From assembly GCF_019801145.1 (NCBI RefSeq), contig NZ_JAHVJQ010000004.1, positions 248,001-312,000 on the forward strand: a DNA stretch of 64,000 nucleotides. Direction: 5' to 3'. Under the pieces are notes generated by a model, which made no database searches, had not been told where the DNA came from, and saw only the letters and a list, made by a program, of their open reading frames with translations. A program made the position numbers and the translations under genes. Every line of letters begins with the position of its first letter. Position 1 is the first letter of the stretch. Shown piece by piece: positions 1-64,000 of the stretch. This DNA is from Leisingera aquaemixtae (GTDB lineage Bacteria; Pseudomonadota; Alphaproteobacteria; Rhodobacterales; Rhodobacteraceae).

Positions 1-153
1 CGGGTGGTCGCGGTTGCCCTCGATATAGGCGACCTTGCCGTCCTTCATGTGCACGTTGATGCCGCAGCGGCAGGCGCACATGTAGCAGGTGGTCTTGCGG
101 ATCTCGTCCGAAACCTTGGGCGAGGTGTTCAGGATTGGCTGCTGATGGGTCAT
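1..153 (-). CDS. Molybdopterin oxidoreductase, N-terminal fragment (runs off the window)
   Basis: Only the first 51 codons are inside the window. They start at an ATG at 153 with AGGAC just upstream. The fragment contains CYMCACRCG at about residues 23-31, which fits the C-x2-C-x3-C part of the N-terminal [4Fe-4S] site of the molybdopterin oxidoreductase family (formate dehydrogenase and nitrate reductase relatives). A GKVAYIEGNRDHP stretch typical of the same domain follows. The substrate cannot be judged from this piece. It lies 75 bp downstream of pta on the same strand, so it may be the last gene of an xsc-tauE-pta operon. Confidence 0.8.
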   Translation of the reverse strand, partial: MTHQQPILNTSPKVSDEIRKTTCYMCACRCGINVHMKDGKVAYIEGNRDHP

Positions 154-228
154 GGGCGGGTCCTGTTGGGTGTTTCGGGCGACCGTATGACGGAAAGCCT
201 TCTTTTGGGAATAGTGTTCTGTTTCGGC

Positions 229-1257
229 TCAGGAGGATGGGCCATTTGTTCCTGATGCCTGAAGGATTGTAACGGCAATGATCTGAGTAACATCTTCGGC
301 GCTGCAGCCGCGGGAAAGGTCGTTGGCTGGTTTCGCCAGTCCCTGCAGCACCGGGCCGATGGCGGAATAGCCGCCTAGCCGCTGGGTAATCTTGTAGCCG
401 ATATTGCCGGCGTCCAGGTTAGGGAAGATCATCACGTTGGCCTGGCCCGCGACACTGGATCCTGGCGACTTGCGTTCGCCGACCGAGGGGACAAATGCGG
501 CGTCGAACTGCAGTTCTCCATCCGCTTGCAGGTCAGGATAGGCGTCATGAAAAAGGCTCAAGGCCTCTGCCGCTTTGTCTACAGCAGGGTGTTTGGCGCT
601 GCCCTTTGTCGAGAAGCTGAGGAACGCAAGCTTCGGCTCTACCCGCAGCAGCGCGCGGGCCGATTGAGCCGAGGCAGCGGCGATCGAGACCATTTCGGCA
701 GGATTGGGGTCGATTACCAGCCCGCAGTCCGAATAAAGCATCGCACGGGCGCCTTCGGGGGCGTTTTCCGGCGGGTACATCAGGAAGAAAGAAGAGACCA
801 TGCCGGCTCCCGGCGCCATGCCGATGACCTGAATGGCGCTGCGCACTACGTCGCCGGTGGTGTGCACTGCACCGCCAACGGTGCCGGTGGCATGCCCTAG
901 GCGCACCAGCATGGCAGCATAGACCAGTGGAGTCTCGGCCGCCTCGCGGGCCTTGGCTTGATCAACGCCCTTGTTTTTGCGGAGTTCGTAGTATTCGGCG
1001 GCAAAAGAAGCTGTCAGCTCTGAACTGACCGGGTCGTGTACCGCCACGCCGTTCCCGGCGCTGGCGCCTTCGGCTTGCAGGGCTGCTTCGACCTCTGCCT
1101 GCGGGCCGATCAGGATCACATCGGCGATGCCTGCCTGGTGCGCCGCCAATGCGCCTGCCACCACGCGGGGATCAGTACCTTCGCTCAGCGCGACAACGGG
1201 GCGGGCGGCCGGGGCTTCGGCCTTCAGCAGTTCGAGCGGGGACAAGGTCTGGGTCAC
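229..1257 (-). CDS. pta: Phosphate acetyltransferase
   Basis: Converts acetyl phosphate and CoA to acetyl-CoA and phosphate in the cytoplasm. The 342-residue protein is the short single-domain Pta type (PTA_PTB family), without the N-terminal DRTGG/BioD-like region of the E. coli enzyme. Family features include the SEGTDPRV segment near residue 25 and a C-terminal NVMIFPNLDAGNIGYK stretch. The start is a GTG at 1257 with AGGAC 9 bases upstream. Placed downstream of xsc, it would take up the acetyl phosphate that Xsc releases, as in known roseobacter sulfonate pathways. It probably shares a transcript with xsc and the exporter gene. Confidence 0.93.
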   Translation of the reverse strand: MTQTLSPLELLKAEAPAARPVVALSEGTDPRVVAGALAAHQAGIADVILIGPQAEVEAALQAEGASAGNGVAVHDPVSSELTASFAAEYYELRKNKGVDQAKAREAAETPLVYAAMLVRLGHATGTVGGAVHTTGDVVRSAIQVIGMAPGAGMVSSFFLMYPPENAPEGARAMLYSDCGLVIDPNPAEMVSIAAASAQSARALLRVEPKLAFLSFSTKGSAKHPAVDKAAEALSLFHDAYPDLQADGELQFDAAFVPSVGERKSPGSSVAGQANVMIFPNLDAGNIGYKITQRLGGYSAIGPVLQGLAKPANDLSRGCSAEDVTQIIAVTILQASGTNGPSS

Positions 1258-1300
1258 GGGCGTGCGTCCTGTAACAGCGGTTTCGGGGCGGGGCTGGCAA

Positions 1301-2047
1301 TCAGAACGCCAGCCGAGCGATATTGATCAGCGAAAGCGCGGTGAGCATCAGCACCACCGCGCGGCGGAACAGCGGCTGTGAAACCGCCTTGAAACTGTGG
1401 GAGCCGGCCCATATGCCGAGGCCCAGAATGGGAAAGGCCAGCAGGATGCCGGTCAGGGTTTCCGGCCCGACCAGACCGTTCGCGGCCATCACCGGCAGCG
1501 CCATCACGTCGATACCGGTCAGGAACACGATCATCGTGGCGCGAAACACCGCAGGCGGCACAGGCTGCGCAGTCAGGAAGGCCGCCACCGGCAGACCGCC
1601 GACGCCGGCGCTGTTGGCGATGCCTGCTATGGCACCCACACCCACATTCCCGTTTCGCCCCACCGGACGTTCCAGCTGCCAGCCGCTGAGCAAAACGAGG
1701 CTCAGCACCAGGATCAGGCTTGAGATCGCCAGCCGCGCCTCCTGTTCGCCCAGCCGCGCCATGATGGCGATGGCGGGAACGGTTGCGACGGCGGCTCCTG
1801 CCAGCAGGGCAATGGCCCGGCGCCAGTCAATATGCGGGCGGATGTCCCTCGCCTGAAAGGCGGTCATGGCGATTTCGCAGGAAAACACCACTGGGATCAG
1901 CGGCAGCGGATTGGTGGTCAGCGCCGCAAGGATGATGAAAATGGCGGAGAAGCCGAAGCCGGAAAAGCCCCGGATCAAGGCCGCCGCGAATAACGCGGCG
2001 GCCAGATAGAGCCCCTGGCCCAAAGAGAGGTCAAAGGGCAGGGGCAT
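1301..2047 (-). CDS. TauE/SafE family anion exporter, probably for sulfite
   Basis: This 248-residue hydrophobic protein has seven or eight predicted membrane spans and the RGFSGFGFSAIF motif near residues 26-37 that marks the TauE/SafE (formerly DUF81) family. Members export sulfite, sulfoacetate or other anions. It lies 5 bp after xsc and 43 bp before pta on the same strand. In that position it most likely exports the sulfite made when Xsc cleaves sulfoacetaldehyde. The family is certain from the sequence; the substrate is inferred from context. Confidence 0.85.
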   Translation of the reverse strand: MPLPFDLSLGQGLYLAAALFAAALIRGFSGFGFSAIFIILAALTTNPLPLIPVVFSCEIAMTAFQARDIRPHIDWRRAIALLAGAAVATVPAIAIMARLGEQEARLAISSLILVLSLVLLSGWQLERPVGRNGNVGVGAIAGIANSAGVGGLPVAAFLTAQPVPPAVFRATMIVFLTGIDVMALPVMAANGLVGPETLTGILLAFPILGLGIWAGSHSFKAVSQPLFRRAVVLMLTALSLINIARLAF

Positions 2048-2052
2048 CAGGT

Positions 2053-3825
2053 TCAGACTTTCTGCGGACGCATGTCGTCCTTGCTGATGCCGGCAACCTG
2101 TACCGGTTTCTTCATCGCGTCGCGGCGGAAGGGTTCACCAAGTTCCTGGTTGATCATGGCTTCGATCAGAGTGGTGATGCCCTTCTTCTGGTCTTCGCAG
2201 GCCTGGCGCAGCGCCTCGGTCAGCTCGTCCTGGGTACGGGCCACTACACCTTTCAGGCCGCAGGCCTGGGCGATACCGGCATAAGACACCTGGGTGTCGA
2301 GCTCGGTGCCGACAAAGTTGTCGTCGAACCACAGAGTGGAGTTCCGCTTCTCAGCGCCCCACTGGTAGTTGCGGAAGACAACCTGGGTGATCGCGGGCCA
2401 TTCCTCGCGGCCGATTGCGGTCAGCTCGGTCACCGCGATGCCGAAGGCACCGTCGCCGGAAAAGCCGACAACCGGAACGTCCGGGCAGCCGATCTTCGCG
2501 CCGACAACCGCCGGCAGGCCGTAGCCGCAGGGGCCGAACAGGCCGGGGGCCAGGTATTTGCGGCCTTCCTCGAAGGTCGGGTAGGCGTTGCCGATGGCGC
2601 AGTTGTTGCCGATGTCGGAAGAGATGATCGCATCCTTCGGCAGGCCGGCCTGGATCGCACGCCATGCGCGGCGCGGGCTGAGCCAGTCAGGCTTGGCGGC
2701 ACGGGCGCGCTCGTTCCAGGTGGTGCCGGGATCGTCCTGCTCGTGATCCATCGACGACAGTTCCTGCGCCCAGGAGGACTTGGTGTGCGCGATCAGCGCT
2801 TTGCGCTCGCCGCGGCCCTCGTCGCCTGCAGTGGCGGAGAGTTTTTCAAGGATGGTGTCGGCAACCTGCTTGGCGTCGCCGACGATGCCGACGGTGACTT
2901 TCTTTGTCAGGCCGATGCGGTCCGGATTGATGTCAACCTGGATGATCTTGGCGTCGGTCGGCCAGTAGTCGATGCCGTAGCCGGGCAGGGTCGAGAACGG
3001 GTTCAGGCGGGTGCCCAGGGCCAGAACGACGTCCGCCTTGGAGATCAGTTCCATACCTGCCTTGGAGCCGTTGTAGCCCAGCGGGCCTGCAAACAGCGGG
3101 TGCGAGCCCGGGAAGGCGTCGTTGTGCTGGTAGCCAACGCAGACCGGTGCGTCCAGGCGCTCGGCCAGAGCGATGGACGACGGGATTGCGCCGCCGATGA
3201 CAACGCCGGCGCCGTTCAGGATGACCGGGAATTTTGCGTTCGACAGCAGCTCAGCTGCTTCGTTCACCGCTTCGGTGCCGCCTGCGGGGCGTTCAAAGTC
3301 AACAACCGCGGGCAGCTCAATGTCGACGACCTGGGTGAAGTAGTCGCGCGGCACGTTGATCTGGGCCGGAGCGGAGTTGCGCTTGGCCTGCATGATCACG
3401 CGGTTCAGAACCTCGGCCATGCGGGACGGATCGCGGACTTCTTCCTGGTAGCAGACGCAATCCGCAAACATGCGCATTTGTTCCATTTCCTGGAAGCCGC
3501 CCTGGCCCATGGTCTTGTTCGCGGCCTGCGGGGTCACCAGCAGCAGCGGGGTGTGGTTCCAGTAGGCGGTTTTGACAGCGGTCACAAAGTTGGTGATGCC
3601 AGGGCCGTTCTGGGCGATCATCATCGACATCTTGCCGGTGGCGCGGGTGTAGCCATCTGCCATCATGCCGCCGGATCCCTCGTGGGCGCAATCCCAGAAG
3701 GTGATGCCCGCCGGCTCGAAGATGTCGGAAATCGGCATCATGGCAGAGCCAATGATGCCAAAGGCATGCTCGATGCCATGCATCTGAAGCACTTTGACAA
3801 AGGCTTCTTCGGTGGTCATTTTCAT
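2053..3825 (-). CDS. xsc: Sulfoacetaldehyde acetyltransferase
   Basis: A thiamine diphosphate enzyme that converts sulfoacetaldehyde and phosphate to acetyl phosphate and sulfite, the desulfonation step of taurine and isethionate degradation. The 590-residue length is normal for Xsc. The ThDP-activating Glu is in AHEGSGG (about residue 49). The cofactor/Mg motif runs from GDGAFG to the Asn in FRN with 26 residues between. The NGPGITNF segment (about 93-100) and overall sequence fit Xsc rather than acetolactate synthase. Start ATG 3825 has AGGAG about 10 bases upstream. It leads the xsc, tauE-like, pta series and has paired TauR-like motifs about 90 bp upstream. Confidence 0.96.
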   Translation of the reverse strand: MKMTTEEAFVKVLQMHGIEHAFGIIGSAMMPISDIFEPAGITFWDCAHEGSGGMMADGYTRATGKMSMMIAQNGPGITNFVTAVKTAYWNHTPLLLVTPQAANKTMGQGGFQEMEQMRMFADCVCYQEEVRDPSRMAEVLNRVIMQAKRNSAPAQINVPRDYFTQVVDIELPAVVDFERPAGGTEAVNEAAELLSNAKFPVILNGAGVVIGGAIPSSIALAERLDAPVCVGYQHNDAFPGSHPLFAGPLGYNGSKAGMELISKADVVLALGTRLNPFSTLPGYGIDYWPTDAKIIQVDINPDRIGLTKKVTVGIVGDAKQVADTILEKLSATAGDEGRGERKALIAHTKSSWAQELSSMDHEQDDPGTTWNERARAAKPDWLSPRRAWRAIQAGLPKDAIISSDIGNNCAIGNAYPTFEEGRKYLAPGLFGPCGYGLPAVVGAKIGCPDVPVVGFSGDGAFGIAVTELTAIGREEWPAITQVVFRNYQWGAEKRNSTLWFDDNFVGTELDTQVSYAGIAQACGLKGVVARTQDELTEALRQACEDQKKGITTLIEAMINQELGEPFRRDAMKKPVQVAGISKDDMRPQKV

Positions 3826-3912
3826 GGGTCTTGCTCCTGAGTGAGACGCATATTCCGCCCGGGCTGGAATGCCGGGAATTGACTCTGGTTTAGGGGGCGG
3901 AAGGAGGTCGGG

Positions 3913-3945
3913 TTAGGGCCAGTTGTTCGGCTGGAATAGGTCCAA
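3913..3945 (-). promoter_or_regulatory. Candidate TauR operator pair upstream of xsc
   Basis: Read toward xsc, TTGGACCTAT (3945-3936) is followed exactly 23 bases on by CTGGCCCTAA (3922-3913). The same TGGACYTA/TGGCCYTA pair occurs upstream of tpa (23-base phase) and between tauR and the SDR gene (22-base phase). MocR-type regulators generally bind direct repeats, and as I recall R. capsulatus TauR recognises CTGGAC-like repeats. The site ends 87 bp before the xsc start codon. The assignment is inference from motif sharing. Confidence 0.6.
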
Positions 3946-4035
3946 AACTGGACCCATTCAAATGGCCAGGCGGTTTTTTCGCATAAGATTCAGCCGGTCA
4001 TGCCCGGCAGGCAATCGAGATTCTTGGGTATATTT

Positions 4036-4054
4036 TTGATACTTTTTGTATCAA
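4036..4054. promoter_or_regulatory. AT-rich palindrome between tauR and xsc
   Basis: TTGATAC-TTTTT-GTATCAA is a perfect 7-bp inverted repeat with a 5-base spacer in an AT-rich patch of otherwise GC-rich DNA. It lies 32 bp after the tauR stop codon and 211 bp before xsc. On the strand on which tauR and xsc are read, it is followed by A-rich rather than T-rich sequence, so it is not a typical terminator for tauR. An operator or promoter element for xsc is possible. A terminator for leftward-opposed transcription is the alternative. Confidence 0.4.
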
Positions 4055-4085
4055 TTTTCACAGCCCGGTGCGCCGGAAGTACTGC

Positions 4086-5546
4086 TCAGCGCTGTTTCAG
4101 CGCCTCGGCCAGCAAGGCCAGGCCTGGTTCGATTCTGGTTGCAGGAATCGAGGAATAACCAAGCCTGTAATAGTTCTGCTTGCGGTGCTCAGCCGCAAAG
4201 AAAGGCGCGCCGGGTTCGATGATCACGCTTTTCTCCCGAAGCCGCTCTGCCACTGCAGTTGCATCGACATCCTCGGGTGCTTCCATCCACAGGGCTGAAC
4301 CGCCGAAACTGCCGACACCTGCAATGTTCAGCCCGTGTTTGCGGATGGCATCCTCGATCACTGCGCGCCGGTCGTGCAGCACCTTGGCAATCCGCCGGAT
4401 CTGGGCGTCGTAGTGGCCAAGCGACAGGAAATAGGCCACCGTGCGCTGAACATGCCCCGGGGGATGCCGCAGCACGCTGGCGCGCAGCGCCCGGGCCTGG
4501 CGAATGAACGGCTCCGAACCGACCAAGTAGCCCAGCCGCAGCCCGGGAAACAGAGATTTCGAGAAGCTGCCGGCATAGATCACCCGCCCTTCGGAATCCA
4601 GCGACTTGAGAGAGGGAGAGGGGGCACCGAGAAAGGACATCTCGAACTCGTAGTCGTCCTCGACAATGACCGCGTCGATTTCGCTGGCGCGCCGCAGCAG
4701 CTCCTTGCGCCGCTCCATCGGCATCGTGAATGTGGTCGGGCTTTGATGGCTGGGGGTGCAGAAGATGACGTTGGTGTCATCGGGAATGTCACCGGGCGGC
4801 AGGCCGCGCTCATCAACCGGAATGCAATCGACCTGGCAGCGGGTCTGCATCACCTGGTCGCGCAAGGTGTAATATGCTGGGTCCTCCACCGCCGCCCGCC
4901 GCCCGCGGTTCAGCAGCAGCTGGCAGGTGATCCACAGGGCGTTCTGCGCCCCCAGCGTAATCAGGATCTCCTGCGGCCGCGCGGTGATGCCGCGCCGCGG
5001 CAGGGTGTGGCGGGCGATGTATTCGATCAAGAGCGGGTCGTCCTGATCGAAATAGTCGTTGGCCAGCGCAGAGAAGTCCTTTTGCCCCAGTGCCCGCAGC
5101 GCGCACAGCCGCCAGTTGGCGTGGTCGAACAGCGAGGCATCCGCCTGCCCGTAAATGAACGGGTAGCGGTAGTCGCGCCAGTCCTGAGGTTTGCGCGGGG
5201 TGTCGCCGCCTGTAAAGCTGCGTGCCAGTGTCTTGCCCCAGTCCACGGCATCGCCGGATTTCTGCTGCGGCGTGTAGGAGGGCGGCACCGGCGCGTTGTC
5301 CGAGACAAAATACCCCGACCGCCCGCGCGAGGTGAGGTAGTCGTTGGCCAGCAGCTCGGTATAGGCCAGGGTGACAGTGATCCGGCTGATGCCCAGGTGC
5401 GCTGCCAGTTTGCGTGAGGACGGCAGCTTTTCCCCGACCCGGAACCGGCCAGACAGAATACCCTCGGCAATCATTTCCTGGATCTGCGCCTGCAGGGTGC
5501 CCTGGGCGTCCGGGTTCAGGAAAAAGGTGTCAACTGAGATGGCCAT
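4086..5546 (-). CDS. tauR: MocR/GntR-family regulator TauR
   Basis: A cytoplasmic transcription factor with an N-terminal GntR winged helix (about residues 10-80, including SSRKLAAHLGISRITVTLAYTEL) and a C-terminal fold-type I aminotransferase-like domain. The PLP-binding lysine is K330 in GSFSKSLFPGLRLGY. TauR of Rhodobacter capsulatus activates taurine uptake and degradation genes, and the position between xsc and tpa supports that role. I take ATG 5546 as the start because AAGGTGG lies just upstream. A GTG at 5555 would add three residues but overlaps that ribosome-binding site. A CCTTAGGG element covers the same ribosome-binding region, suggesting autoregulation. Confidence 0.9.
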   Translation of the reverse strand: MAISVDTFFLNPDAQGTLQAQIQEMIAEGILSGRFRVGEKLPSSRKLAAHLGISRITVTLAYTELLANDYLTSRGRSGYFVSDNAPVPPSYTPQQKSGDAVDWGKTLARSFTGGDTPRKPQDWRDYRYPFIYGQADASLFDHANWRLCALRALGQKDFSALANDYFDQDDPLLIEYIARHTLPRRGITARPQEILITLGAQNALWITCQLLLNRGRRAAVEDPAYYTLRDQVMQTRCQVDCIPVDERGLPPGDIPDDTNVIFCTPSHQSPTTFTMPMERRKELLRRASEIDAVIVEDDYEFEMSFLGAPSPSLKSLDSEGRVIYAGSFSKSLFPGLRLGYLVGSEPFIRQARALRASVLRHPPGHVQRTVAYFLSLGHYDAQIRRIAKVLHDRRAVIEDAIRKHGLNIAGVGSFGGSALWMEAPEDVDATAVAERLREKSVIIEPGAPFFAAEHRKQNYYRLGYSSIPATRIEPGLALLAEALKQR

Positions 5547-5561
5547 GCGCGCCACCTTAGG

Positions 5562-5593
5562 GTGGACTTAAGCGCGGTGCAATCTGGCCTTAG
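5562..5593 (+). promoter_or_regulatory. Candidate TauR operator pair between tauR and the SDR gene
   Basis: GTGGACTTAA (5562-5571) is followed 22 bases on by CTGGCCTTAG (5584-5593), which belongs to the palindrome-like CTGGCCTTAGGGCCAG. The pair is oriented toward the SDR gene at 5765 and lies beside the tauR start. The 12-mer TTAGGGCCAGTT at 5590-5601 is also present upstream of xsc (3913-3924). This is inferred from the shared motif with the xsc and tpa upstream regions. Confidence 0.55.
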
Positions 5594-5764
5594 GGCCAGT
5601 TTGGAGAAAACTTCGGGCCGCTCTGGCCCGCGAGACATATCAGGTTGAACGGTGACCCGATTCTTGCGGTTTCAAGACGGAGCCGGGAATAGCCGCAAGT
5701 ATCGGGTCGCCGATGGTCCGGCCGGCTCCTTAGTCATGTCTGCACAGCCAACAAGGAGACGGAC

Positions 5765-6520
5765 ATGGAGCTGAGAAACAAGACAGTAATCATCACTGGT
5801 GCGAGCAGCGGGATCGGCGAAGCGGCAGCTATTCTGTTTGCAGCCGAAGGAGCCAATGTGGTGCTGGGGGCCCGCCGGCAGGGGGAGCTTGAACGGATCG
5901 CCACACAAGTGACCAAAGACGGAGGAAATGCAGCCTTTCTCGCAGGTGATGTCACCGACGAAACCTACGCGATTGCCCTGACCGCACTTGCACAAGAGGA
6001 ATTTGGCGGGCTGGACGGCGCTTTCAACAATGCGGGCGTAATGGGTGAGATGGGACCCGTGGACAAGATGGATGCCAGAAATTGGAACGCTGTTATAGCA
6101 GCCAACCTCACCGGTGCCTTCTTCTCGGCCAAGGCGCAGGTCCCGGCGCTGAAGGCGCGCGGAGGCGGCTCGCTTGTCTTTACCGGATCCTTTGTCGGGG
6201 TCAGCAATGGCGGCATGCCGGGCATGGGGGCCTATGCCGCGTCAAAGGCAGGACTGGTCGGCCTGGTTCAATCATTGGCCTCTGATCTTGCGGCGGAAGG
6301 CATACGGGTGAATGCGCTGCTGCCTGGCGGGACCAGGACTGCGATGGCTGGCGATGATCCTGGGACTCACAGCTTTATCGCGGGGCTGCATCCGATGAAG
6401 CGGATGGCAGCACCGGCCGAGATTGCACAAGCGGCGTTGTTTCTCCTGTCAGACCGCGCCAGCTTCATGACCGGAGCGCCAATGGCGGTTGACGGCGGGA
6501 TTGGCGTGCGGCTGGTTTAG
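5765..6520 (+). CDS. Short-chain dehydrogenase/reductase; candidate sulfoacetaldehyde reductase
   Basis: A 251-residue classical SDR with the cofactor motif TGASSGIG (about residues 11-18), NNAG (about 87-90) and the catalytic YAASK with Y157 and K161. Classical SDRs are NAD(P)H-dependent cytoplasmic oxidoreductases. The substrate cannot be read from sequence, but the gene sits between tauR and tpa with a TauR-like motif pair pointing toward it. Reduction of sulfoacetaldehyde to isethionate, as by IsfD (itself an SDR), is therefore the most attractive role. Another alcohol/ketone substrate is possible. The start ATG follows an AAGGAG sequence about 10 bases upstream. Confidence 0.85.
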   Translation: MELRNKTVIITGASSGIGEAAAILFAAEGANVVLGARRQGELERIATQVTKDGGNAAFLAGDVTDETYAIALTALAQEEFGGLDGAFNNAGVMGEMGPVDKMDARNWNAVIAANLTGAFFSAKAQVPALKARGGGSLVFTGSFVGVSNGGMPGMGAYAASKAGLVGLVQSLASDLAAEGIRVNALLPGGTRTAMAGDDPGTHSFIAGLHPMKRMAAPAEIAQAALFLLSDRASFMTGAPMAVDGGIGVRLV

Positions 6521-6546
6521 GTTCTGTAACGACCCAAAACGAAAGA

Positions 6547-6570
6547 GCGCCCCCGGCGGTACCGGGGCGC
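6547..6570 (-). terminator. Hairpin between convergent SDR and tpa genes
   Basis: GCGCCCCCGG and CCGGGGCGC pair around a CGGTA loop, giving a 9-bp GC-rich stem with one bulged C. On the minus strand it is followed by a T-rich stretch (TCTTTCGTTTT), so it most likely terminates tpa. It may also act on the SDR transcript. Confidence 0.65.
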
Positions 6571-6597
6571 AGTTTGATCGTCCAACAGGGAGAGATG

Positions 6598-7995
6598 TCA
6601 GCCGAAGACCTTGGTCAGTGCCTTGTCGACCGCGTCGCAGATCTGGTCGATGTCGTCCGCGGTGGCGATCAGCGCCGGGCTGAAGCACAGGGTGTTATTG
6701 CGGCCCGGCAGTGAGCGGTTGGTGACGCCGATGATCACGCCCTGCGCGCCGCATTCCGCGACAACCTGCTGGGCCAGTTTCTCGTCCACCGGCTCCTTGG
6801 TCTCGCGGTCCTGAACCAGTTCGGCGCCCAGGAACAGGCCCTTGCCGCGCACGTCGCCGATCACGGCGTGCTTCTCCTGCAGCGCGCGCAGGTTGTTCAG
6901 CATCCGCTCACCCATGGCAGCGCAGTTGTCCAGCAGGCTCTCGTCCTCGATGATCTGCATGTTGACCAGCGCCGCGGCGGGGCCTGCGGTGCAGCCTCCG
7001 AAGGTGGAGATGTCGCGGAAGTAGTTCAGCGGATCGCCCGCGTCGTCCTTGAACATGGCAAAGACTTCTTCGGTGGTCACCATGCAGGCAATTGCCGCAT
7101 AGCCGGAGGCAACGCCCTTGGCCATGGTCACGAAGTCCGGCTTGATGCCGTACTGCTGATAGCCGAACCACTTGCCGGTGCGCCCGACACCGCAGACCAC
7201 CTCGTCGATGTGCAGCAGGATGTCGTACTTCTTGCAGATTTCCTGCACGCGCTCCCAGTAGCCCTCGGGGGCCTCGATCACGCCGCCGCCTGCTGTCACC
7301 GGTTCCAGGCACAGCGCGCCTACGGTCTCCGGGCCTTCGCGCAGGATCACTTCCTCGATCTTGTCTGCCGCGGCGATGCCGAACTCGCGGCCGGACAGGT
7401 GCTCCAGGCCCAGCTCATGCTTGCGGTATTCCATGCAGTGCGGAACGCGGACGAAATCCGGCGCAAAGGGGCCGTACTGCGCGTTGCGCTCGTCCTGGCC
7501 ACCGGCCGACATGGTGGCCAGAGTGGAGCCGTGGTAGTCGCGGTCGCGGTACAGGATCTTGGTTTTCTTGCCGCCGTACTTCTTGTGGGCGATCTGGCGG
7601 ACCATTTTGAAGGCCTTCTCGTTGGCCTCGGATCCGGAGTTGGTATAGTAGACGCGGGTCATGCCCGGCATCTTGGAGATCAGCTTTTCGGCAAACAGCG
7701 CACCGGGAATGGACCCTGCGGAGTTGGCGAAATAGCAGACTTTCATCAGCTGATCGTAAACTGCCTTGCAGATGTTCTCGCGGCCATAGCCGACGTTGAC
7801 GGTCCAGACACCACCGGAAACAGCATCCAGGAATTCCTTGCCGTTCTGATCCCACACGCGCATGCCCTTGCCCTCGACGATGATGCGCGGGTCGGAGCTT
7901 TCCAGCGCCTTGTGCTGGAACAGGTGGTGCCACATGTGGGCCTTGTCGGCCTCGACAACGCGGGAGAGATCGTTTTCGTTGAACGTGCCGTCCAT
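6598..7995 (-). CDS. tpa: Taurine-pyruvate aminotransferase
   Basis: A class III PLP-dependent aminotransferase that transfers the amino group of taurine to pyruvate, giving sulfoacetaldehyde and alanine. At 465 residues it matches known Tpa proteins. The PLP lysine is K293 in MAKGVASGY, and the HIDEVVCGVGRTGKWF segment before it is the class III cofactor motif. The N-terminal MWHHLFQHK stretch and the genomic link to tauR and xsc favour taurine over omega-amino acids. Start ATG 7995 has AAGGAC close upstream. A TauR-like motif pair lies 100-130 bp upstream. Confidence 0.95.
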   Translation of the reverse strand: MDGTFNENDLSRVVEADKAHMWHHLFQHKALESSDPRIIVEGKGMRVWDQNGKEFLDAVSGGVWTVNVGYGRENICKAVYDQLMKVCYFANSAGSIPGALFAEKLISKMPGMTRVYYTNSGSEANEKAFKMVRQIAHKKYGGKKTKILYRDRDYHGSTLATMSAGGQDERNAQYGPFAPDFVRVPHCMEYRKHELGLEHLSGREFGIAAADKIEEVILREGPETVGALCLEPVTAGGGVIEAPEGYWERVQEICKKYDILLHIDEVVCGVGRTGKWFGYQQYGIKPDFVTMAKGVASGYAAIACMVTTEEVFAMFKDDAGDPLNYFRDISTFGGCTAGPAAALVNMQIIEDESLLDNCAAMGERMLNNLRALQEKHAVIGDVRGKGLFLGAELVQDRETKEPVDEKLAQQVVAECGAQGVIIGVTNRSLPGRNNTLCFSPALIATADDIDQICDAVDKALTKVFG

Positions 7996-8095
7996 GACAT
8001 GTCCTTTCGGCGTTAGAAGTGAATCAGGCTGCCCGGCACCCTACACGGGCTATGAGGCGCATTATGTACCAGAAACGTCAGATTTGCGGAATTCG

Positions 8096-8147
8096 TTAGG
8101 GCCAAATCGGTTGCTGACCTAAGTCCAGAAGCGGTTGGCCGGTCCAG
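8096..8147 (-). promoter_or_regulatory. Candidate TauR operators between tpa and the BKACE operon
   Basis: Read toward tpa, CTGGACTTAG (8128-8119) is followed exactly 23 bases on by TTGGCCCTAA (8105-8096), the same phase as the xsc pair. A further CTGGACCGG half-site starts at 8147, 19 bases before the first. The region from 7996 to 8289 is a divergent promoter region for tpa and the BKACE/aminotransferase operon, so both could be affected. The assignment to TauR is inference. Confidence 0.6.
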
Positions 8148-8289
8148 GCGGCACAAAGCTGCTCAGGCTGGCGGCGGCAGAACAGATGTTTTGAAGTTTC
8201 TGGATTGAGAGCGCGTGTGCCGCGCATACAAACTGCACCTGCAGCCCGGGTGCGAGCCGGGCCAGAGAAACCTGCGCAGGAGAGCACCG

Positions 8290-9072
8290 GTGGCAAAATA
8301 CAGGTTAATGGTGGCGCCCAATGGTGCCCGGCGCGGACGCGGGGATCACCCGGCGCTTCCTGTGACGCCGCAGCAGACGGCGGAAACTGCGGCAGCCTGT
8401 TTTGCGGCCGGGGCCCACGCGCTGCATCTGCATGTGCGTGACGACGAGGGGCGCCATTCATTGGATGCCGGACGCTACGGCGAGGCCCTGGCAGCGGTGC
8501 AGGAGCGCGTGCCGGGGATGGCTGTGCAGATTACCACCGAAAGCGCCGGGATCTATGACGTAGCGGCCCAGCTTGCCTGTCTGGAGGCGCTGCGCCCGGC
8601 GGCGGCCTCTGTCTCAGTGCGGGAAATGGCGCGGGACCCAGGGCTGGCTGCGCGCGCTTATGCGGTGTGCCAGGAAGCAGGCACCCAGGTGCAGCATATC
8701 CTTTATGGCCCCAGCTGCATCGCGCAGCTGCGCCGCTGGTATCGGGGCGGTGTCATTCCGGAAACCATGCGTGACGCGATCTTTGTTCTGGGCAAGTACA
8801 GCCCGCCGGTTCTGGCCCGCCCCGAAGGGCTGGCCGTCTTCCGCGACGCAACCGCAGACCTGTGCCTTAACTGGGCTGTCTGCGCCTTTGGCCGGTATGA
8901 GCAAGCCTGCCTGCTTGCAGCGGTTGCAGCAGGCGGGGATGCGCGAATCGGATTTGAGAATAACATTGAAACACCCGAAGGCGGGCTGCTGGCCGACAAC
9001 GCAGCCTCGGTTGCCGCCTTTGTTCAGGCCGCGCGGGATGCGGGCCATAGCCTCAAGGAGTGCAGATCATGA
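8290..9072 (+). CDS. Beta-keto acid cleavage enzyme (BKACE, DUF849 family)
   Basis: BKACE enzymes are zinc-dependent. They condense a beta-keto acid with acetyl-CoA and split the product into acetoacetate and a new acyl-CoA. The 260-residue protein has the APNGARRGRGDHPALP N-terminal pattern and HLHVRD, which supplies the two zinc-binding histidines. It also has a C-terminal GFENN at the position where many members read GLEDN, so the acidic residue after the zinc-ligand Glu appears to be Asn. I chose GTG 8290 because AGGAG precedes it by 7 bases; 25 further codons upstream are open but lack such a site. Its stop overlaps the next start (ATGA). The substrate is unknown. Confidence 0.85.
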   Translation: MAKYRLMVAPNGARRGRGDHPALPVTPQQTAETAAACFAAGAHALHLHVRDDEGRHSLDAGRYGEALAAVQERVPGMAVQITTESAGIYDVAAQLACLEALRPAAASVSVREMARDPGLAARAYAVCQEAGTQVQHILYGPSCIAQLRRWYRGGVIPETMRDAIFVLGKYSPPVLARPEGLAVFRDATADLCLNWAVCAFGRYEQACLLAAVAAGGDARIGFENNIETPEGGLLADNAASVAAFVQAARDAGHSLKECRS

Positions 9073-10394
9073 GTCACGTTTTTCCCCGCCACACCAAGGC
9101 TGATCTGCCCACCGCGGTATCCGGTGAAGGCTGCTATCTGATCGACGCGGACGGCAAGCGCTATTTCGACGGCTCCGGCGGTGCCGCGGTGTCCTGCCTT
9201 GGCCATTCCGATGCGGATGTCATCAAGGCCGTTCAGGACCAGGTCGGAAAACTGGCCTTTGCCCACACCGGCTTCCTGACTTCAGAACCGGCCGAGGAAC
9301 TGGCGGACCTGCTGGTGGCCAACGCGCCGGGCGACATCGACCGGGTCTATTTCGTGTCCGGCGGGTCTGAGGCCACCGAGGCGGCGATCAAGCTGGCCCG
9401 CCAGTACCACCTTGAGCGCGGCGAGCCGCAGCGCCGCCACATCATCGCCCGCAAGCAAAGCTATCACGGCAACACCCTCGGCGCGCTGGCGGCAGGCGGC
9501 AATGAATGGCGCCGGACCCAGTTCGCGCCTCTGCTGATCGACATCTCCCACATTTCGCCCTGCTATGAATATGTGGGCCGGGCCGACGGCGAGAGCAGCT
9601 ATGACTACGGCCAGCGCGTGGCCAATGAGCTGGAGGCGGAGATCCTGCGCCTTGGGCCTGACACCGTCATGGCCTTCATGGCGGAACCGGTGGTTGGTGC
9701 CACCTCCGGCGCGGTGCCTGCGGTGGAGGGTTACTTCAAGCGCATCCGCGAGATCTGCGACACATACGGCGTGCTGCTGATCCTGGACGAGGTTATGTGC
9801 GGCATGGGCCGGACCGGGCATCTGTTTGCCTGCCAGGCAGATGGCGTCGCGCCGGATATTCTGTGCATCGCCAAGGGGTTGGGTGCGGGCTACCAGCCGA
9901 TCGGCGCGATGCTTTGCACCAAGCAAATTTATGAAGCCATCAAAAATGGCTCCGGCTTCTTCCAGCACGGCCACACCTATATCGGCCATCCGGTGGCGAC
10001 CGCTGCGGGCCTTGCCGTGGTCAAGGCGATGCTGGACCGGGGCCTGGTGCAGCGCTGTGCGGAAATGGGAGAGAAGCTGCAAGCCGCGCTGGAGGACCGT
10101 TTCGGCCAGCATCCAAACGTCGGCGACATCCGCGGCCGCGGGCTGTTCCGCGGGATCGAACTGGTCACCGACCGTGAAACCAAGACCCCGTTCGACCCCG
10201 CGCTGGGACTGGCCGGCAAGATCAAGAAAGCGGCGTTTCAGGCCGGGCTTATCTGCTATCCGATGTCGGGCACCCGCGATGGCCGGAACGGCGACCATAT
10301 CCTGCTGGCACCGCCGTTTATAATTACCGAGGAACAGATCGCGGAGGTGGTGGACAAGCTAGAATCAGCCATCACCCAGTGTTTGCCGCAGTAG
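9069..10394 (+). CDS. Class III aminotransferase, substrate unknown
   Basis: A 441-residue PLP-dependent transaminase of the class III (omega-amino acid:pyruvate) family. The LILDEVMCGMGRTGHLF segment and K269 in IAKGLGAGYQPIGA form the cofactor site. The start is ATG 9069, with AAGGAG 8 bases upstream and a 4-base overlap with the BKACE stop, which implies translational coupling. It is clearly diverged from tpa nearby. The pairing suggests a route in which a beta-amino acid is transaminated to a beta-keto acid that BKACE then cleaves; this is inference. The candidate TauR sites lie in the divergent region shared with tpa. Confidence 0.85.
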   Translation: MSHVFPRHTKADLPTAVSGEGCYLIDADGKRYFDGSGGAAVSCLGHSDADVIKAVQDQVGKLAFAHTGFLTSEPAEELADLLVANAPGDIDRVYFVSGGSEATEAAIKLARQYHLERGEPQRRHIIARKQSYHGNTLGALAAGGNEWRRTQFAPLLIDISHISPCYEYVGRADGESSYDYGQRVANELEAEILRLGPDTVMAFMAEPVVGATSGAVPAVEGYFKRIREICDTYGVLLILDEVMCGMGRTGHLFACQADGVAPDILCIAKGLGAGYQPIGAMLCTKQIYEAIKNGSGFFQHGHTYIGHPVATAAGLAVVKAMLDRGLVQRCAEMGEKLQAALEDRFGQHPNVGDIRGRGLFRGIELVTDRETKTPFDPALGLAGKIKKAAFQAGLICYPMSGTRDGRNGDHILLAPPFIITEEQIAEVVDKLESAITQCLPQ

Positions 10395-10416
10395 TAGCCC
10401 CGAACAACGAGAACGC

Positions 10417-10437
10417 CGCCCGGCCGCTGGCCGGGCG
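10417..10437. terminator. GC-rich hairpin between convergent genes
   Basis: CGCCCGGCC-GCT-GGCCGGGCG forms a perfect 9-bp stem with a 3-base loop, between the aminotransferase stop (10394) and the stop of the converging DsbA-like gene (10444). There is no clear T tract on either side. Its location is that of a transcription terminator or RNA-stabilising stem. A nearly identical stem ends phnM at 37659. Confidence 0.5.
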
Positions 10438-10443
10438 CTGCCA

Positions 10444-11112
10444 TCAGGCAAAGGTGTTTCCGGTGTATCCGAGCTGTTCAAGAATGCTGGCGTAAGTCTC
10501 GACGCCTTGCGCGCCGGTCACCAGATGGCGGCCGCTGAACACCATGGCTGGAACGCCGCGGATACCCTGGCTTACCCAAAACGTCTCGCGCTGGCGCACG
10601 CTGTCAGCATGTTTGCCGTTTTCCAGCGATGCGCGGGCTTCTCGGCCGTCAAGGCCAAGGCGATCTGCGGCTTCTACCAGCACATCAATATCCGAGACAT
10701 TCTGGCGATCGGTGAAATAGGCTTTCAGCAGCGCCTGTTTCATCTCATGGCCCTTGCGGCGCACTTCTGCCCATTCGATCAGTTGATGCGCTTGGAACGT
10801 GTTGTAGATCCGCATGCCGTCAAAGAAGCGAAAGGTGAAACCCAGGGGTTCACCCAGTTCGGTCAACTGTGCCCGCACCTGTGCCGATTGCTCTGTCGTG
10901 CTGCCATACTTCGCCGCCAGATGCTCCCGCAGGTCCTCGCCCTCGGGTGCCATATCGGGGTTCAGTTCAAACGGCTGCCAGTGGATGTCCAGGGTCACCC
11001 CGGCGCGGCGGGCGGCAAAGGCGAGCTGGCTGTAGCCCACGGCGCACCACGGGCACACGACGTCTGAGACTATATCGACGCGAAGGGCAGGGCGGGGTTC
11101 ACTGGCGGGCAT
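10444..11112 (-). CDS. DsbA family oxidoreductase, FrnE-like
   Basis: A 222-residue thioredoxin-fold protein with the active-site motif CPWC at C20-C23 in VSDVVCPWCAVGY, and no signal peptide, so it should be cytoplasmic. The C-terminal GVPAMVFSGRHLVTGAQ segment carries the conserved cis-proline and the pattern of the FrnE/2-hydroxychromene-2-carboxylate isomerase-like subgroup. It probably catalyses thiol-disulfide exchange or a glutathione-dependent reaction; the partner is unknown. I chose ATG 11112, with AAGGAC about 8 bases upstream. The reading frame stays open to 11295, but that extension looks unrelated to the family. Confidence 0.85.
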   Translation of the reverse strand: MPASEPRPALRVDIVSDVVCPWCAVGYSQLAFAARRAGVTLDIHWQPFELNPDMAPEGEDLREHLAAKYGSTTEQSAQVRAQLTELGEPLGFTFRFFDGMRIYNTFQAHQLIEWAEVRRKGHEMKQALLKAYFTDRQNVSDIDVLVEAADRLGLDGREARASLENGKHADSVRQRETFWVSQGIRGVPAMVFSGRHLVTGAQGVETYASILEQLGYTGNTFA

Positions 11113-11309
11113 GAGGCTGGTCCTTGGCGTTTCGGTGCATTCAGGACACATGGGGGCCGCAGCGCTGTAAAGCAACCGCGGGCGCCGCCAACGCGGCCCA
11201 TGGCCAAGCCTCAATCCCCATTGCGGGTGGAGGCGTTTAATATTGACGGCGCGCGATACGGCCGCACAGTTGAGGGCATCCGCCCTGGCTGCCACTGGAG
11301 AAAACCGTC

Positions 11310-12341
11310 ATGATCCTGAACCCTGATTGCCTGCCGGATTTTCCCCGCGCCAGACTGATGGCGCAACCCACTCCGCTGGAGCGGCTGGAGAGGTTGTCCA
11401 AGGAGTTGGAAATAGATCTTTGGATCAAACGGGACGATCTGACGGGTCTCAGTTTTGGCGGCAACAAGACCCGGCAGCTGGAATTCTACCTGGGTGCAGC
11501 GGTTGCGGAACAGGCGGATACCATTCTGATTACCGGTGCGGTGCAATCGAATTTTGCCCGCACCGCCGCTGCGGCCGCGTCGAAACTGGGGATGCAGGCC
11601 ATTCTCCAGCGTGAAGAGCGGGTCCCGGGGATGGACCCGCTCTACTACCGCTCGGGCAATATCTTCCTGTCGGACATTCTGGGCGCAGAAGGCATGGGCT
11701 ACCCGGAGGGCGAGGATGAAGCCGGGGCTGACGCGGCGCTGGAGGCGCGGGCAGAGGAGCTGCGGGCGGCTGGCCGTACCCCCTATATTATTCCGCTCGG
11801 CCTGGGGCATCCGCCTTTGGGCGCTCTGGGCTATGTGCTGGGCGCCGCGGAGCTGGCGGCTCAGATCGGCGGCTTTGATGCGGCTGTGGTTCCTTCTGGC
11901 AGCGGGGCGACCCACGGCGGCTTCCTGACCGGCGTCCGCCGCGCGGGCATCACTGCACCTGTTTACGGGGTCTGCGTCCGTCGGGATGCGCAGCAGCAAC
12001 GAACACGTCTGGACCGGGTAACAGCGGATCTGGCGGATCTTATGGGGGGCCAACGGCTGTTTGGGAATGCGGACATCCTTACTTGGGATGGGGCGCTGGC
12101 GCCGGGATACGGGCGCACCGGTGCAGCGGTCCGGAAGGCTCTCCAGTACATGGCACGGGCGGAGGGAGTTTTGCTGGATCCGGTTTATTCAGCCAAAACC
12201 TTTGCCGGCCTTCTGGGCCTGCTGGCCGAGGGCGTCATCAGCAAAGGGCAGAAGGTGCTGTTGTTGCATACCGGAGGGCTGCCAGCACTGTTCGCTTATC
12301 AAAACGAACTGGGCTTCGGAGGCAGTGAAGGGGCCTCCTGA
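11310..12341 (+). CDS. D-cysteine desulfhydrase / L-cysteate sulfo-lyase family PLP enzyme
   Basis: A fold-type II PLP enzyme of 343 residues in the family of D-cysteine desulfhydrase, ACC deaminase and L-cysteate sulfo-lyase (CuyA). The PLP lysine is K53 in SFGGNKTRQLEF. It is followed by TGAVQSNFART (the substrate-carboxylate loop) and a PSGSGATHGGF phosphate-binding loop. Members release ammonia with pyruvate and sulfide, pyruvate and sulfite, or 2-oxobutyrate, depending on the substrate. The nearby taurine genes make CuyA-type cysteate desulfonation worth considering, but no residue I can see separates it from D-cysteine desulfhydrase. Confidence 0.85.
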   Translation: MILNPDCLPDFPRARLMAQPTPLERLERLSKELEIDLWIKRDDLTGLSFGGNKTRQLEFYLGAAVAEQADTILITGAVQSNFARTAAAAASKLGMQAILQREERVPGMDPLYYRSGNIFLSDILGAEGMGYPEGEDEAGADAALEARAEELRAAGRTPYIIPLGLGHPPLGALGYVLGAAELAAQIGGFDAAVVPSGSGATHGGFLTGVRRAGITAPVYGVCVRRDAQQQRTRLDRVTADLADLMGGQRLFGNADILTWDGALAPGYGRTGAAVRKALQYMARAEGVLLDPVYSAKTFAGLLGLLAEGVISKGQKVLLLHTGGLPALFAYQNELGFGGSEGAS

Positions 12342-12384
12342 CGCCGCCCTGCAACGCCTCTTGCAAGGCCGGTAGATTTGAAAT

Positions 12385-13035
12385 TCAGCCTTTGCCCAGT
12401 TCACTTGCTTCCCTTGCCAGGTCTTCAATTTCGCTCCAGTTGCCGGCCTGGACCAGATCCTTGGGCGCGACCCAGCTGCCGCCGGCGCAGACCACATTGC
12501 CCAAGCTCAGGTAGCTTTCGGCATTGGCGGGTGTGATGCCGCCAGTGGGGCAGAAGGAGATCTGCGGCAATGGTGCACCGATGGCCTTGAGCGCAGGTGC
12601 GCCGCCGGAGGCTTCTGCCGGGAAGAATTTCAGCATACCGTAGCCGCGGGCCAGCAGGCGCATCGCCTCAGTGGCGGTCGCCGCGCCCGGCAAGAGCGGC
12701 AGGCCGATCGATTCACATGCGTCCAGAAGGTAATCCGTGGCGCCCGGCGAGACGCCGAACTGGGCGCCAGCCTCCTTGGCGGCTTCGGCGTCCTTCGGGG
12801 TGATCAGCGTGCCGGCCCCGACAACGCCGCCTTTCACCTGAGCCATCTCGCGGATCACGTCCAGCGCGGCGCCGGTGCGGAGGGTGACTTCCAATGCGGG
12901 CAGCCCGCCTGCCACCAGTGCTTCGGCAAGGGGGCGGGCATGGGCCGCGTCCTCAACCACCAGCACCGGCATCACCGGTGCCAGGGCGCAAATTTCGCAG
13001 GTGCGCAGGCTGGCGTCCTGAGGGGTAATCCGCAT
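12385..13035 (-). CDS. eda: KDPG aldolase (2-dehydro-3-deoxy-phosphogluconate aldolase)
   Basis: Splits 2-keto-3-deoxy-6-phosphogluconate into pyruvate and glyceraldehyde 3-phosphate, the last step of the Entner-Doudoroff pathway. The 216-residue TIM-barrel protein has the catalytic Glu E49 in LEVTLRT and the Schiff-base Lys K136 in LKFFPAE. CPTGGI, the phosphate-binding loop, follows. It lies 3 bp downstream of edd and is probably cotranscribed with edd and zwf. Confidence 0.96.
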   Translation of the reverse strand: MRITPQDASLRTCEICALAPVMPVLVVEDAAHARPLAEALVAGGLPALEVTLRTGAALDVIREMAQVKGGVVGAGTLITPKDAEAAKEAGAQFGVSPGATDYLLDACESIGLPLLPGAATATEAMRLLARGYGMLKFFPAEASGGAPALKAIGAPLPQISFCPTGGITPANAESYLSLGNVVCAGGSWVAPKDLVQAGNWSEIEDLAREASELGKG

Positions 13036-13038
13036 CTA

Positions 13039-14847
13039 TCAAACTCCAAATACGCTGGCGCCTTCGTCGGCTGAGGCAACCGAGCGGCGGAACAGGGAAA
13101 ACAGCTCGCGGCCGGTGCCGTGCTGATAGGCGCTGAGGTCGGCGGTGGCGGCTTCGCGCTCGAGCGCGCCTTCCGTCAAGATTTCTAATGTGCCCTTCAC
13201 CGCATCTAGCCGCAGCAAATCGCCGTCCCGGATCCGGGCAATCGGGCCGCCGTCCAGGGCTTCAGGGACCACATGGATCGCCGCCGGGATTTTGCCGGAG
13301 GCGCCGGACATCCGCCCGTCGGTGACCAGCGCCACCTTCTGGCCGCGGCCCTGAAGGATGCCGAGGAACGGCGTCAGACTGTGCAGTTCCGGCATGCCGT
13401 TGGCCTTGGGGCCCTGGAAGCGCACCACCACGATCACGTCGCTGGTCAGTTCGCCTGCCTTGAAGGCGGCCTTGGCTTCTTCCTGATCGTGAAAGACCCG
13501 GGCGGGGGCTTCGACCACTTGGTGCTCTTTTGCGACCGCCGAGACCTTGATCACCGCGGTGCCCAGATTGCCGGTCAGCCGCTTTAGCCCGCCGGTCTTC
13601 TGGAACGGTGCATCCGCAGGGCGTAGCACCGCGTCATTCAGGCTTTGCCCCGGGCCGGGGCGGAAGGTGAGCCCGTCCTCCGACAGAAATGGCTCCTGCG
13701 TATAGGTCTCCAGCCCTTCACCCGCGACTGTCCGGGTGTCCGGGTGCAGAAGCCCCGCTTTCAGCAGCTCGCCAATCATGTAGCCCAGCCCGCCTGCGGC
13801 GTGGAAATGGTTCACGTCGGCCAAGCCATTGGGATAAACTTTCGCCAGCAGCGGCACAGCCTCCGAGAGTTCCGCAAAATCCTGCCAGTCGAGGAGAATG
13901 CCGCCCGCCCGCGCCATGGCAATGAGGTGGATCAGCAGGTTGGTGGAGCCGCCGGTGGCCATCAGCCCAACGATGCCGTTGGCATAGGCTTTCTCGTCCA
14001 GCACGTCGCAGACCGGGGTGTAGTTGTTGCCCAGAGCGCTGAGCGACAGCGCTCGCTTGGCACCCTCAACCGTCAACGCCTCGCGCAGGGGCGTGCCGGG
14101 ATTGACGAAAGAGGACCCGGGCAGATGCAGCCCCATGAACTCCATCAGCATCTGGTTGGTGTTGGCAGTGCCGTAGAAGGTGCAGGTGCCGGGGCCGTGG
14201 TAGGCGGCCATTTCTGCCTTCAGCAGCTCCTCGCGGGTGACTTCCCCGGCGGCAAATTTCTGGCGGATATGCGCCTTTTCGTCATTGGCCAAGCCGCTGG
14301 TCATCGGTCCTGCGGGCAGGAACACCGCCGGGATATGGCCAAAGGCCTGGGCGCCGATCACCAGTCCGGGCACGATCTTGTCGCAGACACCGAGGAACAC
14401 CGCGGCATCGAACACATTGTGGCTGAGCGCGACGCCCGTCGCCATGGCGATGGTGTCGCGGGAGAACAGGCTCAGCTCCATGCCGGCCTCGCCCTGGGTG
14501 ACGCCGTCGCACATCGCAGGCACCCCGCCCGCTACCTGCGCTGTGCCGCCCGCCTTGCGAACGGCATCGCGGATCAATGCGGGGTAGGTCTCAAACGGCT
14601 GATGCGCCGACAGCATGTCGTTGTAGGCGGTGACGATCCCCAGATGCCCCTTGCTGCCAGCCGCCAGCGTTTGCTGGTCTGCACCGGTGGCGGCATAGGC
14701 GTGGGCCTGGCCGGAGCAGCTGAGATGCGCCCGGGCCGGGCCCTTGCCCTTTGCGGCGCGCATCCGATCCAAGTAGGCGGCGCGGGTCGCCTCGCTGCGG
14801 AGGATGATGCGCTCCGTGACTGCGGCCAGTGTGGAATTCAGAGTCAT
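13039..14847 (-). CDS. edd: 6-Phosphogluconate dehydratase
   Basis: Dehydrates 6-phosphogluconate to KDPG using an iron-sulfur cluster (IlvD/Edd family). The 602-residue length is normal. [16 protein letters not shown] near residue 45, [20 protein letters not shown] and VCDKIVPG supply the conserved cluster cysteines. [19 protein letters not shown] near the C terminus is the family signature. I chose ATG 14847, with AAAGG 8 bases upstream. A TTG six codons earlier is a poorer start. The gap to zwf is 48 bp. Confidence 0.96.
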
Positions 14848-14895
14848 GTCGTGCCTTTGCTGCAAATTGCGAGGGCGTAGGGGAGGGCTGCCATC

Positions 14896-16344
14896 TTAGG
14901 CTCCAATGCTGCGCCAGCGGCGGCCGTCGCGGTGGATCAGCAGCAGGGAATCGTCGGGACCGGAACTGCCGCTGTCATAGGGTTGCGGTGTGTCGCCCGC
15001 GTCCTGCCAGCCGGCGATGATCGGATCGGCCCAGGCCCAGGCAGCCTCAACCTCGTCGCCGCGCATGAACAGGGTCTGGTTCCCGCGGATGACATCCATG
15101 ATCAGACGCTCATAGGCGTCCTGCGGGCGCCCTGATTCCGGCAGCTCGTCGGCGAAGGTCATGTCCAGATTGGCGCCGGTGAGGCGCATGCCGCCGGGGC
15201 CAGGGTCCTTGATTGTGGTTTTCAGCGTGATGCCTTCATCGGGCTGCAGCCGGATCACCAGCACATTGCCATGCACAGGCCCCGAGCCTTCGAAGATGTT
15301 GTGCGGTGGGTCGCGGAAGTAGACGGCGATCTCGCTCACCCGCTCGCGCAGGCACTTGCCGGTGCGCAGGTAGAACGGAGTGCCGGCCCAGCGCCAGTTC
15401 GCCACCTCCACCTTGAGCGCGATGTAGCTTTCGGTGCGGCTGGCGGCATTGCCCGCGTGATCGCGGTAGCCACTGCCGCCCTTGCCGCGGTACTGGCCGC
15501 GGGCAATGCTTGCTTGCGCCACCGGGCGCAGTGCCTCGATCACTTTGACCTTCTCGTCCCGCACCGCGTTGGGGGTGAACTGCGCCGGCGGCTCCATCGC
15601 GGTCAGGCATAGAAGCTGCATCAGGTGGTTCTGCACCATGTCCCGCATGGCGCCTGATTTATCGTAGTATTCACCGCGGCCCTCGACACCGATGCTTTCG
15701 GCCACAGTGATCTGCACATGGTCGATGTGGGAAGAATTCCAGAGCGGCTCGAACAGCGAGTTTGCAAAGCGCAGCGCCATCAGGTTCTGCACCGTCTCCT
15801 TGCCCAGATAATGGTCGATCCGGTAGATCTGCTGTTCTTCAAAATGCTCACGCAGCGCTGCGTTCAGCGCCTGGGCAGAGGCGAGGTCGTGGCCGAAGGG
15901 TTTTTCCAGCACAATGCGGCTGTCTGGCGTGGTGATGCCGGTTTCACTGAGGCGGCGGGCGATGTCCGTGAACAATGACGGGCCGACCGATAGGTAAAAT
16001 GCACGCACGGCGTCGTCACGCAGTTTTCCGCGGATCTCATCCCAGCCTGCGTCTCCGCGGGCATCGACCGCGGCGTAGTCCAGAAGCGCGGTGAAGGCAG
16101 CGATCTCTTCCGGGGTGGTTTCAACATCCTGGCCGAACTCGCGGACGGCCTCTGCGGTTTGGCTGCGGAACTCTTCTGCTGTCAACTCGCTGCGCGAAGT
16201 GCCGATGATCCGGCAGTCACTGCTGAACTGGCCGATTTGAAACCGGTGGAACAAGGCGGGCAGGATCTTGCGGCGGGCAAGGTCGCCAGTCGCGCCGAAC
16301 AGCACGAGGTCAAAGGGATCGACAGGAATGACGCGGGAAACCAT
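14896..16344 (-). CDS. zwf: Glucose-6-phosphate 1-dehydrogenase
   Basis: Oxidises glucose 6-phosphate to 6-phosphogluconolactone with NAD(P). The 482-residue protein has the Rossmann motif FGATGDLARRK (about residues 15-25) and the active-site motif RIDHYLGKE. I take ATG 16344 (MVSRVIPVDPFDL) as the start, because that N terminus matches alphaproteobacterial Zwf; the frame is open further upstream. It heads a zwf-edd-eda operon. No 6-phosphogluconolactonase gene is present between zwf and edd, where related bacteria often carry pgl, so that gene must lie elsewhere. Confidence 0.95.
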   Translation of the reverse strand: MVSRVIPVDPFDLVLFGATGDLARRKILPALFHRFQIGQFSSDCRIIGTSRSELTAEEFRSQTAEAVREFGQDVETTPEEIAAFTALLDYAAVDARGDAGWDEIRGKLRDDAVRAFYLSVGPSLFTDIARRLSETGITTPDSRIVLEKPFGHDLASAQALNAALREHFEEQQIYRIDHYLGKETVQNLMALRFANSLFEPLWNSSHIDHVQITVAESIGVEGRGEYYDKSGAMRDMVQNHLMQLLCLTAMEPPAQFTPNAVRDEKVKVIEALRPVAQASIARGQYRGKGGSGYRDHAGNAASRTESYIALKVEVANWRWAGTPFYLRTGKCLRERVSEIAVYFRDPPHNIFEGSGPVHGNVLVIRLQPDEGITLKTTIKDPGPGGMRLTGANLDMTFADELPESGRPQDAYERLIMDVIRGNQTLFMRGDEVEAAWAWADPIIAGWQDAGDTPQPYDSGSSGPDDSLLLIHRDGRRWRSIGA

Positions 16345-16449
16345 TGATTTTACATCGCTGTTCCTTGGGGGCTGCAGAGCCAGGCTATTGTGCCGCCTGG
16401 GGAGGGGGAATTCAATTGCTCCTGCTGGCACGCGGCCGGTGAAAGTTCC

Positions 16450-16461
16450 GTTATCGATAAC
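16450..16461. promoter_or_regulatory. Palindrome upstream of zwf, candidate operator
   Basis: GTTATCGATAAC is a perfect 12-bp palindrome 106 bp upstream of the zwf start, in the 449-bp region divergent between zwf and the CocE-type gene. No gene is supported in this region. Near 16704-16716 there is also a short TTAC-N6-GTAA repeat on the hydrolase side. The palindrome may bind a sugar-responsive regulator of zwf-edd-eda, but I cannot assign a family. Confidence 0.35.
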
Positions 16462-16793
16462 ATGAGGTTTCCTGCAGGGCTACAGGAAGTTTTCCTTTTG
16501 CTTCGCCGGGTGAAAAAAAGTCCGACACGCTGCCGGTTGCTTTGCTGCAATTCGAAATCTGCGGAACGCATAAGCGTTTTGGGCGCCCATATTTTTTCAC
16601 ATTGAGTAGGGCGTGCGGCATCGGCTGTTAGCTTGCCCGGATAATCAAACCGGGTCGAGACAGCCTTTCGCGATTTAGCTGCGGGTTCGCGTACATTCGC
16701 TTACATCTGCGTAAAGGCGCACACTTCCCGTGGCCGTGGATTTGGGGAATGAATGTGGCAAGGCAGAAACCAAAATCAATTAGGACATCCTCA

Positions 16794-18779
16794 ATGCCCG
16801 GCGCTTACAGCATCATCGAAAACACTTGGATCACCTTGCCGGACGGACGCAGGCTGGCCGCGCGGATGTGGCTGCCTGAAGGCGGGGGGCCTTTTCCTGC
16901 GATCCTGGAATACCTGCCCTACCGCAAGCGTGACGGCACCGCCCCGCGGGATGAAACCACGCATACAGTTTTCGCCGCTGAGGGGTATGCCTGTATCCGG
17001 GTCGACATCGCGGGCACTGGCGACAGTGAAGGCGTATTTGATGACGAGTATTCCGAGCAGGAGCTGAGTGACGGTGAAGCGGTCTTGGAATGGATTGCCT
17101 CGCAGGGCTGGTGCGACGGGAATATAGGCATGATCGGCATCAGCTGGGGCGGTTTCAACGGGCTGCAGCTGGCCTTCCGGCGTCCGCCGGCATTGAAGGC
17201 AGTGGTTTCTGTGGCCTCCACCGTGGACCGCTATGCCGATGACATCCATTACATGGGCGGCTGCTTGTTGAGCGATAACATCAACTGGGGCAGCCAAATG
17301 TTTGCCTACCAGTCGCGTCCTGCCGACCCGGAGCTGCGCCCGGACTGGCGCGAGGATTGGATCAAGCGGATCGAGGGAATGCCTTTCATGGCCGCCGATT
17401 GGCTGCGGCGGCAGGTGCGGGGCGCGTTCTGGAAACACGGTTCGGTCTGCGAAGACTGGACAGCGATCCAGGCGCCGGTGCTGGCCATAACCGGCTGGGC
17501 CGATGCCTATGTGAACGCGCCGCCTGCGCTGGCCGCCAACCTGACCGTGCCTGCCAAGGCGATGATCGGCCCGTGGGAGCACCGCTATGCCCATATCGCC
17601 AAACTGGACCCGGCGGATTTTCACGGCGAGGTTCTGCGCTGGTTTGGCAAATGGCTGAAAGGGGAGGACACCGGCGCGGAGGACCTGCCGGACTACCGCG
17701 TTTTCATGCAGGAGCATTTCGATCCCACCATGCAAAACAAGCCGCGCCAGGGCCGCTGGGTTGCGGAGGCGGAATGGCCTTCGCCCAATGTGCGGGATCG
17801 GGTGATGTATCTGGGGCAGGGGAGCTTGGCGGATACACCCGGGCAAGGAACGCTTGCAGTCAGCAACCCTTCCACAGTGGGACAGGCGTCCGGCTATTTC
17901 TGCCCGGGGATGCGGTTTGATAACGAGCTGGCGGGCGATCAGGCAGTTGATGATGCGCTATCGGTCTGTTTCGACACCACGCCACTGGCAGAGCCGCTGG
18001 AGCTGCTGGGGCGGGCGCGGGTGAAGGTGGCCTTCAGCGTTGACAAGCCAGTGGCGCAGCTGGTGGCGCGGCTGTGCGATGTGTCACCCGAGGGCGTGTC
18101 GCAGAGAATAACCTTTCGGCCGCTGAACCTCGGCTGCCGCAACGGGTTCGAAACCCCGGAGAAGCTGGCTCCGGGGGAGCGTTATGAAGCTGAGATCGAG
18201 CTCAACGAATGTGCGCATCATCTGAGAGCCGGCCATGTGCTGCGGCTTGCCCTGTCAACGTCCTACTGGCCGATTGTCTGGCCCGCGCCCGAGGCCGCAG
18301 AGGTTACCCTGCACTTAGAAGGCTGTGCTTTGGTATTGCCGGAGCGCCAGGTTTCAGAAGAGGTTGCGCCTCAGAATCCCGGTGATCCAAGGGACTATCC
18401 GGTGCTTCAGGCAAAGCAGCTGCGGGCAGCCGGCGGTACCTCCAAGACCTGGTCGCGCGAGGACGGCACGCTGGTGCTGGATACCTTCGATGATTACGGC
18501 AAGTCGGCGGATCCCTATCACGGCATGTGTGCCGGCAGCCATGTCACGATGCATTACGAGGTGCATCCAGATGATCCGGCCACGGCAGCCTTTGCCAGCG
18601 ACTGGCGTTTTGAGTTCGAGCGCAGTGGCTGGCAGGTGGCGGTCGATACGGAAAACAAGGTGACGTGCGACCGGGAGAATTTCCATCTCTGGCGCAAGGT
18701 GACGGCATATGAGGGCGAGAGCAGGGAAGTTGTCCTGACCAAGGAGTGGCAGGAAACGATTCCAAGGGGGGTCTTGTAA
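16794..18779 (+). CDS. CocE/NonD family alpha/beta hydrolase
   Basis: A 661-residue hydrolase of the Xaa-Pro dipeptidyl-peptidase/cocaine esterase family: an alpha/beta-hydrolase domain (about residues 15-290) followed by a C-terminal jelly-roll domain. The serine nucleophile is S117 in GISWGGFNG, with D237 (GWADAY) and H263 (GPWEHRYAH) as likely triad partners. Substrates in this family are esters, amides or peptides; the physiological one here is unknown. There is no signal peptide. I chose ATG 16794, preceded by AGGA at 8 bases. An ATG 15 codons earlier lacks a good ribosome-binding site. Confidence 0.88.
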   Translation: MPGAYSIIENTWITLPDGRRLAARMWLPEGGGPFPAILEYLPYRKRDGTAPRDETTHTVFAAEGYACIRVDIAGTGDSEGVFDDEYSEQELSDGEAVLEWIASQGWCDGNIGMIGISWGGFNGLQLAFRRPPALKAVVSVASTVDRYADDIHYMGGCLLSDNINWGSQMFAYQSRPADPELRPDWREDWIKRIEGMPFMAADWLRRQVRGAFWKHGSVCEDWTAIQAPVLAITGWADAYVNAPPALAANLTVPAKAMIGPWEHRYAHIAKLDPADFHGEVLRWFGKWLKGEDTGAEDLPDYRVFMQEHFDPTMQNKPRQGRWVAEAEWPSPNVRDRVMYLGQGSLADTPGQGTLAVSNPSTVGQASGYFCPGMRFDNELAGDQAVDDALSVCFDTTPLAEPLELLGRARVKVAFSVDKPVAQLVARLCDVSPEGVSQRITFRPLNLGCRNGFETPEKLAPGERYEAEIELNECAHHLRAGHVLRLALSTSYWPIVWPAPEAAEVTLHLEGCALVLPERQVSEEVAPQNPGDPRDYPVLQAKQLRAAGGTSKTWSREDGTLVLDTFDDYGKSADPYHGMCAGSHVTMHYEVHPDDPATAAFASDWRFEFERSGWQVAVDTENKVTCDRENFHLWRKVTAYEGESREVVLTKEWQETIPRGVL

Positions 18780-18785
18780 TCCGCT

Positions 18786-18813
18786 AATCCGCGGCAGTAA
18801 GCGGGCGGATTTT
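18786..18813 (+). terminator. Possible terminator after the CocE-type gene
   Basis: AATCCGC (18786-18792) pairs with GCGGATT (18805-18811) around a 12-base loop and is followed by TT. It starts 7 bp after the hydrolase stop codon. The stem is short, so this is a modest call. Confidence 0.4.
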
Positions 18814-18989
18814 CGGCAATTCGTCCGCATTTGCCTTGGTTTTGCCATAGTGCGTTACGGAAAGCACACAGGCTCTTAACCATTTGATCGCAAATTCAGG
18901 TCCCAGCGGGCCGCCGTTGCCTTGGCCGTGCCGGATCGGCCATTATCATGGTTAACGAGCGGTTAACAAACAGACTTGAGGGCGAGAAA

Positions 18990-19970
18990 GTGCAGCTTTC
19001 CGTTGTTGTGCCCTGCTACAATGAAGAAGAGTCGGTCCCCTTGCTGGTGGAGCGGCTGGTGCAGGCCATTGAACCATGGGCGCAGGACGCCGAGATCATC
19101 CTGGCGGATGACGGATCCAGTGATGAAACCTGGGCTGCGATCGAAGCCGCCCATCGAAAATACCCTGTAGTGAGGGGCATACGCCTGTCAGCCAATCGCG
19201 GCCATCAGGTGGCGCTGACCGCAGGGCTGGAGGCCGCGCGGGGCGACCGTATCTTCATGCTGGATGCCGATCTTCAGGATCCGCCGGAAATCCTGCCGGA
19301 CATGATGCTGATGATGGATCGTGGCTATGATGTGGTCTATGGGCGGCGGGCAGTGCGGCAGGGGGAGACCCTGTTCAAGAAGGCAACCGCCTTTCTATTC
19401 TATCGTTTCCTGAATGCGCTTTCGGATGTCGACATTCCAAAGGACACCGGCGATTTCCGCCTGGTCAGCCGCCGCGCGCTGGATGCTGTGCTGGCGATGC
19501 CTGAGCGGGCGCGTTTCATCCGCGGCATGTTTGCCTGGGCAGGGTTCAAGCAGATTGGCCTGGAGTATGTGCGTGACGCGCGGGTGGCTGGGGTTACCAA
19601 ATACCCGCTGCGGGCAATGCTGCGTTTTGCGGCGGATGCGCTGACAGGGTTTTCCACCAAGCCGCTCAAAATGGCGACGCGGCTGGCCTTCCTGAGCCTT
19701 TATGTGACCTTCCTGATGGCGGTTTACGTGTTCCTGTCGCTGATCCTCTACAACACTGCCCCCGGCTGGGCCTCAATGCTGCTGGCGATTTCCTTCTTCT
19801 CTGGCATCCAACTGCTCACTCTTGGGATCATGGGGGAATACATCGGGCGTCTCTACATGGAGAGCAAGCAGCGGCCTATGTATTTCCTGTCGGAAGAAAC
19901 CGGCAGGGCAGAGGAATTGGCTGACCCATTGGAGGCAGCACCAGCGGCCCTGCGCCGGGAAGCCTCGTGA
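18990..19970 (+). CDS. Polyprenyl-phosphate glycosyltransferase, GT2 family (GtrB/DPM1-like)
   Basis: A GT2 transferase of 326 residues with the nucleotide-sugar fold at the N terminus (VVVPCYNEEESVPLL), the DxD motif in MLDADLQDPPEI, and two C-terminal membrane helices (about residues 220-285). This is the GtrB/ArnC/DPM1 layout, which transfers a sugar from a nucleotide donor to a polyprenyl phosphate on the inner face of the inner membrane. I favour GTG 18990, with GAGG about 8 bases upstream; an ATG at 18948 would add 14 atypical residues. Its stop overlaps the gtrA-like start. The sugar is unknown. Confidence 0.85.
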   Translation: MQLSVVVPCYNEEESVPLLVERLVQAIEPWAQDAEIILADDGSSDETWAAIEAAHRKYPVVRGIRLSANRGHQVALTAGLEAARGDRIFMLDADLQDPPEILPDMMLMMDRGYDVVYGRRAVRQGETLFKKATAFLFYRFLNALSDVDIPKDTGDFRLVSRRALDAVLAMPERARFIRGMFAWAGFKQIGLEYVRDARVAGVTKYPLRAMLRFAADALTGFSTKPLKMATRLAFLSLYVTFLMAVYVFLSLILYNTAPGWASMLLAISFFSGIQLLTLGIMGEYIGRLYMESKQRPMYFLSEETGRAEELADPLEAAPAALRREAS

Positions 19971-20353
19971 CGATGGGGCAGGCGTCCCAGATCTTTCGGT
20001 TTTCTGTCGTCGGTGCAACAGTGGCCGGGCTGTATGTGCTGGGCTATACCGCGCTCTTGGCAGCTGGGTTGCCGCAGGCGCCGGCAAATGCGCTGGCCTT
20101 TGCAGCCGCAGTAGCGGTTCAATACGTTCTGCAAACCTGGTGGACCTTCCGCCGCCCGCTGGGGCTGCCCGACCAGATGGCAAGGTTTGCGTGCACCATT
20201 GCCGCGGGTTTTGCCGTCTCAGCGCTGATCACAGGTATGATCGGCCCGATGCTGGGCTGGGCGGATTGGCTGTCCGCCGCCGCCGTGACGGTAATCCTGC
20301 CGGTTCAAAATTTCATCATCTTCCGCCTCTGGGTGTACGCCGCGGAGAGCTGA
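19967..20353 (+). CDS. GtrA family membrane protein
   Basis: A 128-residue protein with four predicted membrane helices and the GtrA family pattern (RFSVVGATVAGLYVLGY at the N terminus, VQYVLQTWWTFRR in the middle, QNFIIFRLWVY at the end). GtrA proteins are thought to flip polyprenyl-phosphate-linked sugars across the inner membrane. The gene overlaps the GT2 gene by 4 bases (GTGA); an ATG at 19973 is an alternative start. The partner GT2 immediately upstream supports the assignment. Confidence 0.88.
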   Translation: MTMGQASQIFRFSVVGATVAGLYVLGYTALLAAGLPQAPANALAFAAAVAVQYVLQTWWTFRRPLGLPDQMARFACTIAAGFAVSALITGMIGPMLGWADWLSAAAVTVILPVQNFIIFRLWVYAAES

Positions 20354-20371
20354 GCGTCGATTGGAGCAATC

Positions 20372-21133
20372 ATGTCCCATATCTATTCCAACGAGTTTTA
20401 CGACTATATCGATCAGGGTGCGCGCTCCTCGGCTCAGGCGATGATCTCTGTTGTGCAGCCGCAGCTGCAGGCAGGCAGCGTACTGGATCTCGGCAGCGGC
20501 CGCGGGGTTTGGCTGAGTGAATGGATAAAGGCAGGTGTCACCGATGTGGCCGGGGTTGATGGCGACTATGTCGACCGCGACCGGCTGGCGATTCCGCGTG
20601 ATCAGTTTCATGCGGCGGATCTTACCAAACCGTTTGACCTGGGCCGCAAGTTCGATCTCGCGCAGAGCCTGGAAGTGGGTGAACATCTTCCTGAAGCCGC
20701 CTCGGAGAGGCTGGTCGATAGCCTGACACGCCACGCTGACCGGGTGCTGTTTTCGGCTGCCGTGCCGGGGCAGGGCGGTGAGTTCCACATCAATGAAAAG
20801 CCGCTGTCCTTCTGGCAGGAGCTGTTTGCCGCACGCGGCTTTGCGGCATTCGATTTTGCCCGGCCGCGGCTGAAAGACATGGAACGGGTTGAACCATGGT
20901 ACCGCTACAACACCGTTCTTTACGCCAATGAGGCAGGCCGCGAAGGCTTGCCGCAGGAGGTGCTGGCGGCCGCAGTACCGGAAGGTCAAAAGGTGCCGCT
21001 GGCGGGCAGTCTGACTTGGCGGATGCGGCGCGGGATCGTTTCGCTGATGCCGCGCTCGGTTGTCACAAAAATCGCCCAGGGCCGCGCAGCCGTTCTGGCC
21101 AGGCGGGCGCGCCGGAAGCAGGAGCTAGCATGA
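20372..21133 (+). CDS. Class I SAM-dependent methyltransferase
   Basis: A 253-residue protein with the SAM-binding motif VLDLGSGRGVW (about residues 38-48), an acidic VDGDY after the second strand, and AQSLEVGEHLP in the motif-III region, as in small-molecule methyltransferases. The substrate is not evident. It lies between the gtrA-like gene and a GtrII-like membrane protein and overlaps the latter by 4 bases. A role in methylating a sugar or lipid-linked glycan made by this module is therefore plausible. Confidence 0.8.
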   Translation: MSHIYSNEFYDYIDQGARSSAQAMISVVQPQLQAGSVLDLGSGRGVWLSEWIKAGVTDVAGVDGDYVDRDRLAIPRDQFHAADLTKPFDLGRKFDLAQSLEVGEHLPEAASERLVDSLTRHADRVLFSAAVPGQGGEFHINEKPLSFWQELFAARGFAAFDFARPRLKDMERVEPWYRYNTVLYANEAGREGLPQEVLAAAVPEGQKVPLAGSLTWRMRRGIVSLMPRSVVTKIAQGRAAVLARRARRKQELA

Positions 21134-22599
21134 CAGTTCTTGCGAGTTCCGCTGCAAGTGTCTCTGACAGGCGTTCTGATCCGAAATTGGTGCTGACGGT
21201 TACAGCCGTCTTTGCATTGCTGATGCTGACGGCGCTGTTCCAACTGCCGGACCCGATGATCCGGCATGATGATTACCCCGCACTGCTGGCAGATCCGGCC
21301 CTGTTTTACTCCAAGACCCTGACGGAGGGGCGCTGGGTAAATTACCTGTGGCACCTGCGCGGGGTGGTGACGCCTGCCTGGCTCAATTTCGCCGTCTATC
21401 AGCTGCTTTGGGCGGTTTACCTGGGGTGCATGGTGCATAATGCCCTGGGCCGCACAGCTGATGTCTGGCAGCAGGTGATGGTGGCGCTGATAGCCGGCCT
21501 GTGCCTGCCCTGGGTGCTGATCTCGCTCTGGTTCAACACCTTGATCCCCGGGCTGGCAATCGTCGCGCTTTATGCCTGGCTGGCCACAAAGCTGAACGAG
21601 CGCGCCAGCCGCTGGCTGATGCTGGTGTTCGTCCCGGTCTCACTGATGGCCTACACGACCTATCCGTTCCTGGTCCTGGCTATGTGCCTGACGCGTTCGA
21701 GCACCCGGCGCTCGGGCCGTGACCTGGCTGGTCTGCTTGCGCTTTTCACCGCCAGTTTTGCTATTGGGATGCTGGCAATCTATTCGCTGAACTATGCCGC
21801 GCACGGCGTCTTCGGGGTGCCGATGGCGGAGTGGCGCAATCCCAGACCCGCGACCGACTTGGCGACGGCTCTGGAGAATGCCAAGCTGGCCGCGGCTTTC
21901 CTGGTAAACCTGGGGCTTAAGGGCGGCTACAACGTGCCGGGTTTGGCGGTGCTGCAGGGCGTGCTGCTTGCCTGCGCTGTTTGGTCCGTGCTGCGTCATG
22001 ATAAATGGCGGGCGCTGTACATGCTGTCCGGCGCGGGGCTGGGGCTGGCGCTGATTTGCCTTCAGGTCATTCGCAGCGGCATTGACATGCCGGTACGGTC
22101 AGGTGGCTTTCTCTGGATTTTCGGAGCAGTCTTTCTCGGTTTGTTTGTGCTGTCCCTGCGTGACGTCGGACGGGTCCGGCTTAGCCGCAATCTGCTGTTT
22201 GTGGTTACGGCTGCGTATGTCGTTTTTGCCGGTATGACTCATTACTACTACACGGACTGGCACCGGCTGAGCCGGGTCATGGCTGCGGAACTGACCGGGG
22301 GGCAAGGGCCGGTCTACGTCACCGGAACCTATCTTTCTCTGGAGGCCGCCCGCAACTCGGATCTGCAGAAATGGCATTCCGTGGAGTTCCGGCTGAAGCA
22401 TCTGACAGGCCGGGAGATCGTAATGTGCGAAAGCAAGCCCGAAGCCTGCTCAGGCCTTCTGGCTGAGCTGCGCGCCGGGTTGCAAGGCACCGGCTTCGCG
22501 GTGCGCCAAATCGAGGGCGGCACCGTGCTGATGCTTTCGCCGGAAGCGCTGCGCGAAGATAAACTGGAGGCAGCCCGCAAGCGCCGGGCGGTGCACTGA
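21130..22599 (+). CDS. Multi-span membrane protein, likely GtrII-type glycosyltransferase
   Basis: A 489-residue integral membrane protein with about ten predicted helices. After the first helix it has RHDDYPALL (about residues 47-55) and TEGRWVNYLWH (about 70-80), the paired acidic and GRW motifs seen in the Glucos_trans_II family. Those proteins take a sugar from polyprenyl phosphate and attach it to a surface glycan. A periplasmic domain of about 110 residues follows the last helix. Start ATG 21130 overlaps the methyltransferase stop. It is the likely type-specific transferase of a gtr-like module. The family call is moderate because the proteins diverge strongly. Confidence 0.6.
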   Translation: MTVLASSAASVSDRRSDPKLVLTVTAVFALLMLTALFQLPDPMIRHDDYPALLADPALFYSKTLTEGRWVNYLWHLRGVVTPAWLNFAVYQLLWAVYLGCMVHNALGRTADVWQQVMVALIAGLCLPWVLISLWFNTLIPGLAIVALYAWLATKLNERASRWLMLVFVPVSLMAYTTYPFLVLAMCLTRSSTRRSGRDLAGLLALFTASFAIGMLAIYSLNYAAHGVFGVPMAEWRNPRPATDLATALENAKLAAAFLVNLGLKGGYNVPGLAVLQGVLLACAVWSVLRHDKWRALYMLSGAGLGLALICLQVIRSGIDMPVRSGGFLWIFGAVFLGLFVLSLRDVGRVRLSRNLLFVVTAAYVVFAGMTHYYYTDWHRLSRVMAAELTGGQGPVYVTGTYLSLEAARNSDLQKWHSVEFRLKHLTGREIVMCESKPEACSGLLAELRAGLQGTGFAVRQIEGGTVLMLSPEALREDKLEAARKRRAVH

Positions 22600-22614
22600 G
22601 GCGCGCTGTTGCGA

Positions 22615-23469
22615 TCAGAAATCGAGGCCGAGGTCCAGCGTGCGGGCAGAGTGCGTGAGCGCTCCAGAGGAGATATAGTCCACACCGGTGGCTGACACTT
22701 CGGCAATCCGCTCCAGGCGCATGTTGCCGGAAGCCTCGGTTGCTACATGACCCTTGGCCATCTCCACGGCCTGGGTCAGCGTTGGCGTGTCCATGTTGTC
22801 AAGCAGGACCACATCGGCGCCGCCGGTGGCAATCACTTCGGAGAGCTGGTCCAGCGTATCGACCTCTATTTCGACCTTCATCATGTGGCTGACGCTGGCC
22901 TTGGCTGCTTCCAGCACTGCTTTTACTCCGCCGGCAGCCGCGATGTGGTTGTCCTTGATCAGGATCGCGTCCGACAGTCCGAAACGGTGGCTGTAGCCGC
23001 CGCCGTGCAGCACCGCCTGCTTTTCGGCAACGCGCAGACCCGGGGTGGTCTTGCGGGTGCAGGTTATACGCGTTTTGGTGCCTTTGGTTTCTGCGGCAAA
23101 GGCTGCGGTCAGGGAGGCAATGCCGGTCAGGCGCCCGGCAAAGTTCAGCGCCACACGTTCTCCCGACAGGATCGAGGCCGCGGAGCCTTCGATTGTCATC
23201 AGAGTGTCGCCCTTCTTGCAAGGGCTGCCATCGGGCAGGAGGGTGTCCACCTTCAGTCCGGCATCCACCAGGTGAAAGGCGATGCGGGCGATCTGCATAC
23301 CCGAGACCACACCGTCCTCCCGCGCGTTCAGCCGGGCAGAGTAGGTGGCGGAAGCGGGGATCACCGCACGGGTGGTGATGTCACCGTTCTGGCCCAGATC
23401 CTCCATCAGCGCAGCGCGCACCATCGGTTCCAGGATCAGGTCGGGCAGGGTGGCGAATTGGGTGCTCAT
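22615..23469 (-). CDS. nadC: Nicotinate-nucleotide pyrophosphorylase (quinolinate phosphoribosyltransferase)
   Basis: Converts quinolinate and PRPP to nicotinate mononucleotide, CO2 and pyrophosphate in de novo NAD synthesis. The 284-residue length is normal. The active-site stretch RKTTPGLR is followed by EKQAVLHGGGYSHRFGLSDA and IKDNH, which hold the substrate-binding Arg, His and Lys residues. ATG 23469 overlaps the nadB stop by 4 bases, so the two are translationally coupled. It is last in a nadA-nadB-nadC operon. Confidence 0.97.
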   Translation of the reverse strand: MSTQFATLPDLILEPMVRAALMEDLGQNGDITTRAVIPASATYSARLNAREDGVVSGMQIARIAFHLVDAGLKVDTLLPDGSPCKKGDTLMTIEGSAASILSGERVALNFAGRLTGIASLTAAFAAETKGTKTRITCTRKTTPGLRVAEKQAVLHGGGYSHRFGLSDAILIKDNHIAAAGGVKAVLEAAKASVSHMMKVEIEVDTLDQLSEVIATGGADVVLLDNMDTPTLTQAVEMAKGHVATEASGNMRLERIAEVSATGVDYISSGALTHSARTLDLGLDF

Positions 23470-25022
23470 GTCAGCTCCTTCACGGCCTTGGTGCGGATGT
23501 CCAAGGCCTCCTCCAGGGTGATGCGGGTGCGATGGGCCTGCGCGGGGTCGGCCAACGGGAAGTCATCACGGAAATGACCGCCGCGGCTTTCCTTACGCTT
23601 TAAAGCCGCTGCGGCGATCAGCGTTGCGGTGGCGCACATGTTGACAAAGTTCTCGTCGCCAGCCTGTTCGGATTCGAGACGGGCAATCTCCGCAAGCGCT
23701 TGGCGAAGACCGCTGGCGGTGCGGCGGACCCCGGCATGAGCGGTCATCGTCTCCCGCAGGGACCTTACCGCAGTGTCGTCCAGTTCCTTGCCTCCGGCGG
23801 GGAAGCTGGGGCGGACCATTTCCATGCCTTCAGAGGTTTCCAGCGCAGACATGTCCTGTGCTGCGTTGCGGGCATAGACCAGAGCCTCAAGCAGCCCGTT
23901 GGACGCCAGCCGGTTGGCGCCGTGCAGCCCGGTTGAGGAAGCTTCGCCGCAGACCCAGAGGTTGGAAAGGCTGGTGCGGCCCTGCAGGTCGGCGTCAACA
24001 CCGCCCATGTGGTAGTGGGCGGCGACAGCGACGGGGATCGGCTCTCGCACCGGATCGATGCCAGCGCGGGCGCAGGTTTCGGCGACTGTCGGAAAGCGGG
24101 TCAGCACTTCGGCGCCAAGAGCCTCGCGGGTGTCGAGCATCGGGCGGCGGCCTGCCTGCGTTTCGGCAAAAATCGCGCGGGCGACGATGTCGCGCGGGGC
24201 AAGTTCGGCATCCGGGTGCGCTTCGACCATGAAGCGTTCGCCGTCTGAGTTGATCAGCACCGCACCTTCGCCGCGCAGGGCTTCGGTGGCCAGCGGAGCG
24301 GGGTCCTCGCCGATGTCAAAGGCGGTAGGGTGGAATTGCACGAATTCCGGATCCGCAATGCAAGCGCCGGCCCGGGCGGCAAAACCGATCACCTGGCCGC
24401 GGATGCGGGGCGGGTTGGTAGTATGGGCAAAAAGCCCGCCGGAGCCGCCGCCGGCCAGCAGCACGCCGGGCGCCTTGATCAGCACCGGGGCAGAGGGCGC
24501 GTCGGCGCGGGTGATCCAGATGCCGGTGACAGTTGCGTCCTCAGTCTCGAGCCGCACAGCCTGAGTGTTTTCCAGAACTTGCACAGACGGGGCTGCGCGA
24601 ACGGCGGCAATCAGCGTCTGCATGATCTGATCGCCGGCCTGGTCACCCTTCACCCGCACCACGCGGGCGGCGGAGTGGGCGGCCTCGCGGCTCATCACGT
24701 AGTTGCCCTTCGCGTCGCGGTCGAAGGGCGTGCCGAGTTCGGTCAGGTCGAGGATGTGTTCGCGCGCAACCCGGGTCACCATCGCGGCAACCTCCGGATC
24801 AACTGTTCCGGCCCCTGCCTGCAGGGTGTCGGCGGCATGCGCCTCGGGCGTGTCATGATTGGCCATGGCAGCTGCGACACCGCCCTGGGCCCAGGCTGAG
24901 CTTGCGCCTTCGCCCAGCCGTTCGGGAGAGATCACCAGAACCGGCCGCGGTGCCAGCTCAAGCGCAGCATAAAGCGCGCCAAGACCTGCGCCGGCAATGA
25001 CGATACGGCCGGTTTCGATCAC
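23466..25022 (-). CDS. nadB: L-aspartate oxidase
   Basis: An FAD enzyme that oxidises L-aspartate to iminoaspartate for quinolinate synthesis. The 518-residue protein has the dinucleotide-binding motif AGAGLGALYAA at the N terminus, SSAWAQGG, and HYHMGG followed by the GEASSTGLHGANRLASNGLLEA region of NadB. It starts at a GTG at 25022, 3 bp after nadA, with no strong ribosome-binding site, so it probably depends on coupling to nadA. Confidence 0.97.
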   Translation of the reverse strand: MIETGRIVIAGAGLGALYAALELAPRPVLVISPERLGEGASSAWAQGGVAAAMANHDTPEAHAADTLQAGAGTVDPEVAAMVTRVAREHILDLTELGTPFDRDAKGNYVMSREAAHSAARVVRVKGDQAGDQIMQTLIAAVRAAPSVQVLENTQAVRLETEDATVTGIWITRADAPSAPVLIKAPGVLLAGGGSGGLFAHTTNPPRIRGQVIGFAARAGACIADPEFVQFHPTAFDIGEDPAPLATEALRGEGAVLINSDGERFMVEAHPDAELAPRDIVARAIFAETQAGRRPMLDTREALGAEVLTRFPTVAETCARAGIDPVREPIPVAVAAHYHMGGVDADLQGRTSLSNLWVCGEASSTGLHGANRLASNGLLEALVYARNAAQDMSALETSEGMEMVRPSFPAGGKELDDTAVRSLRETMTAHAGVRRTASGLRQALAEIARLESEQAGDENFVNMCATATLIAAAALKRKESRGGHFRDDFPLADPAQAHRTRITLEEALDIRTKAVKELT

Positions 25023-25025
25023 GGA

Positions 25026-26078
25026 TCAGATGCCCAGCTTTTGTGAAAGGTCGATCATACGCTGAACTGCGACGCGGGCCTTTTCGGCGACTTCAGGGTC
25101 CACCTCGACCGGCTCGGTCATAGTGTGCAGCGACCACAGGACTTTCTCCAGGGTGATCTTCTTCATGTAGGGGCACATGTTGCAGGGGCCGACAAACTCA
25201 ACTTCGGGCAGCTGGTCAGCAATATTCGAGGCCATCGAGCATTCGGTGATCAGCAGCGCCTTTTCTGGCTTCTCGTCGGTCACGTATTTGACGATGCCGC
25301 TGGTGGAGCCGGAGAAATCTGCCTCTGCCACCACATCCGGCGGGCATTCCGGGTGGGCGATCAGCCGTGTGCCCGGGTTCCATTCACGGAAGTCGCGCAG
25401 GTCCTTGGCGGTGTACTGCTCATGCACAATGCAGGAGCCCTCCCACCAGACGATGTTCTTTTCCGGAACCTGCTGGGCAATGTTCTGGGCCAGGTACTGG
25501 TCCGGTGTCATGATGATGGTGTCTTCTTCCATCGCCGCAACGATCTGCGCGGCGTTGGAGGAGGTGCAGCAGATGTCCGAGGCGGCTTTAACTTCGGCAG
25601 TGGTGTTCACATAGGTGACCACCGGCGCGCCCGGGTAGCGGCGGCGCATTTCTGCAACACCTTCGGCGGTGATGCTTTCTGCCAGCGAGCAGCCTGCCTC
25701 CATATCCGGGATCAGCACGGTCTTGTCCGGGCTGAGGATCTTGGAGGTTTCGGCCATGAAATGCACACCGCATTGCACGATCACGTCAGCCTCGACCCGG
25801 GTCGCTTCGATTGCCAATTGAAGGCTGTCGCCGACCACGTCCGAGATGCCGTGATAGATTTCGGGCGTCATGTAGTTATGTGCCAGAATCACCGCGTTGC
25901 GCTGTTTCTTCAGCTCAAGAATCGCCGCAACATAAGGTGCATGAGTGGCCCATTCGATTGGGTTCACCACGCGGTCCATGCGGGCGTAGACATCTGCCAT
26001 CTGTTCGGCCAAGGCCGGGTTGGGGGCCAGATCGTAATGGTTGGCGAGCTGATCCCGCATGGATTGCAGGTCGAACAT
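25026..26078 (-). CDS. nadA: Quinolinate synthase A
   Basis: A [4Fe-4S] enzyme that condenses iminoaspartate with dihydroxyacetone phosphate to give quinolinate. The 350-residue protein has HNYMTPEIY for substrate binding and cysteines in CGVHFMAETSK, ICCTSSNA and GPCNMCPYMK. Those segments supply the conserved cluster ligands. It is the first gene of nadABC, transcribed away from the tungstate transporter. An inverted repeat 95 bp upstream is a possible operator. Confidence 0.97.
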   Translation of the reverse strand: MFDLQSMRDQLANHYDLAPNPALAEQMADVYARMDRVVNPIEWATHAPYVAAILELKKQRNAVILAHNYMTPEIYHGISDVVGDSLQLAIEATRVEADVIVQCGVHFMAETSKILSPDKTVLIPDMEAGCSLAESITAEGVAEMRRRYPGAPVVTYVNTTAEVKAASDICCTSSNAAQIVAAMEEDTIIMTPDQYLAQNIAQQVPEKNIVWWEGSCIVHEQYTAKDLRDFREWNPGTRLIAHPECPPDVVAEADFSGSTSGIVKYVTDEKPEKALLITECSMASNIADQLPEVEFVGPCNMCPYMKKITLEKVLWSLHTMTEPVEVDPEVAEKARVAVQRMIDLSQKLGI

Positions 26079-26172
26079 GGCGTATCCTCAAGGTTGCGTC
26101 AGGGGTGACACTTTGGGCGGGGGTTGTTTCATGTTCATATCATCCGCGCAAGCGCGTGTGAGCGGAAACGGA

Positions 26173-26192
26173 GCCAAATGCGGTGATTTGGC
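26173..26192. promoter_or_regulatory. Inverted repeat between nadA and tupB, candidate operator
   Basis: GCCAAAT-GCGGTG-ATTTGGC is a perfect 7-bp inverted repeat with a 6-base spacer in the 289-bp divergent region between nadA (start 26078) and tupB (start 26368). It has no following T tract in either direction. It could bind a NAD-responsive repressor of nadABC or a metal-oxyanion regulator of tupBCA; position alone does not decide. Confidence 0.4.
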
Positions 26193-26367
26193 GCTAACAG
26201 GCGGCATCTCAGGGAAGCCGTTGTTTCTCAGATGGGTATTGGCAGCATGATTTTCCAGCCGGTTTGCCGTTTTTGGCTGTCCCGGCGTCCTCTCCTGTGA
26301 TTTGGAGCCGCGCAAAGCCATGTTAGACCGGGCTGGTATGTGGCCCCTGGGAGAGTGACCGGACGCG

Positions 26368-27072
26368 ATGAATGATCTGTGGGCAGGACTGAGCCAGGCC
26401 TTTTGGCTGTTGGTGACGCTGGACGCGGATCTGGTGGAGATAACCCTGCGTTCCTTGCGGGTCACATTGACCGCGCTGGTGATAGCCTGCGCCATTGCGC
26501 TGCCGCTGGCAGCCTTTCTGGCGGTGCGCAGGTTCCGGATGCGGCGCGCCACGATTGCGGTGTTGAACGCGTTGATGGGCCTGCCGCCTGTTGTGGTTGG
26601 GCTGGTGGTCTATGTGTTCCTGTCCCGCGCCGGGCCATTCGGGGTCTTTGGGCTGCTGTTTACGCCAACGGCGATGATCATTGCGCAGGTGATCATCGTA
26701 GTGCCATTGGTGGCCTCGGTTGCGCATCAGAGCTTGCGCGAGCTGTGGAGCGACTACCACGACCTGCTGATTTCGATGAACGCTACCCAGTTCCAGCGCA
26801 TCCAGGCGCTGTTGTGGGACGGGCGCCGGGCGCTGCTGACCGCGGCCCTAGCTGGCTTTGGCCGCGCGATTGGCGAAGTGGGCGCGATCATGGTGGTCGG
26901 CGGCAATATTGACCACGCAACGCGGGTGCTGACCACGGCGATTGCGCTGGAAACCGGTAAGGGCGAGTTTGCAATGGCGCTGGGCCTGGGCTTCGTGCTG
27001 ATTGCGCTGGCGATTGCGGTCAACCTGGCGATCCACTGGCTGGGCCGCACTGAGAGCGAGGGGCGCTGGTGA
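26368..27072 (+). CDS. tupB: Tungstate ABC transporter permease
   Basis: A 234-residue inner-membrane permease with about five helices. The cytoplasmic loop motif lies in AALAGFGRAIGEVGAIMVVGGNI (about residues 165-187), the EAA-type loop that contacts the ATPase. MGLPPVVVGLVVY and the overall length match TupB-type permeases for tungstate rather than ModB. It is the first gene of a tupB-tupC-tupA operon, and its stop overlaps the start of tupC. Confidence 0.9.
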   Translation: MNDLWAGLSQAFWLLVTLDADLVEITLRSLRVTLTALVIACAIALPLAAFLAVRRFRMRRATIAVLNALMGLPPVVVGLVVYVFLSRAGPFGVFGLLFTPTAMIIAQVIIVVPLVASVAHQSLRELWSDYHDLLISMNATQFQRIQALLWDGRRALLTAALAGFGRAIGEVGAIMVVGGNIDHATRVLTTAIALETGKGEFAMALGLGFVLIALAIAVNLAIHWLGRTESEGRW

Positions 27073-27782
27073 TGCAGATGTTCCCGCTGAAGGCCACAGG
27101 CGCCCAGGTGCGCCGCCGCGGCAAGGTGCTGGTCGGCCCGGTCGACCTGACGCTGGGCGGGCAGGGCACCTCGATCATCATTGGTCCGAATGGCGCGGGC
27201 AAGACCACGCTGCTGAAGATGCTGCATGGTATCGTGCGGATGAATGGCGGCAGCCTGGACTGGGCCTGCCCGCTGGAGGAGGCGCAGAAGCATCAGGCCT
27301 TCGTGTTTCAGACGCCGGTGATGATGCGGCGTTCGGTGATCGACAACATCGCTTATCCGCTGCGGCTGACGGGCTTAAGCCGCCGCCAGGCCCGCTCGCG
27401 GGCTGCGGACTGGGCGGCCCGTGTCGGCTTGGGTGAAATTCTGGAACGCCAGGCCACCATGCTGTCAGGGGGCGAACGGCAGAAGCTGGCGCTGGCCCGT
27501 GCGCTGGTGCGCGAGCCGCAAGTGCTGTTTCTGGATGAGCCCTGTGCGGCGCTGGACGGCAGGGCTACGCGCGAGATCGAGGAAATTCTGGCACATGCCG
27601 CCGGCAGCGGCACCCGGCTGATCATGTCCACCCACAACATGGGCCAGGCCCGGCGGCTGGCGGATGAAGTGATTTTTGTCCTGCAGGGACGCATCCACGA
27701 ATTCAGCCCGGCAGCAGAGTTTTTCGCCGGGCCTGAAACAGCGCAAGCGCGCGCATTTCTGAATGGAGATATTGTCGAATGA
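27072..27782 (+). CDS. tupC: Tungstate ABC transporter ATP-binding protein
   Basis: A 236-residue ABC ATPase with Walker A GPNGAGKTT (about residues 38-46), Q-loop FVFQTP, signature LSGGERQKLALARAL, Walker B VLFLDEPCAALDGR and H-loop STHN. All motifs are intact. It energises uptake through TupB. The start is ATG 27072, one base into the tupB stop codon, or the overlapping GTG at 27069. It overlaps tupA by 4 bases. Confidence 0.9.
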   Translation: MQMFPLKATGAQVRRRGKVLVGPVDLTLGGQGTSIIIGPNGAGKTTLLKMLHGIVRMNGGSLDWACPLEEAQKHQAFVFQTPVMMRRSVIDNIAYPLRLTGLSRRQARSRAADWAARVGLGEILERQATMLSGGERQKLALARALVREPQVLFLDEPCAALDGRATREIEEILAHAAGSGTRLIMSTHNMGQARRLADEVIFVLQGRIHEFSPAAEFFAGPETAQARAFLNGDIVE

Positions 27783-28582
27783 AACGTCTGATTTTGGGCG
27801 CCATTGCCTCTTTGGTCTGGGCCACGGCGGCGCTGGCGGAAGAGATGAAGATGGCGGTGACCACCTCTTTCCACAATTCCGGGCTGGCTGAGATCCTTCT
27901 GCCGGAGATCAAGAAGGACCTGGGGCTGGATGTGCAGCTGCTGGTCGTCGGCACCGGCCAGGCGATCCGCCTGGGGGAGGCGGGCGACGTCGACGCGATT
28001 CTGGTGCATTCAAAGAAGGCCGAGGAGAAATTCCTGAAGGGCGGCAACGGCACCCACCGCCGCGAGATCATGTACAATGATTTTGTTTTCATCGGGCCTG
28101 AAGGCGATGCAGCAGGGATCACTGGCGCCGAAAATGCAGCCGGTGCTTTGCAAAGGATTGCCGGGACGGAGGCGGCTTTTGTCAGCCGCGGCGACGACAG
28201 CGGCACGCACAAGAAGGAGCTGAGCCTCTGGAAGGCCGCAGGGCTGGAGCCCGAAGGTTTCGGTGAGTGGTATCGTGCTGTTGGCGCTGGCATGGGGGCA
28301 GCGCTGAACACCGCTGCAGGCATGGACGCCTATATCATGTCGGACCGCGCCAGCTGGCTGAATTTCGGCAACAAGGCGGGGCTGAGCCTGCTGTTCGCCG
28401 GTGACCCGGTGCTGTTCAACCAGTACGCCTATATCCCGGTGAACCCGGCGAAGCATGGCCATGTGAAGAATGGCCTGGCAATGCAACTGGAGGAATGGCT
28501 GGTCTCGGACAAGGCCAGGGAGCTGATCAACGGCTACCAGATCAATGGGGAAACGCTGTTCGTCTTTAACGCCCAGCAGTGA
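27779..28582 (+). CDS. tupA: Tungstate-binding periplasmic protein
   Basis: A 267-residue solute-binding protein with a cleavable signal peptide (hydrophobic residues 3-20, ending ALAEEM). The mature N terminus has TTSFHNSGLAEILLP, the TTSTxDSG-like oxyanion-binding motif of TupA proteins, and the SRGDDSGTHKKE segment is a second binding loop. It should deliver tungstate to TupBC in the periplasm. Molybdate is the main alternative ligand. A terminator follows 24 bp after the stop. Confidence 0.9.
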   Translation: MKRLILGAIASLVWATAALAEEMKMAVTTSFHNSGLAEILLPEIKKDLGLDVQLLVVGTGQAIRLGEAGDVDAILVHSKKAEEKFLKGGNGTHRREIMYNDFVFIGPEGDAAGITGAENAAGALQRIAGTEAAFVSRGDDSGTHKKELSLWKAAGLEPEGFGEWYRAVGAGMGAALNTAAGMDAYIMSDRASWLNFGNKAGLSLLFAGDPVLFNQYAYIPVNPAKHGHVKNGLAMQLEEWLVSDKARELINGYQINGETLFVFNAQQ

Positions 28583-28605
28583 CTTGATCTGATCTGGATA
28601 GACGG

Positions 28606-28634
28606 AGCCCCTGCCTTTGGCGGGGGCTTTTCTT
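28606..28634 (+). terminator. Intrinsic terminator of the tup operon
   Basis: AGCCCCTGCC and GGCGGGGGCT form a 10-bp stem with a TTT loop, followed by TTTTCTT. It starts 24 bp after the tupA stop and 20 bp before the end of the converging phnF gene, so it may serve both directions. Confidence 0.85.
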
Positions 28635-28654
28635 GGTGCTGATGGAAAGCGCCC

Positions 28655-29368
28655 TCAGCTTTCGCCGCCTACCGTAAGCGTCACCCGGTCGCCGGCAAAC
28701 CAGGTGCGGCCGAACTCGACAGGCCGCCCCTGCGGATCCGCATTGACGCCTGTTGTGCGCAGGATCGGGCTGCCTTCGGCGATCCTGAGGTGCAGCGCCT
28801 GGGTGGCCGTGGCAAGCTTGGCGGTGATCCGGGTCTCGATCCGGGTGTAATCCTCAACCCCGAATTTCTGCAGCGCTGCGGTGACCGAACGCTGCTCCTG
28901 AAGGGCGTCTAGAATGCCGGGAAAGCGGTCTGCAGGAAAGATGCTTTGGAACAGGGCAATGGGCTGACCGTCCGCCAGTGATAATCCGTCATAGACATGC
29001 ACCTCGGCGCCCGGGTCCAGATGCAGCGCCTTGGCCTCGCGGGCAGATGCCACGCGGGTTTCCAGCGTCAGGATCTGCTTGGCTGGGTTGCGGCCCTCGC
29101 GTGTCAGGTTCTGGTGGAATCGCACCCGCCTGCCGATCGGGTAATCGGTCGGCTTTGCCGCCACGAACACCCCAGCGCCGCGGCGGGAATGCACCAGGCC
29201 CTGTTCGCTCATCTCCGCCAGCGCCCGGCGAACCGTATGGCGGTTCACGCCGAACCGGGTTGCAAGCTGCGCCTCGGCAGGCAGCTTGCCGCCGGTCTCA
29301 TAACGGCCCTGCGCAATGTCGTCGGTCAGGGCAATGGCGATGGATTTCCAAACAGGGGTGCGGGCCAT
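28655..29368 (-). CDS. phnF: GntR-family phosphonate regulator PhnF
   Basis: A 237-residue transcription factor with an N-terminal GntR winged helix (about residues 8-75, with GKLPAEAQLATRFGVNRHTVRRALAEM) and a C-terminal UTRA ligand-binding domain. PhnF proteins repress phosphonate genes, and this one is divergent from phnG. The 107-bp gap contains an inverted repeat (29425-29453) that is the likely operator. The ligand is unknown and may be a phosphonate or phosphate ester. Confidence 0.92.
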   Translation of the reverse strand: MARTPVWKSIAIALTDDIAQGRYETGGKLPAEAQLATRFGVNRHTVRRALAEMSEQGLVHSRRGAGVFVAAKPTDYPIGRRVRFHQNLTREGRNPAKQILTLETRVASAREAKALHLDPGAEVHVYDGLSLADGQPIALFQSIFPADRFPGILDALQEQRSVTAALQKFGVEDYTRIETRITAKLATATQALHLRIAEGSPILRTTGVNADPQGRPVEFGRTWFAGDRVTLTVGGES

Positions 29369-29424
29369 GTCACGGAACTTTCACAACTCTTCGATTGCGC
29401 CGTTAAGCGCGACTCGGTTAGTAT

Positions 29425-29453
29425 TTGTCTAGTTGTATAGAGTTAATAGACAA
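29425..29453. promoter_or_regulatory. Candidate PhnF operator
   Basis: TTGTCTA (29425-29431) and TAGACAA (29447-29453) form a perfect 7-bp inverted repeat with a 15-base spacer. Nested inside is TCTA-N6-TAGA centred on GTTGTA. TATAGA-type palindromes are known from PhnF regulators. The site lies 22 bp before the phnG start codon and 57 bp from phnF, so binding would block phnG-N and could autoregulate phnF. Confidence 0.65.
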
Positions 29454-29475
29454 CATGGCCAAGAGGCTTAGACAG

Positions 29476-29928
29476 ATGAACACCACTTTTTTCGCAGAGG
29501 ACCGCAAAGGCTGGATGAGCCTGCTGGCCTCCGCTGACGAGGCCCGGCTGACTGAACTGTGGCACGGCTTCGGGGCGGACCCTGCTTGCGAATTCCTGCG
29601 TGCCCCTGAGGCGGGCGGCGTCATGGTGCGCGGCCGCATGGGCGGCACCGGGGCTCCCTTCAATCTGGGTGAAATGACTGTCACCCGCTGCGCGCTGGCG
29701 CTGACCGATGGCACCGTCGGCCACGGCTATGTTCAGGGCCGCAGCAAGGCCAAGGCCGAAATCGCGGCCAAGGTTGATGCGCTGATGCAGACCGGTGCCG
29801 CGGAGGCCCTGCGTGCCGCGGTTCTGGCGCCGCTGGCCGAAGAGCGGCAGGCGCAAAAAGACACGCGCGCAGCCAAGGCAGCGGCAACCAAGGTCGAGTT
29901 TTTTACCATGGTGCGGGGAGAGGACTGA
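29476..29928 (+). CDS. phnG: C-P lyase subunit PhnG
   Basis: A 150-residue component of the PhnGHIJ core complex, which, with PhnI, moves methylphosphonate or another phosphonate onto the ribose of ATP. RKGWMSLLA near the N terminus and GRMGGTGAPFNLGEMTVTRC (about residues 54-73) are family hallmarks. I chose ATG 29476, with AGAGG 9 bases upstream. An ATG seven codons earlier falls next to the operator and lacks a good site. The next start shares the final A of its stop codon. Confidence 0.93.
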   Translation: MNTTFFAEDRKGWMSLLASADEARLTELWHGFGADPACEFLRAPEAGGVMVRGRMGGTGAPFNLGEMTVTRCALALTDGTVGHGYVQGRSKAKAEIAAKVDALMQTGAAEALRAAVLAPLAEERQAQKDTRAAKAAATKVEFFTMVRGED

Positions 29929-30512
29929 TGAGACTGCAAACAAGCACTGCCGTCTATGCCGGCGGTTTCAGCAATCCCCCGGTGACGGCTGCGCATGCCT
30001 TTCGCGCGGCAATGAATGCAATGGCGCGCCCGGGCCAGATCCAGAACATCTCCGGTGCCATTCCGCCTGCGGGGGTGTCGGTGGCTGCGGGCACCCTGCT
30101 GCTGACGTTGTGTGATCCGGAAACTGGCGTCTATCTGACTCCAGGCTTGGACAGCGACGCGCTGCGCGGCTGGCTGACATTCCACACTGGCGCTCCGGTT
30201 GTTGAGGCCGGGCAGGCCGACTTTGCGCTGGGCACTTGGGACGCGTTGCTGCCGCTGACCCGGTTTCGCGCTGGGACCGCCGAATATCCCGACCGTTCCG
30301 CCACACTGATTATCGAGGTGCCTGGCTTCGGCCCGCCGAATGCGGCGCTGAAGGGACCGGGAATTAAGGGCACCGCCCAAATGCAGCTGCCCGAAATTTC
30401 TGCCTTCCGGAACAACGCAGTGCTGTACCCGCTGGGTGTGGATTTTTTCTTCACCGCGGGGGCGCAGGTCGCTGCGCTGCCGCGGTCAACCCAGGTCACG
30501 GCGGAGGCATAA
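29928..30512 (+). CDS. phnH: C-P lyase subunit PhnH
   Basis: A 194-residue subunit of the C-P lyase core complex. It starts at ATG 29928 inside the phnG stop (TGATG). GGFSNPPVTAAHAFRAAMNAMARPGQ at the N terminus and the GPGIKG motif (about residues 143-148) are typical of PhnH. It has no catalytic motif of its own and is needed for assembly or activity of the PhnGHIJ complex. phnI starts 4 bp downstream. Confidence 0.95.
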   Translation: MRLQTSTAVYAGGFSNPPVTAAHAFRAAMNAMARPGQIQNISGAIPPAGVSVAAGTLLLTLCDPETGVYLTPGLDSDALRGWLTFHTGAPVVEAGQADFALGTWDALLPLTRFRAGTAEYPDRSATLIIEVPGFGPPNAALKGPGIKGTAQMQLPEISAFRNNAVLYPLGVDFFFTAGAQVAALPRSTQVTAEA

Positions 30513-30516
30513 GCGC

Positions 30517-31617
30517 ATGTATGTTGCAGTCAAAGGCGGCGAGCGCGCCATTGAAAACGCCCATGCCTGGCTTGCCGAGGAGCGCCGCGGCAGCAAGGAG
30601 GTGTCAGAGCTGAGCCTCGCCCAGATCCGCGAGCAGCTGAGCCTGGCTGTGAACCGGGTGATGGCGGAGGGGTCGCTCTATGACCCGGACCTCGCTGCGC
30701 TGGCCATCAAGCAGTCGCGCGGCGATCTGATCGAGGCGATCTTCCTCATTCGCGCTTATCGAACCACCCTGCCGCGGTTCGGCTGCTCAAAGCCGGTGGA
30801 GACCGGCAAAATGGCTTGCGACAGGCGTATTTCGGCGACCTTCAAGGATGCGCCGGGCGGGCAGGTGCTGGGGCCGACTTTCGACTACACCCACCGGCTG
30901 CTGGATTTCAAACTGGCCGCTGACGGCGAGGTGCCCGAAGCGGCAGTTGCCGAGCCGCGGCGGGAGGCCACGCCGCATATCACCGAATTCCTGCAGGGTG
31001 AGGATATCATCGAGCGCGAGCCGTTCTCGGATGCGGAGCCGGGCGATCTGACCCGCGAACCGATGTCTTTTCCGGCGGGCAGGGCGGTGCGCCTGCAGTC
31101 GCTCGCGCGCGGGGATGAGGGCTTCATCCTCGGCATGGCGTATTCGACCCAGCGCGGCTATGCGCGCAACCACGCCTTTGTCGGTGAGCTGCGCATCGGG
31201 TGTGTGCCGGTGGAGATGGAAATCCCCGAACTGGGTTTTGCCATCGAAATCGGCGAGGTGGAGCTGACCGAATGCGAGACCGTGAACCAGTTCAAGGGCT
31301 CCAAGACTGTGCCGCCGCAGTTCACCCGCGGCTACGGGCTGGTTTTCGGCCAGTCGGAGCGCAAGTCCATCGCCATGGCGCTGGTGGATCGTGCGCTGCG
31401 CTGGGAGGAACTGGGCGAGGATAACGTGGGGGCTGCGGCGCAGGACGAGGAGTTTGTCCTGAGCCACGCCGACAACATCCAGGCAACCGGATTCCTGGAG
31501 CACATCAAGCTGCCGCACTATGTGGACTTCCAGTCCGAGCTGGAGCTGGTCCGAAAACTGCGCCGGGAGGCAGAGGAACTGGCGCAGACGCTGGCGGCAC
31601 GGGAGGCCGCGGAATGA
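30517..31617 (+). CDS. phnI: C-P lyase subunit PhnI (nucleosidase)
   Basis: A 366-residue core subunit that, with PhnG, H and L, displaces adenine from ATP to form ribose 1-phosphonate 5-triphosphate. The N-terminal MYVAVKGGERAIENAHAWL, SEREPF-like acidic segments and the C-terminal LSHADNIQATGFLEHIKLPHYVDFQSEL region match PhnI. The start is ATG 30517, with GGAGG 10 bases upstream. The stop overlaps the start of an EamA-type transporter gene (ATGA), which is unusual because phnJ normally follows. Confidence 0.96.
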   Translation: MYVAVKGGERAIENAHAWLAEERRGSKEVSELSLAQIREQLSLAVNRVMAEGSLYDPDLAALAIKQSRGDLIEAIFLIRAYRTTLPRFGCSKPVETGKMACDRRISATFKDAPGGQVLGPTFDYTHRLLDFKLAADGEVPEAAVAEPRREATPHITEFLQGEDIIEREPFSDAEPGDLTREPMSFPAGRAVRLQSLARGDEGFILGMAYSTQRGYARNHAFVGELRIGCVPVEMEIPELGFAIEIGEVELTECETVNQFKGSKTVPPQFTRGYGLVFGQSERKSIAMALVDRALRWEELGEDNVGAAAQDEEFVLSHADNIQATGFLEHIKLPHYVDFQSELELVRKLRREAEELAQTLAAREAAE

Positions 31618-32459
31618 GCGGGACCGTATTTGCCGTCGTGCTGCTGGCCGCCGCTCTGCATGCAACTTGGAATGCGCTGGTCAAAGGCGGTGCTGACAAG
31701 ACAGCTTCGATGACGGCGGTTGTTCTGGGGCAGGGGGCGGCAGGGCTGCTGCTGCTGCCCATCGCGCCGCCCCTGGATTGGGCGTGCTGGCCTTATTTGC
31801 TGGCGGGCATTGCGCTGCATCTGGGCTACCAGCTGTTCCTCATTCAGTCCTACAAGCTGGGCGATCTCACGCAGGTCTACCCGATAGCCCGCGGAGCCTC
31901 TCCGCTCCTGGTGGCTGCGGGGACTGCCATGTTCCTCGGCGCTGCTTTCAGCCAGGCGGAGTTGCTGGCGCTGCTGATGATATCGGCCGGTATCCTGTCG
32001 ATTGCGCTGGTGCGCAGGCAGGATGGCACCTTCAGCATGAAAGCCGGTGCACTGGCGCTGGTGACGGGTATGTTCATTGCCTCCTATTCCATCGTCGACG
32101 GCCAGGGCGCACGGGTTGCCGGCACTGCGCTTGGCTTTTTCGGCACATTGACTGCCGCCAATGCGCTTGCCTTCGGAGCAATCATCGGGGTGTCCCGTCC
32201 GGAGATGCTGCGGGGGCTGCCGGCCTTGTGGAGGCTGGCGGTTTTCGGCGGCGGTGCCTCCTTCACGGCATATGTCCTGGTGGTGTGGGCCTTCACGCAG
32301 GCGCCCATCGCGCTGGTCACTGCGCTGCGCGAGACCTCGATCATCTTTGCCCTCCTGCTGGGGGTCGGTTTCCTTGGCGAGAAACTGGATCTCAGGAAAG
32401 TTTTTTCAACCGCGCTGACCCTTGCCGGGGCGGTGCTGCTCAGACTGAACCGGAGCTGA
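31614..32459 (+). CDS. EamA/DMT-superfamily transporter inside the phn operon
   Basis: A 281-residue protein with about ten predicted membrane helices arranged as two EamA-like halves. HATWNALVKGGADK after the first helix and VYPIARGASPLLVA in the first half are typical of DMT permeases. It overlaps phnI by 4 bases and ends 4 bp before phnJ, so it is cotranscribed with, and probably coupled to, the core C-P lyase genes. No PhnCDE phosphonate ABC transporter is in this window. Uptake of a phosphonate or export of a product is therefore the obvious guess; the substrate is unknown. Confidence 0.85.
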   Translation: MSGTVFAVVLLAAALHATWNALVKGGADKTASMTAVVLGQGAAGLLLLPIAPPLDWACWPYLLAGIALHLGYQLFLIQSYKLGDLTQVYPIARGASPLLVAAGTAMFLGAAFSQAELLALLMISAGILSIALVRRQDGTFSMKAGALALVTGMFIASYSIVDGQGARVAGTALGFFGTLTAANALAFGAIIGVSRPEMLRGLPALWRLAVFGGGASFTAYVLVVWAFTQAPIALVTALRETSIIFALLLGVGFLGEKLDLRKVFSTALTLAGAVLLRLNRS

Positions 32460-32463
32460 CCCG

Positions 32464-33321
32464 ATGAGTGACTACAACTTCGCCTATCTGGACGAACAGA
32501 CCAAGCGGATGATCCGCCGGGCGATCCTCAAGGGCCTCGCTGTGCCCGGCTATCAGGTGCCCTTTGCCAGCCGCGAGATGCCGATGCCCTATGGCTGGGG
32601 TACTGGTGGCGTGCAGGTCTCTGCCGCAACACTGACCCCGGATGACACGCTGAAAGTGATCGATCAGGGCGCAGACGATACCACCAATGCGGTCTCCATC
32701 CGCAAGTTCTTTGAAAAGACCGCGGGGGTATCGACCACTGAGGTAACGGAGAAGGCCAGCGTCATCCAGACACGCCACCGGATCCCGGAGGCGGCCTTAT
32801 CGGAGGACCAGATCCTGGTCTATCAGGTGCCGATCCCGGAGCCGCTGCGCTTTCTGGAGCCGCGGGAGACCGAAACCCGCAAGATGCATGCGCTGCAGGA
32901 ATACGGGCTGATGCATGTGAAGCTTTACGAGGACATTTCGCAGCACGGTGCGATTGCCACCGCCTATGCCTACCCGGTGAAGGTGGAGGGGCGCTATGTG
33001 ATGGATCCGTCGCCGATCCCGAAGTTCGACAACCCCAAGATGGAGATGGCGGCCATCCAGCTGTTCGGCGCAGGCCGGGAGCAGCGCATCTATGCGCTTC
33101 CGCCCTATACTAAAGTGGTTTCACTGGATTTCGAGGATTACCCGTTTGAGGCCAGCAAGGCGGATCATCCCTGCGACTTGTGCGGGGCAGAGGACAGCTA
33201 TCTGGACGAGGTGATCCTGGATGACGCCGGGAGCCGGATGTTTGTTTGTTCGGATACGGACTATTGCCGCTCGCGGCGCGATGCCGGCCACATCGGCCGT
33301 ATGGGAGAACTGGCAGCATGA
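32464..33321 (+). CDS. phnJ: C-P lyase catalytic subunit PhnJ (radical SAM)
   Basis: Cleaves the carbon-phosphorus bond of ribose 1-phosphonate 5-phosphate by radical SAM chemistry, giving a cyclic ribose phosphate and the hydrocarbon. The 285-residue protein has C237, C240, C262 and C268 in PCDLCG and VCSDTDYC. Their C-x2-C-x21-C-x5-C spacing is the same as I recall for the E. coli cluster cysteines. The KGLAVPGYQVPF segment near residues 23-34 contains the glycyl-radical region. The stop overlaps a VOC-family gene (ATGA). Confidence 0.97.
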   Translation: MSDYNFAYLDEQTKRMIRRAILKGLAVPGYQVPFASREMPMPYGWGTGGVQVSAATLTPDDTLKVIDQGADDTTNAVSIRKFFEKTAGVSTTEVTEKASVIQTRHRIPEAALSEDQILVYQVPIPEPLRFLEPRETETRKMHALQEYGLMHVKLYEDISQHGAIATAYAYPVKVEGRYVMDPSPIPKFDNPKMEMAAIQLFGAGREQRIYALPPYTKVVSLDFEDYPFEASKADHPCDLCGAEDSYLDEVILDDAGSRMFVCSDTDYCRSRRDAGHIGRMGELAA

Positions 33322-33716
33322 GCTCGGAAGTATTGGGCATTGATCACCTGGGTCTGACCGTCGGAGATCTGGAGGCCAGCCTTGGCTTTTTCACAGGCTG
33401 CCTGGGGTGGGAGAAATTCGGCGGCAATCCGGGATATCCTTCTGCCTACGTGACCAACGGGCACGCCAAGATCACGCTCTGGCAACGGGTGGAAGAAGGA
33501 GCAGGCTTTGACCGCAAGGCCAACATAGGCCTGCACCATACCGCGCTGAAAGTCGCGGACGAGAACGCGCTTTTGCGGTTGTTTCAACAGATAAAAGCCT
33601 GGCCCGGTGTGACCGTCGAGTTTGCGCCGGAGCTGTCCGGCAGCGGCCCCAAGAAGCATTTCATGATCCTGGAACCGGGCGGCACCCGGCTGGAGTTTTC
33701 CTATGACCCGAGATGA
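33318..33716 (+). CDS. VOC (glyoxalase/dioxygenase-like) protein inside the phn operon
   Basis: A 132-residue single-domain VOC protein. The first beta-alpha-beta-beta-beta unit begins GIDHLGLTVGDLEASLGFF with a potential metal-binding H9; LHHTALKV in the middle and ILEPGGTRLEFSYD at the end supply further ligands. VOC members include glyoxalase I, fosfomycin-inactivating thiol transferases and ring-cleaving dioxygenases. It overlaps phnJ by 4 bases and phnK by 14 bases, so it belongs to the C-P lyase operon. A role in processing or detoxifying a phosphonate or a carbonyl product is inference. Confidence 0.8.
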   Translation: MSSEVLGIDHLGLTVGDLEASLGFFTGCLGWEKFGGNPGYPSAYVTNGHAKITLWQRVEEGAGFDRKANIGLHHTALKVADENALLRLFQQIKAWPGVTVEFAPELSGSGPKKHFMILEPGGTRLEFSYDPR

Positions 33717-34497
33717 CGGCAACCTGGCAGTCCCGCTGCTGCAAGTGAGGAATGTCAGCAAACTTTATGGCGCGCGGATCGGCTGCTCTGATGTGAGCTT
33801 TGATCTGTACCCCGGCGAAGTCATGGGGATCGTCGGCGAGAGCGGTTCCGGAAAGTCGACCCTGTTGAACAGCCTTGCGGGCCATCTGGTCCCGGACCGG
33901 GGCGAAGTGATCTTTGACACCCGCGCGGAGGGGCCGGTGGATACCGTCACCATGTCAGAACCCGAACGGCGGATGCTGAGCCGCACCGACTGGGCCTTCG
34001 TGCATCAGCACGCCCGCGACGGATTGCGGATGTCTGTCAGCGCGGGCGGCAACATCGGCGAGCGGCTGATGGCCGTGGGCGATCGCCACTATGGTTCGAT
34101 CCGCGAACGTGCCGCTGATTGGCTGGGCCGGGTCGAGATCAGGGAATGCCGGATTGATGACCGCCCCTCGGCTTTTTCCGGCGGCATGCAGCAGCGGCTG
34201 CAAATTGCCCGCAACCTGGTGACCGGCCCGCGGCTGGTGTTCATGGATGAACCCACCGGAGGTCTGGACGTGTCTGTTCAGGCCAAGCTGCTGGACCTGC
34301 TGCGCGGGCTGGTGCGGGAAATGGGGCTGAGCGCGATCATTGTGACCCACGACCTGGCGGTGGTGCGGTTGCTGGCCGACCGGCTGATGGTGATGAAGGA
34401 CGGCCATGTGATTGAAACCGGACTGACGGATCAAGTGCTGGACGATCCCCAGCACGCCTACACACAGCTGCTGGTTTCCAGCGTGCTGCAAGTCTGA
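33703..34497 (+). CDS. phnK: C-P lyase ATP-binding subunit PhnK
   Basis: A 264-residue ABC-type ATPase that binds the PhnGHIJ core rather than a membrane permease. Walker A GESGSGKST (about residues 45-53), signature FSGGMQQRLQIARNL, Walker B LVFMDEPTGGLDVS and H-loop VTHDL are all intact. The proposed start at ATG 33703 overlaps the VOC gene by 14 bases. phnL follows after 10 bp. Confidence 0.95.
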   Translation: MTRDDGNLAVPLLQVRNVSKLYGARIGCSDVSFDLYPGEVMGIVGESGSGKSTLLNSLAGHLVPDRGEVIFDTRAEGPVDTVTMSEPERRMLSRTDWAFVHQHARDGLRMSVSAGGNIGERLMAVGDRHYGSIRERAADWLGRVEIRECRIDDRPSAFSGGMQQRLQIARNLVTGPRLVFMDEPTGGLDVSVQAKLLDLLRGLVREMGLSAIIVTHDLAVVRLLADRLMVMKDGHVIETGLTDQVLDDPQHAYTQLLVSSVLQV

Positions 34498-34507
34498 GGG
34501 CAAGGCG

Positions 34508-35191
34508 ATGATTGAACTGAACGGTGTGAGCAAGAGCTTCACCCTGCACAACCAGGGCAGTGCGGTGATACCGGTGATGGAAAACGCCTCGCTAAGTGTG
34601 AAACTTGGCGAGTGTGTTGGTCTGACCGGGGATTCGGGGGCAGGCAAGTCCACCCTGATGCGGGTGATCTACGGCAACTATCTGGCGGCTTCCGGCAGCG
34701 TGGTGGTTGGCGGCGTCGATGTCGCCAAGGCAGAGCCGCGCGAAATTCTGGCGCTGCGCCGCGAAACGCTGGGCTATGTCAGCCAGTTCCTGCGGGTGGT
34801 TCCAAGGGTGCCGGCGCTGGACGTGGTGGCCGAGCCGCTGCTTGCTGCCGGCACGCCGGCGGAAGCCGCGCGCGACAAGGCGGCCTCTCTGCTGGCGCGG
34901 CTCAATATCCCCGAACGTCTGTGGAGCCTCAGCCCGACGACATTTTCAGGCGGGGAGCAGCAGCGGGTGAATATTGCCCGCGGCTTTGCCTATGCCTATC
35001 CTGCGATGCTGCTGGACGAGCCGACGGCGAGCCTGGATGCCCAGAACCGCGCAACAGTTCTGGGACTGATCGAAGACGCCAAGGCGCGCGGGGCCGCGAT
35101 CATCGGCATTTTCCACGACGCAGCGGCGCGCGAACGAGTCTGCGACCGGTTTGTGGATGTCTCCAGCTTCTCTCGCGGAGCCGCGGCATGA
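34508..35191 (+). CDS. phnL: C-P lyase ATP-binding subunit PhnL
   Basis: A 227-residue ABC-type ATPase, partner of PhnK in the C-P lyase complex. It has Walker A GDSGAGKST (about residues 40-48), signature FSGGEQQRVNIARGF, Walker B MLLDEPTASLD and an IFHDAAARERV segment in place of a canonical H-loop context. AAGGCG precedes ATG 34508. Its stop overlaps the phnN start. Confidence 0.95.
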   Translation: MIELNGVSKSFTLHNQGSAVIPVMENASLSVKLGECVGLTGDSGAGKSTLMRVIYGNYLAASGSVVVGGVDVAKAEPREILALRRETLGYVSQFLRVVPRVPALDVVAEPLLAAGTPAEAARDKAASLLARLNIPERLWSLSPTTFSGGEQQRVNIARGFAYAYPAMLLDEPTASLDAQNRATVLGLIEDAKARGAAIIGIFHDAAARERVCDRFVDVSSFSRGAAA

Positions 35192-35748
35192 GTGCGGCAC
35201 CTGTGAAAGGGCCAGTTATTGCCGTGGTCGGGCCTTCCGGGGTCGGCAAGGACAGCCTGATGTCGGCGCTGGCGGTATGCTGCCCGCAGCTGCGGCTGAT
35301 GCGCCGTGTGATTACCCGTGCCCCAGAAGCTGGCGGTGAGAACTATCAGGCCGTCACTGAGGCTGAGTTTTCCGCCCTGGCCGAGACTGGTGTCTTTGCC
35401 CTGCACTGGCAGGCGCATGGGCTTCACTACGGTATTCCGCAAGACATAGACACGCTGCGGCATGGATCTGCCGGCGTGCTGGTGAACCTTTCGCGTGCCG
35501 TGCTGCTGCAAGCGCAAGAGGTTTTCGAGGATCTCATCGTGCTGTCGGTCACCGCGCGGCCGGATGTTCTGGCGGAACGGCTTGCGGCCCGGGGCCGGGA
35601 GAACACCGAAAGTGTCCGGCGCCGTCTCGAACGGGCCGGAAACCCGCTGCCGGAGGGACTGGCCCGTGTCCATGAAATTGACAACAGCGGGGCGCTTAGC
35701 GCAGCAGTGAACGATGCGCTGACCGCGCTTCAGCCCGAGAGCGCGTAG
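35188..35748 (+). CDS. phnN: Ribose 1,5-bisphosphate phosphokinase PhnN
   Basis: Phosphorylates ribose 1,5-bisphosphate to PRPP, which returns the sugar product of the C-P lyase pathway to metabolism. The 186-residue protein is a guanylate-kinase-like P-loop kinase with GPSGVGKDS (about residues 14-22) and RRVITRAPEAGGENY as the substrate-binding segment. ATG 35188 overlaps the phnL stop (ATGA). Its end overlaps the converging DUF1045 gene by 19 bp on the opposite strand. Confidence 0.93.
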   Translation: MSAAPVKGPVIAVVGPSGVGKDSLMSALAVCCPQLRLMRRVITRAPEAGGENYQAVTEAEFSALAETGVFALHWQAHGLHYGIPQDIDTLRHGSAGVLVNLSRAVLLQAQEVFEDLIVLSVTARPDVLAERLAARGRENTESVRRRLERAGNPLPEGLARVHEIDNSGALSAAVNDALTALQPESA

Positions 35749-36413
35749 CGGTGGATAATGTGGAAGTTTCCATCCGGCGCTTCCCCCATCAGCGCCAGGT
35801 CTCGGATCACAAGTGGCGCAGGCAGCAGTGGGATCAGATGCGTGCTGAGCGCGTCTTCAACCGCAGGCAATTCCTGCTTGGGCAGCTTGCCGCTGAGCGT
35901 GATGTGAAAGCGGAACTGCTCGAGCACGTAGGGGTAGCCCCAACGGCTGAGGTTGTGATCCTGCTGTGGCGTCAGCCCGGCGGTCCGGCGGCGATCCAGC
36001 TCAGCTTCGGACGCGGGTGCGCGGAACCTGTCGAGCTCTGTCACGCAGGCTGCGGCAAGCGCGTTCAGGGCGGTTTCGTCTCCAGTGGGGCGCAAAGCCA
36101 GAAAGCTGCCGAGACGGGCCAGGTGAAGGCCTTCCAGAATAACAGGTTTCTGCGTCGCGGCCAGCTCTGCGCAGGCAGCCTCCAGCGCGGCCTGGGTCTG
36201 CCCTTCGGCAAGACGCATCGGCGGCTTCAGTGTCGCGTGCAGCCCGTATTTGCGCGGCACGGCGGTGATTGCCGCGACATCCAGCTCCGCAATGTCAGGG
36301 TGGGGCAAGCTGCGTCCCGTCTCCAGGTCCCAGCCCAGCCAGCTGGCGCCGAAGCGGCTCCAGGCCTCATCGGCGGGGGGGGCATAATAGATCGCATATC
36401 GCGTGAATGTCAC
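35730..36413 (-). CDS. DUF1045 phosphonate-operon protein, 2H phosphoesterase fold
   Basis: A 227-residue protein of the DUF1045 family commonly linked to phn operons. Two HxT motifs, HATLKPP (about residues 58-64) and FHITLSGKL (about 168-176), define the 2H phosphoesterase superfamily, whose members open cyclic phosphates or hydrolyse phosphodiesters. A plausible role is on the cyclic ribose phosphate made by PhnJ, a job done by PhnP in E. coli; no PhnP is visible here. The start is GTG 36413 with a strong AGGAGG 5 bases upstream. Confidence 0.88.
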   Translation of the reverse strand: MTFTRYAIYYAPPADEAWSRFGASWLGWDLETGRSLPHPDIAELDVAAITAVPRKYGLHATLKPPMRLAEGQTQAALEAACAELAATQKPVILEGLHLARLGSFLALRPTGDETALNALAAACVTELDRFRAPASEAELDRRRTAGLTPQQDHNLSRWGYPYVLEQFRFHITLSGKLPKQELPAVEDALSTHLIPLLPAPLVIRDLALMGEAPDGNFHIIHRYALSG

Positions 36414-36463
36414 ATTGGCCTCCTAGGTGTGGCCTTCCATAGCTTGAAAGATGTGAAGTTCAG

Positions 36464-37606
36464 ATGACAGATGAATTGATCCTTGCCAATGCCACGCTGG
36501 TGCTGCCGGGCGAGACCCGGACCGGCAGTGTGAAGATTGCGGGCGGCGCGATTGCAGACATCGCGGATGGCGGCACCGTTCCGGCAGGCGCGGTGGATTG
36601 CGGCGGAGATTATGTCTGCCCGGGGCTGGTGGAGCTGCACACCGACAACCTGGAACGCCACATCCAGCCGCGCCCCAGGGTCGACTGGCCGCATGCCAGC
36701 GCCATAATCGCGCATGACGCCGAACTAGCCGGAATCGGGATAACTACCGTGTTTGATGCCATGCGCGTCGGCTCGATCAGCCGAAAAGAAAGCCGGTATG
36801 GCGCTTATGCCCGCAGGCTGGCCAGCGAACTGCTGGAACTTCGGGCTGCAGAGGCTTTGAAAATTTCTCACTTCCTGCATTTACGGGCGGAAGTCTGTTC
36901 AGACTCACTGGTTGCGGAACTTGACGCCTTTGGAGAGGCAGACCGGGTCGGGCTGGTCTCCCTGATGGACCACACACCGGGGCAGCGGCAGTTTCGCGAC
37001 ATCTCCAAGTTGGAAGCTTATGTGAAAGGCAAGCACGGGTTTGATGATGCAGGTTTCCAGGCGCATATCTCGCACCTGAGGGAGCTGCGGGAGACCTATG
37101 GAGATCTGCATGAGGCGGAGGCGGTAAAGGCTGCGAAGCGGTTCGGCGCGGTCCTGGCGAGTCATGATGATACGACCGCGGGGCAGGTAGCAGTTTCCGC
37201 AGCCCACGGCATTCGCCTGGCGGAATTCCCGACGACCGTGGAGGCCGCAAGGGCGTGCCACTCCCATAACATCAAGGTGATGATGGGCGCGCCCAACTTG
37301 ATCCGCGGCGGCTCGCACTCCGGCAATGTGGCGGCGCAGGAACTGGCGGACCTAGAACTGCTGGATATCTTGTCGTCAGATTACGTCCCGGCGGCACTGT
37401 TGATGGCCGCGGTCAAGCTCGGCCGGCTGTGGGGCGACATGGCGCGGGGGCTGGGCACCGTGACTCATGGCCCGGCCGATGCGGTAGGGCTGCATGACCG
37501 GGGGCGGCTGGCAACCGGCAAACGCGCCGACCTGATCCGCTTTGGCATCAAGGCAGGCACGCCCGCTTTGCGAGGGGTCTGGTCGCGCGGGGTGCGGGTG
37601 GCCTGA
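36464..37606 (+). CDS. phnM: Ribose 1-phosphonate 5-triphosphate diphosphatase PhnM
   Basis: An amidohydrolase-fold enzyme that removes pyrophosphate from alpha-D-ribose 1-phosphonate 5-triphosphate before PhnJ acts. The 380-residue protein has VELHTDNLERH (about residues 57-67, metal ligands), LMDHTPGQRQF, SHDDTT (about 231-236) and a C-terminal HDRGRLATGKRADLI segment. It is divergent from the DUF1045 gene, with only 50 bp between, and no strong ribosome-binding site precedes ATG 36464. Confidence 0.96.
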   Translation: MTDELILANATLVLPGETRTGSVKIAGGAIADIADGGTVPAGAVDCGGDYVCPGLVELHTDNLERHIQPRPRVDWPHASAIIAHDAELAGIGITTVFDAMRVGSISRKESRYGAYARRLASELLELRAAEALKISHFLHLRAEVCSDSLVAELDAFGEADRVGLVSLMDHTPGQRQFRDISKLEAYVKGKHGFDDAGFQAHISHLRELRETYGDLHEAEAVKAAKRFGAVLASHDDTTAGQVAVSAAHGIRLAEFPTTVEAARACHSHNIKVMMGAPNLIRGGSHSGNVAAQELADLELLDILSSDYVPAALLMAAVKLGRLWGDMARGLGTVTHGPADAVGLHDRGRLATGKRADLIRFGIKAGTPALRGVWSRGVRVA

Positions 37607-37658
37607 CAGCGAGGTCTGGGTGAAAGGCGCCCGCTGTCTTGCAGTCCAAGCGTGCACT

Positions 37659-37679
37659 GCCCGGCCGCAGGGGCCGGGC
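37659..37679. terminator. GC-rich hairpin between phnM and the glycan cluster
   Basis: GCCCGGCC-GCAGG-GGCCGGGC forms a perfect 8-bp stem in the 83-bp gap between the phnM stop and the stop of the converging methyltransferase gene. No T tract follows. The same stem sequence closes the aminotransferase gene at 10418-10436, so it is probably a recurring termination or RNA-stabilising element in this genome. Confidence 0.5.
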
Positions 37680-37689
37680 GGGTCCGGGA

Positions 37690-38169
37690 TCAGCCGGCCC
37701 GGTAGAACATGTAGCGTCCCGGGGGTATGCCCGCGGGGCCGTCCAGTTCCTCGAACCCGGCCAGCGGCTGGCCGGACACAATGATGCCGCCAGGAGCCAT
37801 AACCTGGGCAATAGCGGGGGAGAGCGCAGCCGCTTCTGCAACGTCCCTTTCCTTGACACCAAAGCCGAAATCATAATGGGCCAGGGCGATCCTGTGGCCT
37901 TCCGCGGCCAGCTTTTCAAGCATCGGCTGGGCTTCGCCTTGCAGGAAGTCCTGCTCCGGCGGCACGCAAGCGGGGTGGCATTGCAGAACCCGGTCGATCA
38001 CCCAGATCCGGCGGGCTGCCAGGACTTCGCGCAGGTGGTCGTAGGTGCGCCCGTTGCCAAGCCCCATGTCCAGAACATCACCGTCCATTGTGCTGATCTG
38101 TTCTGCGGCCCAGTTCAGCCCGTCGCGCTGGGCAGTCAGGCGGCGCAGCATTGAGTCGAGGCGGCTCAT
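37690..38169 (-). CDS. Small SAM-dependent methyltransferase
   Basis: A 159-residue protein with DVLDMGLGNGRTYDHL (about residues 31-46), the glycine-rich SAM-binding motif, preceded by a short helical N terminus. It resembles the small Methyltransf_17-type proteins; the substrate is unknown. It is last in a seven-gene minus-strand operon and begins immediately after the stop codon of the deacetylase gene. In that context it may modify the glycan or lipid made by the cluster. Confidence 0.75.
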   Translation of the reverse strand: MSRLDSMLRRLTAQRDGLNWAAEQISTMDGDVLDMGLGNGRTYDHLREVLAARRIWVIDRVLQCHPACVPPEQDFLQGEAQPMLEKLAAEGHRIALAHYDFGFGVKERDVAEAAALSPAIAQVMAPGGIIVSGQPLAGFEELDGPAGIPPGRYMFYRAG

Positions 38170-38928
38170 TCAGGACATCCTTTCATCATAAATCCAAGCT
38201 TCACCAGGGCCATCCAGCAAGCGTTTGGCCAGCGCACTGATGAAGGACCAGATAGCCTCGTCATGCACCAGATGGTGGGTCAGCAGCCCGTAGGGCTCAG
38301 CGTTGTCCGCCTCTCCCAGGCGGCGGTCGCGCAGCTGGCGCGCAACTTGTGCGATCAGCTGTTCCGGAGGCAGCAGGCTGCGGCCGCCCTTCCAGTCGAT
38401 CGGGTCCAGATGGGTGTTCACGCGCAGAAGGCCGGAGGCAGGCTTGGCCGCCTTGCGCGGGGCAAATGTGGAAACTGCAGTGAAGCCGGCACCGGCCAGC
38501 CAGGTCAGCATTTCCGGCGAGATCCGGTTCCAGGGCGGCACGAACATCGGCCGAAGGCTGCTGCCGAACAACTCCTTCAAAGCGGTCAGGCCATGTTCAG
38601 CGTCTTCCAGCAACTCTTCCAGCGGGCGGTGCGCACCGAACTCTGCCTTTTTTTCCCCTGCCGGGGCGTGGTTCTGATGCGCCCAGCCATGGACCACAGG
38701 GATCAACTGCGGATTGTCGGCGGCAAAACGGGCCAGATCAGCGGTGGCGCCCTGCGGGATCACGGCTAGGTGCACCGGCAGGTCAAGCTCCGCTGAGAGG
38801 TCTGCCAATCGCTCCAATTCGGCGGACTGGGACATCGCGTCGTCGTCCCGCCACCACAACGGCAGCGTCAGGTTTCCCTTCTGCCAATGGGCCAATTCCC
38901 TGTCCAGCGCGCTCCAGTCTGGTGTCAT
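38170..38928 (-). CDS. Polysaccharide deacetylase-like protein
   Basis: A 252-residue protein with the NodB-type layout. WWRDDDA (about residues 25-31) supplies the catalytic and metal-binding Asp, and HGWAHQNH (about 79-86) supplies the two metal-binding His. FVPPWNRIS resembles motif 3. These enzymes remove N-acetyl or O-acetyl groups from sugars. There is no signal peptide, so it should act in the cytoplasm on a precursor rather than on an exported polymer. Its start overlaps the preceding glycosyltransferase stop by 4 bases. Confidence 0.82.
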   Translation of the reverse strand: MTPDWSALDRELAHWQKGNLTLPLWWRDDDAMSQSAELERLADLSAELDLPVHLAVIPQGATADLARFAADNPQLIPVVHGWAHQNHAPAGEKKAEFGAHRPLEELLEDAEHGLTALKELFGSSLRPMFVPPWNRISPEMLTWLAGAGFTAVSTFAPRKAAKPASGLLRVNTHLDPIDWKGGRSLLPPEQLIAQVARQLRDRRLGEADNAEPYGLLTHHLVHDEAIWSFISALAKRLLDGPGEAWIYDERMS

Positions 38929-40061
38929 CCCCGCCCTCCCGCAAGTTCTGCGGCAATCTCCACACTCCGGGCGGCGCCGTCAAACCTGAAACCGCCTGCA
39001 ACCCGCGGCGGTGCGTGCAAAACCGCTTTGACAGCAGCGCATAGCGTTTCGGGGGTCAGGTCGGCAGTTCTGACCACTTCGATGCCGTTCAGAGGGGCGA
39101 GACTGGCGGCGCGAAGCCCCTGTTCTTTCTCGTTTCCGGCGTCAAAAGGGATCAGAACCGAGGGCGTCCCTGCTTGCAACAGGTCCAGCGCGGTATTGTA
39201 GCCGCACATGCTGATGGAGGCCGCGGCGTGCGAGAGCATCTGGCGGAAGTCTTTGCGGGCAGGCTCCAGCAGCGCGGGAGAGCCAGTCTTGGAAAAGTCT
39301 GCAATCCGCGCTTTGGCATCCGTACCGCCGACCAGAAGCCGCCAGGGGGTACCCGGCATCAGCCTGGCTGCGTCCAGTGCGCATTGATAAAGCGGTGTGC
39401 CGACACTGCCGCCGCCTGCGCTGACCAGGACTTCTCCGCTGCCTGCCTGATGCGGGTGGGGGCCTGCCGCCGGCGGTGCAACATAGCCGGTGTAGCGCAG
39501 CTTTCCCGCAAGCAATTCTGAGACTGGCCAGCTGGCCTCAAGCCGGGTGGCGGCGGGGTCGGAGTGCACCAGCACCGCGTCATAGTACCCAGCGATGACT
39601 GCATCGGCCTTCTCAGCCTTCTCCGGTTTGGACGGCGGCGCGAGGATGTCGCGGATGGAGGACAGGATCACCGGCCGCCGGGGCAGCGCATGGGCCGTTT
39701 GCAGCAGTGTCAGAAACTCCTTGCGCAGGGAGCGGCGGCCGAACGGGTAGAGCTCGGTGATCAGCACGTCTGGCTGCATATCCTCAAGAGCTTGGCATAG
39801 GGCGGTCTGACGTCGGGCCAGATAGGCTTCTCCCGCCAGGGAGCCGTCCTCTGCCAGCAGCCGGGTGAAGTCTACCCCGTCGGAGCGCAGCGGGGGCAAC
39901 TGCAGCAGGCCGATCCCGTCTGCATGGAGCTGCGGCGCCGGAAAACCGCCGGATGCGACCTGCACGGTGTGACCAGCCTTAATAAAGCCCCTCGCCAGCG
40001 TCAGAGCGCGGGACAGATGGCCGGTGCCAAGCAGGTGGGTAACGGCGATCATAACCTTCAT
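38925..40061 (-). CDS. MurG/MGT-like glycosyltransferase A
   Basis: A 378-residue GT-B fold protein. The N-terminal THLLGTGHLSRALTLARGF resembles the glycine-rich acceptor-side loop of MurG/MGT enzymes. SAGGGSVGTPL (about residues 220-230) and SMCGYNTALDLLQAGTPSVLIPF form the nucleotide-sugar side. The donor and acceptor are unknown. I chose ATG 40061, with AGGGG 7 bases upstream, rather than an upstream in-frame codon at 40100. It overlaps both the phosphatase gene and the deacetylase gene by 4 bases. Confidence 0.8.
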   Translation of the reverse strand: MKVMIAVTHLLGTGHLSRALTLARGFIKAGHTVQVASGGFPAPQLHADGIGLLQLPPLRSDGVDFTRLLAEDGSLAGEAYLARRQTALCQALEDMQPDVLITELYPFGRRSLRKEFLTLLQTAHALPRRPVILSSIRDILAPPSKPEKAEKADAVIAGYYDAVLVHSDPAATRLEASWPVSELLAGKLRYTGYVAPPAAGPHPHQAGSGEVLVSAGGGSVGTPLYQCALDAARLMPGTPWRLLVGGTDAKARIADFSKTGSPALLEPARKDFRQMLSHAAASISMCGYNTALDLLQAGTPSVLIPFDAGNEKEQGLRAASLAPLNGIEVVRTADLTPETLCAAVKAVLHAPPRVAGGFRFDGAARSVEIAAELAGGRG

Positions 40062-40645
40062 GAGGGACCCCTGCGGAGCAACCGGACCGGCTCCGCCCAT
40101 GGAGTTAGGTCTAGCCCGTCAACTTCGACGACAAACAGTCGGTTGCGCTTGATGCGGAAGGGAGCGGGGCCGTTGAAGCCCCAGCCAAAGGCGCGGGCCA
40201 GGATCATACGCATGATGCCGATATGGCAAACCGCCACTGCGTCCCGCTCCAAACTGGCCAGCCAGAGTTCAATGCGGGACCAGACCTCAGCAGGGGTCTC
40301 GCCGCCGGGCGGGCGGTAGTCCCATCCCCACTCTTCGATATCGCGGAAACCGCTGCCGGGGTCTGCTTTCAGGTCCAGCCCGTGCAGTCCTTCCCACGCG
40401 CCCCAGTTCATCTCGATGAGTTCGGGTGCCGCTCGCGGCGCGCGGTCAGCGACCAGTTCCGCAGTTTCCACCGCACGCATTAACGGACTGGACCAAAGTT
40501 CCGCCTGTTGCCAGTCCGCGGGCAGGAAGCAACCGCCAAGCTCCACCCGGGCCTGGTCGTCCAGGGGGATGTCGCTGCGGCCCTGGATGCGGCCGGCGCG
40601 GTTCCAAGCGGTATGCCCGTGGCGCAAAAGGGCTAGGCGGATCAT
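40058..40645 (-). CDS. Histidine phosphatase family protein
   Basis: A 195-residue protein of the phosphoglycerate mutase-like superfamily. LLRHGHTAWNRAGRIQG (about residues 6-22) carries the catalytic His. SSPLMRAVETAEL and VCHIGIMRMIL carry the conserved Arg and second His. The small size and lack of a signal peptide suggest a cytoplasmic small-molecule phosphatase. It is translationally coupled to glycosyltransferase genes on both sides, so it probably dephosphorylates a sugar-phosphate or glycan intermediate; that role is inference. Confidence 0.85.
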   Translation of the reverse strand: MIRLALLRHGHTAWNRAGRIQGRSDIPLDDQARVELGGCFLPADWQQAELWSSPLMRAVETAELVADRAPRAAPELIEMNWGAWEGLHGLDLKADPGSGFRDIEEWGWDYRPPGGETPAEVWSRIELWLASLERDAVAVCHIGIMRMILARAFGWGFNGPAPFRIKRNRLFVVEVDGLDLTPWAEPVRLLRRGPS

Positions 40646-41730
40646 GCGGATGGCTCCATCAGCGGCAAAACGGTTTCCCAGAACTGCCGGGCAGCGGCCG
40701 GGGCGAGGTGTTGGTTCGATATGAAGTCCCGGGCATCCCGGGCAGTTTTGGCGCGGAGCGATCGGTTTGCAAGCAGGCGACTGGCAAAGGATGCAAGCGC
40801 CTGTGCGCCATCTTCCGGTGCCGGGTACGGCCGGGGCAGCAGAACGTCCCGAACGCCGGGGCGGTCCTGAGCGGCAATCGGCAGGCCGTGGGCCTGTGCT
40901 TCCAGGTAGACCATGCCAAAGGCTTCATTCACGCCGGGCCACAGGAACAGGCTGGCTTTGGCATAGGCTGCAGCCAGTTCCTCGCGCGTCAGCTGGCCTA
41001 GGAAGCGGACCTTGTCACCGAATGGCGCCATCAGCGTCTCAACGTCGGCACGGGCCGGACCGTCTCCGGCGATTTCGAGGCGCCAATCGCCGGGCAGCAG
41101 GGCAAGCGTATCCGCGATGATGCTGTAAGACGTGAATTTGTCGCCCGCGCGCATCATGCCTGCGGTCAGCATCGGGCCGTCCAGGGTGGATGCGGCAGGC
41201 AAATCCTCAAGCGTGAGGAAGGGTGGCAGGTGGGCTATCTTCTGGTTGCCGAAGCGGTCACGCTGCAGCGCAAAGCGGTCATGCCGGGTGAAGTAAAATA
41301 TCGCAGACGCGTGGTCGGCGGCGGCGTGTGCCGCTTTTGCGAACTCTCCCCAAGGCCCAGCCAGCCGCTTCTTGGCGCGGGTGGATTCAATCTGCACATA
41401 GGGGATGCCCCGGGCCAAGGCCACGGCAGGGCCTATCAGATCCGGAGCTTTGTAGTAATTGTGGTAGGTGACCCAGAGGTCCGCGTCCGGCATCTGCGCG
41501 ATCAGCCGGGCGGCCTCTGCATCAGCCGCCTTGCGCAGTGCGGTTTGCAAGGCCGGGTCGCCGCGTTTGTCATAAATTCTGAGATCGGAAACCAGTTGCA
41601 CACCGGTCCCGCTCGTGCGGAGCAGGTCCATCAGGTTGCGGGCAATTTCGCGATCGCCGGAGGGCACCGGGTGATGCGGCGGCTTCATCGGCGCGTAGAA
41701 GGCAACCCGCATTCCGGCTCTCGGCTGCAT
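40642..41730 (-). CDS. GT4-type glycosyltransferase B
   Basis: A 362-residue GT-B glycosyltransferase. The N-terminal domain begins MRVAFYAPMKPPHHPVPSGDREIARNL. The C-terminal Rossmann domain contains EIAGDGPARADVE and the EAFGMVYLEAQAHGLP motif, the E-x7-E nucleotide-sugar signature of family GT4. ATG 41730 lies 5 bp after the preceding stop. An internal ATG at 41712 with GAGAG upstream is a possible alternative start. The acceptor is unknown. Confidence 0.82.
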   Translation of the reverse strand: MQPRAGMRVAFYAPMKPPHHPVPSGDREIARNLMDLLRTSGTGVQLVSDLRIYDKRGDPALQTALRKAADAEAARLIAQMPDADLWVTYHNYYKAPDLIGPAVALARGIPYVQIESTRAKKRLAGPWGEFAKAAHAAADHASAIFYFTRHDRFALQRDRFGNQKIAHLPPFLTLEDLPAASTLDGPMLTAGMMRAGDKFTSYSIIADTLALLPGDWRLEIAGDGPARADVETLMAPFGDKVRFLGQLTREELAAAYAKASLFLWPGVNEAFGMVYLEAQAHGLPIAAQDRPGVRDVLLPRPYPAPEDGAQALASFASRLLANRSLRAKTARDARDFISNQHLAPAAARQFWETVLPLMEPSA

Positions 41731-41735
41731 GGCCG

Positions 41736-42980
41736 TCAGCCGCCGTGCAGCATTGCGCTCAGCCGCTTCGAGAGCCGGGCAATGCCGGGATCCATGCCGA
41801 AATCCATGCGCAGACGGTCAAGCGCGGCCTCGGCCATTGCGGCCAGTTGCTGCGGCTGCCGGGCGGCGAAAAGCAGGGTTTCGGCCAGCGCTTCGGGGCT
41901 GTCCTCGCTCAGCAGGCCATGGGTGCCATGGGTTATGAATTCCGGAATAGCGGACACCGGGGTCGACAGGATGGGCAGGCGCTGCGAAGCAGCCTCCATT
42001 AGCACGTTGGGCAGCCCGTCGCGGTCGCCGTCCGCTGCCACCCGGCTGGGCAGCACAAACAGGTCAGAGGAGCGCATTTCCTCGATTACTTCCGGCTGGT
42101 CGCAGGCCCCTCGCCAGGTGATGCGGCGGGCAATGCCTGCATCTTCGGCCATGCCTTGCAGAAGGTCTCCCAGACCGCCGCCGCCGATATGGGTCCAATG
42201 CCAGTCAAGACCTGCAGGCAGCAGCGCGAGAGCAGCGATCAGCCGGTCAAAGCCTTTTTTCTCGACTAGGCGGCCAACCGACATGAAATGTATCGGATCC
42301 TGAGCGAGACGCTGCTGCCGCACAGGCGGGGCGGGGAAGCGGGACAGGTCGAGACCGTGGTAAACCAGATCGACCCGGTCTGGCGTGTCGGCCAGCTGTT
42401 GCAGGTGCTTTGCCCCGAACCCGGTGCAGGTGGCGCCGAAAGCCGCACCGTGATGAGCCGCGGAAAGCTTTTCCTGAAGTTCCCAGCCGGGTGAGGTCCA
42501 GATATCCTTGGCGTGCGCCGAAAAACTCCAGGGCAGGCCACGCATGATCGCGGCATATCGGGCCACCGAGGAGGGGGTATGTAGGAAATGCGCATAAAGC
42601 CCCAGCACCTCCGCGGGCATTTCGGCAGCCAAAACACAGGCCTGCCCGAAACGGCGGATGCGGTTAGGGGTCAGATCGCGGCGCAGATCGGCGCGCCAGA
42701 TGCGGTAGGCCTCGGCGTAGCCGGGAAGCTGCTGAGCCTGCGCGCGTGCACGCCAAACCCGCTCGGGTTCCTGATAAAGGTATTCGGGCAGGTAGTTTAC
42801 CTTGGCCTGCAGCCGCGCGTGCAAGGGGTGCCGTTTGACGTCTGTTGGGTGCCGCAATGACCAGATCTCAAAAGTGTGGCCAGCAGCCTCCAGCGCGACC
42901 AGTTCCTGGGCGATGAAAGTCTCGGACAGCCGGGGCCAGCCCTTTACAACAACTGCCAAAGGCGGACGGGCAGAGGTCAT
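41736..42980 (-). CDS. GT4-type glycosyltransferase C
   Basis: A 414-residue GT-B glycosyltransferase with KGWPRLSETFIAQEL (about residues 13-27), typical of exopolysaccharide GT4 enzymes. VGRLVEKKGFDRLI begins the C-terminal domain, followed by the PNVLMEAASQRLPILST nucleotide-sugar motif. The start is ATG 42980, which overlaps the stop of the upstream transferase (ATGA). The frame is open upstream to 43133, but that part overlaps the neighbour's coding sequence. Donor and acceptor are unknown. Confidence 0.83.
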   Translation of the reverse strand: MTSARPPLAVVVKGWPRLSETFIAQELVALEAAGHTFEIWSLRHPTDVKRHPLHARLQAKVNYLPEYLYQEPERVWRARAQAQQLPGYAEAYRIWRADLRRDLTPNRIRRFGQACVLAAEMPAEVLGLYAHFLHTPSSVARYAAIMRGLPWSFSAHAKDIWTSPGWELQEKLSAAHHGAAFGATCTGFGAKHLQQLADTPDRVDLVYHGLDLSRFPAPPVRQQRLAQDPIHFMSVGRLVEKKGFDRLIAALALLPAGLDWHWTHIGGGGLGDLLQGMAEDAGIARRITWRGACDQPEVIEEMRSSDLFVLPSRVAADGDRDGLPNVLMEAASQRLPILSTPVSAIPEFITHGTHGLLSEDSPEALAETLLFAARQPQQLAAMAEAALDRLRMDFGMDPGIARLSKRLSAMLHGG

Positions 42981-44203
42981 TCCGCGGCCTCTTTGCGCAC
43001 GTCCTGCAAAAGCGCCGCTACCCGGCGGGTAACGTAGTCGAGCCCATCGAGCAGCCCTTCGGAACCTGCCGCAGACGGCGGCTTCTGGGTTGCCAATGCA
43101 CGGATCGCCCTGGCCAGAGAAGGCGCAGTCCATCCGTCGCGGGTTTCATCCAGCATGGACGTGAGGCCGATCTCTTCGGCCCGGCTGGCCCGGATCCATT
43201 GCTCCAGCCTGGGGGTGGTGCGGGGCACGATCACTGCCGGTTTGTCAAAGGAAAGGACTTCGCAGAAAGTATTGTAGCCGCCCATGCAGACGACGCCCTG
43301 GGCGCCGGCAAACAGGGTCTCGATTTGCGATTCAAAACCAACGGCGGTGACACGGCCATCCAGCAGGGCAACGCGCTCTTCAAAGTCTTCACGGGTTTCG
43401 CCGGACAGAAATGGACCATAAACCAGCACTGCTCGGGGCGACAGGTCCGGATCCGCTTCATAGGCAGACAGCACCAGATCCACCATCATCTCGCCATCGC
43501 CGCCGCCGCCGGGGGTAACCAGCAGGTAGGGCTGCTCAGGCGGCTCGCCCACTTGGCCAAGGTCGCGGCGCAGATAGCCGGTCCAATGGATCCGGGCCTG
43601 CATCTCGGGCGTGAAGGGCAGCCCGGCGGTGGGGTCATAAACCGAGCGAGGCCCATAGACCCAGATTTCGTCATAGAAGTCGCGGGTGGCCTCGACCGCG
43701 TGTTTGCGCTCCCATTCTGCTGCCAGCACCTCCGGGTCATCCAGCACGTCGCGCAAGCCCAGCACTGTCTTGCATCGTCCACGCGACTTCAGAAGATCAA
43801 GCGCTGGCATCAGCTCGCCGCGAAAGCCGGTGGGTTCCTTGTCAGCGATGAGAACGTCAGGGTCATACTGCTCAACGGTTGAGCGGATCAGGGCCGCGCG
43901 CAGGTCTGCGGTTTCCTCTATGCTCATCCCCATCGTGCGCGAGGCATAGGAACCGTCCGACCGTTTGATAACGCCGGGCAGACGCACGTGGTCAACCCGG
44001 GACGGGAAGGAGAACCTGCCAGCCACGGGGGAGCCTGTTAGGATCAGCGCAGAAGCATCGGGATTGTCAGCCGTGATTGCCCCAGCCAGCGCCCGCGACC
44101 GGCGCAAGTGCCCCAGCCCGAAGGTGTCATGGCTGTAGAACATGATCCGGGGACCGCGTCTGGCGGTTTCCGCTGTGCGGTGGGTGATGCCTGTGTCCGT
44201 CAT
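42977..44203 (-). CDS. MurG/MGT-like glycosyltransferase D, first gene of the glycan cluster
   Basis: A 408-residue GT-B fold protein. SHDTFGLGHLRRSRALAGAI (about residues 24-43) is the acceptor-side glycine-rich loop. TPGGGGDGEMM (about 230-240) and VCMGGYNTFCEVLSFDKPAVIVPR form the donor-binding side. It is related to glycosyltransferase A of the same cluster (GHL and GGYNT blocks shared), so the operon carries two members of this subfamily. It leads six further genes with overlaps or gaps of at most 5 bp. No membrane segment is apparent. Confidence 0.8.
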   Translation of the reverse strand: MTDTGITHRTAETARRGPRIMFYSHDTFGLGHLRRSRALAGAITADNPDASALILTGSPVAGRFSFPSRVDHVRLPGVIKRSDGSYASRTMGMSIEETADLRAALIRSTVEQYDPDVLIADKEPTGFRGELMPALDLLKSRGRCKTVLGLRDVLDDPEVLAAEWERKHAVEATRDFYDEIWVYGPRSVYDPTAGLPFTPEMQARIHWTGYLRRDLGQVGEPPEQPYLLVTPGGGGDGEMMVDLVLSAYEADPDLSPRAVLVYGPFLSGETREDFEERVALLDGRVTAVGFESQIETLFAGAQGVVCMGGYNTFCEVLSFDKPAVIVPRTTPRLEQWIRASRAEEIGLTSMLDETRDGWTAPSLARAIRALATQKPPSAAGSEGLLDGLDYVTRRVAALLQDVRKEAAE

Positions 44204-44597
44204 TGGATCGCCTGGTTGGATTTCCGGCCTGTGCCTGGCTGCAAGCAGGCCGCGGCGGCACCAGAAGCAGGCCAGCCTGCGCTGCCGCTCGTTTCCGGGC
44301 GCGTGCTGCTATGCTCCGCCATCTTCCGCCTCAGTTTGCGTGCCCGTTGTCCGTAGGCGGCAGGGGCACGGTCAGTATTTGCTTTCGCCGCTTCCGGTCC
44401 TGACTGGTTGCAGGCAGGCCGCAGCATCACGGGTTTCCGCCCGAAGGGCTGATATCTGAATTTGTATAACTTGGACCCCTTGCGCATGCAATCATGCGGC
44501 CCTGTTGCAAGGTGCACAGTAAATTGCGCGCGCGCTATTTGCGCAACGCCCCGGCAGGTGGTTAATTTGGCTCAAGTTTCCATAAGGATAGCCCGAC
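44204..44597. other. Intergenic region between the glycan cluster and the MscS-type gene
   Basis: I see no convincing gene in these 394 bp. The region should hold divergent promoters for the glycan cluster and the channel gene. A 6-bp inverted repeat, CGCATG-CAAT-CATGCG (44483-44498), lies 99 bp before the channel gene start. An AAGGAT ribosome-binding site precedes that start. Confidence 0.5.
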
Positions 44598-46985
44598 ATG
44601 CTGCACTCACTGTTTCGGATTCTCTTCTGTCTGCTGCTGGGCTTCGGGCTGACGGCTCACGCCAGTGCGCAGGAAAGTGACGCAAGCGGCGCGGAGGCGC
44701 TCTCCCAGGCTATTGAGCAAGCCGCTGAAAGCGGTGTCAGCGTGCTGGTTGTCGACAGCAGCGGCCGGTTACTGAATGCGCCGCCGGAGTCAGGGCAGCA
44801 GGAAGGCCCGTCCGCCTCCGGCGCGATGGAGCAGCCGTCAGCGCTGATGAAGGCCCAGTCCAGGGTCGCAGCCTTCCGGGCAGAACTGAACAGCCGGCTG
44901 GAGGCGCTGCCGTATTCAGTCTTTGAGATGCAATACATCCTGCGCCAGACCAGTCCGGACGGGCGCATCATGACCTACGTCGAGGTGCTGGGCTGGAGTG
45001 TCCTGTTCCTGCTTATCGGGCGCTGGCTGTCTGTGGAAATCTACGGCAAGCGTTTCGCGAAAGGGTTTGTGGTCGCTCGGATCCGGGAAACTCCCGAAGG
45101 TTATCAGGAAAAGATGCCTTTCCTGGTCTTCCGCTTCCTGATGGGGATCGGGGCCACGATCTTTGCGATGATCTTTGCAGCCTTGATTTCGTATCTGATT
45201 TTCGGTGCGTCGGGCGATCCATCCATCGAGTTTACCGTCACGGCGATCTACACCGCCTACTTCCTGGCACGGACCGTATCGGACCTGTGGCGGATGGTGC
45301 TGTCACCTTTCCTGGCACAATACCGTATCCCGGTATTTTCCGACCGGGATGCCAAGCGGCTTTATATCTGGGCATCCTTGCTGGCGACTTACGACATTTC
45401 CTCGACGCTGTTTGCAACCTGGGTCGGGGATTTCGGTCTTAACTACAACGTCTATGCACTGGTCTACGGCGTTCTGGCGCTGGTCGGGACGCTGGGTAAT
45501 CTGCTGATGGTGCTGGTCAACGGCCGGGCAATTTCCAATGCCATCCGTGCTGGCCGCCCGCCCGAAGACTGTTCGTGGCTGGTGCGGTTCCTCGCGGTCG
45601 CCTGGGCGCCGGTGCTGATGGTCTACATGGTTTTCGGCTGGCTAAAGCTGGCCTTCGATCTGGTGCTTGAGCACGAGGTGTCGATCCCTCTGATGGCGGG
45701 CAGCTACTTCGTTCTGACCACGATCCTGGTGGTTTATGGGGCGATCAATTATGTGATCGAACGGTATTTCCGCCGCAGCCTTGCTGTTCAAACCTCTTCA
45801 GCCGCGCAAGACGCAGCACCGGAAGCGGGCGGGGCGGGCGCTGACACTGAGACAGCGCAGCCGGACGGCGCTGCTTTGGAAGCGGAGGAAGAGGAGGGTG
45901 AGGAAGCCGCCCTCCCCAAGGTAAAACACCCGATCGGCACTTACGAAGATCTCGCCCGCAGGGTTGCAGGCATCCTGGCCTTTGTCGTCGGAGCCTATTC
46001 TCTGGTTATTGTCTGGAACCCGGACGCCAGCTGGCTCAAGACCACTGCTGCAGAGCGGGTGGTGGATGTGACTGTCATCCTGTTTATCGGCTATATCGTC
46101 TATCACCTGTTCCGGATCTGGATCGACAGCAAGATCGACGAAGAAGTGGGCGATGTTCCGGAGGCCGAGCTGGGCGATGAGGGCGGTGCCGGCGGGGCCA
46201 GCCGGCTGGCGACCCTGCTGCCGCTGTTCCGCGGTGCAATCCTGGCGGTGGTGCTGGTGTCGATCGTCCTGATCCTACTGCTGGAGCTGGGCATCAACGT
46301 CAGCCCGCTCTTTGCCGGTGCAGGTGTGGTTGGCCTGGCCGTGGGGTTTGGCTCGCAGACGCTGGTGCGGGATATCTTCTCGGGCGCATTCTTCCTGATT
46401 GATGATGCGTTCCGCAAAGGCGAATACATCGACATCGGCGATGTGAAAGGTACTGTCGAAAAGATCTCAGTCCGCTCCTTCCAGCTGCGCCATCATTTGG
46501 GCGCGCTGCACACCATCCCATTTGGCGAGATCAAGGTGCTGACCAATTACTCCCGCGACTGGGTGATGATGAAACTGCCGTTGCGGGTGACCTATGACAC
46601 AGACGTGGAGAAGGTCAGAAAGCTGATCAAGAAGCTGGGTCAAAAGCTGATGGACGATCCGGTTGTCGGACATACCTTCATCCAGCCGTTGAAGTCGCAA
46701 GGTGTGATCGAGATGCAGGACTCGGCAATGATCATCCGGGTGAAATTCATGACCAAGCCGGGTGATCAGTGGATCGTCCGCAAGCGGGTGTATCAGGAAA
46801 TCCGCGAGCTGTTCGCGCGCGAAGGTGTCAAATTCGCCCACCGCGAGGTCACGGTGCGCCTGGCTCCGGACCAGGAGGAAGAGGTGACACCGAAACAGAA
46901 GGAGGCCGCATTGGGAGCTGTGCAGGCAGCCATTGACGAAGACATGCTGGAAGACATGGGCGGGCCAGGCGGCGACGACCGCTGA
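44598..46985 (+). CDS. Large MscS-family mechanosensitive channel protein
   Basis: A 795-residue inner-membrane protein. A signal peptide (MLHSLFRILFCLLLGF, cleavage near HASA-QE) is followed by a short periplasmic segment and about ten membrane helices. An acidic, low-complexity cytoplasmic stretch (about residues 398-440, Glu-rich) comes next, and then the MscS core. The pore helix and beta domain carry LFAGAGVVGLAVGFGSQ (about 570-586), DIFSGAFFLIDDAF and YIDIGDVKGTVEKI. Such channels release solutes on hypo-osmotic shock; gating by other signals is possible. It stands alone, with AAGGAT upstream of ATG 44598. Confidence 0.9.
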   Translation: MLHSLFRILFCLLLGFGLTAHASAQESDASGAEALSQAIEQAAESGVSVLVVDSSGRLLNAPPESGQQEGPSASGAMEQPSALMKAQSRVAAFRAELNSRLEALPYSVFEMQYILRQTSPDGRIMTYVEVLGWSVLFLLIGRWLSVEIYGKRFAKGFVVARIRETPEGYQEKMPFLVFRFLMGIGATIFAMIFAALISYLIFGASGDPSIEFTVTAIYTAYFLARTVSDLWRMVLSPFLAQYRIPVFSDRDAKRLYIWASLLATYDISSTLFATWVGDFGLNYNVYALVYGVLALVGTLGNLLMVLVNGRAISNAIRAGRPPEDCSWLVRFLAVAWAPVLMVYMVFGWLKLAFDLVLEHEVSIPLMAGSYFVLTTILVVYGAINYVIERYFRRSLAVQTSSAAQDAAPEAGGAGADTETAQPDGAALEAEEEEGEEAALPKVKHPIGTYEDLARRVAGILAFVVGAYSLVIVWNPDASWLKTTAAERVVDVTVILFIGYIVYHLFRIWIDSKIDEEVGDVPEAELGDEGGAGGASRLATLLPLFRGAILAVVLVSIVLILLLELGINVSPLFAGAGVVGLAVGFGSQTLVRDIFSGAFFLIDDAFRKGEYIDIGDVKGTVEKISVRSFQLRHHLGALHTIPFGEIKVLTNYSRDWVMMKLPLRVTYDTDVEKVRKLIKKLGQKLMDDPVVGHTFIQPLKSQGVIEMQDSAMIIRVKFMTKPGDQWIVRKRVYQEIRELFAREGVKFAHREVTVRLAPDQEEEVTPKQKEAALGAVQAAIDEDMLEDMGGPGGDDR

Positions 46986-47059
46986 GCGGGCTTGGCAGCG
47001 GGCGCCCTCCCGCCCACGCGATTGACCGCCGACGCGTTCGGCTTGGGGTTGGGCCTGGC

Positions 47060-47077
47060 GCCGCGCTGGCGCGCGGC
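47060..47077. terminator. Possible hairpin between convergent genes
   Basis: GCCGCGC-TGGC-GCGCGGC gives a 7-bp stem with a 4-base loop in the 208-bp gap between the channel gene and the converging CoA-transferase gene. No T tract follows on the plus strand, so termination is only a possibility. Confidence 0.3.
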
Positions 47078-47193
47078 GCGGTCTTGGGGCGTATAGCCGT
47101 GCAATACGCCGGGAAACTGGTGGGCGCTACTTTCCAGGTTTGTTTTTTGGCGAGGCAGATTGGCTGGGGCAGGGGCGGCTTGCGTGCGGCCGG

Positions 47194-48540
47194 TTAATCG
47201 GGCCACGCGGCAGCGGCGCTGCCGCAGCGGGTGGCAGGCAATTCCCAGTGCACTGCCGTGCCGTTCAGGGTGAGTGGCGCAGCAAGCCGGCGGCCAGGCC
47301 CCCAGCCGCTCGTCTCAAGGCGCGGTGACCAGTCGCTGTCTTCCGGCCCGGTGATGTCCGGGCCTTCAGAAGACTTGCCCATCCCGGCCAGCAATTCCGC
47401 CGTGCGTGCCAGCGAGAGGCGGGCCGTCGGAACTGCCTCCCCATGCGCCGCAGCAGCGAGTGCTGACAGCACTGCGGCGGCCATCAGATATCCGGTTGCA
47501 TGATCCAGCGCTTGTACCGGCAGTGGGTGCGGCCTGCCGGTCCCGGCCCAGTCCCGGCCTGCATCTGCAATGCCAGCACTCATCTGCACCAGGCTGTCGA
47601 ACCCGCGCCGTGTGGCCCAGGGGCCGGTCCAGCCATAGGCGTCCAGCGTCACCTCAACCGCGTTTGGCGCAAGCTGCCGCCGGGTGCCTGCGTCATACCC
47701 TAGCCCGTCCAGTGCGCCGGGCCGGTAGCCGTGTACCAGCACATCGGCCTGAGCAAGCAAGGTTTCGAATACCAGCCGGTCTTCCCCTTTGGCCAGGTTG
47801 AGCGCGGCCATGCGCTTGCCCAGCGAGATGTCTGTGATCACCCCCGGCTCATCCCAGCCGGGCGGGTCGATGCGCAGCACGTCGGCGCCAAAACCGGCCA
47901 GTGTGCGGGTGGAGACAGGCCCAGCCAGGACGCGGGTCAGATCAAGCACCCGCAACCCAGCCAGCGGACGCTCTGCCGTCGCTTCAGATCTTTCCCGCAG
48001 CCGCAGAGGCGCGGGCGCAATCCAGTGGATCAGCGGTTCTGATGCCACTGCACGGCCTTGAGGGTGCGCCAGCCAGTCCGCACGGCTGCGCATGGCGGCC
48101 GCCACTCCGCCAGCGGCTACGGTTTCGCTTTCCAGGCGGTCGGCCTGCCAGTGCTTTACTTCGGCAGCCACGGCCTCCCGCGTGGCGGCGCAACCGAGCA
48201 CTTGCAGTGCGGCCTGGCGGTGATGCGGAAGGTTGGTATGCAGGCGGATCCAGCCGTCCTGCGTTTCATAGACGCCAGCGATTTCATCCCACAGGCCGGG
48301 CAGCTCCCAGCCCTTCGGGCGGAAACTGTAGCCGAACCAGAGCGAGGCCAGCCGCTGATCCACGGTGACGTCAAGCGCGGCCGGCGAGAGGTTCAGGGCC
48401 TTGATCAGCCGTGCCAGCTCCAGACCAACTGCTCCTATGGAAGCATTGGCAAGTTCGGTGACAGCAAAGACGCTGCGCCATTGTCCGCTGCCGGTCAGGC
48501 GGAATTGATCCGCGGCGGGCAGGGATGTGAGAAGGGTCAT
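47194..48540 (-). CDS. CaiB/BaiF family CoA-transferase
   Basis: A 448-residue class III CoA-transferase, which exchanges CoA between carboxylic acids. LRVLDLTRVLAGPVSTRTLAGFGADVLRID (starting near residue 194) is the CoA-binding entry of the family. KRMAALNLAKGEDR and FDSLVQMSAG follow in the usual order. The N-terminal 190 residues form a divergent extra half-domain. Its start overlaps the stop of a peptide-transporter permease by 4 bases (ATGA), so the two are coupled. The acids it uses are unknown; the link suggests that the imported compound is activated to a CoA thioester. Confidence 0.85.
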   Translation of the reverse strand: MTLLTSLPAADQFRLTGSGQWRSVFAVTELANASIGAVGLELARLIKALNLSPAALDVTVDQRLASLWFGYSFRPKGWELPGLWDEIAGVYETQDGWIRLHTNLPHHRQAALQVLGCAATREAVAAEVKHWQADRLESETVAAGGVAAAMRSRADWLAHPQGRAVASEPLIHWIAPAPLRLRERSEATAERPLAGLRVLDLTRVLAGPVSTRTLAGFGADVLRIDPPGWDEPGVITDISLGKRMAALNLAKGEDRLVFETLLAQADVLVHGYRPGALDGLGYDAGTRRQLAPNAVEVTLDAYGWTGPWATRRGFDSLVQMSAGIADAGRDWAGTGRPHPLPVQALDHATGYLMAAAVLSALAAAAHGEAVPTARLSLARTAELLAGMGKSSEGPDITGPEDSDWSPRLETSGWGPGRRLAAPLTLNGTAVHWELPATRCGSAAAAWPD

Positions 48541-49691
48541 TGCTGATAGGGATCCAGACTGTCGCGCAGCCCGTCGCCAAGGAAGTTGAAGGCGAGCACG
48601 ACAATGACAATCGGCAGCATCGGAATGGCCAGCCAGGGATAGATTTCCACCGAGGTCAGGTTCTGCGCGTCATTCAGCATCACCCCCCAGCTGACCGCAG
48701 GTGCGCGCAGGCCGAGCCCGAGGAAGGACAGCGCGGTTTCCCCGAGGATCATTGCCGGGATTGACAACGTGGCTGAGGCAATCAGATGCGACATGAAGTT
48801 GGGCAAAAGATGTTTGCGGATCACCCGTCCGGACGTCGCGCCCATCATTTCTGCGGCCCGGACGTATTCTTCCTCCCGCAAGGACAGAAACTTGGCGCGG
48901 ACCGAGCGGGCAAGGCCGGGCCAGTCGAGAATGCCGAGAATGATCGAGATGATGAAGAAGACCGCAACCGGAGACCAGTTCGAGGGCACGGCAGCGGACA
49001 GGGCGAGCCACAGGGGTAGCTCGGGCAATGATCGCAGGATCTCGATCACGCGGTTCACCATCCAGTCGACCCGGCCGCCGAAATAGCCGGCGACACTGCC
49101 GAAGAAAATGCCAAGCACAAAGGAGACCGTGATGCCGATCAGGCCAACAGTCAGAGACAGCTGTGCACCGTAGGAAACGCGGCTGAAGATGTCGCGGCCC
49201 AGACGGTCGGAGCCCAAGATGAAGATCGTGGCTTCCTCGCTGGCGCAGAACAGGTGCCGGTTGCTTTCGATGAAACCCGCGAGGTTGTAGGTGCTGCCTT
49301 CACAGAAAAACTTGAGCTTGAGCGGGCGCGAGGTGTCCGGTTTGAACTCCCACTGGAAGGTCTCCAGGTTGGCTTCGGAGGTCATCGGGTAGACGAAGGG
49401 GCCGACAAACTCGCCTTCATGAAACAGCTTGACCGACTGGGGCGGCGAGTAGAGATGCTCGGAAAACCGCTGGTTGGGCCCGTAGGGGGCAATGAAACCG
49501 GCAAACGGGATCAGGCCGTAGGCAATCAGCAGGAAGATACCTGAGATAAGGCCCAGTCTGTGGGTCTTGAACTTGCGCCAGACCAGCAGCCAATTCGGGG
49601 CGTCGAGGTCCTTGCGCTCCAGTTCCAGCAGCGAGGCCTGCGGATCAAATGGTTCATCGTCGACATAACGTCCGTCGGGCAGATGGGTCAT
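48537..49691 (-). CDS. Peptide-type ABC transporter permease (DppC/YejE-like)
   Basis: A 384-residue inner-membrane permease. A first helix (about residues 47-70) is followed by a periplasmic loop of about 100 residues and then by five helices. The EAA motif, EYVRAAEMMGATSGRVIRKHLLPN, contacts the ATPase. LGSDRLGRDIFSRVSYG precedes the second helix, as in DppC/OppC proteins. The long loop resembles YejE. It overlaps the dppB-like gene by 4 bases upstream and the CoA-transferase gene by 4 bases downstream. Confidence 0.9.
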   Translation of the reverse strand: MTHLPDGRYVDDEPFDPQASLLELERKDLDAPNWLLVWRKFKTHRLGLISGIFLLIAYGLIPFAGFIAPYGPNQRFSEHLYSPPQSVKLFHEGEFVGPFVYPMTSEANLETFQWEFKPDTSRPLKLKFFCEGSTYNLAGFIESNRHLFCASEEATIFILGSDRLGRDIFSRVSYGAQLSLTVGLIGITVSFVLGIFFGSVAGYFGGRVDWMVNRVIEILRSLPELPLWLALSAAVPSNWSPVAVFFIISIILGILDWPGLARSVRAKFLSLREEEYVRAAEMMGATSGRVIRKHLLPNFMSHLIASATLSIPAMILGETALSFLGLGLRAPAVSWGVMLNDAQNLTSVEIYPWLAIPMLPIVIVVLAFNFLGDGLRDSLDPYQQ

Positions 49692-50716
49692 GCGTCACGC
49701 CCCTCGTAGCGGATTCTGGGGTCAAGCAGCACCAGCAGCACATCCGAAATCATGGTGCCGATCAGGGTAAGAAGGGCAACGAACATCAATACAAAACCTG
49801 ACAGGAACATGTCCTGTGTCTTGAGCGCTGTCAGCAGGGTCGGGCCGATGGTTTGCAGGCCCAGGACCACCGACACAAGGACAGAGCCGGAAATCATCGA
49901 GGGCAGCAGGTTGCCGATATCTGCAACAAAGGGGTTGAAGGCCACCCGTAGCGGGTACTTTGCCAGCATGCGGGACGGCGCCATGCCCTTGGCGATGGCG
50001 GTTTCCACATAGGGTTTGCCCAGTTCATCCAGCATGTTGGCCCGCAGCCGCTGCATCATCGCCGAGGCGCCGGCAGTACCAATCACGAAGGTTGGAACAA
50101 TGAGGTGCACCAGGATGGATTTCACCTTGTCCCAATTCATCGGCACACCTTCGAATTCAGGCGCCATCAGCCCCCCGATCGGCAGGTCAAACCACCGGTG
50201 GCCGTAGTAGAACAGGATCAGCGCCAGCAGGAAGTTCGGTGTGGCAAGTCCCAGGTAGCCGACAAAAGCGGTGGTGTAGTCGACCCAGGTGCGCGCGCGG
50301 GCTGCCGCCAGAACGCCCAAAGGCAGGGCGACGGCATAGACAAAGATCACGGCGGCCAGGTTCACGAGCACCGTCAGCCACAGGCTGTCGCCGACAATAT
50401 CGGCCACCGGGCTGTCAAACTCGAATGACCAGCCGAAATTGCCCTGGATCATGCCGGAAAACCCGTGCGGCCCCGGCATGAAACCCATCCAGATCATGTA
50501 TTGCTGCCAAAGCGGCTTATCGAGCGCGTATTCCTTGCGCAGAAATTCCGCCTTGGCCACGCCTGCGGACTGTCCGGTTGCCTGCAGTTCGGCAATCTGG
50601 TTCGACAGGTAGTCGCCGGGCGGCAGGTTGATGATGACGAAAATCAGCACCGACACCACCAGCAGTGTCATCAGCATGGTGCCAAAGCGGTAGATGGCGT
50701 ATCGCAGAATCTCCAT
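49688..50716 (-). CDS. Peptide-type ABC transporter permease (DppB/YejB-like)
   Basis: A 342-residue inner-membrane permease with about six helices. RFGTMLMTLLVVSVLIFVI is the first, and RANMLDELGKPYVETAIAKGMAPSRMLAKYPLRVAFNP contains the EAA loop. EYALDKPLWQQYMIWM in the periplasmic loop is typical of DppB/YejB. Its ATG at 50716 shares one base with the stop of the binding-protein gene. It forms the channel with the DppC-like permease. Confidence 0.9.
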   Translation of the reverse strand: MEILRYAIYRFGTMLMTLLVVSVLIFVIINLPPGDYLSNQIAELQATGQSAGVAKAEFLRKEYALDKPLWQQYMIWMGFMPGPHGFSGMIQGNFGWSFEFDSPVADIVGDSLWLTVLVNLAAVIFVYAVALPLGVLAAARARTWVDYTTAFVGYLGLATPNFLLALILFYYGHRWFDLPIGGLMAPEFEGVPMNWDKVKSILVHLIVPTFVIGTAGASAMMQRLRANMLDELGKPYVETAIAKGMAPSRMLAKYPLRVAFNPFVADIGNLLPSMISGSVLVSVVLGLQTIGPTLLTALKTQDMFLSGFVLMFVALLTLIGTMISDVLLVLLDPRIRYEGRDA

Positions 50717-52629
50717 CAGTCCAGGCCATCCTCAAAGAAGAATTCATCCGGCCGGTAAACGCCGAAATGCGCGCCGGGGTCCCAGGCCCAGATCGCCTGT
50801 TCCGGCACGTTGCGCAGCCGGGTGCTGACGACAACAGGCTGCGGCGCGGCGGCCACAACGCCAATCGCATAGACCTGTTCGGCATGGATCTGCAGCATGG
50901 CGCGCCAGGCTGCGATGCGCTCGGCCTTTGTCGTGGCCATGTCCCAGTCCTGCAGAAGCGTAAGCAGCTGCTGAGCGGGTGCCATATCCGGCGGTTCGCC
51001 TGCATTGCCGCCGGTCTGATAGAACTGGCCCCATTTCGGCCAGGACAGAAAGACTTGGTCGGTAGGGGCCAGGTAAACCGGAGATGTATAAGACTGAGGC
51101 AAGCCATTGTCCCAGCCAAACCAGGCCGACGCCATGGTGCTGCCGGAAAAGACCCGGTTTCTCAGGATGTCGCGGTCCAGCGGGCGCATGATCAGCTTGA
51201 CGCCGACATCGCGCCAGTCATCGGAGATGATCTGCAGGGCGTTTTCCACTTCCTGCCGTTCGCCTGCGGTTTCCACAATCAGTTCCATCAGACGTCCATC
51301 CGGAAGGTAGCGGATGCCGTAGCCGTCCTTTTCCGTCAGCCCGGCCTCGTCCAGCAGGCGGTTTGCCTGTTCGGGGTCAAACTGCGCCCAGGCGTCGCGC
51401 AGGGCTGGATCAAACAGCTCGCTTTGTTCCAGCACCGTCATGGCGCCGGGTTTTGCAAGGTTGAAATAGAGCGCCCGGTTGATGGCGCGGCGGTTGATAG
51501 CCAGCGACAAGGCACGCCGCACCCGCACATCGCGCAGGATCTCCCGCCACACCGGATCCTGGGTATTCAGGTTCGGGTAAATGGCAATTTGCGATGCAGC
51601 GCCATTGCCCCAAAGGTAAGTCTTGTAGCCCGAGTTGTCTTTTTCGCCCTTGCGCAGTATCGGAATGTCGCGGAAATCCAGCCCGCGGGCCTGCAGATCC
51701 GCTTCCCCTGCATTCGACTTTGCGGCGACCAGCCCGGCGGTCACGATTTCCATCTCAACTGTGTCAATATAAGGCAGCTGAACGCCGCGGCTGTCGATCC
51801 GGTGGTAATAGGGGTTGCGCACGAACTGATGGCGGATCTTCTTGCCAGGCGAGGCATTGATCCAGGGCTGCAGCGTCGGAAGCTCGTGGTTATCGAACTT
51901 GTACATGTTGTCGTACTTGTTGTGCAGCGCGGCCCAGCTTTTGACGCGGGCGTAATCGACCTCTTCTTCCAAAACCTCGGGGTCGGCGTAATCAGCGTGA
52001 AACTGCTTCAGGTATTTGGCGGGCCGGTAGATGAAGGGCGGGCGGGCCTGGGCCAGCATGTGAAGGAAACTGGGGTTCGGGTCGTCCCATTCATAAATCA
52101 CCGTGGTTTCGTCCGGGAAGCTGACCCGCGGCAGCTTTCCCATCACCCGCAGAAAATCCGGCGGGCCGGCCGGGCTCAGCAGTTCGTTGTTGGCAACATC
52201 GTTCCACCAGTACCGGAAATCGTCAGAGGTGAACGGATCGCCGTTGGACCATTTGTGCCCGGGACGCAGCTTCAGCGTGTAGCGGCGGTTCGCCTCGTTT
52301 TCGTACCCCAGAAGAATGTCAGGCCTTAGCTGATACTTCTCATCGTAACCTGCCAGACGCGCGTATCCATAGACCACCATCTGCCGGATGTCCTTGGAGC
52401 GCGTGACCATGGTATTGAGTGTTCCGCCCTGAAGGCCGAACTCCCGGCCCTTGGCGGCCAGATCAACCACCAGCGGTACTTCAGGAAGGCGTTTGGCGGC
52501 AGGCGGCAAGTAGCCCGCCTTGACCTCGGACTTCCAGAAACTGCTTTCCTGCACCGTTATTTCTGCAATGGCAGGCAAAGGGGCAAGACAGAGGGCGGCT
52601 GCGAGTATGGATTTCAGGGCATCAAGCAT
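50716..52629 (-). CDS. Peptide-type ABC transporter substrate-binding protein (SBP family 5)
   Basis: A 637-residue periplasmic binding protein. The signal peptide ([22 protein letters not shown]) is followed by the SBP_bac_5 fold, with LKLRPGHKWSNGDPFTSDDFRYWW (about residues 114-137) and VRRALSLAINRRAIN (about 372-386) as family marks. The length is close to YejA and longer than DppA. It overlaps the ATPase gene by 8 bases. The ligand could be a peptide or another amphipathic compound, and cannot be told from sequence. Confidence 0.9.
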   Translation of the reverse strand: MLDALKSILAAALCLAPLPAIAEITVQESSFWKSEVKAGYLPPAAKRLPEVPLVVDLAAKGREFGLQGGTLNTMVTRSKDIRQMVVYGYARLAGYDEKYQLRPDILLGYENEANRRYTLKLRPGHKWSNGDPFTSDDFRYWWNDVANNELLSPAGPPDFLRVMGKLPRVSFPDETTVIYEWDDPNPSFLHMLAQARPPFIYRPAKYLKQFHADYADPEVLEEEVDYARVKSWAALHNKYDNMYKFDNHELPTLQPWINASPGKKIRHQFVRNPYYHRIDSRGVQLPYIDTVEMEIVTAGLVAAKSNAGEADLQARGLDFRDIPILRKGEKDNSGYKTYLWGNGAASQIAIYPNLNTQDPVWREILRDVRVRRALSLAINRRAINRALYFNLAKPGAMTVLEQSELFDPALRDAWAQFDPEQANRLLDEAGLTEKDGYGIRYLPDGRLMELIVETAGERQEVENALQIISDDWRDVGVKLIMRPLDRDILRNRVFSGSTMASAWFGWDNGLPQSYTSPVYLAPTDQVFLSWPKWGQFYQTGGNAGEPPDMAPAQQLLTLLQDWDMATTKAERIAAWRAMLQIHAEQVYAIGVVAAAPQPVVVSTRLRNVPEQAIWAWDPGAHFGVYRPDEFFFEDGLD

Positions 52630-54403
52630 GGCAGCGCACCTTGTGGCCGGGTTCCAGGTGTTTCAAATTCACCAGGGGCGGGGCATCGACGCCATTGAAC
52701 CGGAACGCCTCGGGCCAGCGCTCGGGCGCGCCTGCGCCCTGGGCCACCAGTTTCAGGTCGATGGGGCGGTCGATGTCAGGTTCCGGCTGGGCGGCAATCA
52801 GCGCCTTGGTGTAAGGATGCTGGGGATTATAGAACAATGTTTCCGGCGGCGCCTGCTCGACGATCAGGCCGCGCCGCATCACCGCAACTTCATCGGCGAT
52901 CCGGGCCACCACGGCAAGGTCATGGCTAATGAACAGGTAGGACAGGTTGTGCTGGTCGCGGATGTCCTCCAGCAGCCGCAGGATCTGTTCCTGTACCGAG
53001 ACATCCAGCGCAGAGGTCGGTTCGTCGCAGACAATCAGCGCCGGGTCCAGCATCAGGGCGCGCGCAATTGACAGGCGCTGCCGCTGGCCGCCGGAAAAAG
53101 CGTGCGGGTAACGCTTCAGCATATCAGGCGACAAGCCCACCAGACGCAACATTTCCGCGGCCTTGTCGCGGCGCTCCGCGCGGGTGCCGATGCGATGGAT
53201 ATCCAGCGGCTCCATCAGCGTGTCCTGAATGCGCATTCGCGGCGACAGCGAAGAGTACGGGTCCTGAAACACCATCTGGGCCTGCCGCTGAAAGGCTGTA
53301 CGCGTTTCCCTATCCATATCGTGGACTGTAACCGGGGGCTGGCTGGCCTCGGGCCGGAACAGCACCTCGCCGCCGGGGTCGGGCGGCTCTGCCCCCAGCG
53401 CGATGCGGGCCGCGGTGGTCTTGCCCGAACCGCTTTCGCCGACAATTGCCAGTGTCTCCCCGCGGGTCACCCGCAGGTCGATCTCGCGGCAGGCGTGGAT
53501 CAGCGTGGGAGCCTGCCAGCCCTTGCCGGCCCGCAGTGTGTAAGTCTTGGAGACAGATTTCATCTCCATGATCAGGTCTTCGCGCGAAGGCGGAATCGCG
53601 ACCACTGCCTCATCCGGGATTTCCGGTGCGGCGTCGAACAGCGCCTTGGTATAAGGATGCGCAGGCGCGCGCAGCATCGGTTCGGCGCGCCCTGACTCCA
53701 TAACCCGGCCCTTGTGCATCACCACCACCTGCTCGGCCATGTTGGCCACCACGCCCAGATCATGGGTCACCAGGATCATTGCCATCCCGGTTTCCCGCTG
53801 CAGGTCTTTCATCAGCCCCAGCACCTGCGCCTGGGTGGTCACGTCAAGCGCTGTGGTCGGCTCGTCGGCAATCAGCAGGTCCGGCTTGGCCACCATCGCC
53901 ATGGCGATCATCGCCCGCTGGCGCATTCCGCCGGACAATTCAAACGGGTAGGAGCGGTAGGTGCGCTCCGGTTCTGGAAATCCAACCCGCTCAAAACACT
54001 CCAGAACCACATCGCGCGCCTCGCGTTCGGATTTGCGTCCATGCAGCCACAGAACCTCGGACACCTGGTTGCCGATCCGGTGCAGCGGCGAAAGCGAGCG
54101 CATCGGCTCCTGGAAAATCATCGAGATGGTGTTGCCGCGCACATCCCGCATCAAGCGTTCGTCCAGCGATGCCAAGTCCAGCTTCTTGCCGCGGGTCTCC
54201 AGCAGGATGCGACCGGACCGCAATTGAGCCACTTTTGGCAGAATGCGCAGAACTGCCCGGCAGGAAACCGTCTTGCCCGAGCCGCTTTCCCCGACCAGGG
54301 CAAGCGTTTCCCCCGGTTGGACGGCAAAGCTCACGTCCTTGACGACAGAGTCTCCTTTGCCAAACCCGATGCTGAGGTTTTCGACGGACAGCAGCGGACG
54401 CAT
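52622..54403 (-). CDS. Fused two-domain ABC ATPase (DppDF/YejF-like)
   Basis: A 593-residue protein with two complete ABC ATPase domains. In the first, Walker A is [10 protein letters not shown] (about residues 35-44) and the signature is [15 protein letters not shown]. In the second, Walker A is [10 protein letters not shown] (about 317-326), the signature is [15 protein letters not shown] and Walker B is [14 protein letters not shown]. Both look catalytically intact. C-terminal oligopeptide-type extensions follow each domain. It is the first gene of the transporter operon, divergent from a TetR regulator. The single-gene fusion favours a Yej-like system. Confidence 0.93.
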
Positions 54404-54829
54404 TCAGCTTTTCCCGCCCAGCTGGTTCAAGGCGCTCATGAGATCGTGTTTTCCCCTGTTTTTTTCATCACCTTCGCGCGCCGGAGGCCGTTTAGTCAAA
54501 CCCCATTTGGCCAGATGCCGGCTTTGCAAGGGAAAATTGGCCAGGCGGCCGAAGGCGGCCTTGGGCGGGGAATGCCATGCAGCCAGCCTTAAAAGTATTT
54601 GCGAGGACGTCCAGCCGGGTGCGCCAGCACACGGAAGCAAGAGGTCACAATGACGTCAGGGTAGGCTTTTGCTGCCTGAGCAGACGGATCTTCGGGGCCG
54701 CATTTGCGGTGTGTCGCTGTAACCACTCAGTTCCAACCGCAAATCATGGCGGACAGGAATGACAGGTTGGCGCGCGCGGCAGCTGCGGCATAGGATGGCC
54801 CGGAACGAGACCGCTCAGAAAGGCCGCAA
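54404..54829. other. Divergent intergenic region between the ABC operon and the TetR gene
   Basis: These 426 bp contain no gene I can support. A 78-codon minus-strand frame (54404-54640) abuts the ATPase gene but has no recognisable domain. A TGACGTCA 8-bp palindrome lies at 54651-54658. The region should contain the promoters of both units and a TetR operator, which I could not pin down. Confidence 0.45.
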
Positions 54830-55495
54830 ATGGCGCAAAAACCTGTTCTGCACCGGGATGATCCAGAGGCCGAGCCGCTGGTCGGCAATATCAAAGTCAC
54901 CCGCAACGACTGGCTGAACGTGGCGATGGACGTGCTGATCTCTGACGGGGTGGAACAGGTTAAGGTGCTGGCGCTGGCAGAGCGGATGCAGGTTTCGAGA
55001 TCCTCGTTCTACTGGTACTTCAAGTCGCGCCAGGACCTGTTGGACGCGCTTCTGAAAACCTGGGAGCAGACCAACACCGCGGGCATGGTGCGTCAGGCCG
55101 AGGCGTCGGCCGAAACCATTACCGGGGCGGTTCTGAACGTCTTTCACTGCATCACCAATCCCAACCTGTTCAACACCGCCCTGGATTTTGCGGTGCGGGA
55201 CTGGTCGCGCCGCTCTGGCAAAGTGCGCAGCCTGCTGGACCGCTCCGACCGGCGCCGGGTTGAGGCGCTGACAGCGATGTTTGCCCGCTATGGCTACCCC
55301 GAGCGAGAGGCCATGACCCGCGCCAAGGTGCTGTATTACATGCAGCTGGGCTATGACATGGCGGACCCGAACGAAAGCCATGCCCACCGGCTGGAAGTGA
55401 CGCCCGAATACCTCAAGGTGTTCACCGGGCGCGAGCCGCTGGCTGAGGAGATCGAGGCCTTTACTGAGTTCACGCGCCAGCACTGGGACATCTGA
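54830..55495 (+). CDS. TetR/AcrR family transcriptional regulator
   Basis: A 221-residue regulator. The N-terminal helix-turn-helix (about residues 25-70) contains VKVLALAERMQVSRSSFYWYFKSRQDLLDALL, a canonical TetR recognition region. The C-terminal ligand domain (about 75-220) is family-specific and gives no clue to the inducer. AAAGG lies 7 bases before ATG 54830. It is divergent from the peptide-transporter/CoA-transferase operon and most likely represses it in the absence of substrate. Confidence 0.9.
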   Translation: MAQKPVLHRDDPEAEPLVGNIKVTRNDWLNVAMDVLISDGVEQVKVLALAERMQVSRSSFYWYFKSRQDLLDALLKTWEQTNTAGMVRQAEASAETITGAVLNVFHCITNPNLFNTALDFAVRDWSRRSGKVRSLLDRSDRRRVEALTAMFARYGYPEREAMTRAKVLYYMQLGYDMADPNESHAHRLEVTPEYLKVFTGREPLAEEIEAFTEFTRQHWDI

Positions 55496-55525
55496 TACCC
55501 CAGTGCCGGCTTGTGATGGCTGGTT

Positions 55526-58500
55526 TTACAGGCTGAGCAGCGCCTCATCCGCTGCATTTCGGACTTTCCTGGCGGCTTCCAGGCGCACCGGGCCGTAACC
55601 GCGGATTTCCATCGGCGCTTGCAGGATTTCCATGCAGGCGTCATGGGTGCCAGGCGTGTAGCGCTGGGCAACCTTGCTGAGCGCGGCCTCGTACCACGTC
55701 AGAAGATCGCGGTGCAAGCGGGCTTCCTCGTGGTATCCAAAGATGTTGAAGGCGGTGCCGCGCAGTCGGCGTGCCTTGACCAGCAGGTTCAGAGCCGGGC
55801 GCAGCCAAGGGCCAAATGAGCGTTTCAGCGGCCGGCCGCGGCAATCCTTTTTGCGGCTCAGCAGCGGCGGAGCGAGGTGGTATTTGACCGTGTAATCACC
55901 CTCGAATTCGTCCTCGATCTGGTGGCGGAATTTTTCACTGGTCAGCAGCCGGGCAACCTCGAATTCGTCCTTGTAGGCCATCAGCTTGAACAGCGACCGG
56001 GCCGCCGCAGCGGTCAGCTGCTCCTGTGCGTCAGCAGGCAGGGCGTCGCGGAACCGTGCCAGCGTTTCCTGATACCGCGATGCATATTCGGTATCCTGGT
56101 ATCCGGTCAGGAAGGTTGCTCGCCGCTGAACCAGCTCTTGCAGCGTTTCGTCCTCGTCGGGAGTTTCCTTGTAGATGTCCTCGACCAGCCTCGGGTCTGC
56201 TGCCATGGCGCGGCCGATGGCAAAGGCGAGCCGGTTTTTTTCGATCGCAACACCGTTCAGTTCGATCGCTTGGTCCAATGCGCCGGCGCTGACCGGCACA
56301 AGCCCTTTTTGCCAGGCAAAGCCCAGCATCATGACATTGGCGAGGACTGCGTCACCCAGCATTGTTTCGGCAGCCTCGTTGGCGTTGAAGCCGGACAGGT
56401 TGGCCGGACCAACAGCGTCGGCGATGGTCCGTTCTCGCACCCCTGCCATCAGGTCGGCATCGCGGCGCAGAACCAGATCGCCGGTGGGCATTTCCGCCCG
56501 GTTTAGCACCACCTTGGTGCCGGGGCGGTAGTGAACCGATGCCTTGGGCGCCGAGCTCACGACAACATCGCAGCCGATGACAGCATCTGCGCCACCCTGG
56601 TCGATCCGCACCTGGTTCAGCGTCTCCGGGGACTTAGACAGCCTGATGTAGCTCAGCACTGTGCCGAACTTCTGGGCAAAACCGGTGAAGTCCAGAACGC
56701 TCGATCCCCTGCCCTCCAGATGCGCGGCCATAGTGATCAGCGCCCCGACGGTGACAACGCCGGTGCCGCCCACCCCGGTGACGAGCAGGTCAAACGGCTC
56801 TGCCAGGGAGGGAAGGACCGGGGCAGGCAGCTGGGCTGCCAGTTTGGCGGCGTCCAGCCCGGCGGGCTTCTTCTTGCGCCGGGTTGCGCCCTCGACGGTG
56901 ACGAAGCTGGGGCAGAAGCCGTTAAGGCAGGAGAAGTCCTTGTTGCAGGTGGAGAGGTTGATCTTGCGTTTGCGACCGAACGGCGTTTCCTTCGGCTCCA
57001 CGCTCAGGCAGTTGGATTCAACCGAGCAATCGCCGCAGCCCTCGCAGACCAGATCGTTGATGAAGGCAAACCGCTTGGGGTCCTCCATCTTGCCGCGCTT
57101 GCGGCGGCGGCGTTTTTCGGTGGCGCAGGTCTGCTCGTAGATCAGCACGGTGACGCCGGGGATCTCGCGCAGTTCACGCTGGACCGTGTCCAGTTCCGCG
57201 CGGTCATGGAAGGTGGTGCCGCTCGGGAAATCCCCATGGCTGAACTTGCCGATGTTGTCTGAGATCAGGGCAATACACTGCACGCCTTCGGCGCGGCAGG
57301 TCTGGGCGATGCCATGGACTGAGACCGGTCCGTCCACCGGCTGGCCGCCGGTCATCGCCACCGCGTCGTTATACAGGATCTTGTAGGTGATGTTGGTGCC
57401 GGCCGCGACCGCCTGGCGGATCGCCAGCGAACCGGAGTGATACCAAGTGCCTTCACCGAGGTTCTGAAACACATGCTTGTTTCCATTGAACTGCGAGGCA
57501 ACGGTCCACGGCACGCCTTCACCGCCCATCTGGGCATAGCCGGCGGTTTCACGGTCCATCCAGCTGGCCATCACATGGCAGCCGATGCCGGAAAACGCCT
57601 TGGAGCCTTCCGGCAGTTTGGTAGACGTGTTGTGCGGGCAGCCGGAGCAGAAGTAAGGCGTGCGGGTGGCGCCGGGCACGTTCAGCACTTTCGGCGGTTC
57701 AGCCGTCAGCGCAGCGGCTTTGGCCGGCAGGTTTTCTTCCGGGAAAAACTTGTCCAGCCGCGCCGCCACGATGGGCGCCAGCAGCAGCGGGCTCAGCTCA
57801 CCGGTCCACGGGATCAGCGGCTCGCCCTGGCTGTCGTATTTGCCGACCATCTTCTCCGGCTTGCTGCCGGGCCAGTCATAGAAGTTCTCTTTGAACTGGC
57901 TTTCGATGATGCCCCGTTTTTCTTCGACAACCAGCACTTCCTGCTTGCCCTTCACGAACTTCAGCGCATCGGTGCGGTCCAGCGGCCAGACCATCCCAAC
58001 CTTGTAGATGTCGATGCCCAGACGGCGGCAGGCGGCCTCGTCGATTCCTAGCAGCCGCAGAGCCTCCATCAGGTCCAGATGCCCCTTGCCGGTGGAGACA
58101 AAGCCGAAGCGGGCGTCCTTGATGTCATAAATCCGCTTGTCGATCGGGTTTGCCTCGGCAAAGGCGCGCACCGCGTCCAGCTTGGCGTGGATGCGGGTTT
58201 CGATCTCGGGCGAGGGCAGGTCGGCGCGGCGGATATGCAGCCCGCCAGGGTAATCCGGCAGCTCCGGATAAATGAACTCTCGGTCCGGCTGCAGTTCCAC
58301 TGAGCGCGCGCTCTCCACGGTTTCCGACACTGCTTTGAAGCCGACCCAGGTGCCTGAGTAGCGGGACAGGGCAAAGCCGTATTCGCCGAAGGTCAGGTAT
58401 TCGGACACATCCGCCGGGTTCAGAACCGGCATGAACCAGGACATGAAGGCCACATCCGACTGGTGCGGCATCGACGAGCTGACACAGCCGTGGTCGTCGC

Positions 58501-58948
58501 CGGCAACAACAAGGACACCGCCCTTGGCTGACGATCCGTAGGCGTTGCCATGCTTCAAGGCATCGCCGGAGCGGTCAACCCCGGGCCCCTTGCCGTACCA
58601 CATGGAGAACACGCCCTCGACCTCGCAGTGCGGGTCCAGGATGGCCTGCTGGGCACCCAAAACCGCGGTGGCGCCCAGGTCTTCGTTCACGGCGGGCATG
58701 AACTTGATGCGGTTTGCCTGCATCCGTTCCTTTGCGCGCCAGAACTCCAGGTCGACCCCACCCAGCGGCGAGCCGCGGTAGCCGGAGACAAAACCGGCCG
58801 TGTTCAGGCCTGCTTCCTTGTCGCGGCGGGCCTGGTCCAGCATCACGCGGGCCAGCGCCTGCGTGCCAGTCAGGAACACCCGGCCCTTGGTCATGTCATA
58901 ACGGTCGTCCAGCTTGTAGCTGCGGAAATCGTGGCTCAGCTTGGTCAT
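55526..58948 (-). CDS. Fused indolepyruvate:ferredoxin oxidoreductase
   Basis: A 1140-residue cytoplasmic enzyme fusing the IorA and IorB functions. It oxidatively decarboxylates aryl- or branched-chain 2-oxo acids to acyl-CoA using thiamine diphosphate and iron-sulfur clusters. Residues 1-400 are the pyrimidine-binding and core domain. CSGCPHNTST (about 434-443) and the following GEGTWYHSGS region form the ThDP domain. CEGCGDCSVESNCLS (about 630-645) with CNKDFSCLNGFCPSF supplies Fe-S cysteines. The gamma domain starts at VTGVGGTGVVTVGAL (about 720). I chose ATG 58948 (MTKLSHDFRSYKLDDRYD); the frame is open upstream to 59131. It is divergent from an Lrp/AsnC regulator. Confidence 0.92.
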   Translation of the reverse strand: MTKLSHDFRSYKLDDRYDMTKGRVFLTGTQALARVMLDQARRDKEAGLNTAGFVSGYRGSPLGGVDLEFWRAKERMQANRIKFMPAVNEDLGATAVLGAQQAILDPHCEVEGVFSMWYGKGPGVDRSGDALKHGNAYGSSAKGGVLVVAGDDHGCVSSSMPHQSDVAFMSWFMPVLNPADVSEYLTFGEYGFALSRYSGTWVGFKAVSETVESARSVELQPDREFIYPELPDYPGGLHIRRADLPSPEIETRIHAKLDAVRAFAEANPIDKRIYDIKDARFGFVSTGKGHLDLMEALRLLGIDEAACRRLGIDIYKVGMVWPLDRTDALKFVKGKQEVLVVEEKRGIIESQFKENFYDWPGSKPEKMVGKYDSQGEPLIPWTGELSPLLLAPIVAARLDKFFPEENLPAKAAALTAEPPKVLNVPGATRTPYFCSGCPHNTSTKLPEGSKAFSGIGCHVMASWMDRETAGYAQMGGEGVPWTVASQFNGNKHVFQNLGEGTWYHSGSLAIRQAVAAGTNITYKILYNDAVAMTGGQPVDGPVSVHGIAQTCRAEGVQCIALISDNIGKFSHGDFPSGTTFHDRAELDTVQRELREIPGVTVLIYEQTCATEKRRRRKRGKMEDPKRFAFINDLVCEGCGDCSVESNCLSVEPKETPFGRKRKINLSTCNKDFSCLNGFCPSFVTVEGATRRKKKPAGLDAAKLAAQLPAPVLPSLAEPFDLLVTGVGGTGVVTVGALITMAAHLEGRGSSVLDFTGFAQKFGTVLSYIRLSKSPETLNQVRIDQGGADAVIGCDVVVSSAPKASVHYRPGTKVVLNRAEMPTGDLVLRRDADLMAGVRERTIADAVGPANLSGFNANEAAETMLGDAVLANVMMLGFAWQKGLVPVSAGALDQAIELNGVAIEKNRLAFAIGRAMAADPRLVEDIYKETPDEDETLQELVQRRATFLTGYQDTEYASRYQETLARFRDALPADAQEQLTAAAARSLFKLMAYKDEFEVARLLTSEKFRHQIEDEFEGDYTVKYHLAPPLLSRKKDCRGRPLKRSFGPWLRPALNLLVKARRLRGTAFNIFGYHEEARLHRDLLTWYEAALSKVAQRYTPGTHDACMEILQAPMEIRGYGPVRLEAARKVRNAADEALLSL

Positions 58949-58977
58949 CGCGGCGGAATCCTTGCGCGGAATATGTG

Positions 58978-58989
58978 TTTTCCGGAAAA
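58978..58989. promoter_or_regulatory. Palindrome in the ior/asnC divergent region
   Basis: TTTTCCGGAAAA is a perfect 12-bp palindrome 29 bp upstream of the oxidoreductase start codon. CCGGAAAA recurs at 59088-59095, at the start codon of the Lrp/AsnC gene. The two copies flank the 146-bp divergent promoter region. They are candidate operator half-sites for that regulator. Confidence 0.4.
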
Positions 58990-59094
58990 GTAATCCACGA
59001 AGGCTGAAAAGATTTGCCTGATTTACTTCTTTTGCAGCGAGTTGTGGCTGTGTTATCCAGAAGTTCCTGACTTTTCGGAGAAAATGACCGGAAA

Positions 59095-59553
59095 ATGAAA
59101 GTAGACGACCGCGACCGCCGGATTTTGACACTGCTGCAGGAGGATTCCCGCATTTCCAACGCCGATTTGGCTGAGTCTGTGGGCATGTCTCCGTCTGCTC
59201 TTTGGCGCAGGGTGCGGGCGCTTGAGGAGGCGGGCATCATTGAACGCTACGGCGCCGTGGTGAACGCACCGGCAATGGGGCTGGGGTTTCAAGCCATCGT
59301 GCATGTGCATCTGACACGCCATGATCCGGACAAGCTGGTGGAGTTCATCCGCGCCGTTGAAACCAGCCCGCTGGTGCAGGAGTGCTATGCCACCACCGGG
59401 CAGGCCGATTACCACCTGCGGGTTCTGGCGCCGGATCTGGAGGCCTACAACAGGTTCCTGGAAAATTTCCTGTTCCGGCTTCCTGCTGTTGCAAGTGCCC
59501 AAACCAATGTGGTGCTGCGCACGATCAAGCGGGACAAACCTGTAGTTCCATGA
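59095..59553 (+). CDS. Lrp/AsnC family transcriptional regulator
   Basis: A 152-residue regulator. The N-terminal helix-turn-helix (about residues 3-50) includes DRRILTLLQEDSRISNADLAESVGMSPSALWRRVRALEEAGII. The C-terminal RAM effector domain contains YATTGQADYHLRVLAPDLEAYNRF. Such proteins sense amino acids. Being divergent from the 2-oxo acid oxidoreductase, it probably controls that gene in response to an aromatic or branched-chain amino acid. Confidence 0.92.
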   Translation: MKVDDRDRRILTLLQEDSRISNADLAESVGMSPSALWRRVRALEEAGIIERYGAVVNAPAMGLGFQAIVHVHLTRHDPDKLVEFIRAVETSPLVQECYATTGQADYHLRVLAPDLEAYNRFLENFLFRLPAVASAQTNVVLRTIKRDKPVVP

Positions 59554-59571
59554 AAACTCGCATGCAGGGGC

Positions 59572-59964
59572 TTAGGCAGCTGCGTATTTTACCCAGGCCC
59601 AGGCCATGGCTATGTAGGTCAGCTGGTGCAGCGCCTGGTCCGAGCCCATCGCCTGCCAGAACATTGCCTGCTGCGGATTCAGCTTTTTGCGTTCTGAAAA
59701 CCTGGCTTTACCGAAATCAATGTGGAAATGCACAATCCATTCCAGCACGGCCAGCACCAGGATGAATGTCAATGATGCCCCGAACAGAAGGAAAATAAGA
59801 GCGGAGCCGGCAATATGCACGCCGGCGTGCTGCGCCCGGCCCATATGCGCATAGGCGCAGCGGCCCGACAGCATCTTCGGGGTCTGAAGGAAGAAGTCGG
59901 CAAACAAATGCTTGACCTGCAAAGCGCAGAGCAGCAGCAGAACGGATCCGACGTATTCCGGCAA
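59572..59964 (-). CDS. DUF3307 membrane protein
   Basis: A 130-residue membrane protein with about four helices and the histidine/aspartate pattern of DUF3307: KHLFADFFLQTP near residue 20, QHAGVHIAGSALIF, HFHIDFGKARFS, and SDQALHQLTY near the C terminus. The function of the family is unknown. I propose a TTG start at 59964, because AGGAG lies 10 bases upstream and the family begins here. The frame is open further, but no better start is seen. It stands between the AsnC gene and the pseudo-ABC gene. Confidence 0.75.
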   Translation of the reverse strand: MPEYVGSVLLLLCALQVKHLFADFFLQTPKMLSGRCAYAHMGRAQHAGVHIAGSALIFLLFGASLTFILVLAVLEWIVHFHIDFGKARFSERKKLNPQQAMFWQAMGSDQALHQLTYIAMAWAWVKYAAA

Positions 59965-60135
59965 ACCAATAAGTCTCCTGAAAGTATAGTTGGCTGGAAC
60001 CTTACGGATTTTTTGCCGTCTGGCAAATGCTGTGACGGCAGAGTGCCGCAACGGGACAGGGCGGGTTACTGCCCATTGCCTGCAGCAGCTAAACCGCGCT
60101 ACCCATAGGGTATCTTGTCCGTAGCTGCCATTTAT

Positions 60136-60149
60136 GGAGCATTCCCATA
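60136..60149 (+). promoter_or_regulatory. Ribosome-binding site and probable AUA start codon
   Basis: GGAG (60136-60139) is followed by 7 bases and then ATA (60147-60149). The frame from the TAA stop at 60090-60092 to GTG 60201 contains no ATG, GTG or TTG. The codons after the ATA encode ERSLFRFIWKYSKRDQLV, which looks like the natural N-terminal elbow and first helix of an ABC exporter. This suggests initiation at AUA. A CTG at 60159 or an upstream ATT at 60141 are less well spaced. Confidence 0.5.
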
Positions 60150-63100
60150 GAACGCTCTCTGTTCCGTTTCATCTGGAAATACTCGAAACGCGATCAGCTG
60201 GTGCTGCTGGTTGTCACTGCTTGCCTGTTCCCGCTGCTGTATCTGACGCTGGAGCTGCCCAAGCGGATTATCAACGATGCGATTGGTGCCGAGAGCTCGA
60301 CGATTACGGTGCTGGGGCAGAGTTTTGACCAGCTGACGTTCCTGTGGATCCTTTGCGGGGCTTTCCTTCTGTCGGTGCTGTGCCACGGTCTGCTGAAGAT
60401 GCGGATCAACACCATGAAGGGTGTGCTGGCGGAGCGGATGCTGCGCCGGTTCCGCTACCAGCTGATCGCCCGCGTCCTGCGCTTCCCGCAGCCCTATTTC
60501 GAGCGGGTCAGCCAGGGTGAGCTGGTGTCGATGGTCACTTCGGAATCCGAACCGATGGGCGGGCTGATGGGCGACGCGGTCAGCCAGCCGGTGCTGCAGG
60601 CCGGGCAGATGCTGACCATCCTGTTCTTTCTGTTTCTGCAGAACTTCTGGTTCGGGATGGCGGCGATTGCCCTGATTCCGCTGCAGGGCTGGCTTATCCC
60701 GATGCTGCAACGGCAGATCAACCAGCTGAACAAGAAACGTATTAAGCAGGTGCGGGCGCTGGCGACAGAAATCGGGGAAAGCGCCGCCGGCGCTTCGACG
60801 CTGCGGATCAATGGCGGCTGGCGTTACCGGATGGCGATCATCACCGCCCGGCTGGGGCGGCTTTATGAAATCCGCTTCCTGATCTACCAGAAAAAGTTTT
60901 TCATGAAGTTTCTCAATAACTTCATCACCCAGCTGACTCCTTTCTTCTTTTATGCAGTCGGCGGGTATCTGGTGCTGCAGGGCAAGGTCTCGCTGGGCGC
61001 TCTGGTGGCAGCCCTGGCCGCTTACAAGGATCTGGCATCGCCCTGGAAGGAGCTGCTGGCATATTACAACCAGACCCAGGACATGAGCCTGCGCTGGGAT
61101 GTGATCCTGGAGCGCTTTGCGCCGCAGGGGATGGTGGATGAAGAGCTGCTAAGCGGTGAACCGGAGGAGCTGCAGCATCTCTCCGGCGATGTGGTGCTTG
61201 ATTCCGTCACTGTGCGGGACTCCGACGGCAATCTGGTGCTCGAGGAATTGAGCGCAACCTTTCCGGCCGGGCAGGTGGTCGGGATCGCAGCGCCATCCGA
61301 AGAAGACCGCAGGGCGCTGGCGGAGCTCCTGACGCGGGAAATCCTGCCGTCCTCGGGGACTGTGACCGTGGCAGAGCAGGACATGAGCGGGCTGCATCAG
61401 GCAGTAGTGGCAGCGCGGATTGGCTATGCCACGTCGCGGCCGGTGCTGTTTCAGGGGTCCTTTGGCGACAACGTGATGATGCCGATGCGGATGCGCCCGC
61501 AGGGAGATGCGCGGGATCCGGAACAGCTGGAGGTCGCCATTCAGGCGGGCAACAGCCCGGACCCGTTTGATGCGCCGTGGCTGGACCCCAAGCTGGCCGG
61601 GTTTTCCAGCGAGGCTGAATTGCGCGGCTGGTGGCTGAAAGTGGTGGAGGGGATCGGCTCTGACACTGCGCTGTTCCGGCGCGGTATCGAGCAGCGGTTC
61701 GAGGAGGCCGCGCATCAGGAACTGGCGGAGAAACTGGTGAGGCTGCGTCCAACGGTACGCGAGGCGATCGAAAATGCCGGGCTGGATGTGCATGTGCATT
61801 TCCTGGAGCACGGGAGCTACAACCCGGCCCTCCCAGTTGCCGAGAACCTTTTGTTTGCGGCCTCTCAGGAGGCCCTGACCGGCGAGATGCTGAACGAGCA
61901 AAGGGATTTCCTTGACCAGCTGAAGCAACTTGGCCTTGACGAAAGCCTAGTTGCGCTGACCCGTGATGTGGTTGAAATGCTGCGGCAGATCTTTGGCATG
62001 GATGGAACCGGCCACCCGCTTTTCCGTAAGCTTGGCCTGGACGTTGCGGCCTACGAGGCTGCGCTGGCGCTGGTGGACCGCTCCGGCACCGCTGATGCGG
62101 CGGCGCTGAGCCGGGAAGAACTGGCGCAGCTGCTGATCGTGCCCTTCACCATCTCCGCAGAGCAAATTGGGCCCGCATTTGAGGATGACATGAAGGAGCG
62201 CATTCTCGGCTTCCGGCGCAGCCATGGGGACGCGCTTTTGAAGACGCTGGGCACAGGTTTTGCGCCTTTCCAGGAAGACGCAATTACCCCCAGCCTCACG
62301 GTTCTGGAAAACGCTCTCTTCGGCAAGATATCCGATGCCGCAGGTGCCAAGGGTGATGAGGTGCGCAAACTGGTCTCCGACCTCATGGTGCGCGAAGGCT
62401 TGCGCGACCAGGTGGTGGAACTGATTTTCGACATGCCGATTGCAGTGGGCGGGCAGGGGCTGGCAGCCAGTTTCGCGGAACCGCTGGCCTTCTGCCGCGC
62501 CACGATCAAGCGTCCGGATATCCTGATCCTGGATTCCGCGATGGCGAGCTATGACCTGGAAACCCGCGTTGCGGTGCACAAGAACCTGCGCAAGCTGCTG
62601 CCCGACACGACGCTGATCTATCTGGCGCCCGGATTTCAGAACCCGGACGTATTTGATGTGTTCTTTGAATTGCGCCAGGGCCGGCTGGTCAGCGATGAGG
62701 CGCAGGCCGTGTCCGCGGAAGAAGGTGCAGCCAGCCAGGATCTGGCCCGCAAGCTGCGGGCGCTGGAGCAGACCGAGCTGTTTTCCGGTCTCAACCGGCG
62801 CCAGCTGCGCCTCCTGGCTTTCGGCGCGCGCTGGTACGAGGCCAAGGCGGGCGAGGTGGTTTTCCTCAAGGACGACGAGGCCACGGACGGCGCCTACATG
62901 ATTTTGTCGGGCGAGGCAGATCTTCTGTTGCCGCAAGAAGGGGCGGAGGACCGGTTGATTGCCCAGGTCGGCCCAGGCCGGCTAGTCGGAGAACTGGGGC
63001 TTATCCGGCAGGAGCCGCGCGCGCTCAGCATGGTTGCAGCAAGCGATCTGCGATGCCTGCGGATCGGCGAGGAAGAGTTCCTGGCGGTTGTGGAGAACGA

Positions 63101-63155
63101 CGCGTCGACCGCTTTCAAGCTGCTGCAGGTGGTGGCAGGCTACGTTTCCAACTGA
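60147..63155 (+). CDS. ABC-exporter-like protein with degenerate ATPase and C-terminal cyclic-nucleotide-binding domain
   Basis: A 1002-residue protein from the proposed AUA start (984 from GTG 60201). Residues 15-310 are an ABC exporter membrane domain (six helices, with FPQPYFERVSQGELVSMVTSE and a GYLVLQGKVSLGALVA region). The nucleotide-binding domain is degenerate. The Walker A position reads GIAAPSEEDRRA (about 379-390), with no lysine. The signature position is GGQGLAAS (about 768). Walker B is ILILDSAMASYD, with S797 in place of the catalytic Glu. The H-loop His is absent (IYLAPGF). About 290 extra residues separate Walker A from the signature. A cyclic-nucleotide-binding domain follows (about 878-1000) with an intact phosphate-cassette pattern GELGLIRQEPRA (E949, R958). 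It is probably a regulated, non-classical membrane protein; the function is unknown. Confidence 0.8.
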   Translation: MERSLFRFIWKYSKRDQLVLLVVTACLFPLLYLTLELPKRIINDAIGAESSTITVLGQSFDQLTFLWILCGAFLLSVLCHGLLKMRINTMKGVLAERMLRRFRYQLIARVLRFPQPYFERVSQGELVSMVTSESEPMGGLMGDAVSQPVLQAGQMLTILFFLFLQNFWFGMAAIALIPLQGWLIPMLQRQINQLNKKRIKQVRALATEIGESAAGASTLRINGGWRYRMAIITARLGRLYEIRFLIYQKKFFMKFLNNFITQLTPFFFYAVGGYLVLQGKVSLGALVAALAAYKDLASPWKELLAYYNQTQDMSLRWDVILERFAPQGMVDEELLSGEPEELQHLSGDVVLDSVTVRDSDGNLVLEELSATFPAGQVVGIAAPSEEDRRALAELLTREILPSSGTVTVAEQDMSGLHQAVVAARIGYATSRPVLFQGSFGDNVMMPMRMRPQGDARDPEQLEVAIQAGNSPDPFDAPWLDPKLAGFSSEAELRGWWLKVVEGIGSDTALFRRGIEQRFEEAAHQELAEKLVRLRPTVREAIENAGLDVHVHFLEHGSYNPALPVAENLLFAASQEALTGEMLNEQRDFLDQLKQLGLDESLVALTRDVVEMLRQIFGMDGTGHPLFRKLGLDVAAYEAALALVDRSGTADAAALSREELAQLLIVPFTISAEQIGPAFEDDMKERILGFRRSHGDALLKTLGTGFAPFQEDAITPSLTVLENALFGKISDAAGAKGDEVRKLVSDLMVREGLRDQVVELIFDMPIAVGGQGLAASFAEPLAFCRATIKRPDILILDSAMASYDLETRVAVHKNLRKLLPDTTLIYLAPGFQNPDVFDVFFELRQGRLVSDEAQAVSAEEGAASQDLARKLRALEQTELFSGLNRRQLRLLAFGARWYEAKAGEVVFLKDDEATDGAYMILSGEADLLLPQEGAEDRLIAQVGPGRLVGELGLIRQEPRALSMVAASDLRCLRIGEEEFLAVVENDASTAFKLLQVVAGYVSN

Positions 63156-63182
63156 TCACAAAACCGAACGGGAGAAAACGAC

Positions 63183-64000
63183 ATGAAACTGCTGCGGTAC
63201 CGCACGGGCACCGAGGTGCGCCCGGGAATGCTGGACAGCGCGGGCGCAGTCAGGGATCTGTCGGCCCATGTGCCGGACATCACCGGCGCGGTCCTGGGTG
63301 ATGAAACCCTGGCCCGGCTGTCGGCCTTGGATCCCAAGACGCTGCCGCTGGCGGCGGGGGCACCAAGCTTTGCGCCTTGTGTCGGGCAGCCCGGCAAGTT
63401 CCTTGGCATCGGCCTGAACTACACCGATCATGCTGAGGAAATGGGGATGGCCCTGCCGGAGCATCCGATTCTGTTCCTCAAGGCCACGTCGTCGATCTGC
63501 GGGCCGGACGATGACGTCGTTCTGCCCCGCGGCTCAGTTTCCTCGGATTGGGAAGTGGAGCTGGGCGTGATTATCGGCAAGGCCGCCAAATACGTGTCCG
63601 AGGCCGAAGCGCTGGATTATGTCGCGGGCTATTGCGTGATCAACGACGTGTCAGAACGGGATTTTCAGACCAAGCTGACCGGGCAATGGACCAAGGGCAA
63701 AAGCTGCGACACCTTCGGGCCTCTTGGACCCTGGCTGGTGACCAGGGATGAAGTGCCGGATCCGCAGAACCTGTGGCTGACGTGCGATGTGAATGGCGCA
63801 CGGCGCCAGACCGGCAATACCAGCAGGATGGTGTTCACCGTGGCACAGATTGTTTCGCATCTTAGCCAGCTGATGACACTGCATCCAGGCGATGTGATTG
63901 CAACCGGAACGCCGCCTGGTGTGGGCATGGGCGCCAAGCCGGAGCCTGTGTATCTGAAGTCCGGCGATGTGATGCGGCTGGAGATCGAGGGACTGGGGGT
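63183..64000 (+). CDS. Fumarylacetoacetate hydrolase family protein, 3' end outside the window
   Basis: The first 272 codons of a FAH-domain enzyme run off the right edge. GKFLGIGLNYTDHAEEMG (about residues 78-95) opens the catalytic domain. DWEVELGVIIGK (about 122-133) and CVINDVSERDFQ supply the metal-binding Glu and Asp residues, and GDVIATGTPPGVGMG is the C-terminal family motif. Family members hydrolyse or decarboxylate acyl-pyruvates and related 1,3-diketo acids; the substrate is unknown. It starts at ATG 63183 with GGGAG about 10 bases upstream, 27 bp after the pseudo-ABC gene, so cotranscription is possible. Confidence 0.88.
   Translation, partial: MKLLRYRTGTEVRPGMLDSAGAVRDLSAHVPDITGAVLGDETLARLSALDPKTLPLAAGAPSFAPCVGQPGKFLGIGLNYTDHAEEMGMALPEHPILFLKATSSICGPDDDVVLPRGSVSSDWEVELGVIIGKAAKYVSEAEALDYVAGYCVINDVSERDFQTKLTGQWTKGKSCDTFGPLGPWLVTRDEVPDPQNLWLTCDVNGARRQTGNTSRMVFTVAQIVSHLSQLMTLHPGDVIATGTPPGVGMGAKPEPVYLKSGDVMRLEIEGLG

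Follow-up and report, generated by a model that had tools for sequence, protein, structure and literature searches.

The window analysed here, a stretch of 64,000 nucleotides from Leisingera aquaemixtae, encodes a 1002-residue protein in which an ABC exporter-type membrane domain is joined to a degenerate ATPase domain, split by a long conserved insertion, and to a C-terminal cyclic-nucleotide-binding (cNMP) domain (Table 1). Judged from sequence, the chances are about even that this pseudo-ABC protein hardly hydrolyses ATP and that, under the control of a cyclic nucleotide, it acts in the inner membrane as a gate or scaffold on behalf of a conserved glycan operon, serving either its product or its enzymes. 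Two points appear to be new: the co-occurrence with a glycan glycosyltransferase, and a probable ATA, ATC or ATT initiation codon throughout one clade. No paper on the protein family was found among the matches listed in the open-licence literature, and annotated plasmid records carried generic names only (ABC-transporter, cNMP, Crp/Fnr; 40 of 343 records).

Table 1. Features of the pseudo-ABC gene and of linked genes (positions in the window)
Feature	Position	Strand	Remarks
Methyltransf_17 (PF12692) methyltransferase, linked glycan operon	37690..38169	-	
Protein with weak sub-cut-off DUF2334 match	38170..38928	-	
GT28-like glycosyltransferase	38925..40100	-	Pfam on L044 relative and homology to window
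Histidine phosphatase	40058..40645	-	Pfam on L044 relative and homology
GT4 glycosyltransferase	40642..41730	-	Pfam on L044 relative and homology
GT4 glycosyltransferase	41736..43133	-	Relative resembles EpsE below NCBIfam cut-off
GT28-like glycosyltransferase	42977..44203	-	Gene of co-occurrence test
Peptide-type ABC importer	48537..54403	-	Two permeases, SBP_bac_5, double ATPase
DUF3307 protein, divergent neighbour	59572..60051	-	Homologue in flanks of 56/60 roseobacter loci
Shine-Dalgarno-like site, GGAG	60136..60139	+	7 nt before ATA
Pseudo-ABC exporter/cNMP fusion	60147..63155	+	1002 aa, codon 1 ATA
Initiation codon ATA (inferred)	60147..60149	+	
Exporter-type membrane domain (TMD), residues 1-330	60147..61136	+	Best-conserved part
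Degenerate NBD, N-terminal half, residues 331-460	61137..61526	+	
APSEEDRRAL in Walker A position, residues 382-391	61290..61319	+	
Conserved insertion, residues 461-735	61527..62351	+	
Internal repeat copy 1, residues 520-572	61704..61862	+	Ends ENLLFAA; hhalign probability 98.5, E 1.8e-15
Internal repeat copy 2, residues 676-727	62172..62327	+	Ends ENALFGK; same hhalign comparison
Degenerate NBD, C-terminal half, residues 736-860	62352..62726	+	LAASF signature, ILILDS Walker B, ASYD D-loop
cNMP domain, residues 861-1002	62727..63152	+	Cassette VGELGLIRQEPRAL

Domain structure and the degenerate ATPase

The limits of the reading frame given in the earlier note, including the start at 60147, were correct. 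The Pfam match of the window protein to ABC_membrane (residues 40-290, E 3e-17) bears out its description of the membrane half as an ABC exporter domain, and together with a Foldseek match to TmrAB it indicates the transmembrane fold of type IV (MsbA-like) exporters; residues 1-330 contain only four 19-residue windows of hydropathy above 1.3, so that this measure does not by itself bear out six membrane helices. The cNMP_binding family matched residues 899-985 (E 1e-15), and a search against ABC ATPase models, which the earlier note had proposed, gave an ABC_tran match limited to residues 365-456, at 25.8 bits against a cut-off of 25. No peptidase was among the three Pfam families found (E up to 1). 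The AlphaFold2 model (pLDDT 81.7, pTM 0.67; pLDDT below 50 at residues 134-150 and 296-315) retrieved almost exclusively ABC exporters among the 50 Foldseek matches listed, such as TmrAB (TMt 0.57).

In the ATPase domain, the Walker A lysine and the following Ser/Thr are replaced by R388 and R389, the Q-loop Gln by S430, the Walker B Glu by S797 and the H-loop His by P828. The earlier assertion that every ATP-hydrolysis motif is altered thus stands for the Walker A Lys, the Walker B Glu and the H-loop His, but the Walker B Asp (D796) and the D-loop Asp (D803) are retained, the former being the only one of six scored catalytic residues still present. The GGQ previously read as the ATPase signature was misassigned, and is excluded by the alignment, in which it lies before LAASF at the true signature position. 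The window protein accordingly has no ATPase site that could be called competent (Walker A GxxxxGK[ST], Q, signature, DE and H), and LAASF and P828 would leave both composite sites of a homodimer incomplete.

The Walker A position, which the earlier note had suggested checking in orthologues, holds Arg in all 105 close relatives and Lys in none, Ser occupies the Q-loop position in 91 of them, and the replacement motif APSEEDRRAL is itself conserved. Across 245 family members the full set of six canonical residues was never found, and a canonical Walker A occurred in eight. The sole member to retain five of the six, L291, is distant (33% identity); among distant members the Walker A Lys is present in 78/140, Glu or Asp in the next position in 111/140 and the Walker B Glu in 72/140, and one of them, L025, scores 60 bits with ABC_tran compared with 26 for the window protein. 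The loss of catalytic residues is therefore well founded for the close relatives but not for the whole family. Since the degeneration is graded, the loss looks derived, and the family probably descends from an ATP-binding exporter. While ATP binding or hydrolysis may persist in some relatives, as L291 and the seven others with a canonical Walker A suggest, in the clade of the window protein hydrolysis would hardly be possible any more.

The insertion between the ATPase halves, put at about 290 residues in the earlier note, is real and spans about 275 (residues 461-735). It was present, at 251-298 residues, in 245/245 members, which were selected by a profile spanning both NBD halves. A model of the insertion with adjoining helical parts (residues 436-800, pTM 0.82) gave no Foldseek match at E 0.001, the best (E 0.18) being unrelated.

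The phosphate cassette of the cNMP domain, described earlier as intact-looking, indeed carries Arg in all 104 ungapped (fused) members among 152 aligned, together with Glu in 85 of them and Asp in the other 19; we take the Glu and Arg to have their usual roles in the phosphate-binding cassette. The same genome holds 23 class III cyclase matches, and a separate cNMP frame lies downstream in 36 of 43 chosen non-roseobacter neighbourhoods (42 genomes). Cyclic AMP or cGMP is a putative ligand, although the similar domain of HetC binds ppGpp.

The protein was full length in 21/21 sampled genomes of the genus, and dN/dS was 0.031 in the TMD versus 0.037-0.102 in the other domains, a sign of purifying selection. 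Positions at least 95% conserved over 152 members numbered 70/330 in the TMD, many of its near-invariant residues being charged, but 6/130 and 4/125 in the N- and C-terminal NBD halves and 11/275 in the insertion; ABC proteins usually show the opposite, according to the part of PMC10986499 consulted. In wider samples the protein was found in 132 of 385 alphaproteobacterial genomes, roughly one third (E 1e-60; some matches partial), and 30 of 31 matches in a phylum sample fell within its own class, the remaining one (G526) being TMD-only.

A probable conserved non-canonical start codon

In this reading frame the first ATG, GTG or TTG comes only at 60201, although distant members have their start codon at the position homologous to codon 1. 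Codon 1 is ATA, ATC or ATT in 81/84 orthologues of one clade (node support 0.567), versus 0/18 in a sister paralogue clade, and GGAG, GAGG or AGGA occurs at -16..-5 in 43 of these 81 non-ATG orthologues against 2-5/81 in five control windows. A canonical downstream start was rejected: the first candidate is scattered over codons 5-37, and codons 2-18 show a dN/dS of 0.009 over 180/210 pairs from 21 genomes. A canonical upstream start was likewise rejected, as 47 of the 81 have no in-frame candidate before a stop and in the other 34 the positions vary by lineage, some being shared by close relatives (L013, L016, L017). Translation in marine roseobacters thus appears to start at codon 1.

The infC gene, a rare well-characterised case of non-canonical initiation in the part of PMC5472188 consulted, also starts with ATA in the genus (21/21 genomes), and the same source describes Streptomyces sigR, with its GTC start, as IF3-repressed. 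Like sigR and infC, the pseudo-ABC orthologues combine a conserved non-canonical codon, as in IF3-discriminated genes, with a Shine-Dalgarno sequence; unlike sigR they use ATA, ATC or ATT, and their IF3-sensitive translation is a prediction.

Genetic linkage to a glycan operon

A glycan operon lies at 37.7-44.2 kb of the window, 15.9 kb from the pseudo-ABC gene, so that the idea of its loss from this lineage was wrong. The product of 38170..38928 may be deacetylase-like. The intervening importer is presumably yej, and a homologue of its ATPase was found in 27/43 non-roseobacter neighbourhoods.

Among the 385 genomes, 125 had both the pseudo-ABC gene and the GT28-like gene, seven the former alone, two the latter alone and 251 neither (Fisher p 8e-90, uncorrected for phylogeny); the co-occurrence may be partly due to shared ancestry. 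In G337, G415, G204, G190 and G167 both genes are kept on one contig at distances of 0.18-1.3 Mb (circularity ignored). The four glycosyltransferases occurred in 31, 32, 31 and 32 of the 43 chosen non-roseobacter neighbourhoods (42 genomes), nearly always upstream and on the other strand, and in none of six roseobacter loci examined together with 6 kb on either side. This tight tie suggests that the protein regulates a glycan or lets one pass, and not that it signals on its own. The earlier proposal of a signalling or gating protein is still inferential, and what the evidence adds to it is this tie to glycan biosynthesis.

Possible functions and relation to known systems

If the protein is a gate or scaffold, it would form a homodimer in which ligand binding to the cNMP domain moves the pseudo-NBD and insertion, and this movement would determine which state the membrane domain adopts or dock the glycosyltransferases. 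An AUA or AUC as codon 1 is proposed to hold expression in roseobacters at a low level and to couple it to IF3. A bolder form, in which a ligand switch replaces the ATP engine, the cyclic nucleotide acting through the duplicated helical insertion to drive or gate a glycan channel, with an IF3-tied AUA/AUC start, is tentative, and we would lean against it.

Rather unlikely is a transporter of the SbmA/BacA kind, in which an ion gradient moves the substrate and the pseudo-NBD and cNMP domain merely gate. It would suit the strong conservation and near-invariant charges of the TMD, a TMD-only paralogue of 420 aa in the same genome and TMD-only matches in other genomes of the genus (among the matches listed), and SbmA offers a precedent of a related fold run on a proton gradient, according to the part of PMC13316013 consulted. 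However, the window protein has no SbmA/BacA-family Pfam match, a distant member giving a sub-cut-off ABC_membrane_2 match, and the insertion is kept in every member selected over both halves. An inactive half of a heterodimeric exporter, powered by the ATPase of a partner, is a poor prospect: heterodimeric exporters with one degenerate site are known, which favours it, as do the resemblance to TmrAB and other half-exporter-like frames in the genome, but no second TMD-bearing match to the family profile appeared in 46 neighbourhoods scanned (a distant partner is possible), and with both the Walker and signature sides altered no complete composite site would form. Improbable as well is a nucleotide sensor whose degenerate site would still bind ATP, or some other nucleotide, and signal the energy state without any hydrolysis; the Walker residues kept by many distant members are consistent with it, but not the Arg and Ser fixed or prevalent in the window's own clade.

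Decay of an ordinary transporter, or a pseudogene, is very improbable and largely refuted. Motifs are lost, and broken copies exist in Sinorhizobium meliloti ml59 (two open pieces) and the MAG L103 (split), but the intact frames in all genomes of the genus that were sampled and their dN/dS of 0.03-0.10 show that this copy is no frameshift or chance reading frame, and the conserved APSEEDRRAL also counts against decay; with Walker A Lys in no close relative, the suspicion of decay voiced in the earlier note is unsupported. The gate or scaffold remains the preferred reading.

MsbA/TmrAB-type (type IV) exporters share the membrane domain and overall fold, but the pseudo-ABC protein lacks a complete Walker A, Q-loop, signature, catalytic Glu and H-loop and adds the insertion of about 275 residues and the cNMP domain. 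Nostoc HetC likewise combines an ABC exporter and a cNMP-type ligand domain in one chain; in the part of PMC10986499 consulted it is a peptidase-containing exporter with an essential ATPase, whose domain binds ppGpp and not cAMP. That domain is N-terminal in HetC and C-terminal here, and where HetC has a C39 peptidase and an ATPase, the pseudo-ABC protein gives no peptidase match, has lost ATPase residues and contains a large insertion with a duplication. Like SbmA/BacA (SLiPT) proteins it would have an exporter-type membrane domain that works without hydrolysing ATP, but it retains an NBD remnant and is not an SbmA_BacA-type membrane domain without NBD. To our knowledge, SLiPTs have no NBD.

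Annotation restricted to ATG, GTG and TTG misplaces starts of this kind, as in Ruegeria sp. TM1040, where the annotated start of the protein lies 17 codons after codon 1. The clade-wide AUA/AUC start would add to the known cases and make IF3 control of another gene testable. If the proposed function is true, nature would here provide an example of an exporter fold that operates without ATP hydrolysis, and cyclic nucleotides would be tied to a glycan, as c-di-GMP acts on other polysaccharides.

A degenerate exporter-like family

The pseudo-ABC protein joins an exporter membrane domain (TMD) to a split, degenerate nucleotide-binding domain (halves NBD-N and NBD-C) and a cyclic-nucleotide-binding (cNMP) domain. 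Its NBD-C half aligned weakly with BmrA, and gave a stronger profile match to Ste6/P-glycoprotein-type chains. The whole protein was modelled by AlphaFold2 with a pLDDT of 81.7 and a pTM of 0.67, and a Foldseek search with this model returned ABC exporters. Read position by position, the protein lacks the Walker A Lys, the Walker B Glu and the H-loop His, as an earlier note had claimed, but the GGQ taken there for an ATPase motif sits N-terminal to the true signature.

Features of the window and of the pseudo-ABC protein
Feature	Position	Strand	Remarks
Glycan operon	37690-44203	-	same gene set as non-roseobacter neighbourhoods; adjoins MscS-like channel and peptide-type ABC importer
GT28-like gene	42977-44203	-	gene used for co-occurrence
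MscS-like mechanosensitive channel	44598-46985		795 aa; divergent to first glycosyltransferase gene
DUF3307 protein	59572-60051		divergent to pseudo-ABC gene
pseudo-ABC	60147-63155	+	open frame, 1002 residues
ABC_membrane	residues 40-290		Pfam match
ABC_tran	residues 365-456		Pfam match, N-terminal part only, barely above cut-off
cNMP_binding	residues 899-985		Pfam match
Walker A			APSEEDRRAL; K to R388, S/T to R389
Q-loop			S430
Signature			LAASF
Walker B			ILILDS; D796 kept, E to S797
D-loop			ASYD; D803 kept
H-loop			P828

At E 1e-60, a profile search placed the family in 132 of the 385 genomes sampled from the class, some matches being fragments or TMD-only. Of 398 genomes sampled across the phylum, 31 gave a match; 30 of them belong to this class, and the remaining match is TMD-only. 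From the fetched loci, which over-weight roseobacters, 281 frames were selected for their profile score and for covering the two NBD halves; removing 36 duplicates or sub-sequences left 245 non-identical members. None retained all six scored catalytic residues: 47 kept none, 94 one, 55 two, 35 three, 13 four, and L291 alone five. The earlier claim that every ATP-hydrolysis motif is altered needs correction, as D796 and D803 are kept in the window protein; nor is the family uniformly dead, because eight of the 245 members have a canonical GxxxxGK[ST] and L291 keeps five residues. The Walker A Lys was Arg in all 105 close-clade members (49% identity or more) and was retained in 78 of 140 distant ones. 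The Mg-binding Ser/Thr that follows it was substituted by E or D in 111 of these 140, and the Walker B Asp by N or S in 101. To us this suggests descent from an ATP-binding ancestor, with catalytic residues lost repeatedly.

The long unexplained stretch of about 290 residues, also noted earlier, is real, and separates the NBD halves in every one of the 245 members (251-298 residues). It contains a duplication, in which residues 520-572 match residues 676-727 (hhalign probability 98.5, E 1.8e-15), and the second copy ends in a part that lines up with the residues following the Q-loop of real exporters; a third stretch may be similar too, at a probability of 70 (60 when only distant members are used). 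Residues 436-800 were predicted by AlphaFold2 with a pLDDT of 85.7 and a pTM of 0.82, and Foldseek found no solved structures like them at E 0.001.

A ruined gene was largely ruled out, as the frame is full length and stop-free, at 86-100% identity, in all 21 sampled genomes of the genus (its own included), and mean pairwise dN/dS across these orthologues was low in each domain: TMD 0.031, NBD-N 0.102, insertion 0.085, NBD-C 0.037 and cNMP 0.044 (197-210 usable pairs out of 210). On pSymB of Sinorhizobium meliloti ml59 (L262), the gene is unannotated and broken into two open pieces, adjoining a cNMP protein annotated as Crp/Fnr; at a distance of 12 kb there is an adenylate/guanylate cyclase gene. 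The window's own genome also carries a TMD-only paralogue of 420 aa (L042:2851-4113, contig C5), which has no NBD and matches Pfam ABC_membrane below the cut-off. It is flanked on one side by a cytochrome c gene and on the other by genes for a CusF/cupredoxin protein and a multicopper oxidase; among the matches listed, TMD-only ones occur in at least 16 of 21 genus genomes.

A probable non-canonical start codon

Codon 1 (60147-60149 in the window) was ATA in 48, ATC in 32, ATT in one and ATG in three of 84 orthologues (non-ATG clade, loci L001-L022 and L079-L142), which form a single clade (node support 0.567; two sub-clades 0.991 and 1.0) and include many close relatives, so that they are not 84 independent cases. 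It was ATG in 18/18 of the sister paralogue clade and in L023, outside both clades, while 49 distant members had ATG, GTG or TTG (44), CTC (three) or no aligned residue (two). A second, ATG-starting paralogue (51-54% identity) was seen in Ruegeria, Tropicibacter, Tateyamaria and others (L143-L158). Strict Shine-Dalgarno words occurred at -16 to -5 in 43 of the 81 non-ATG orthologues versus 2-5 in control windows, and a looser set in 63 versus 8-21. Variation in codons 2-18 was almost confined to third positions, a bias absent further upstream of codon 1. In Ruegeria sp. TM1040 the protein is annotated to begin at L263:8052, 17 codons after the position homologous to codon 1.

Thirty infC loci were taken, of which seven were unparsed; in 21/21 from the genus (L224, L233-L245, L247-L249, L251-L254), and likewise in genomes G022 and G039, ATA stands at the expected start with no canonical in-frame start. 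IF3 is reported to repress the non-canonical starts of infC and Streptomyces sigR (PMC5472188). That ATG is so scarce at codon 1, although a single transition from ATA, suggests that a weak start may be under selection.

Gene neighbourhood and possible function

Forty-three non-roseobacter neighbourhoods from different families were picked by hand (42 genomes; flanks of about 8 kb on either side, contig ends permitting). In these, two GT28-like genes (31 and 32 neighbourhoods), two GT4 genes (32 and 31), a histidine phosphatase (28) and a gene that we take to be deacetylase-like (28) lay near pseudo-ABC, nearly always upstream on the opposite strand; a Methyltransf_17 enzyme was present in 20. 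A stand-alone cNMP protein followed pseudo-ABC in 36, so that most non-roseobacter lineages sampled encode the sensor in a neighbouring gene of its own, and the window protein carries it fused. Glycosyltransferases were found within 6 kb in none of six roseobacter loci tested, and a DUF3307 homologue flanked 56 of 60 roseobacter loci. The GT28-like gene and pseudo-ABC were either both present or both absent in 376 of 385 genomes, a count that takes no account of phylogeny and includes genomes with both genes far apart. In the window, the MscS-like channel occupies the spot held by the pseudo-ABC gene in many relatives.

There is perhaps an even chance that pseudo-ABC is a ligand-controlled, non-hydrolytic gate or scaffold that would work together with the glycan operon. 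This is favoured because a homodimer could have no complete composite ATPase site, because the membrane part is the most constrained, and because the cNMP ligand cassette appears intact, as had been claimed, in a genome with 23 class III cyclase matches. A gradient-driven transporter is unlikely. The protein could also be the inactive half of a heterodimer, but both of its faces are altered, so that neither composite site would be complete, and we consider this improbable; a nucleotide sensor is about equally improbable.
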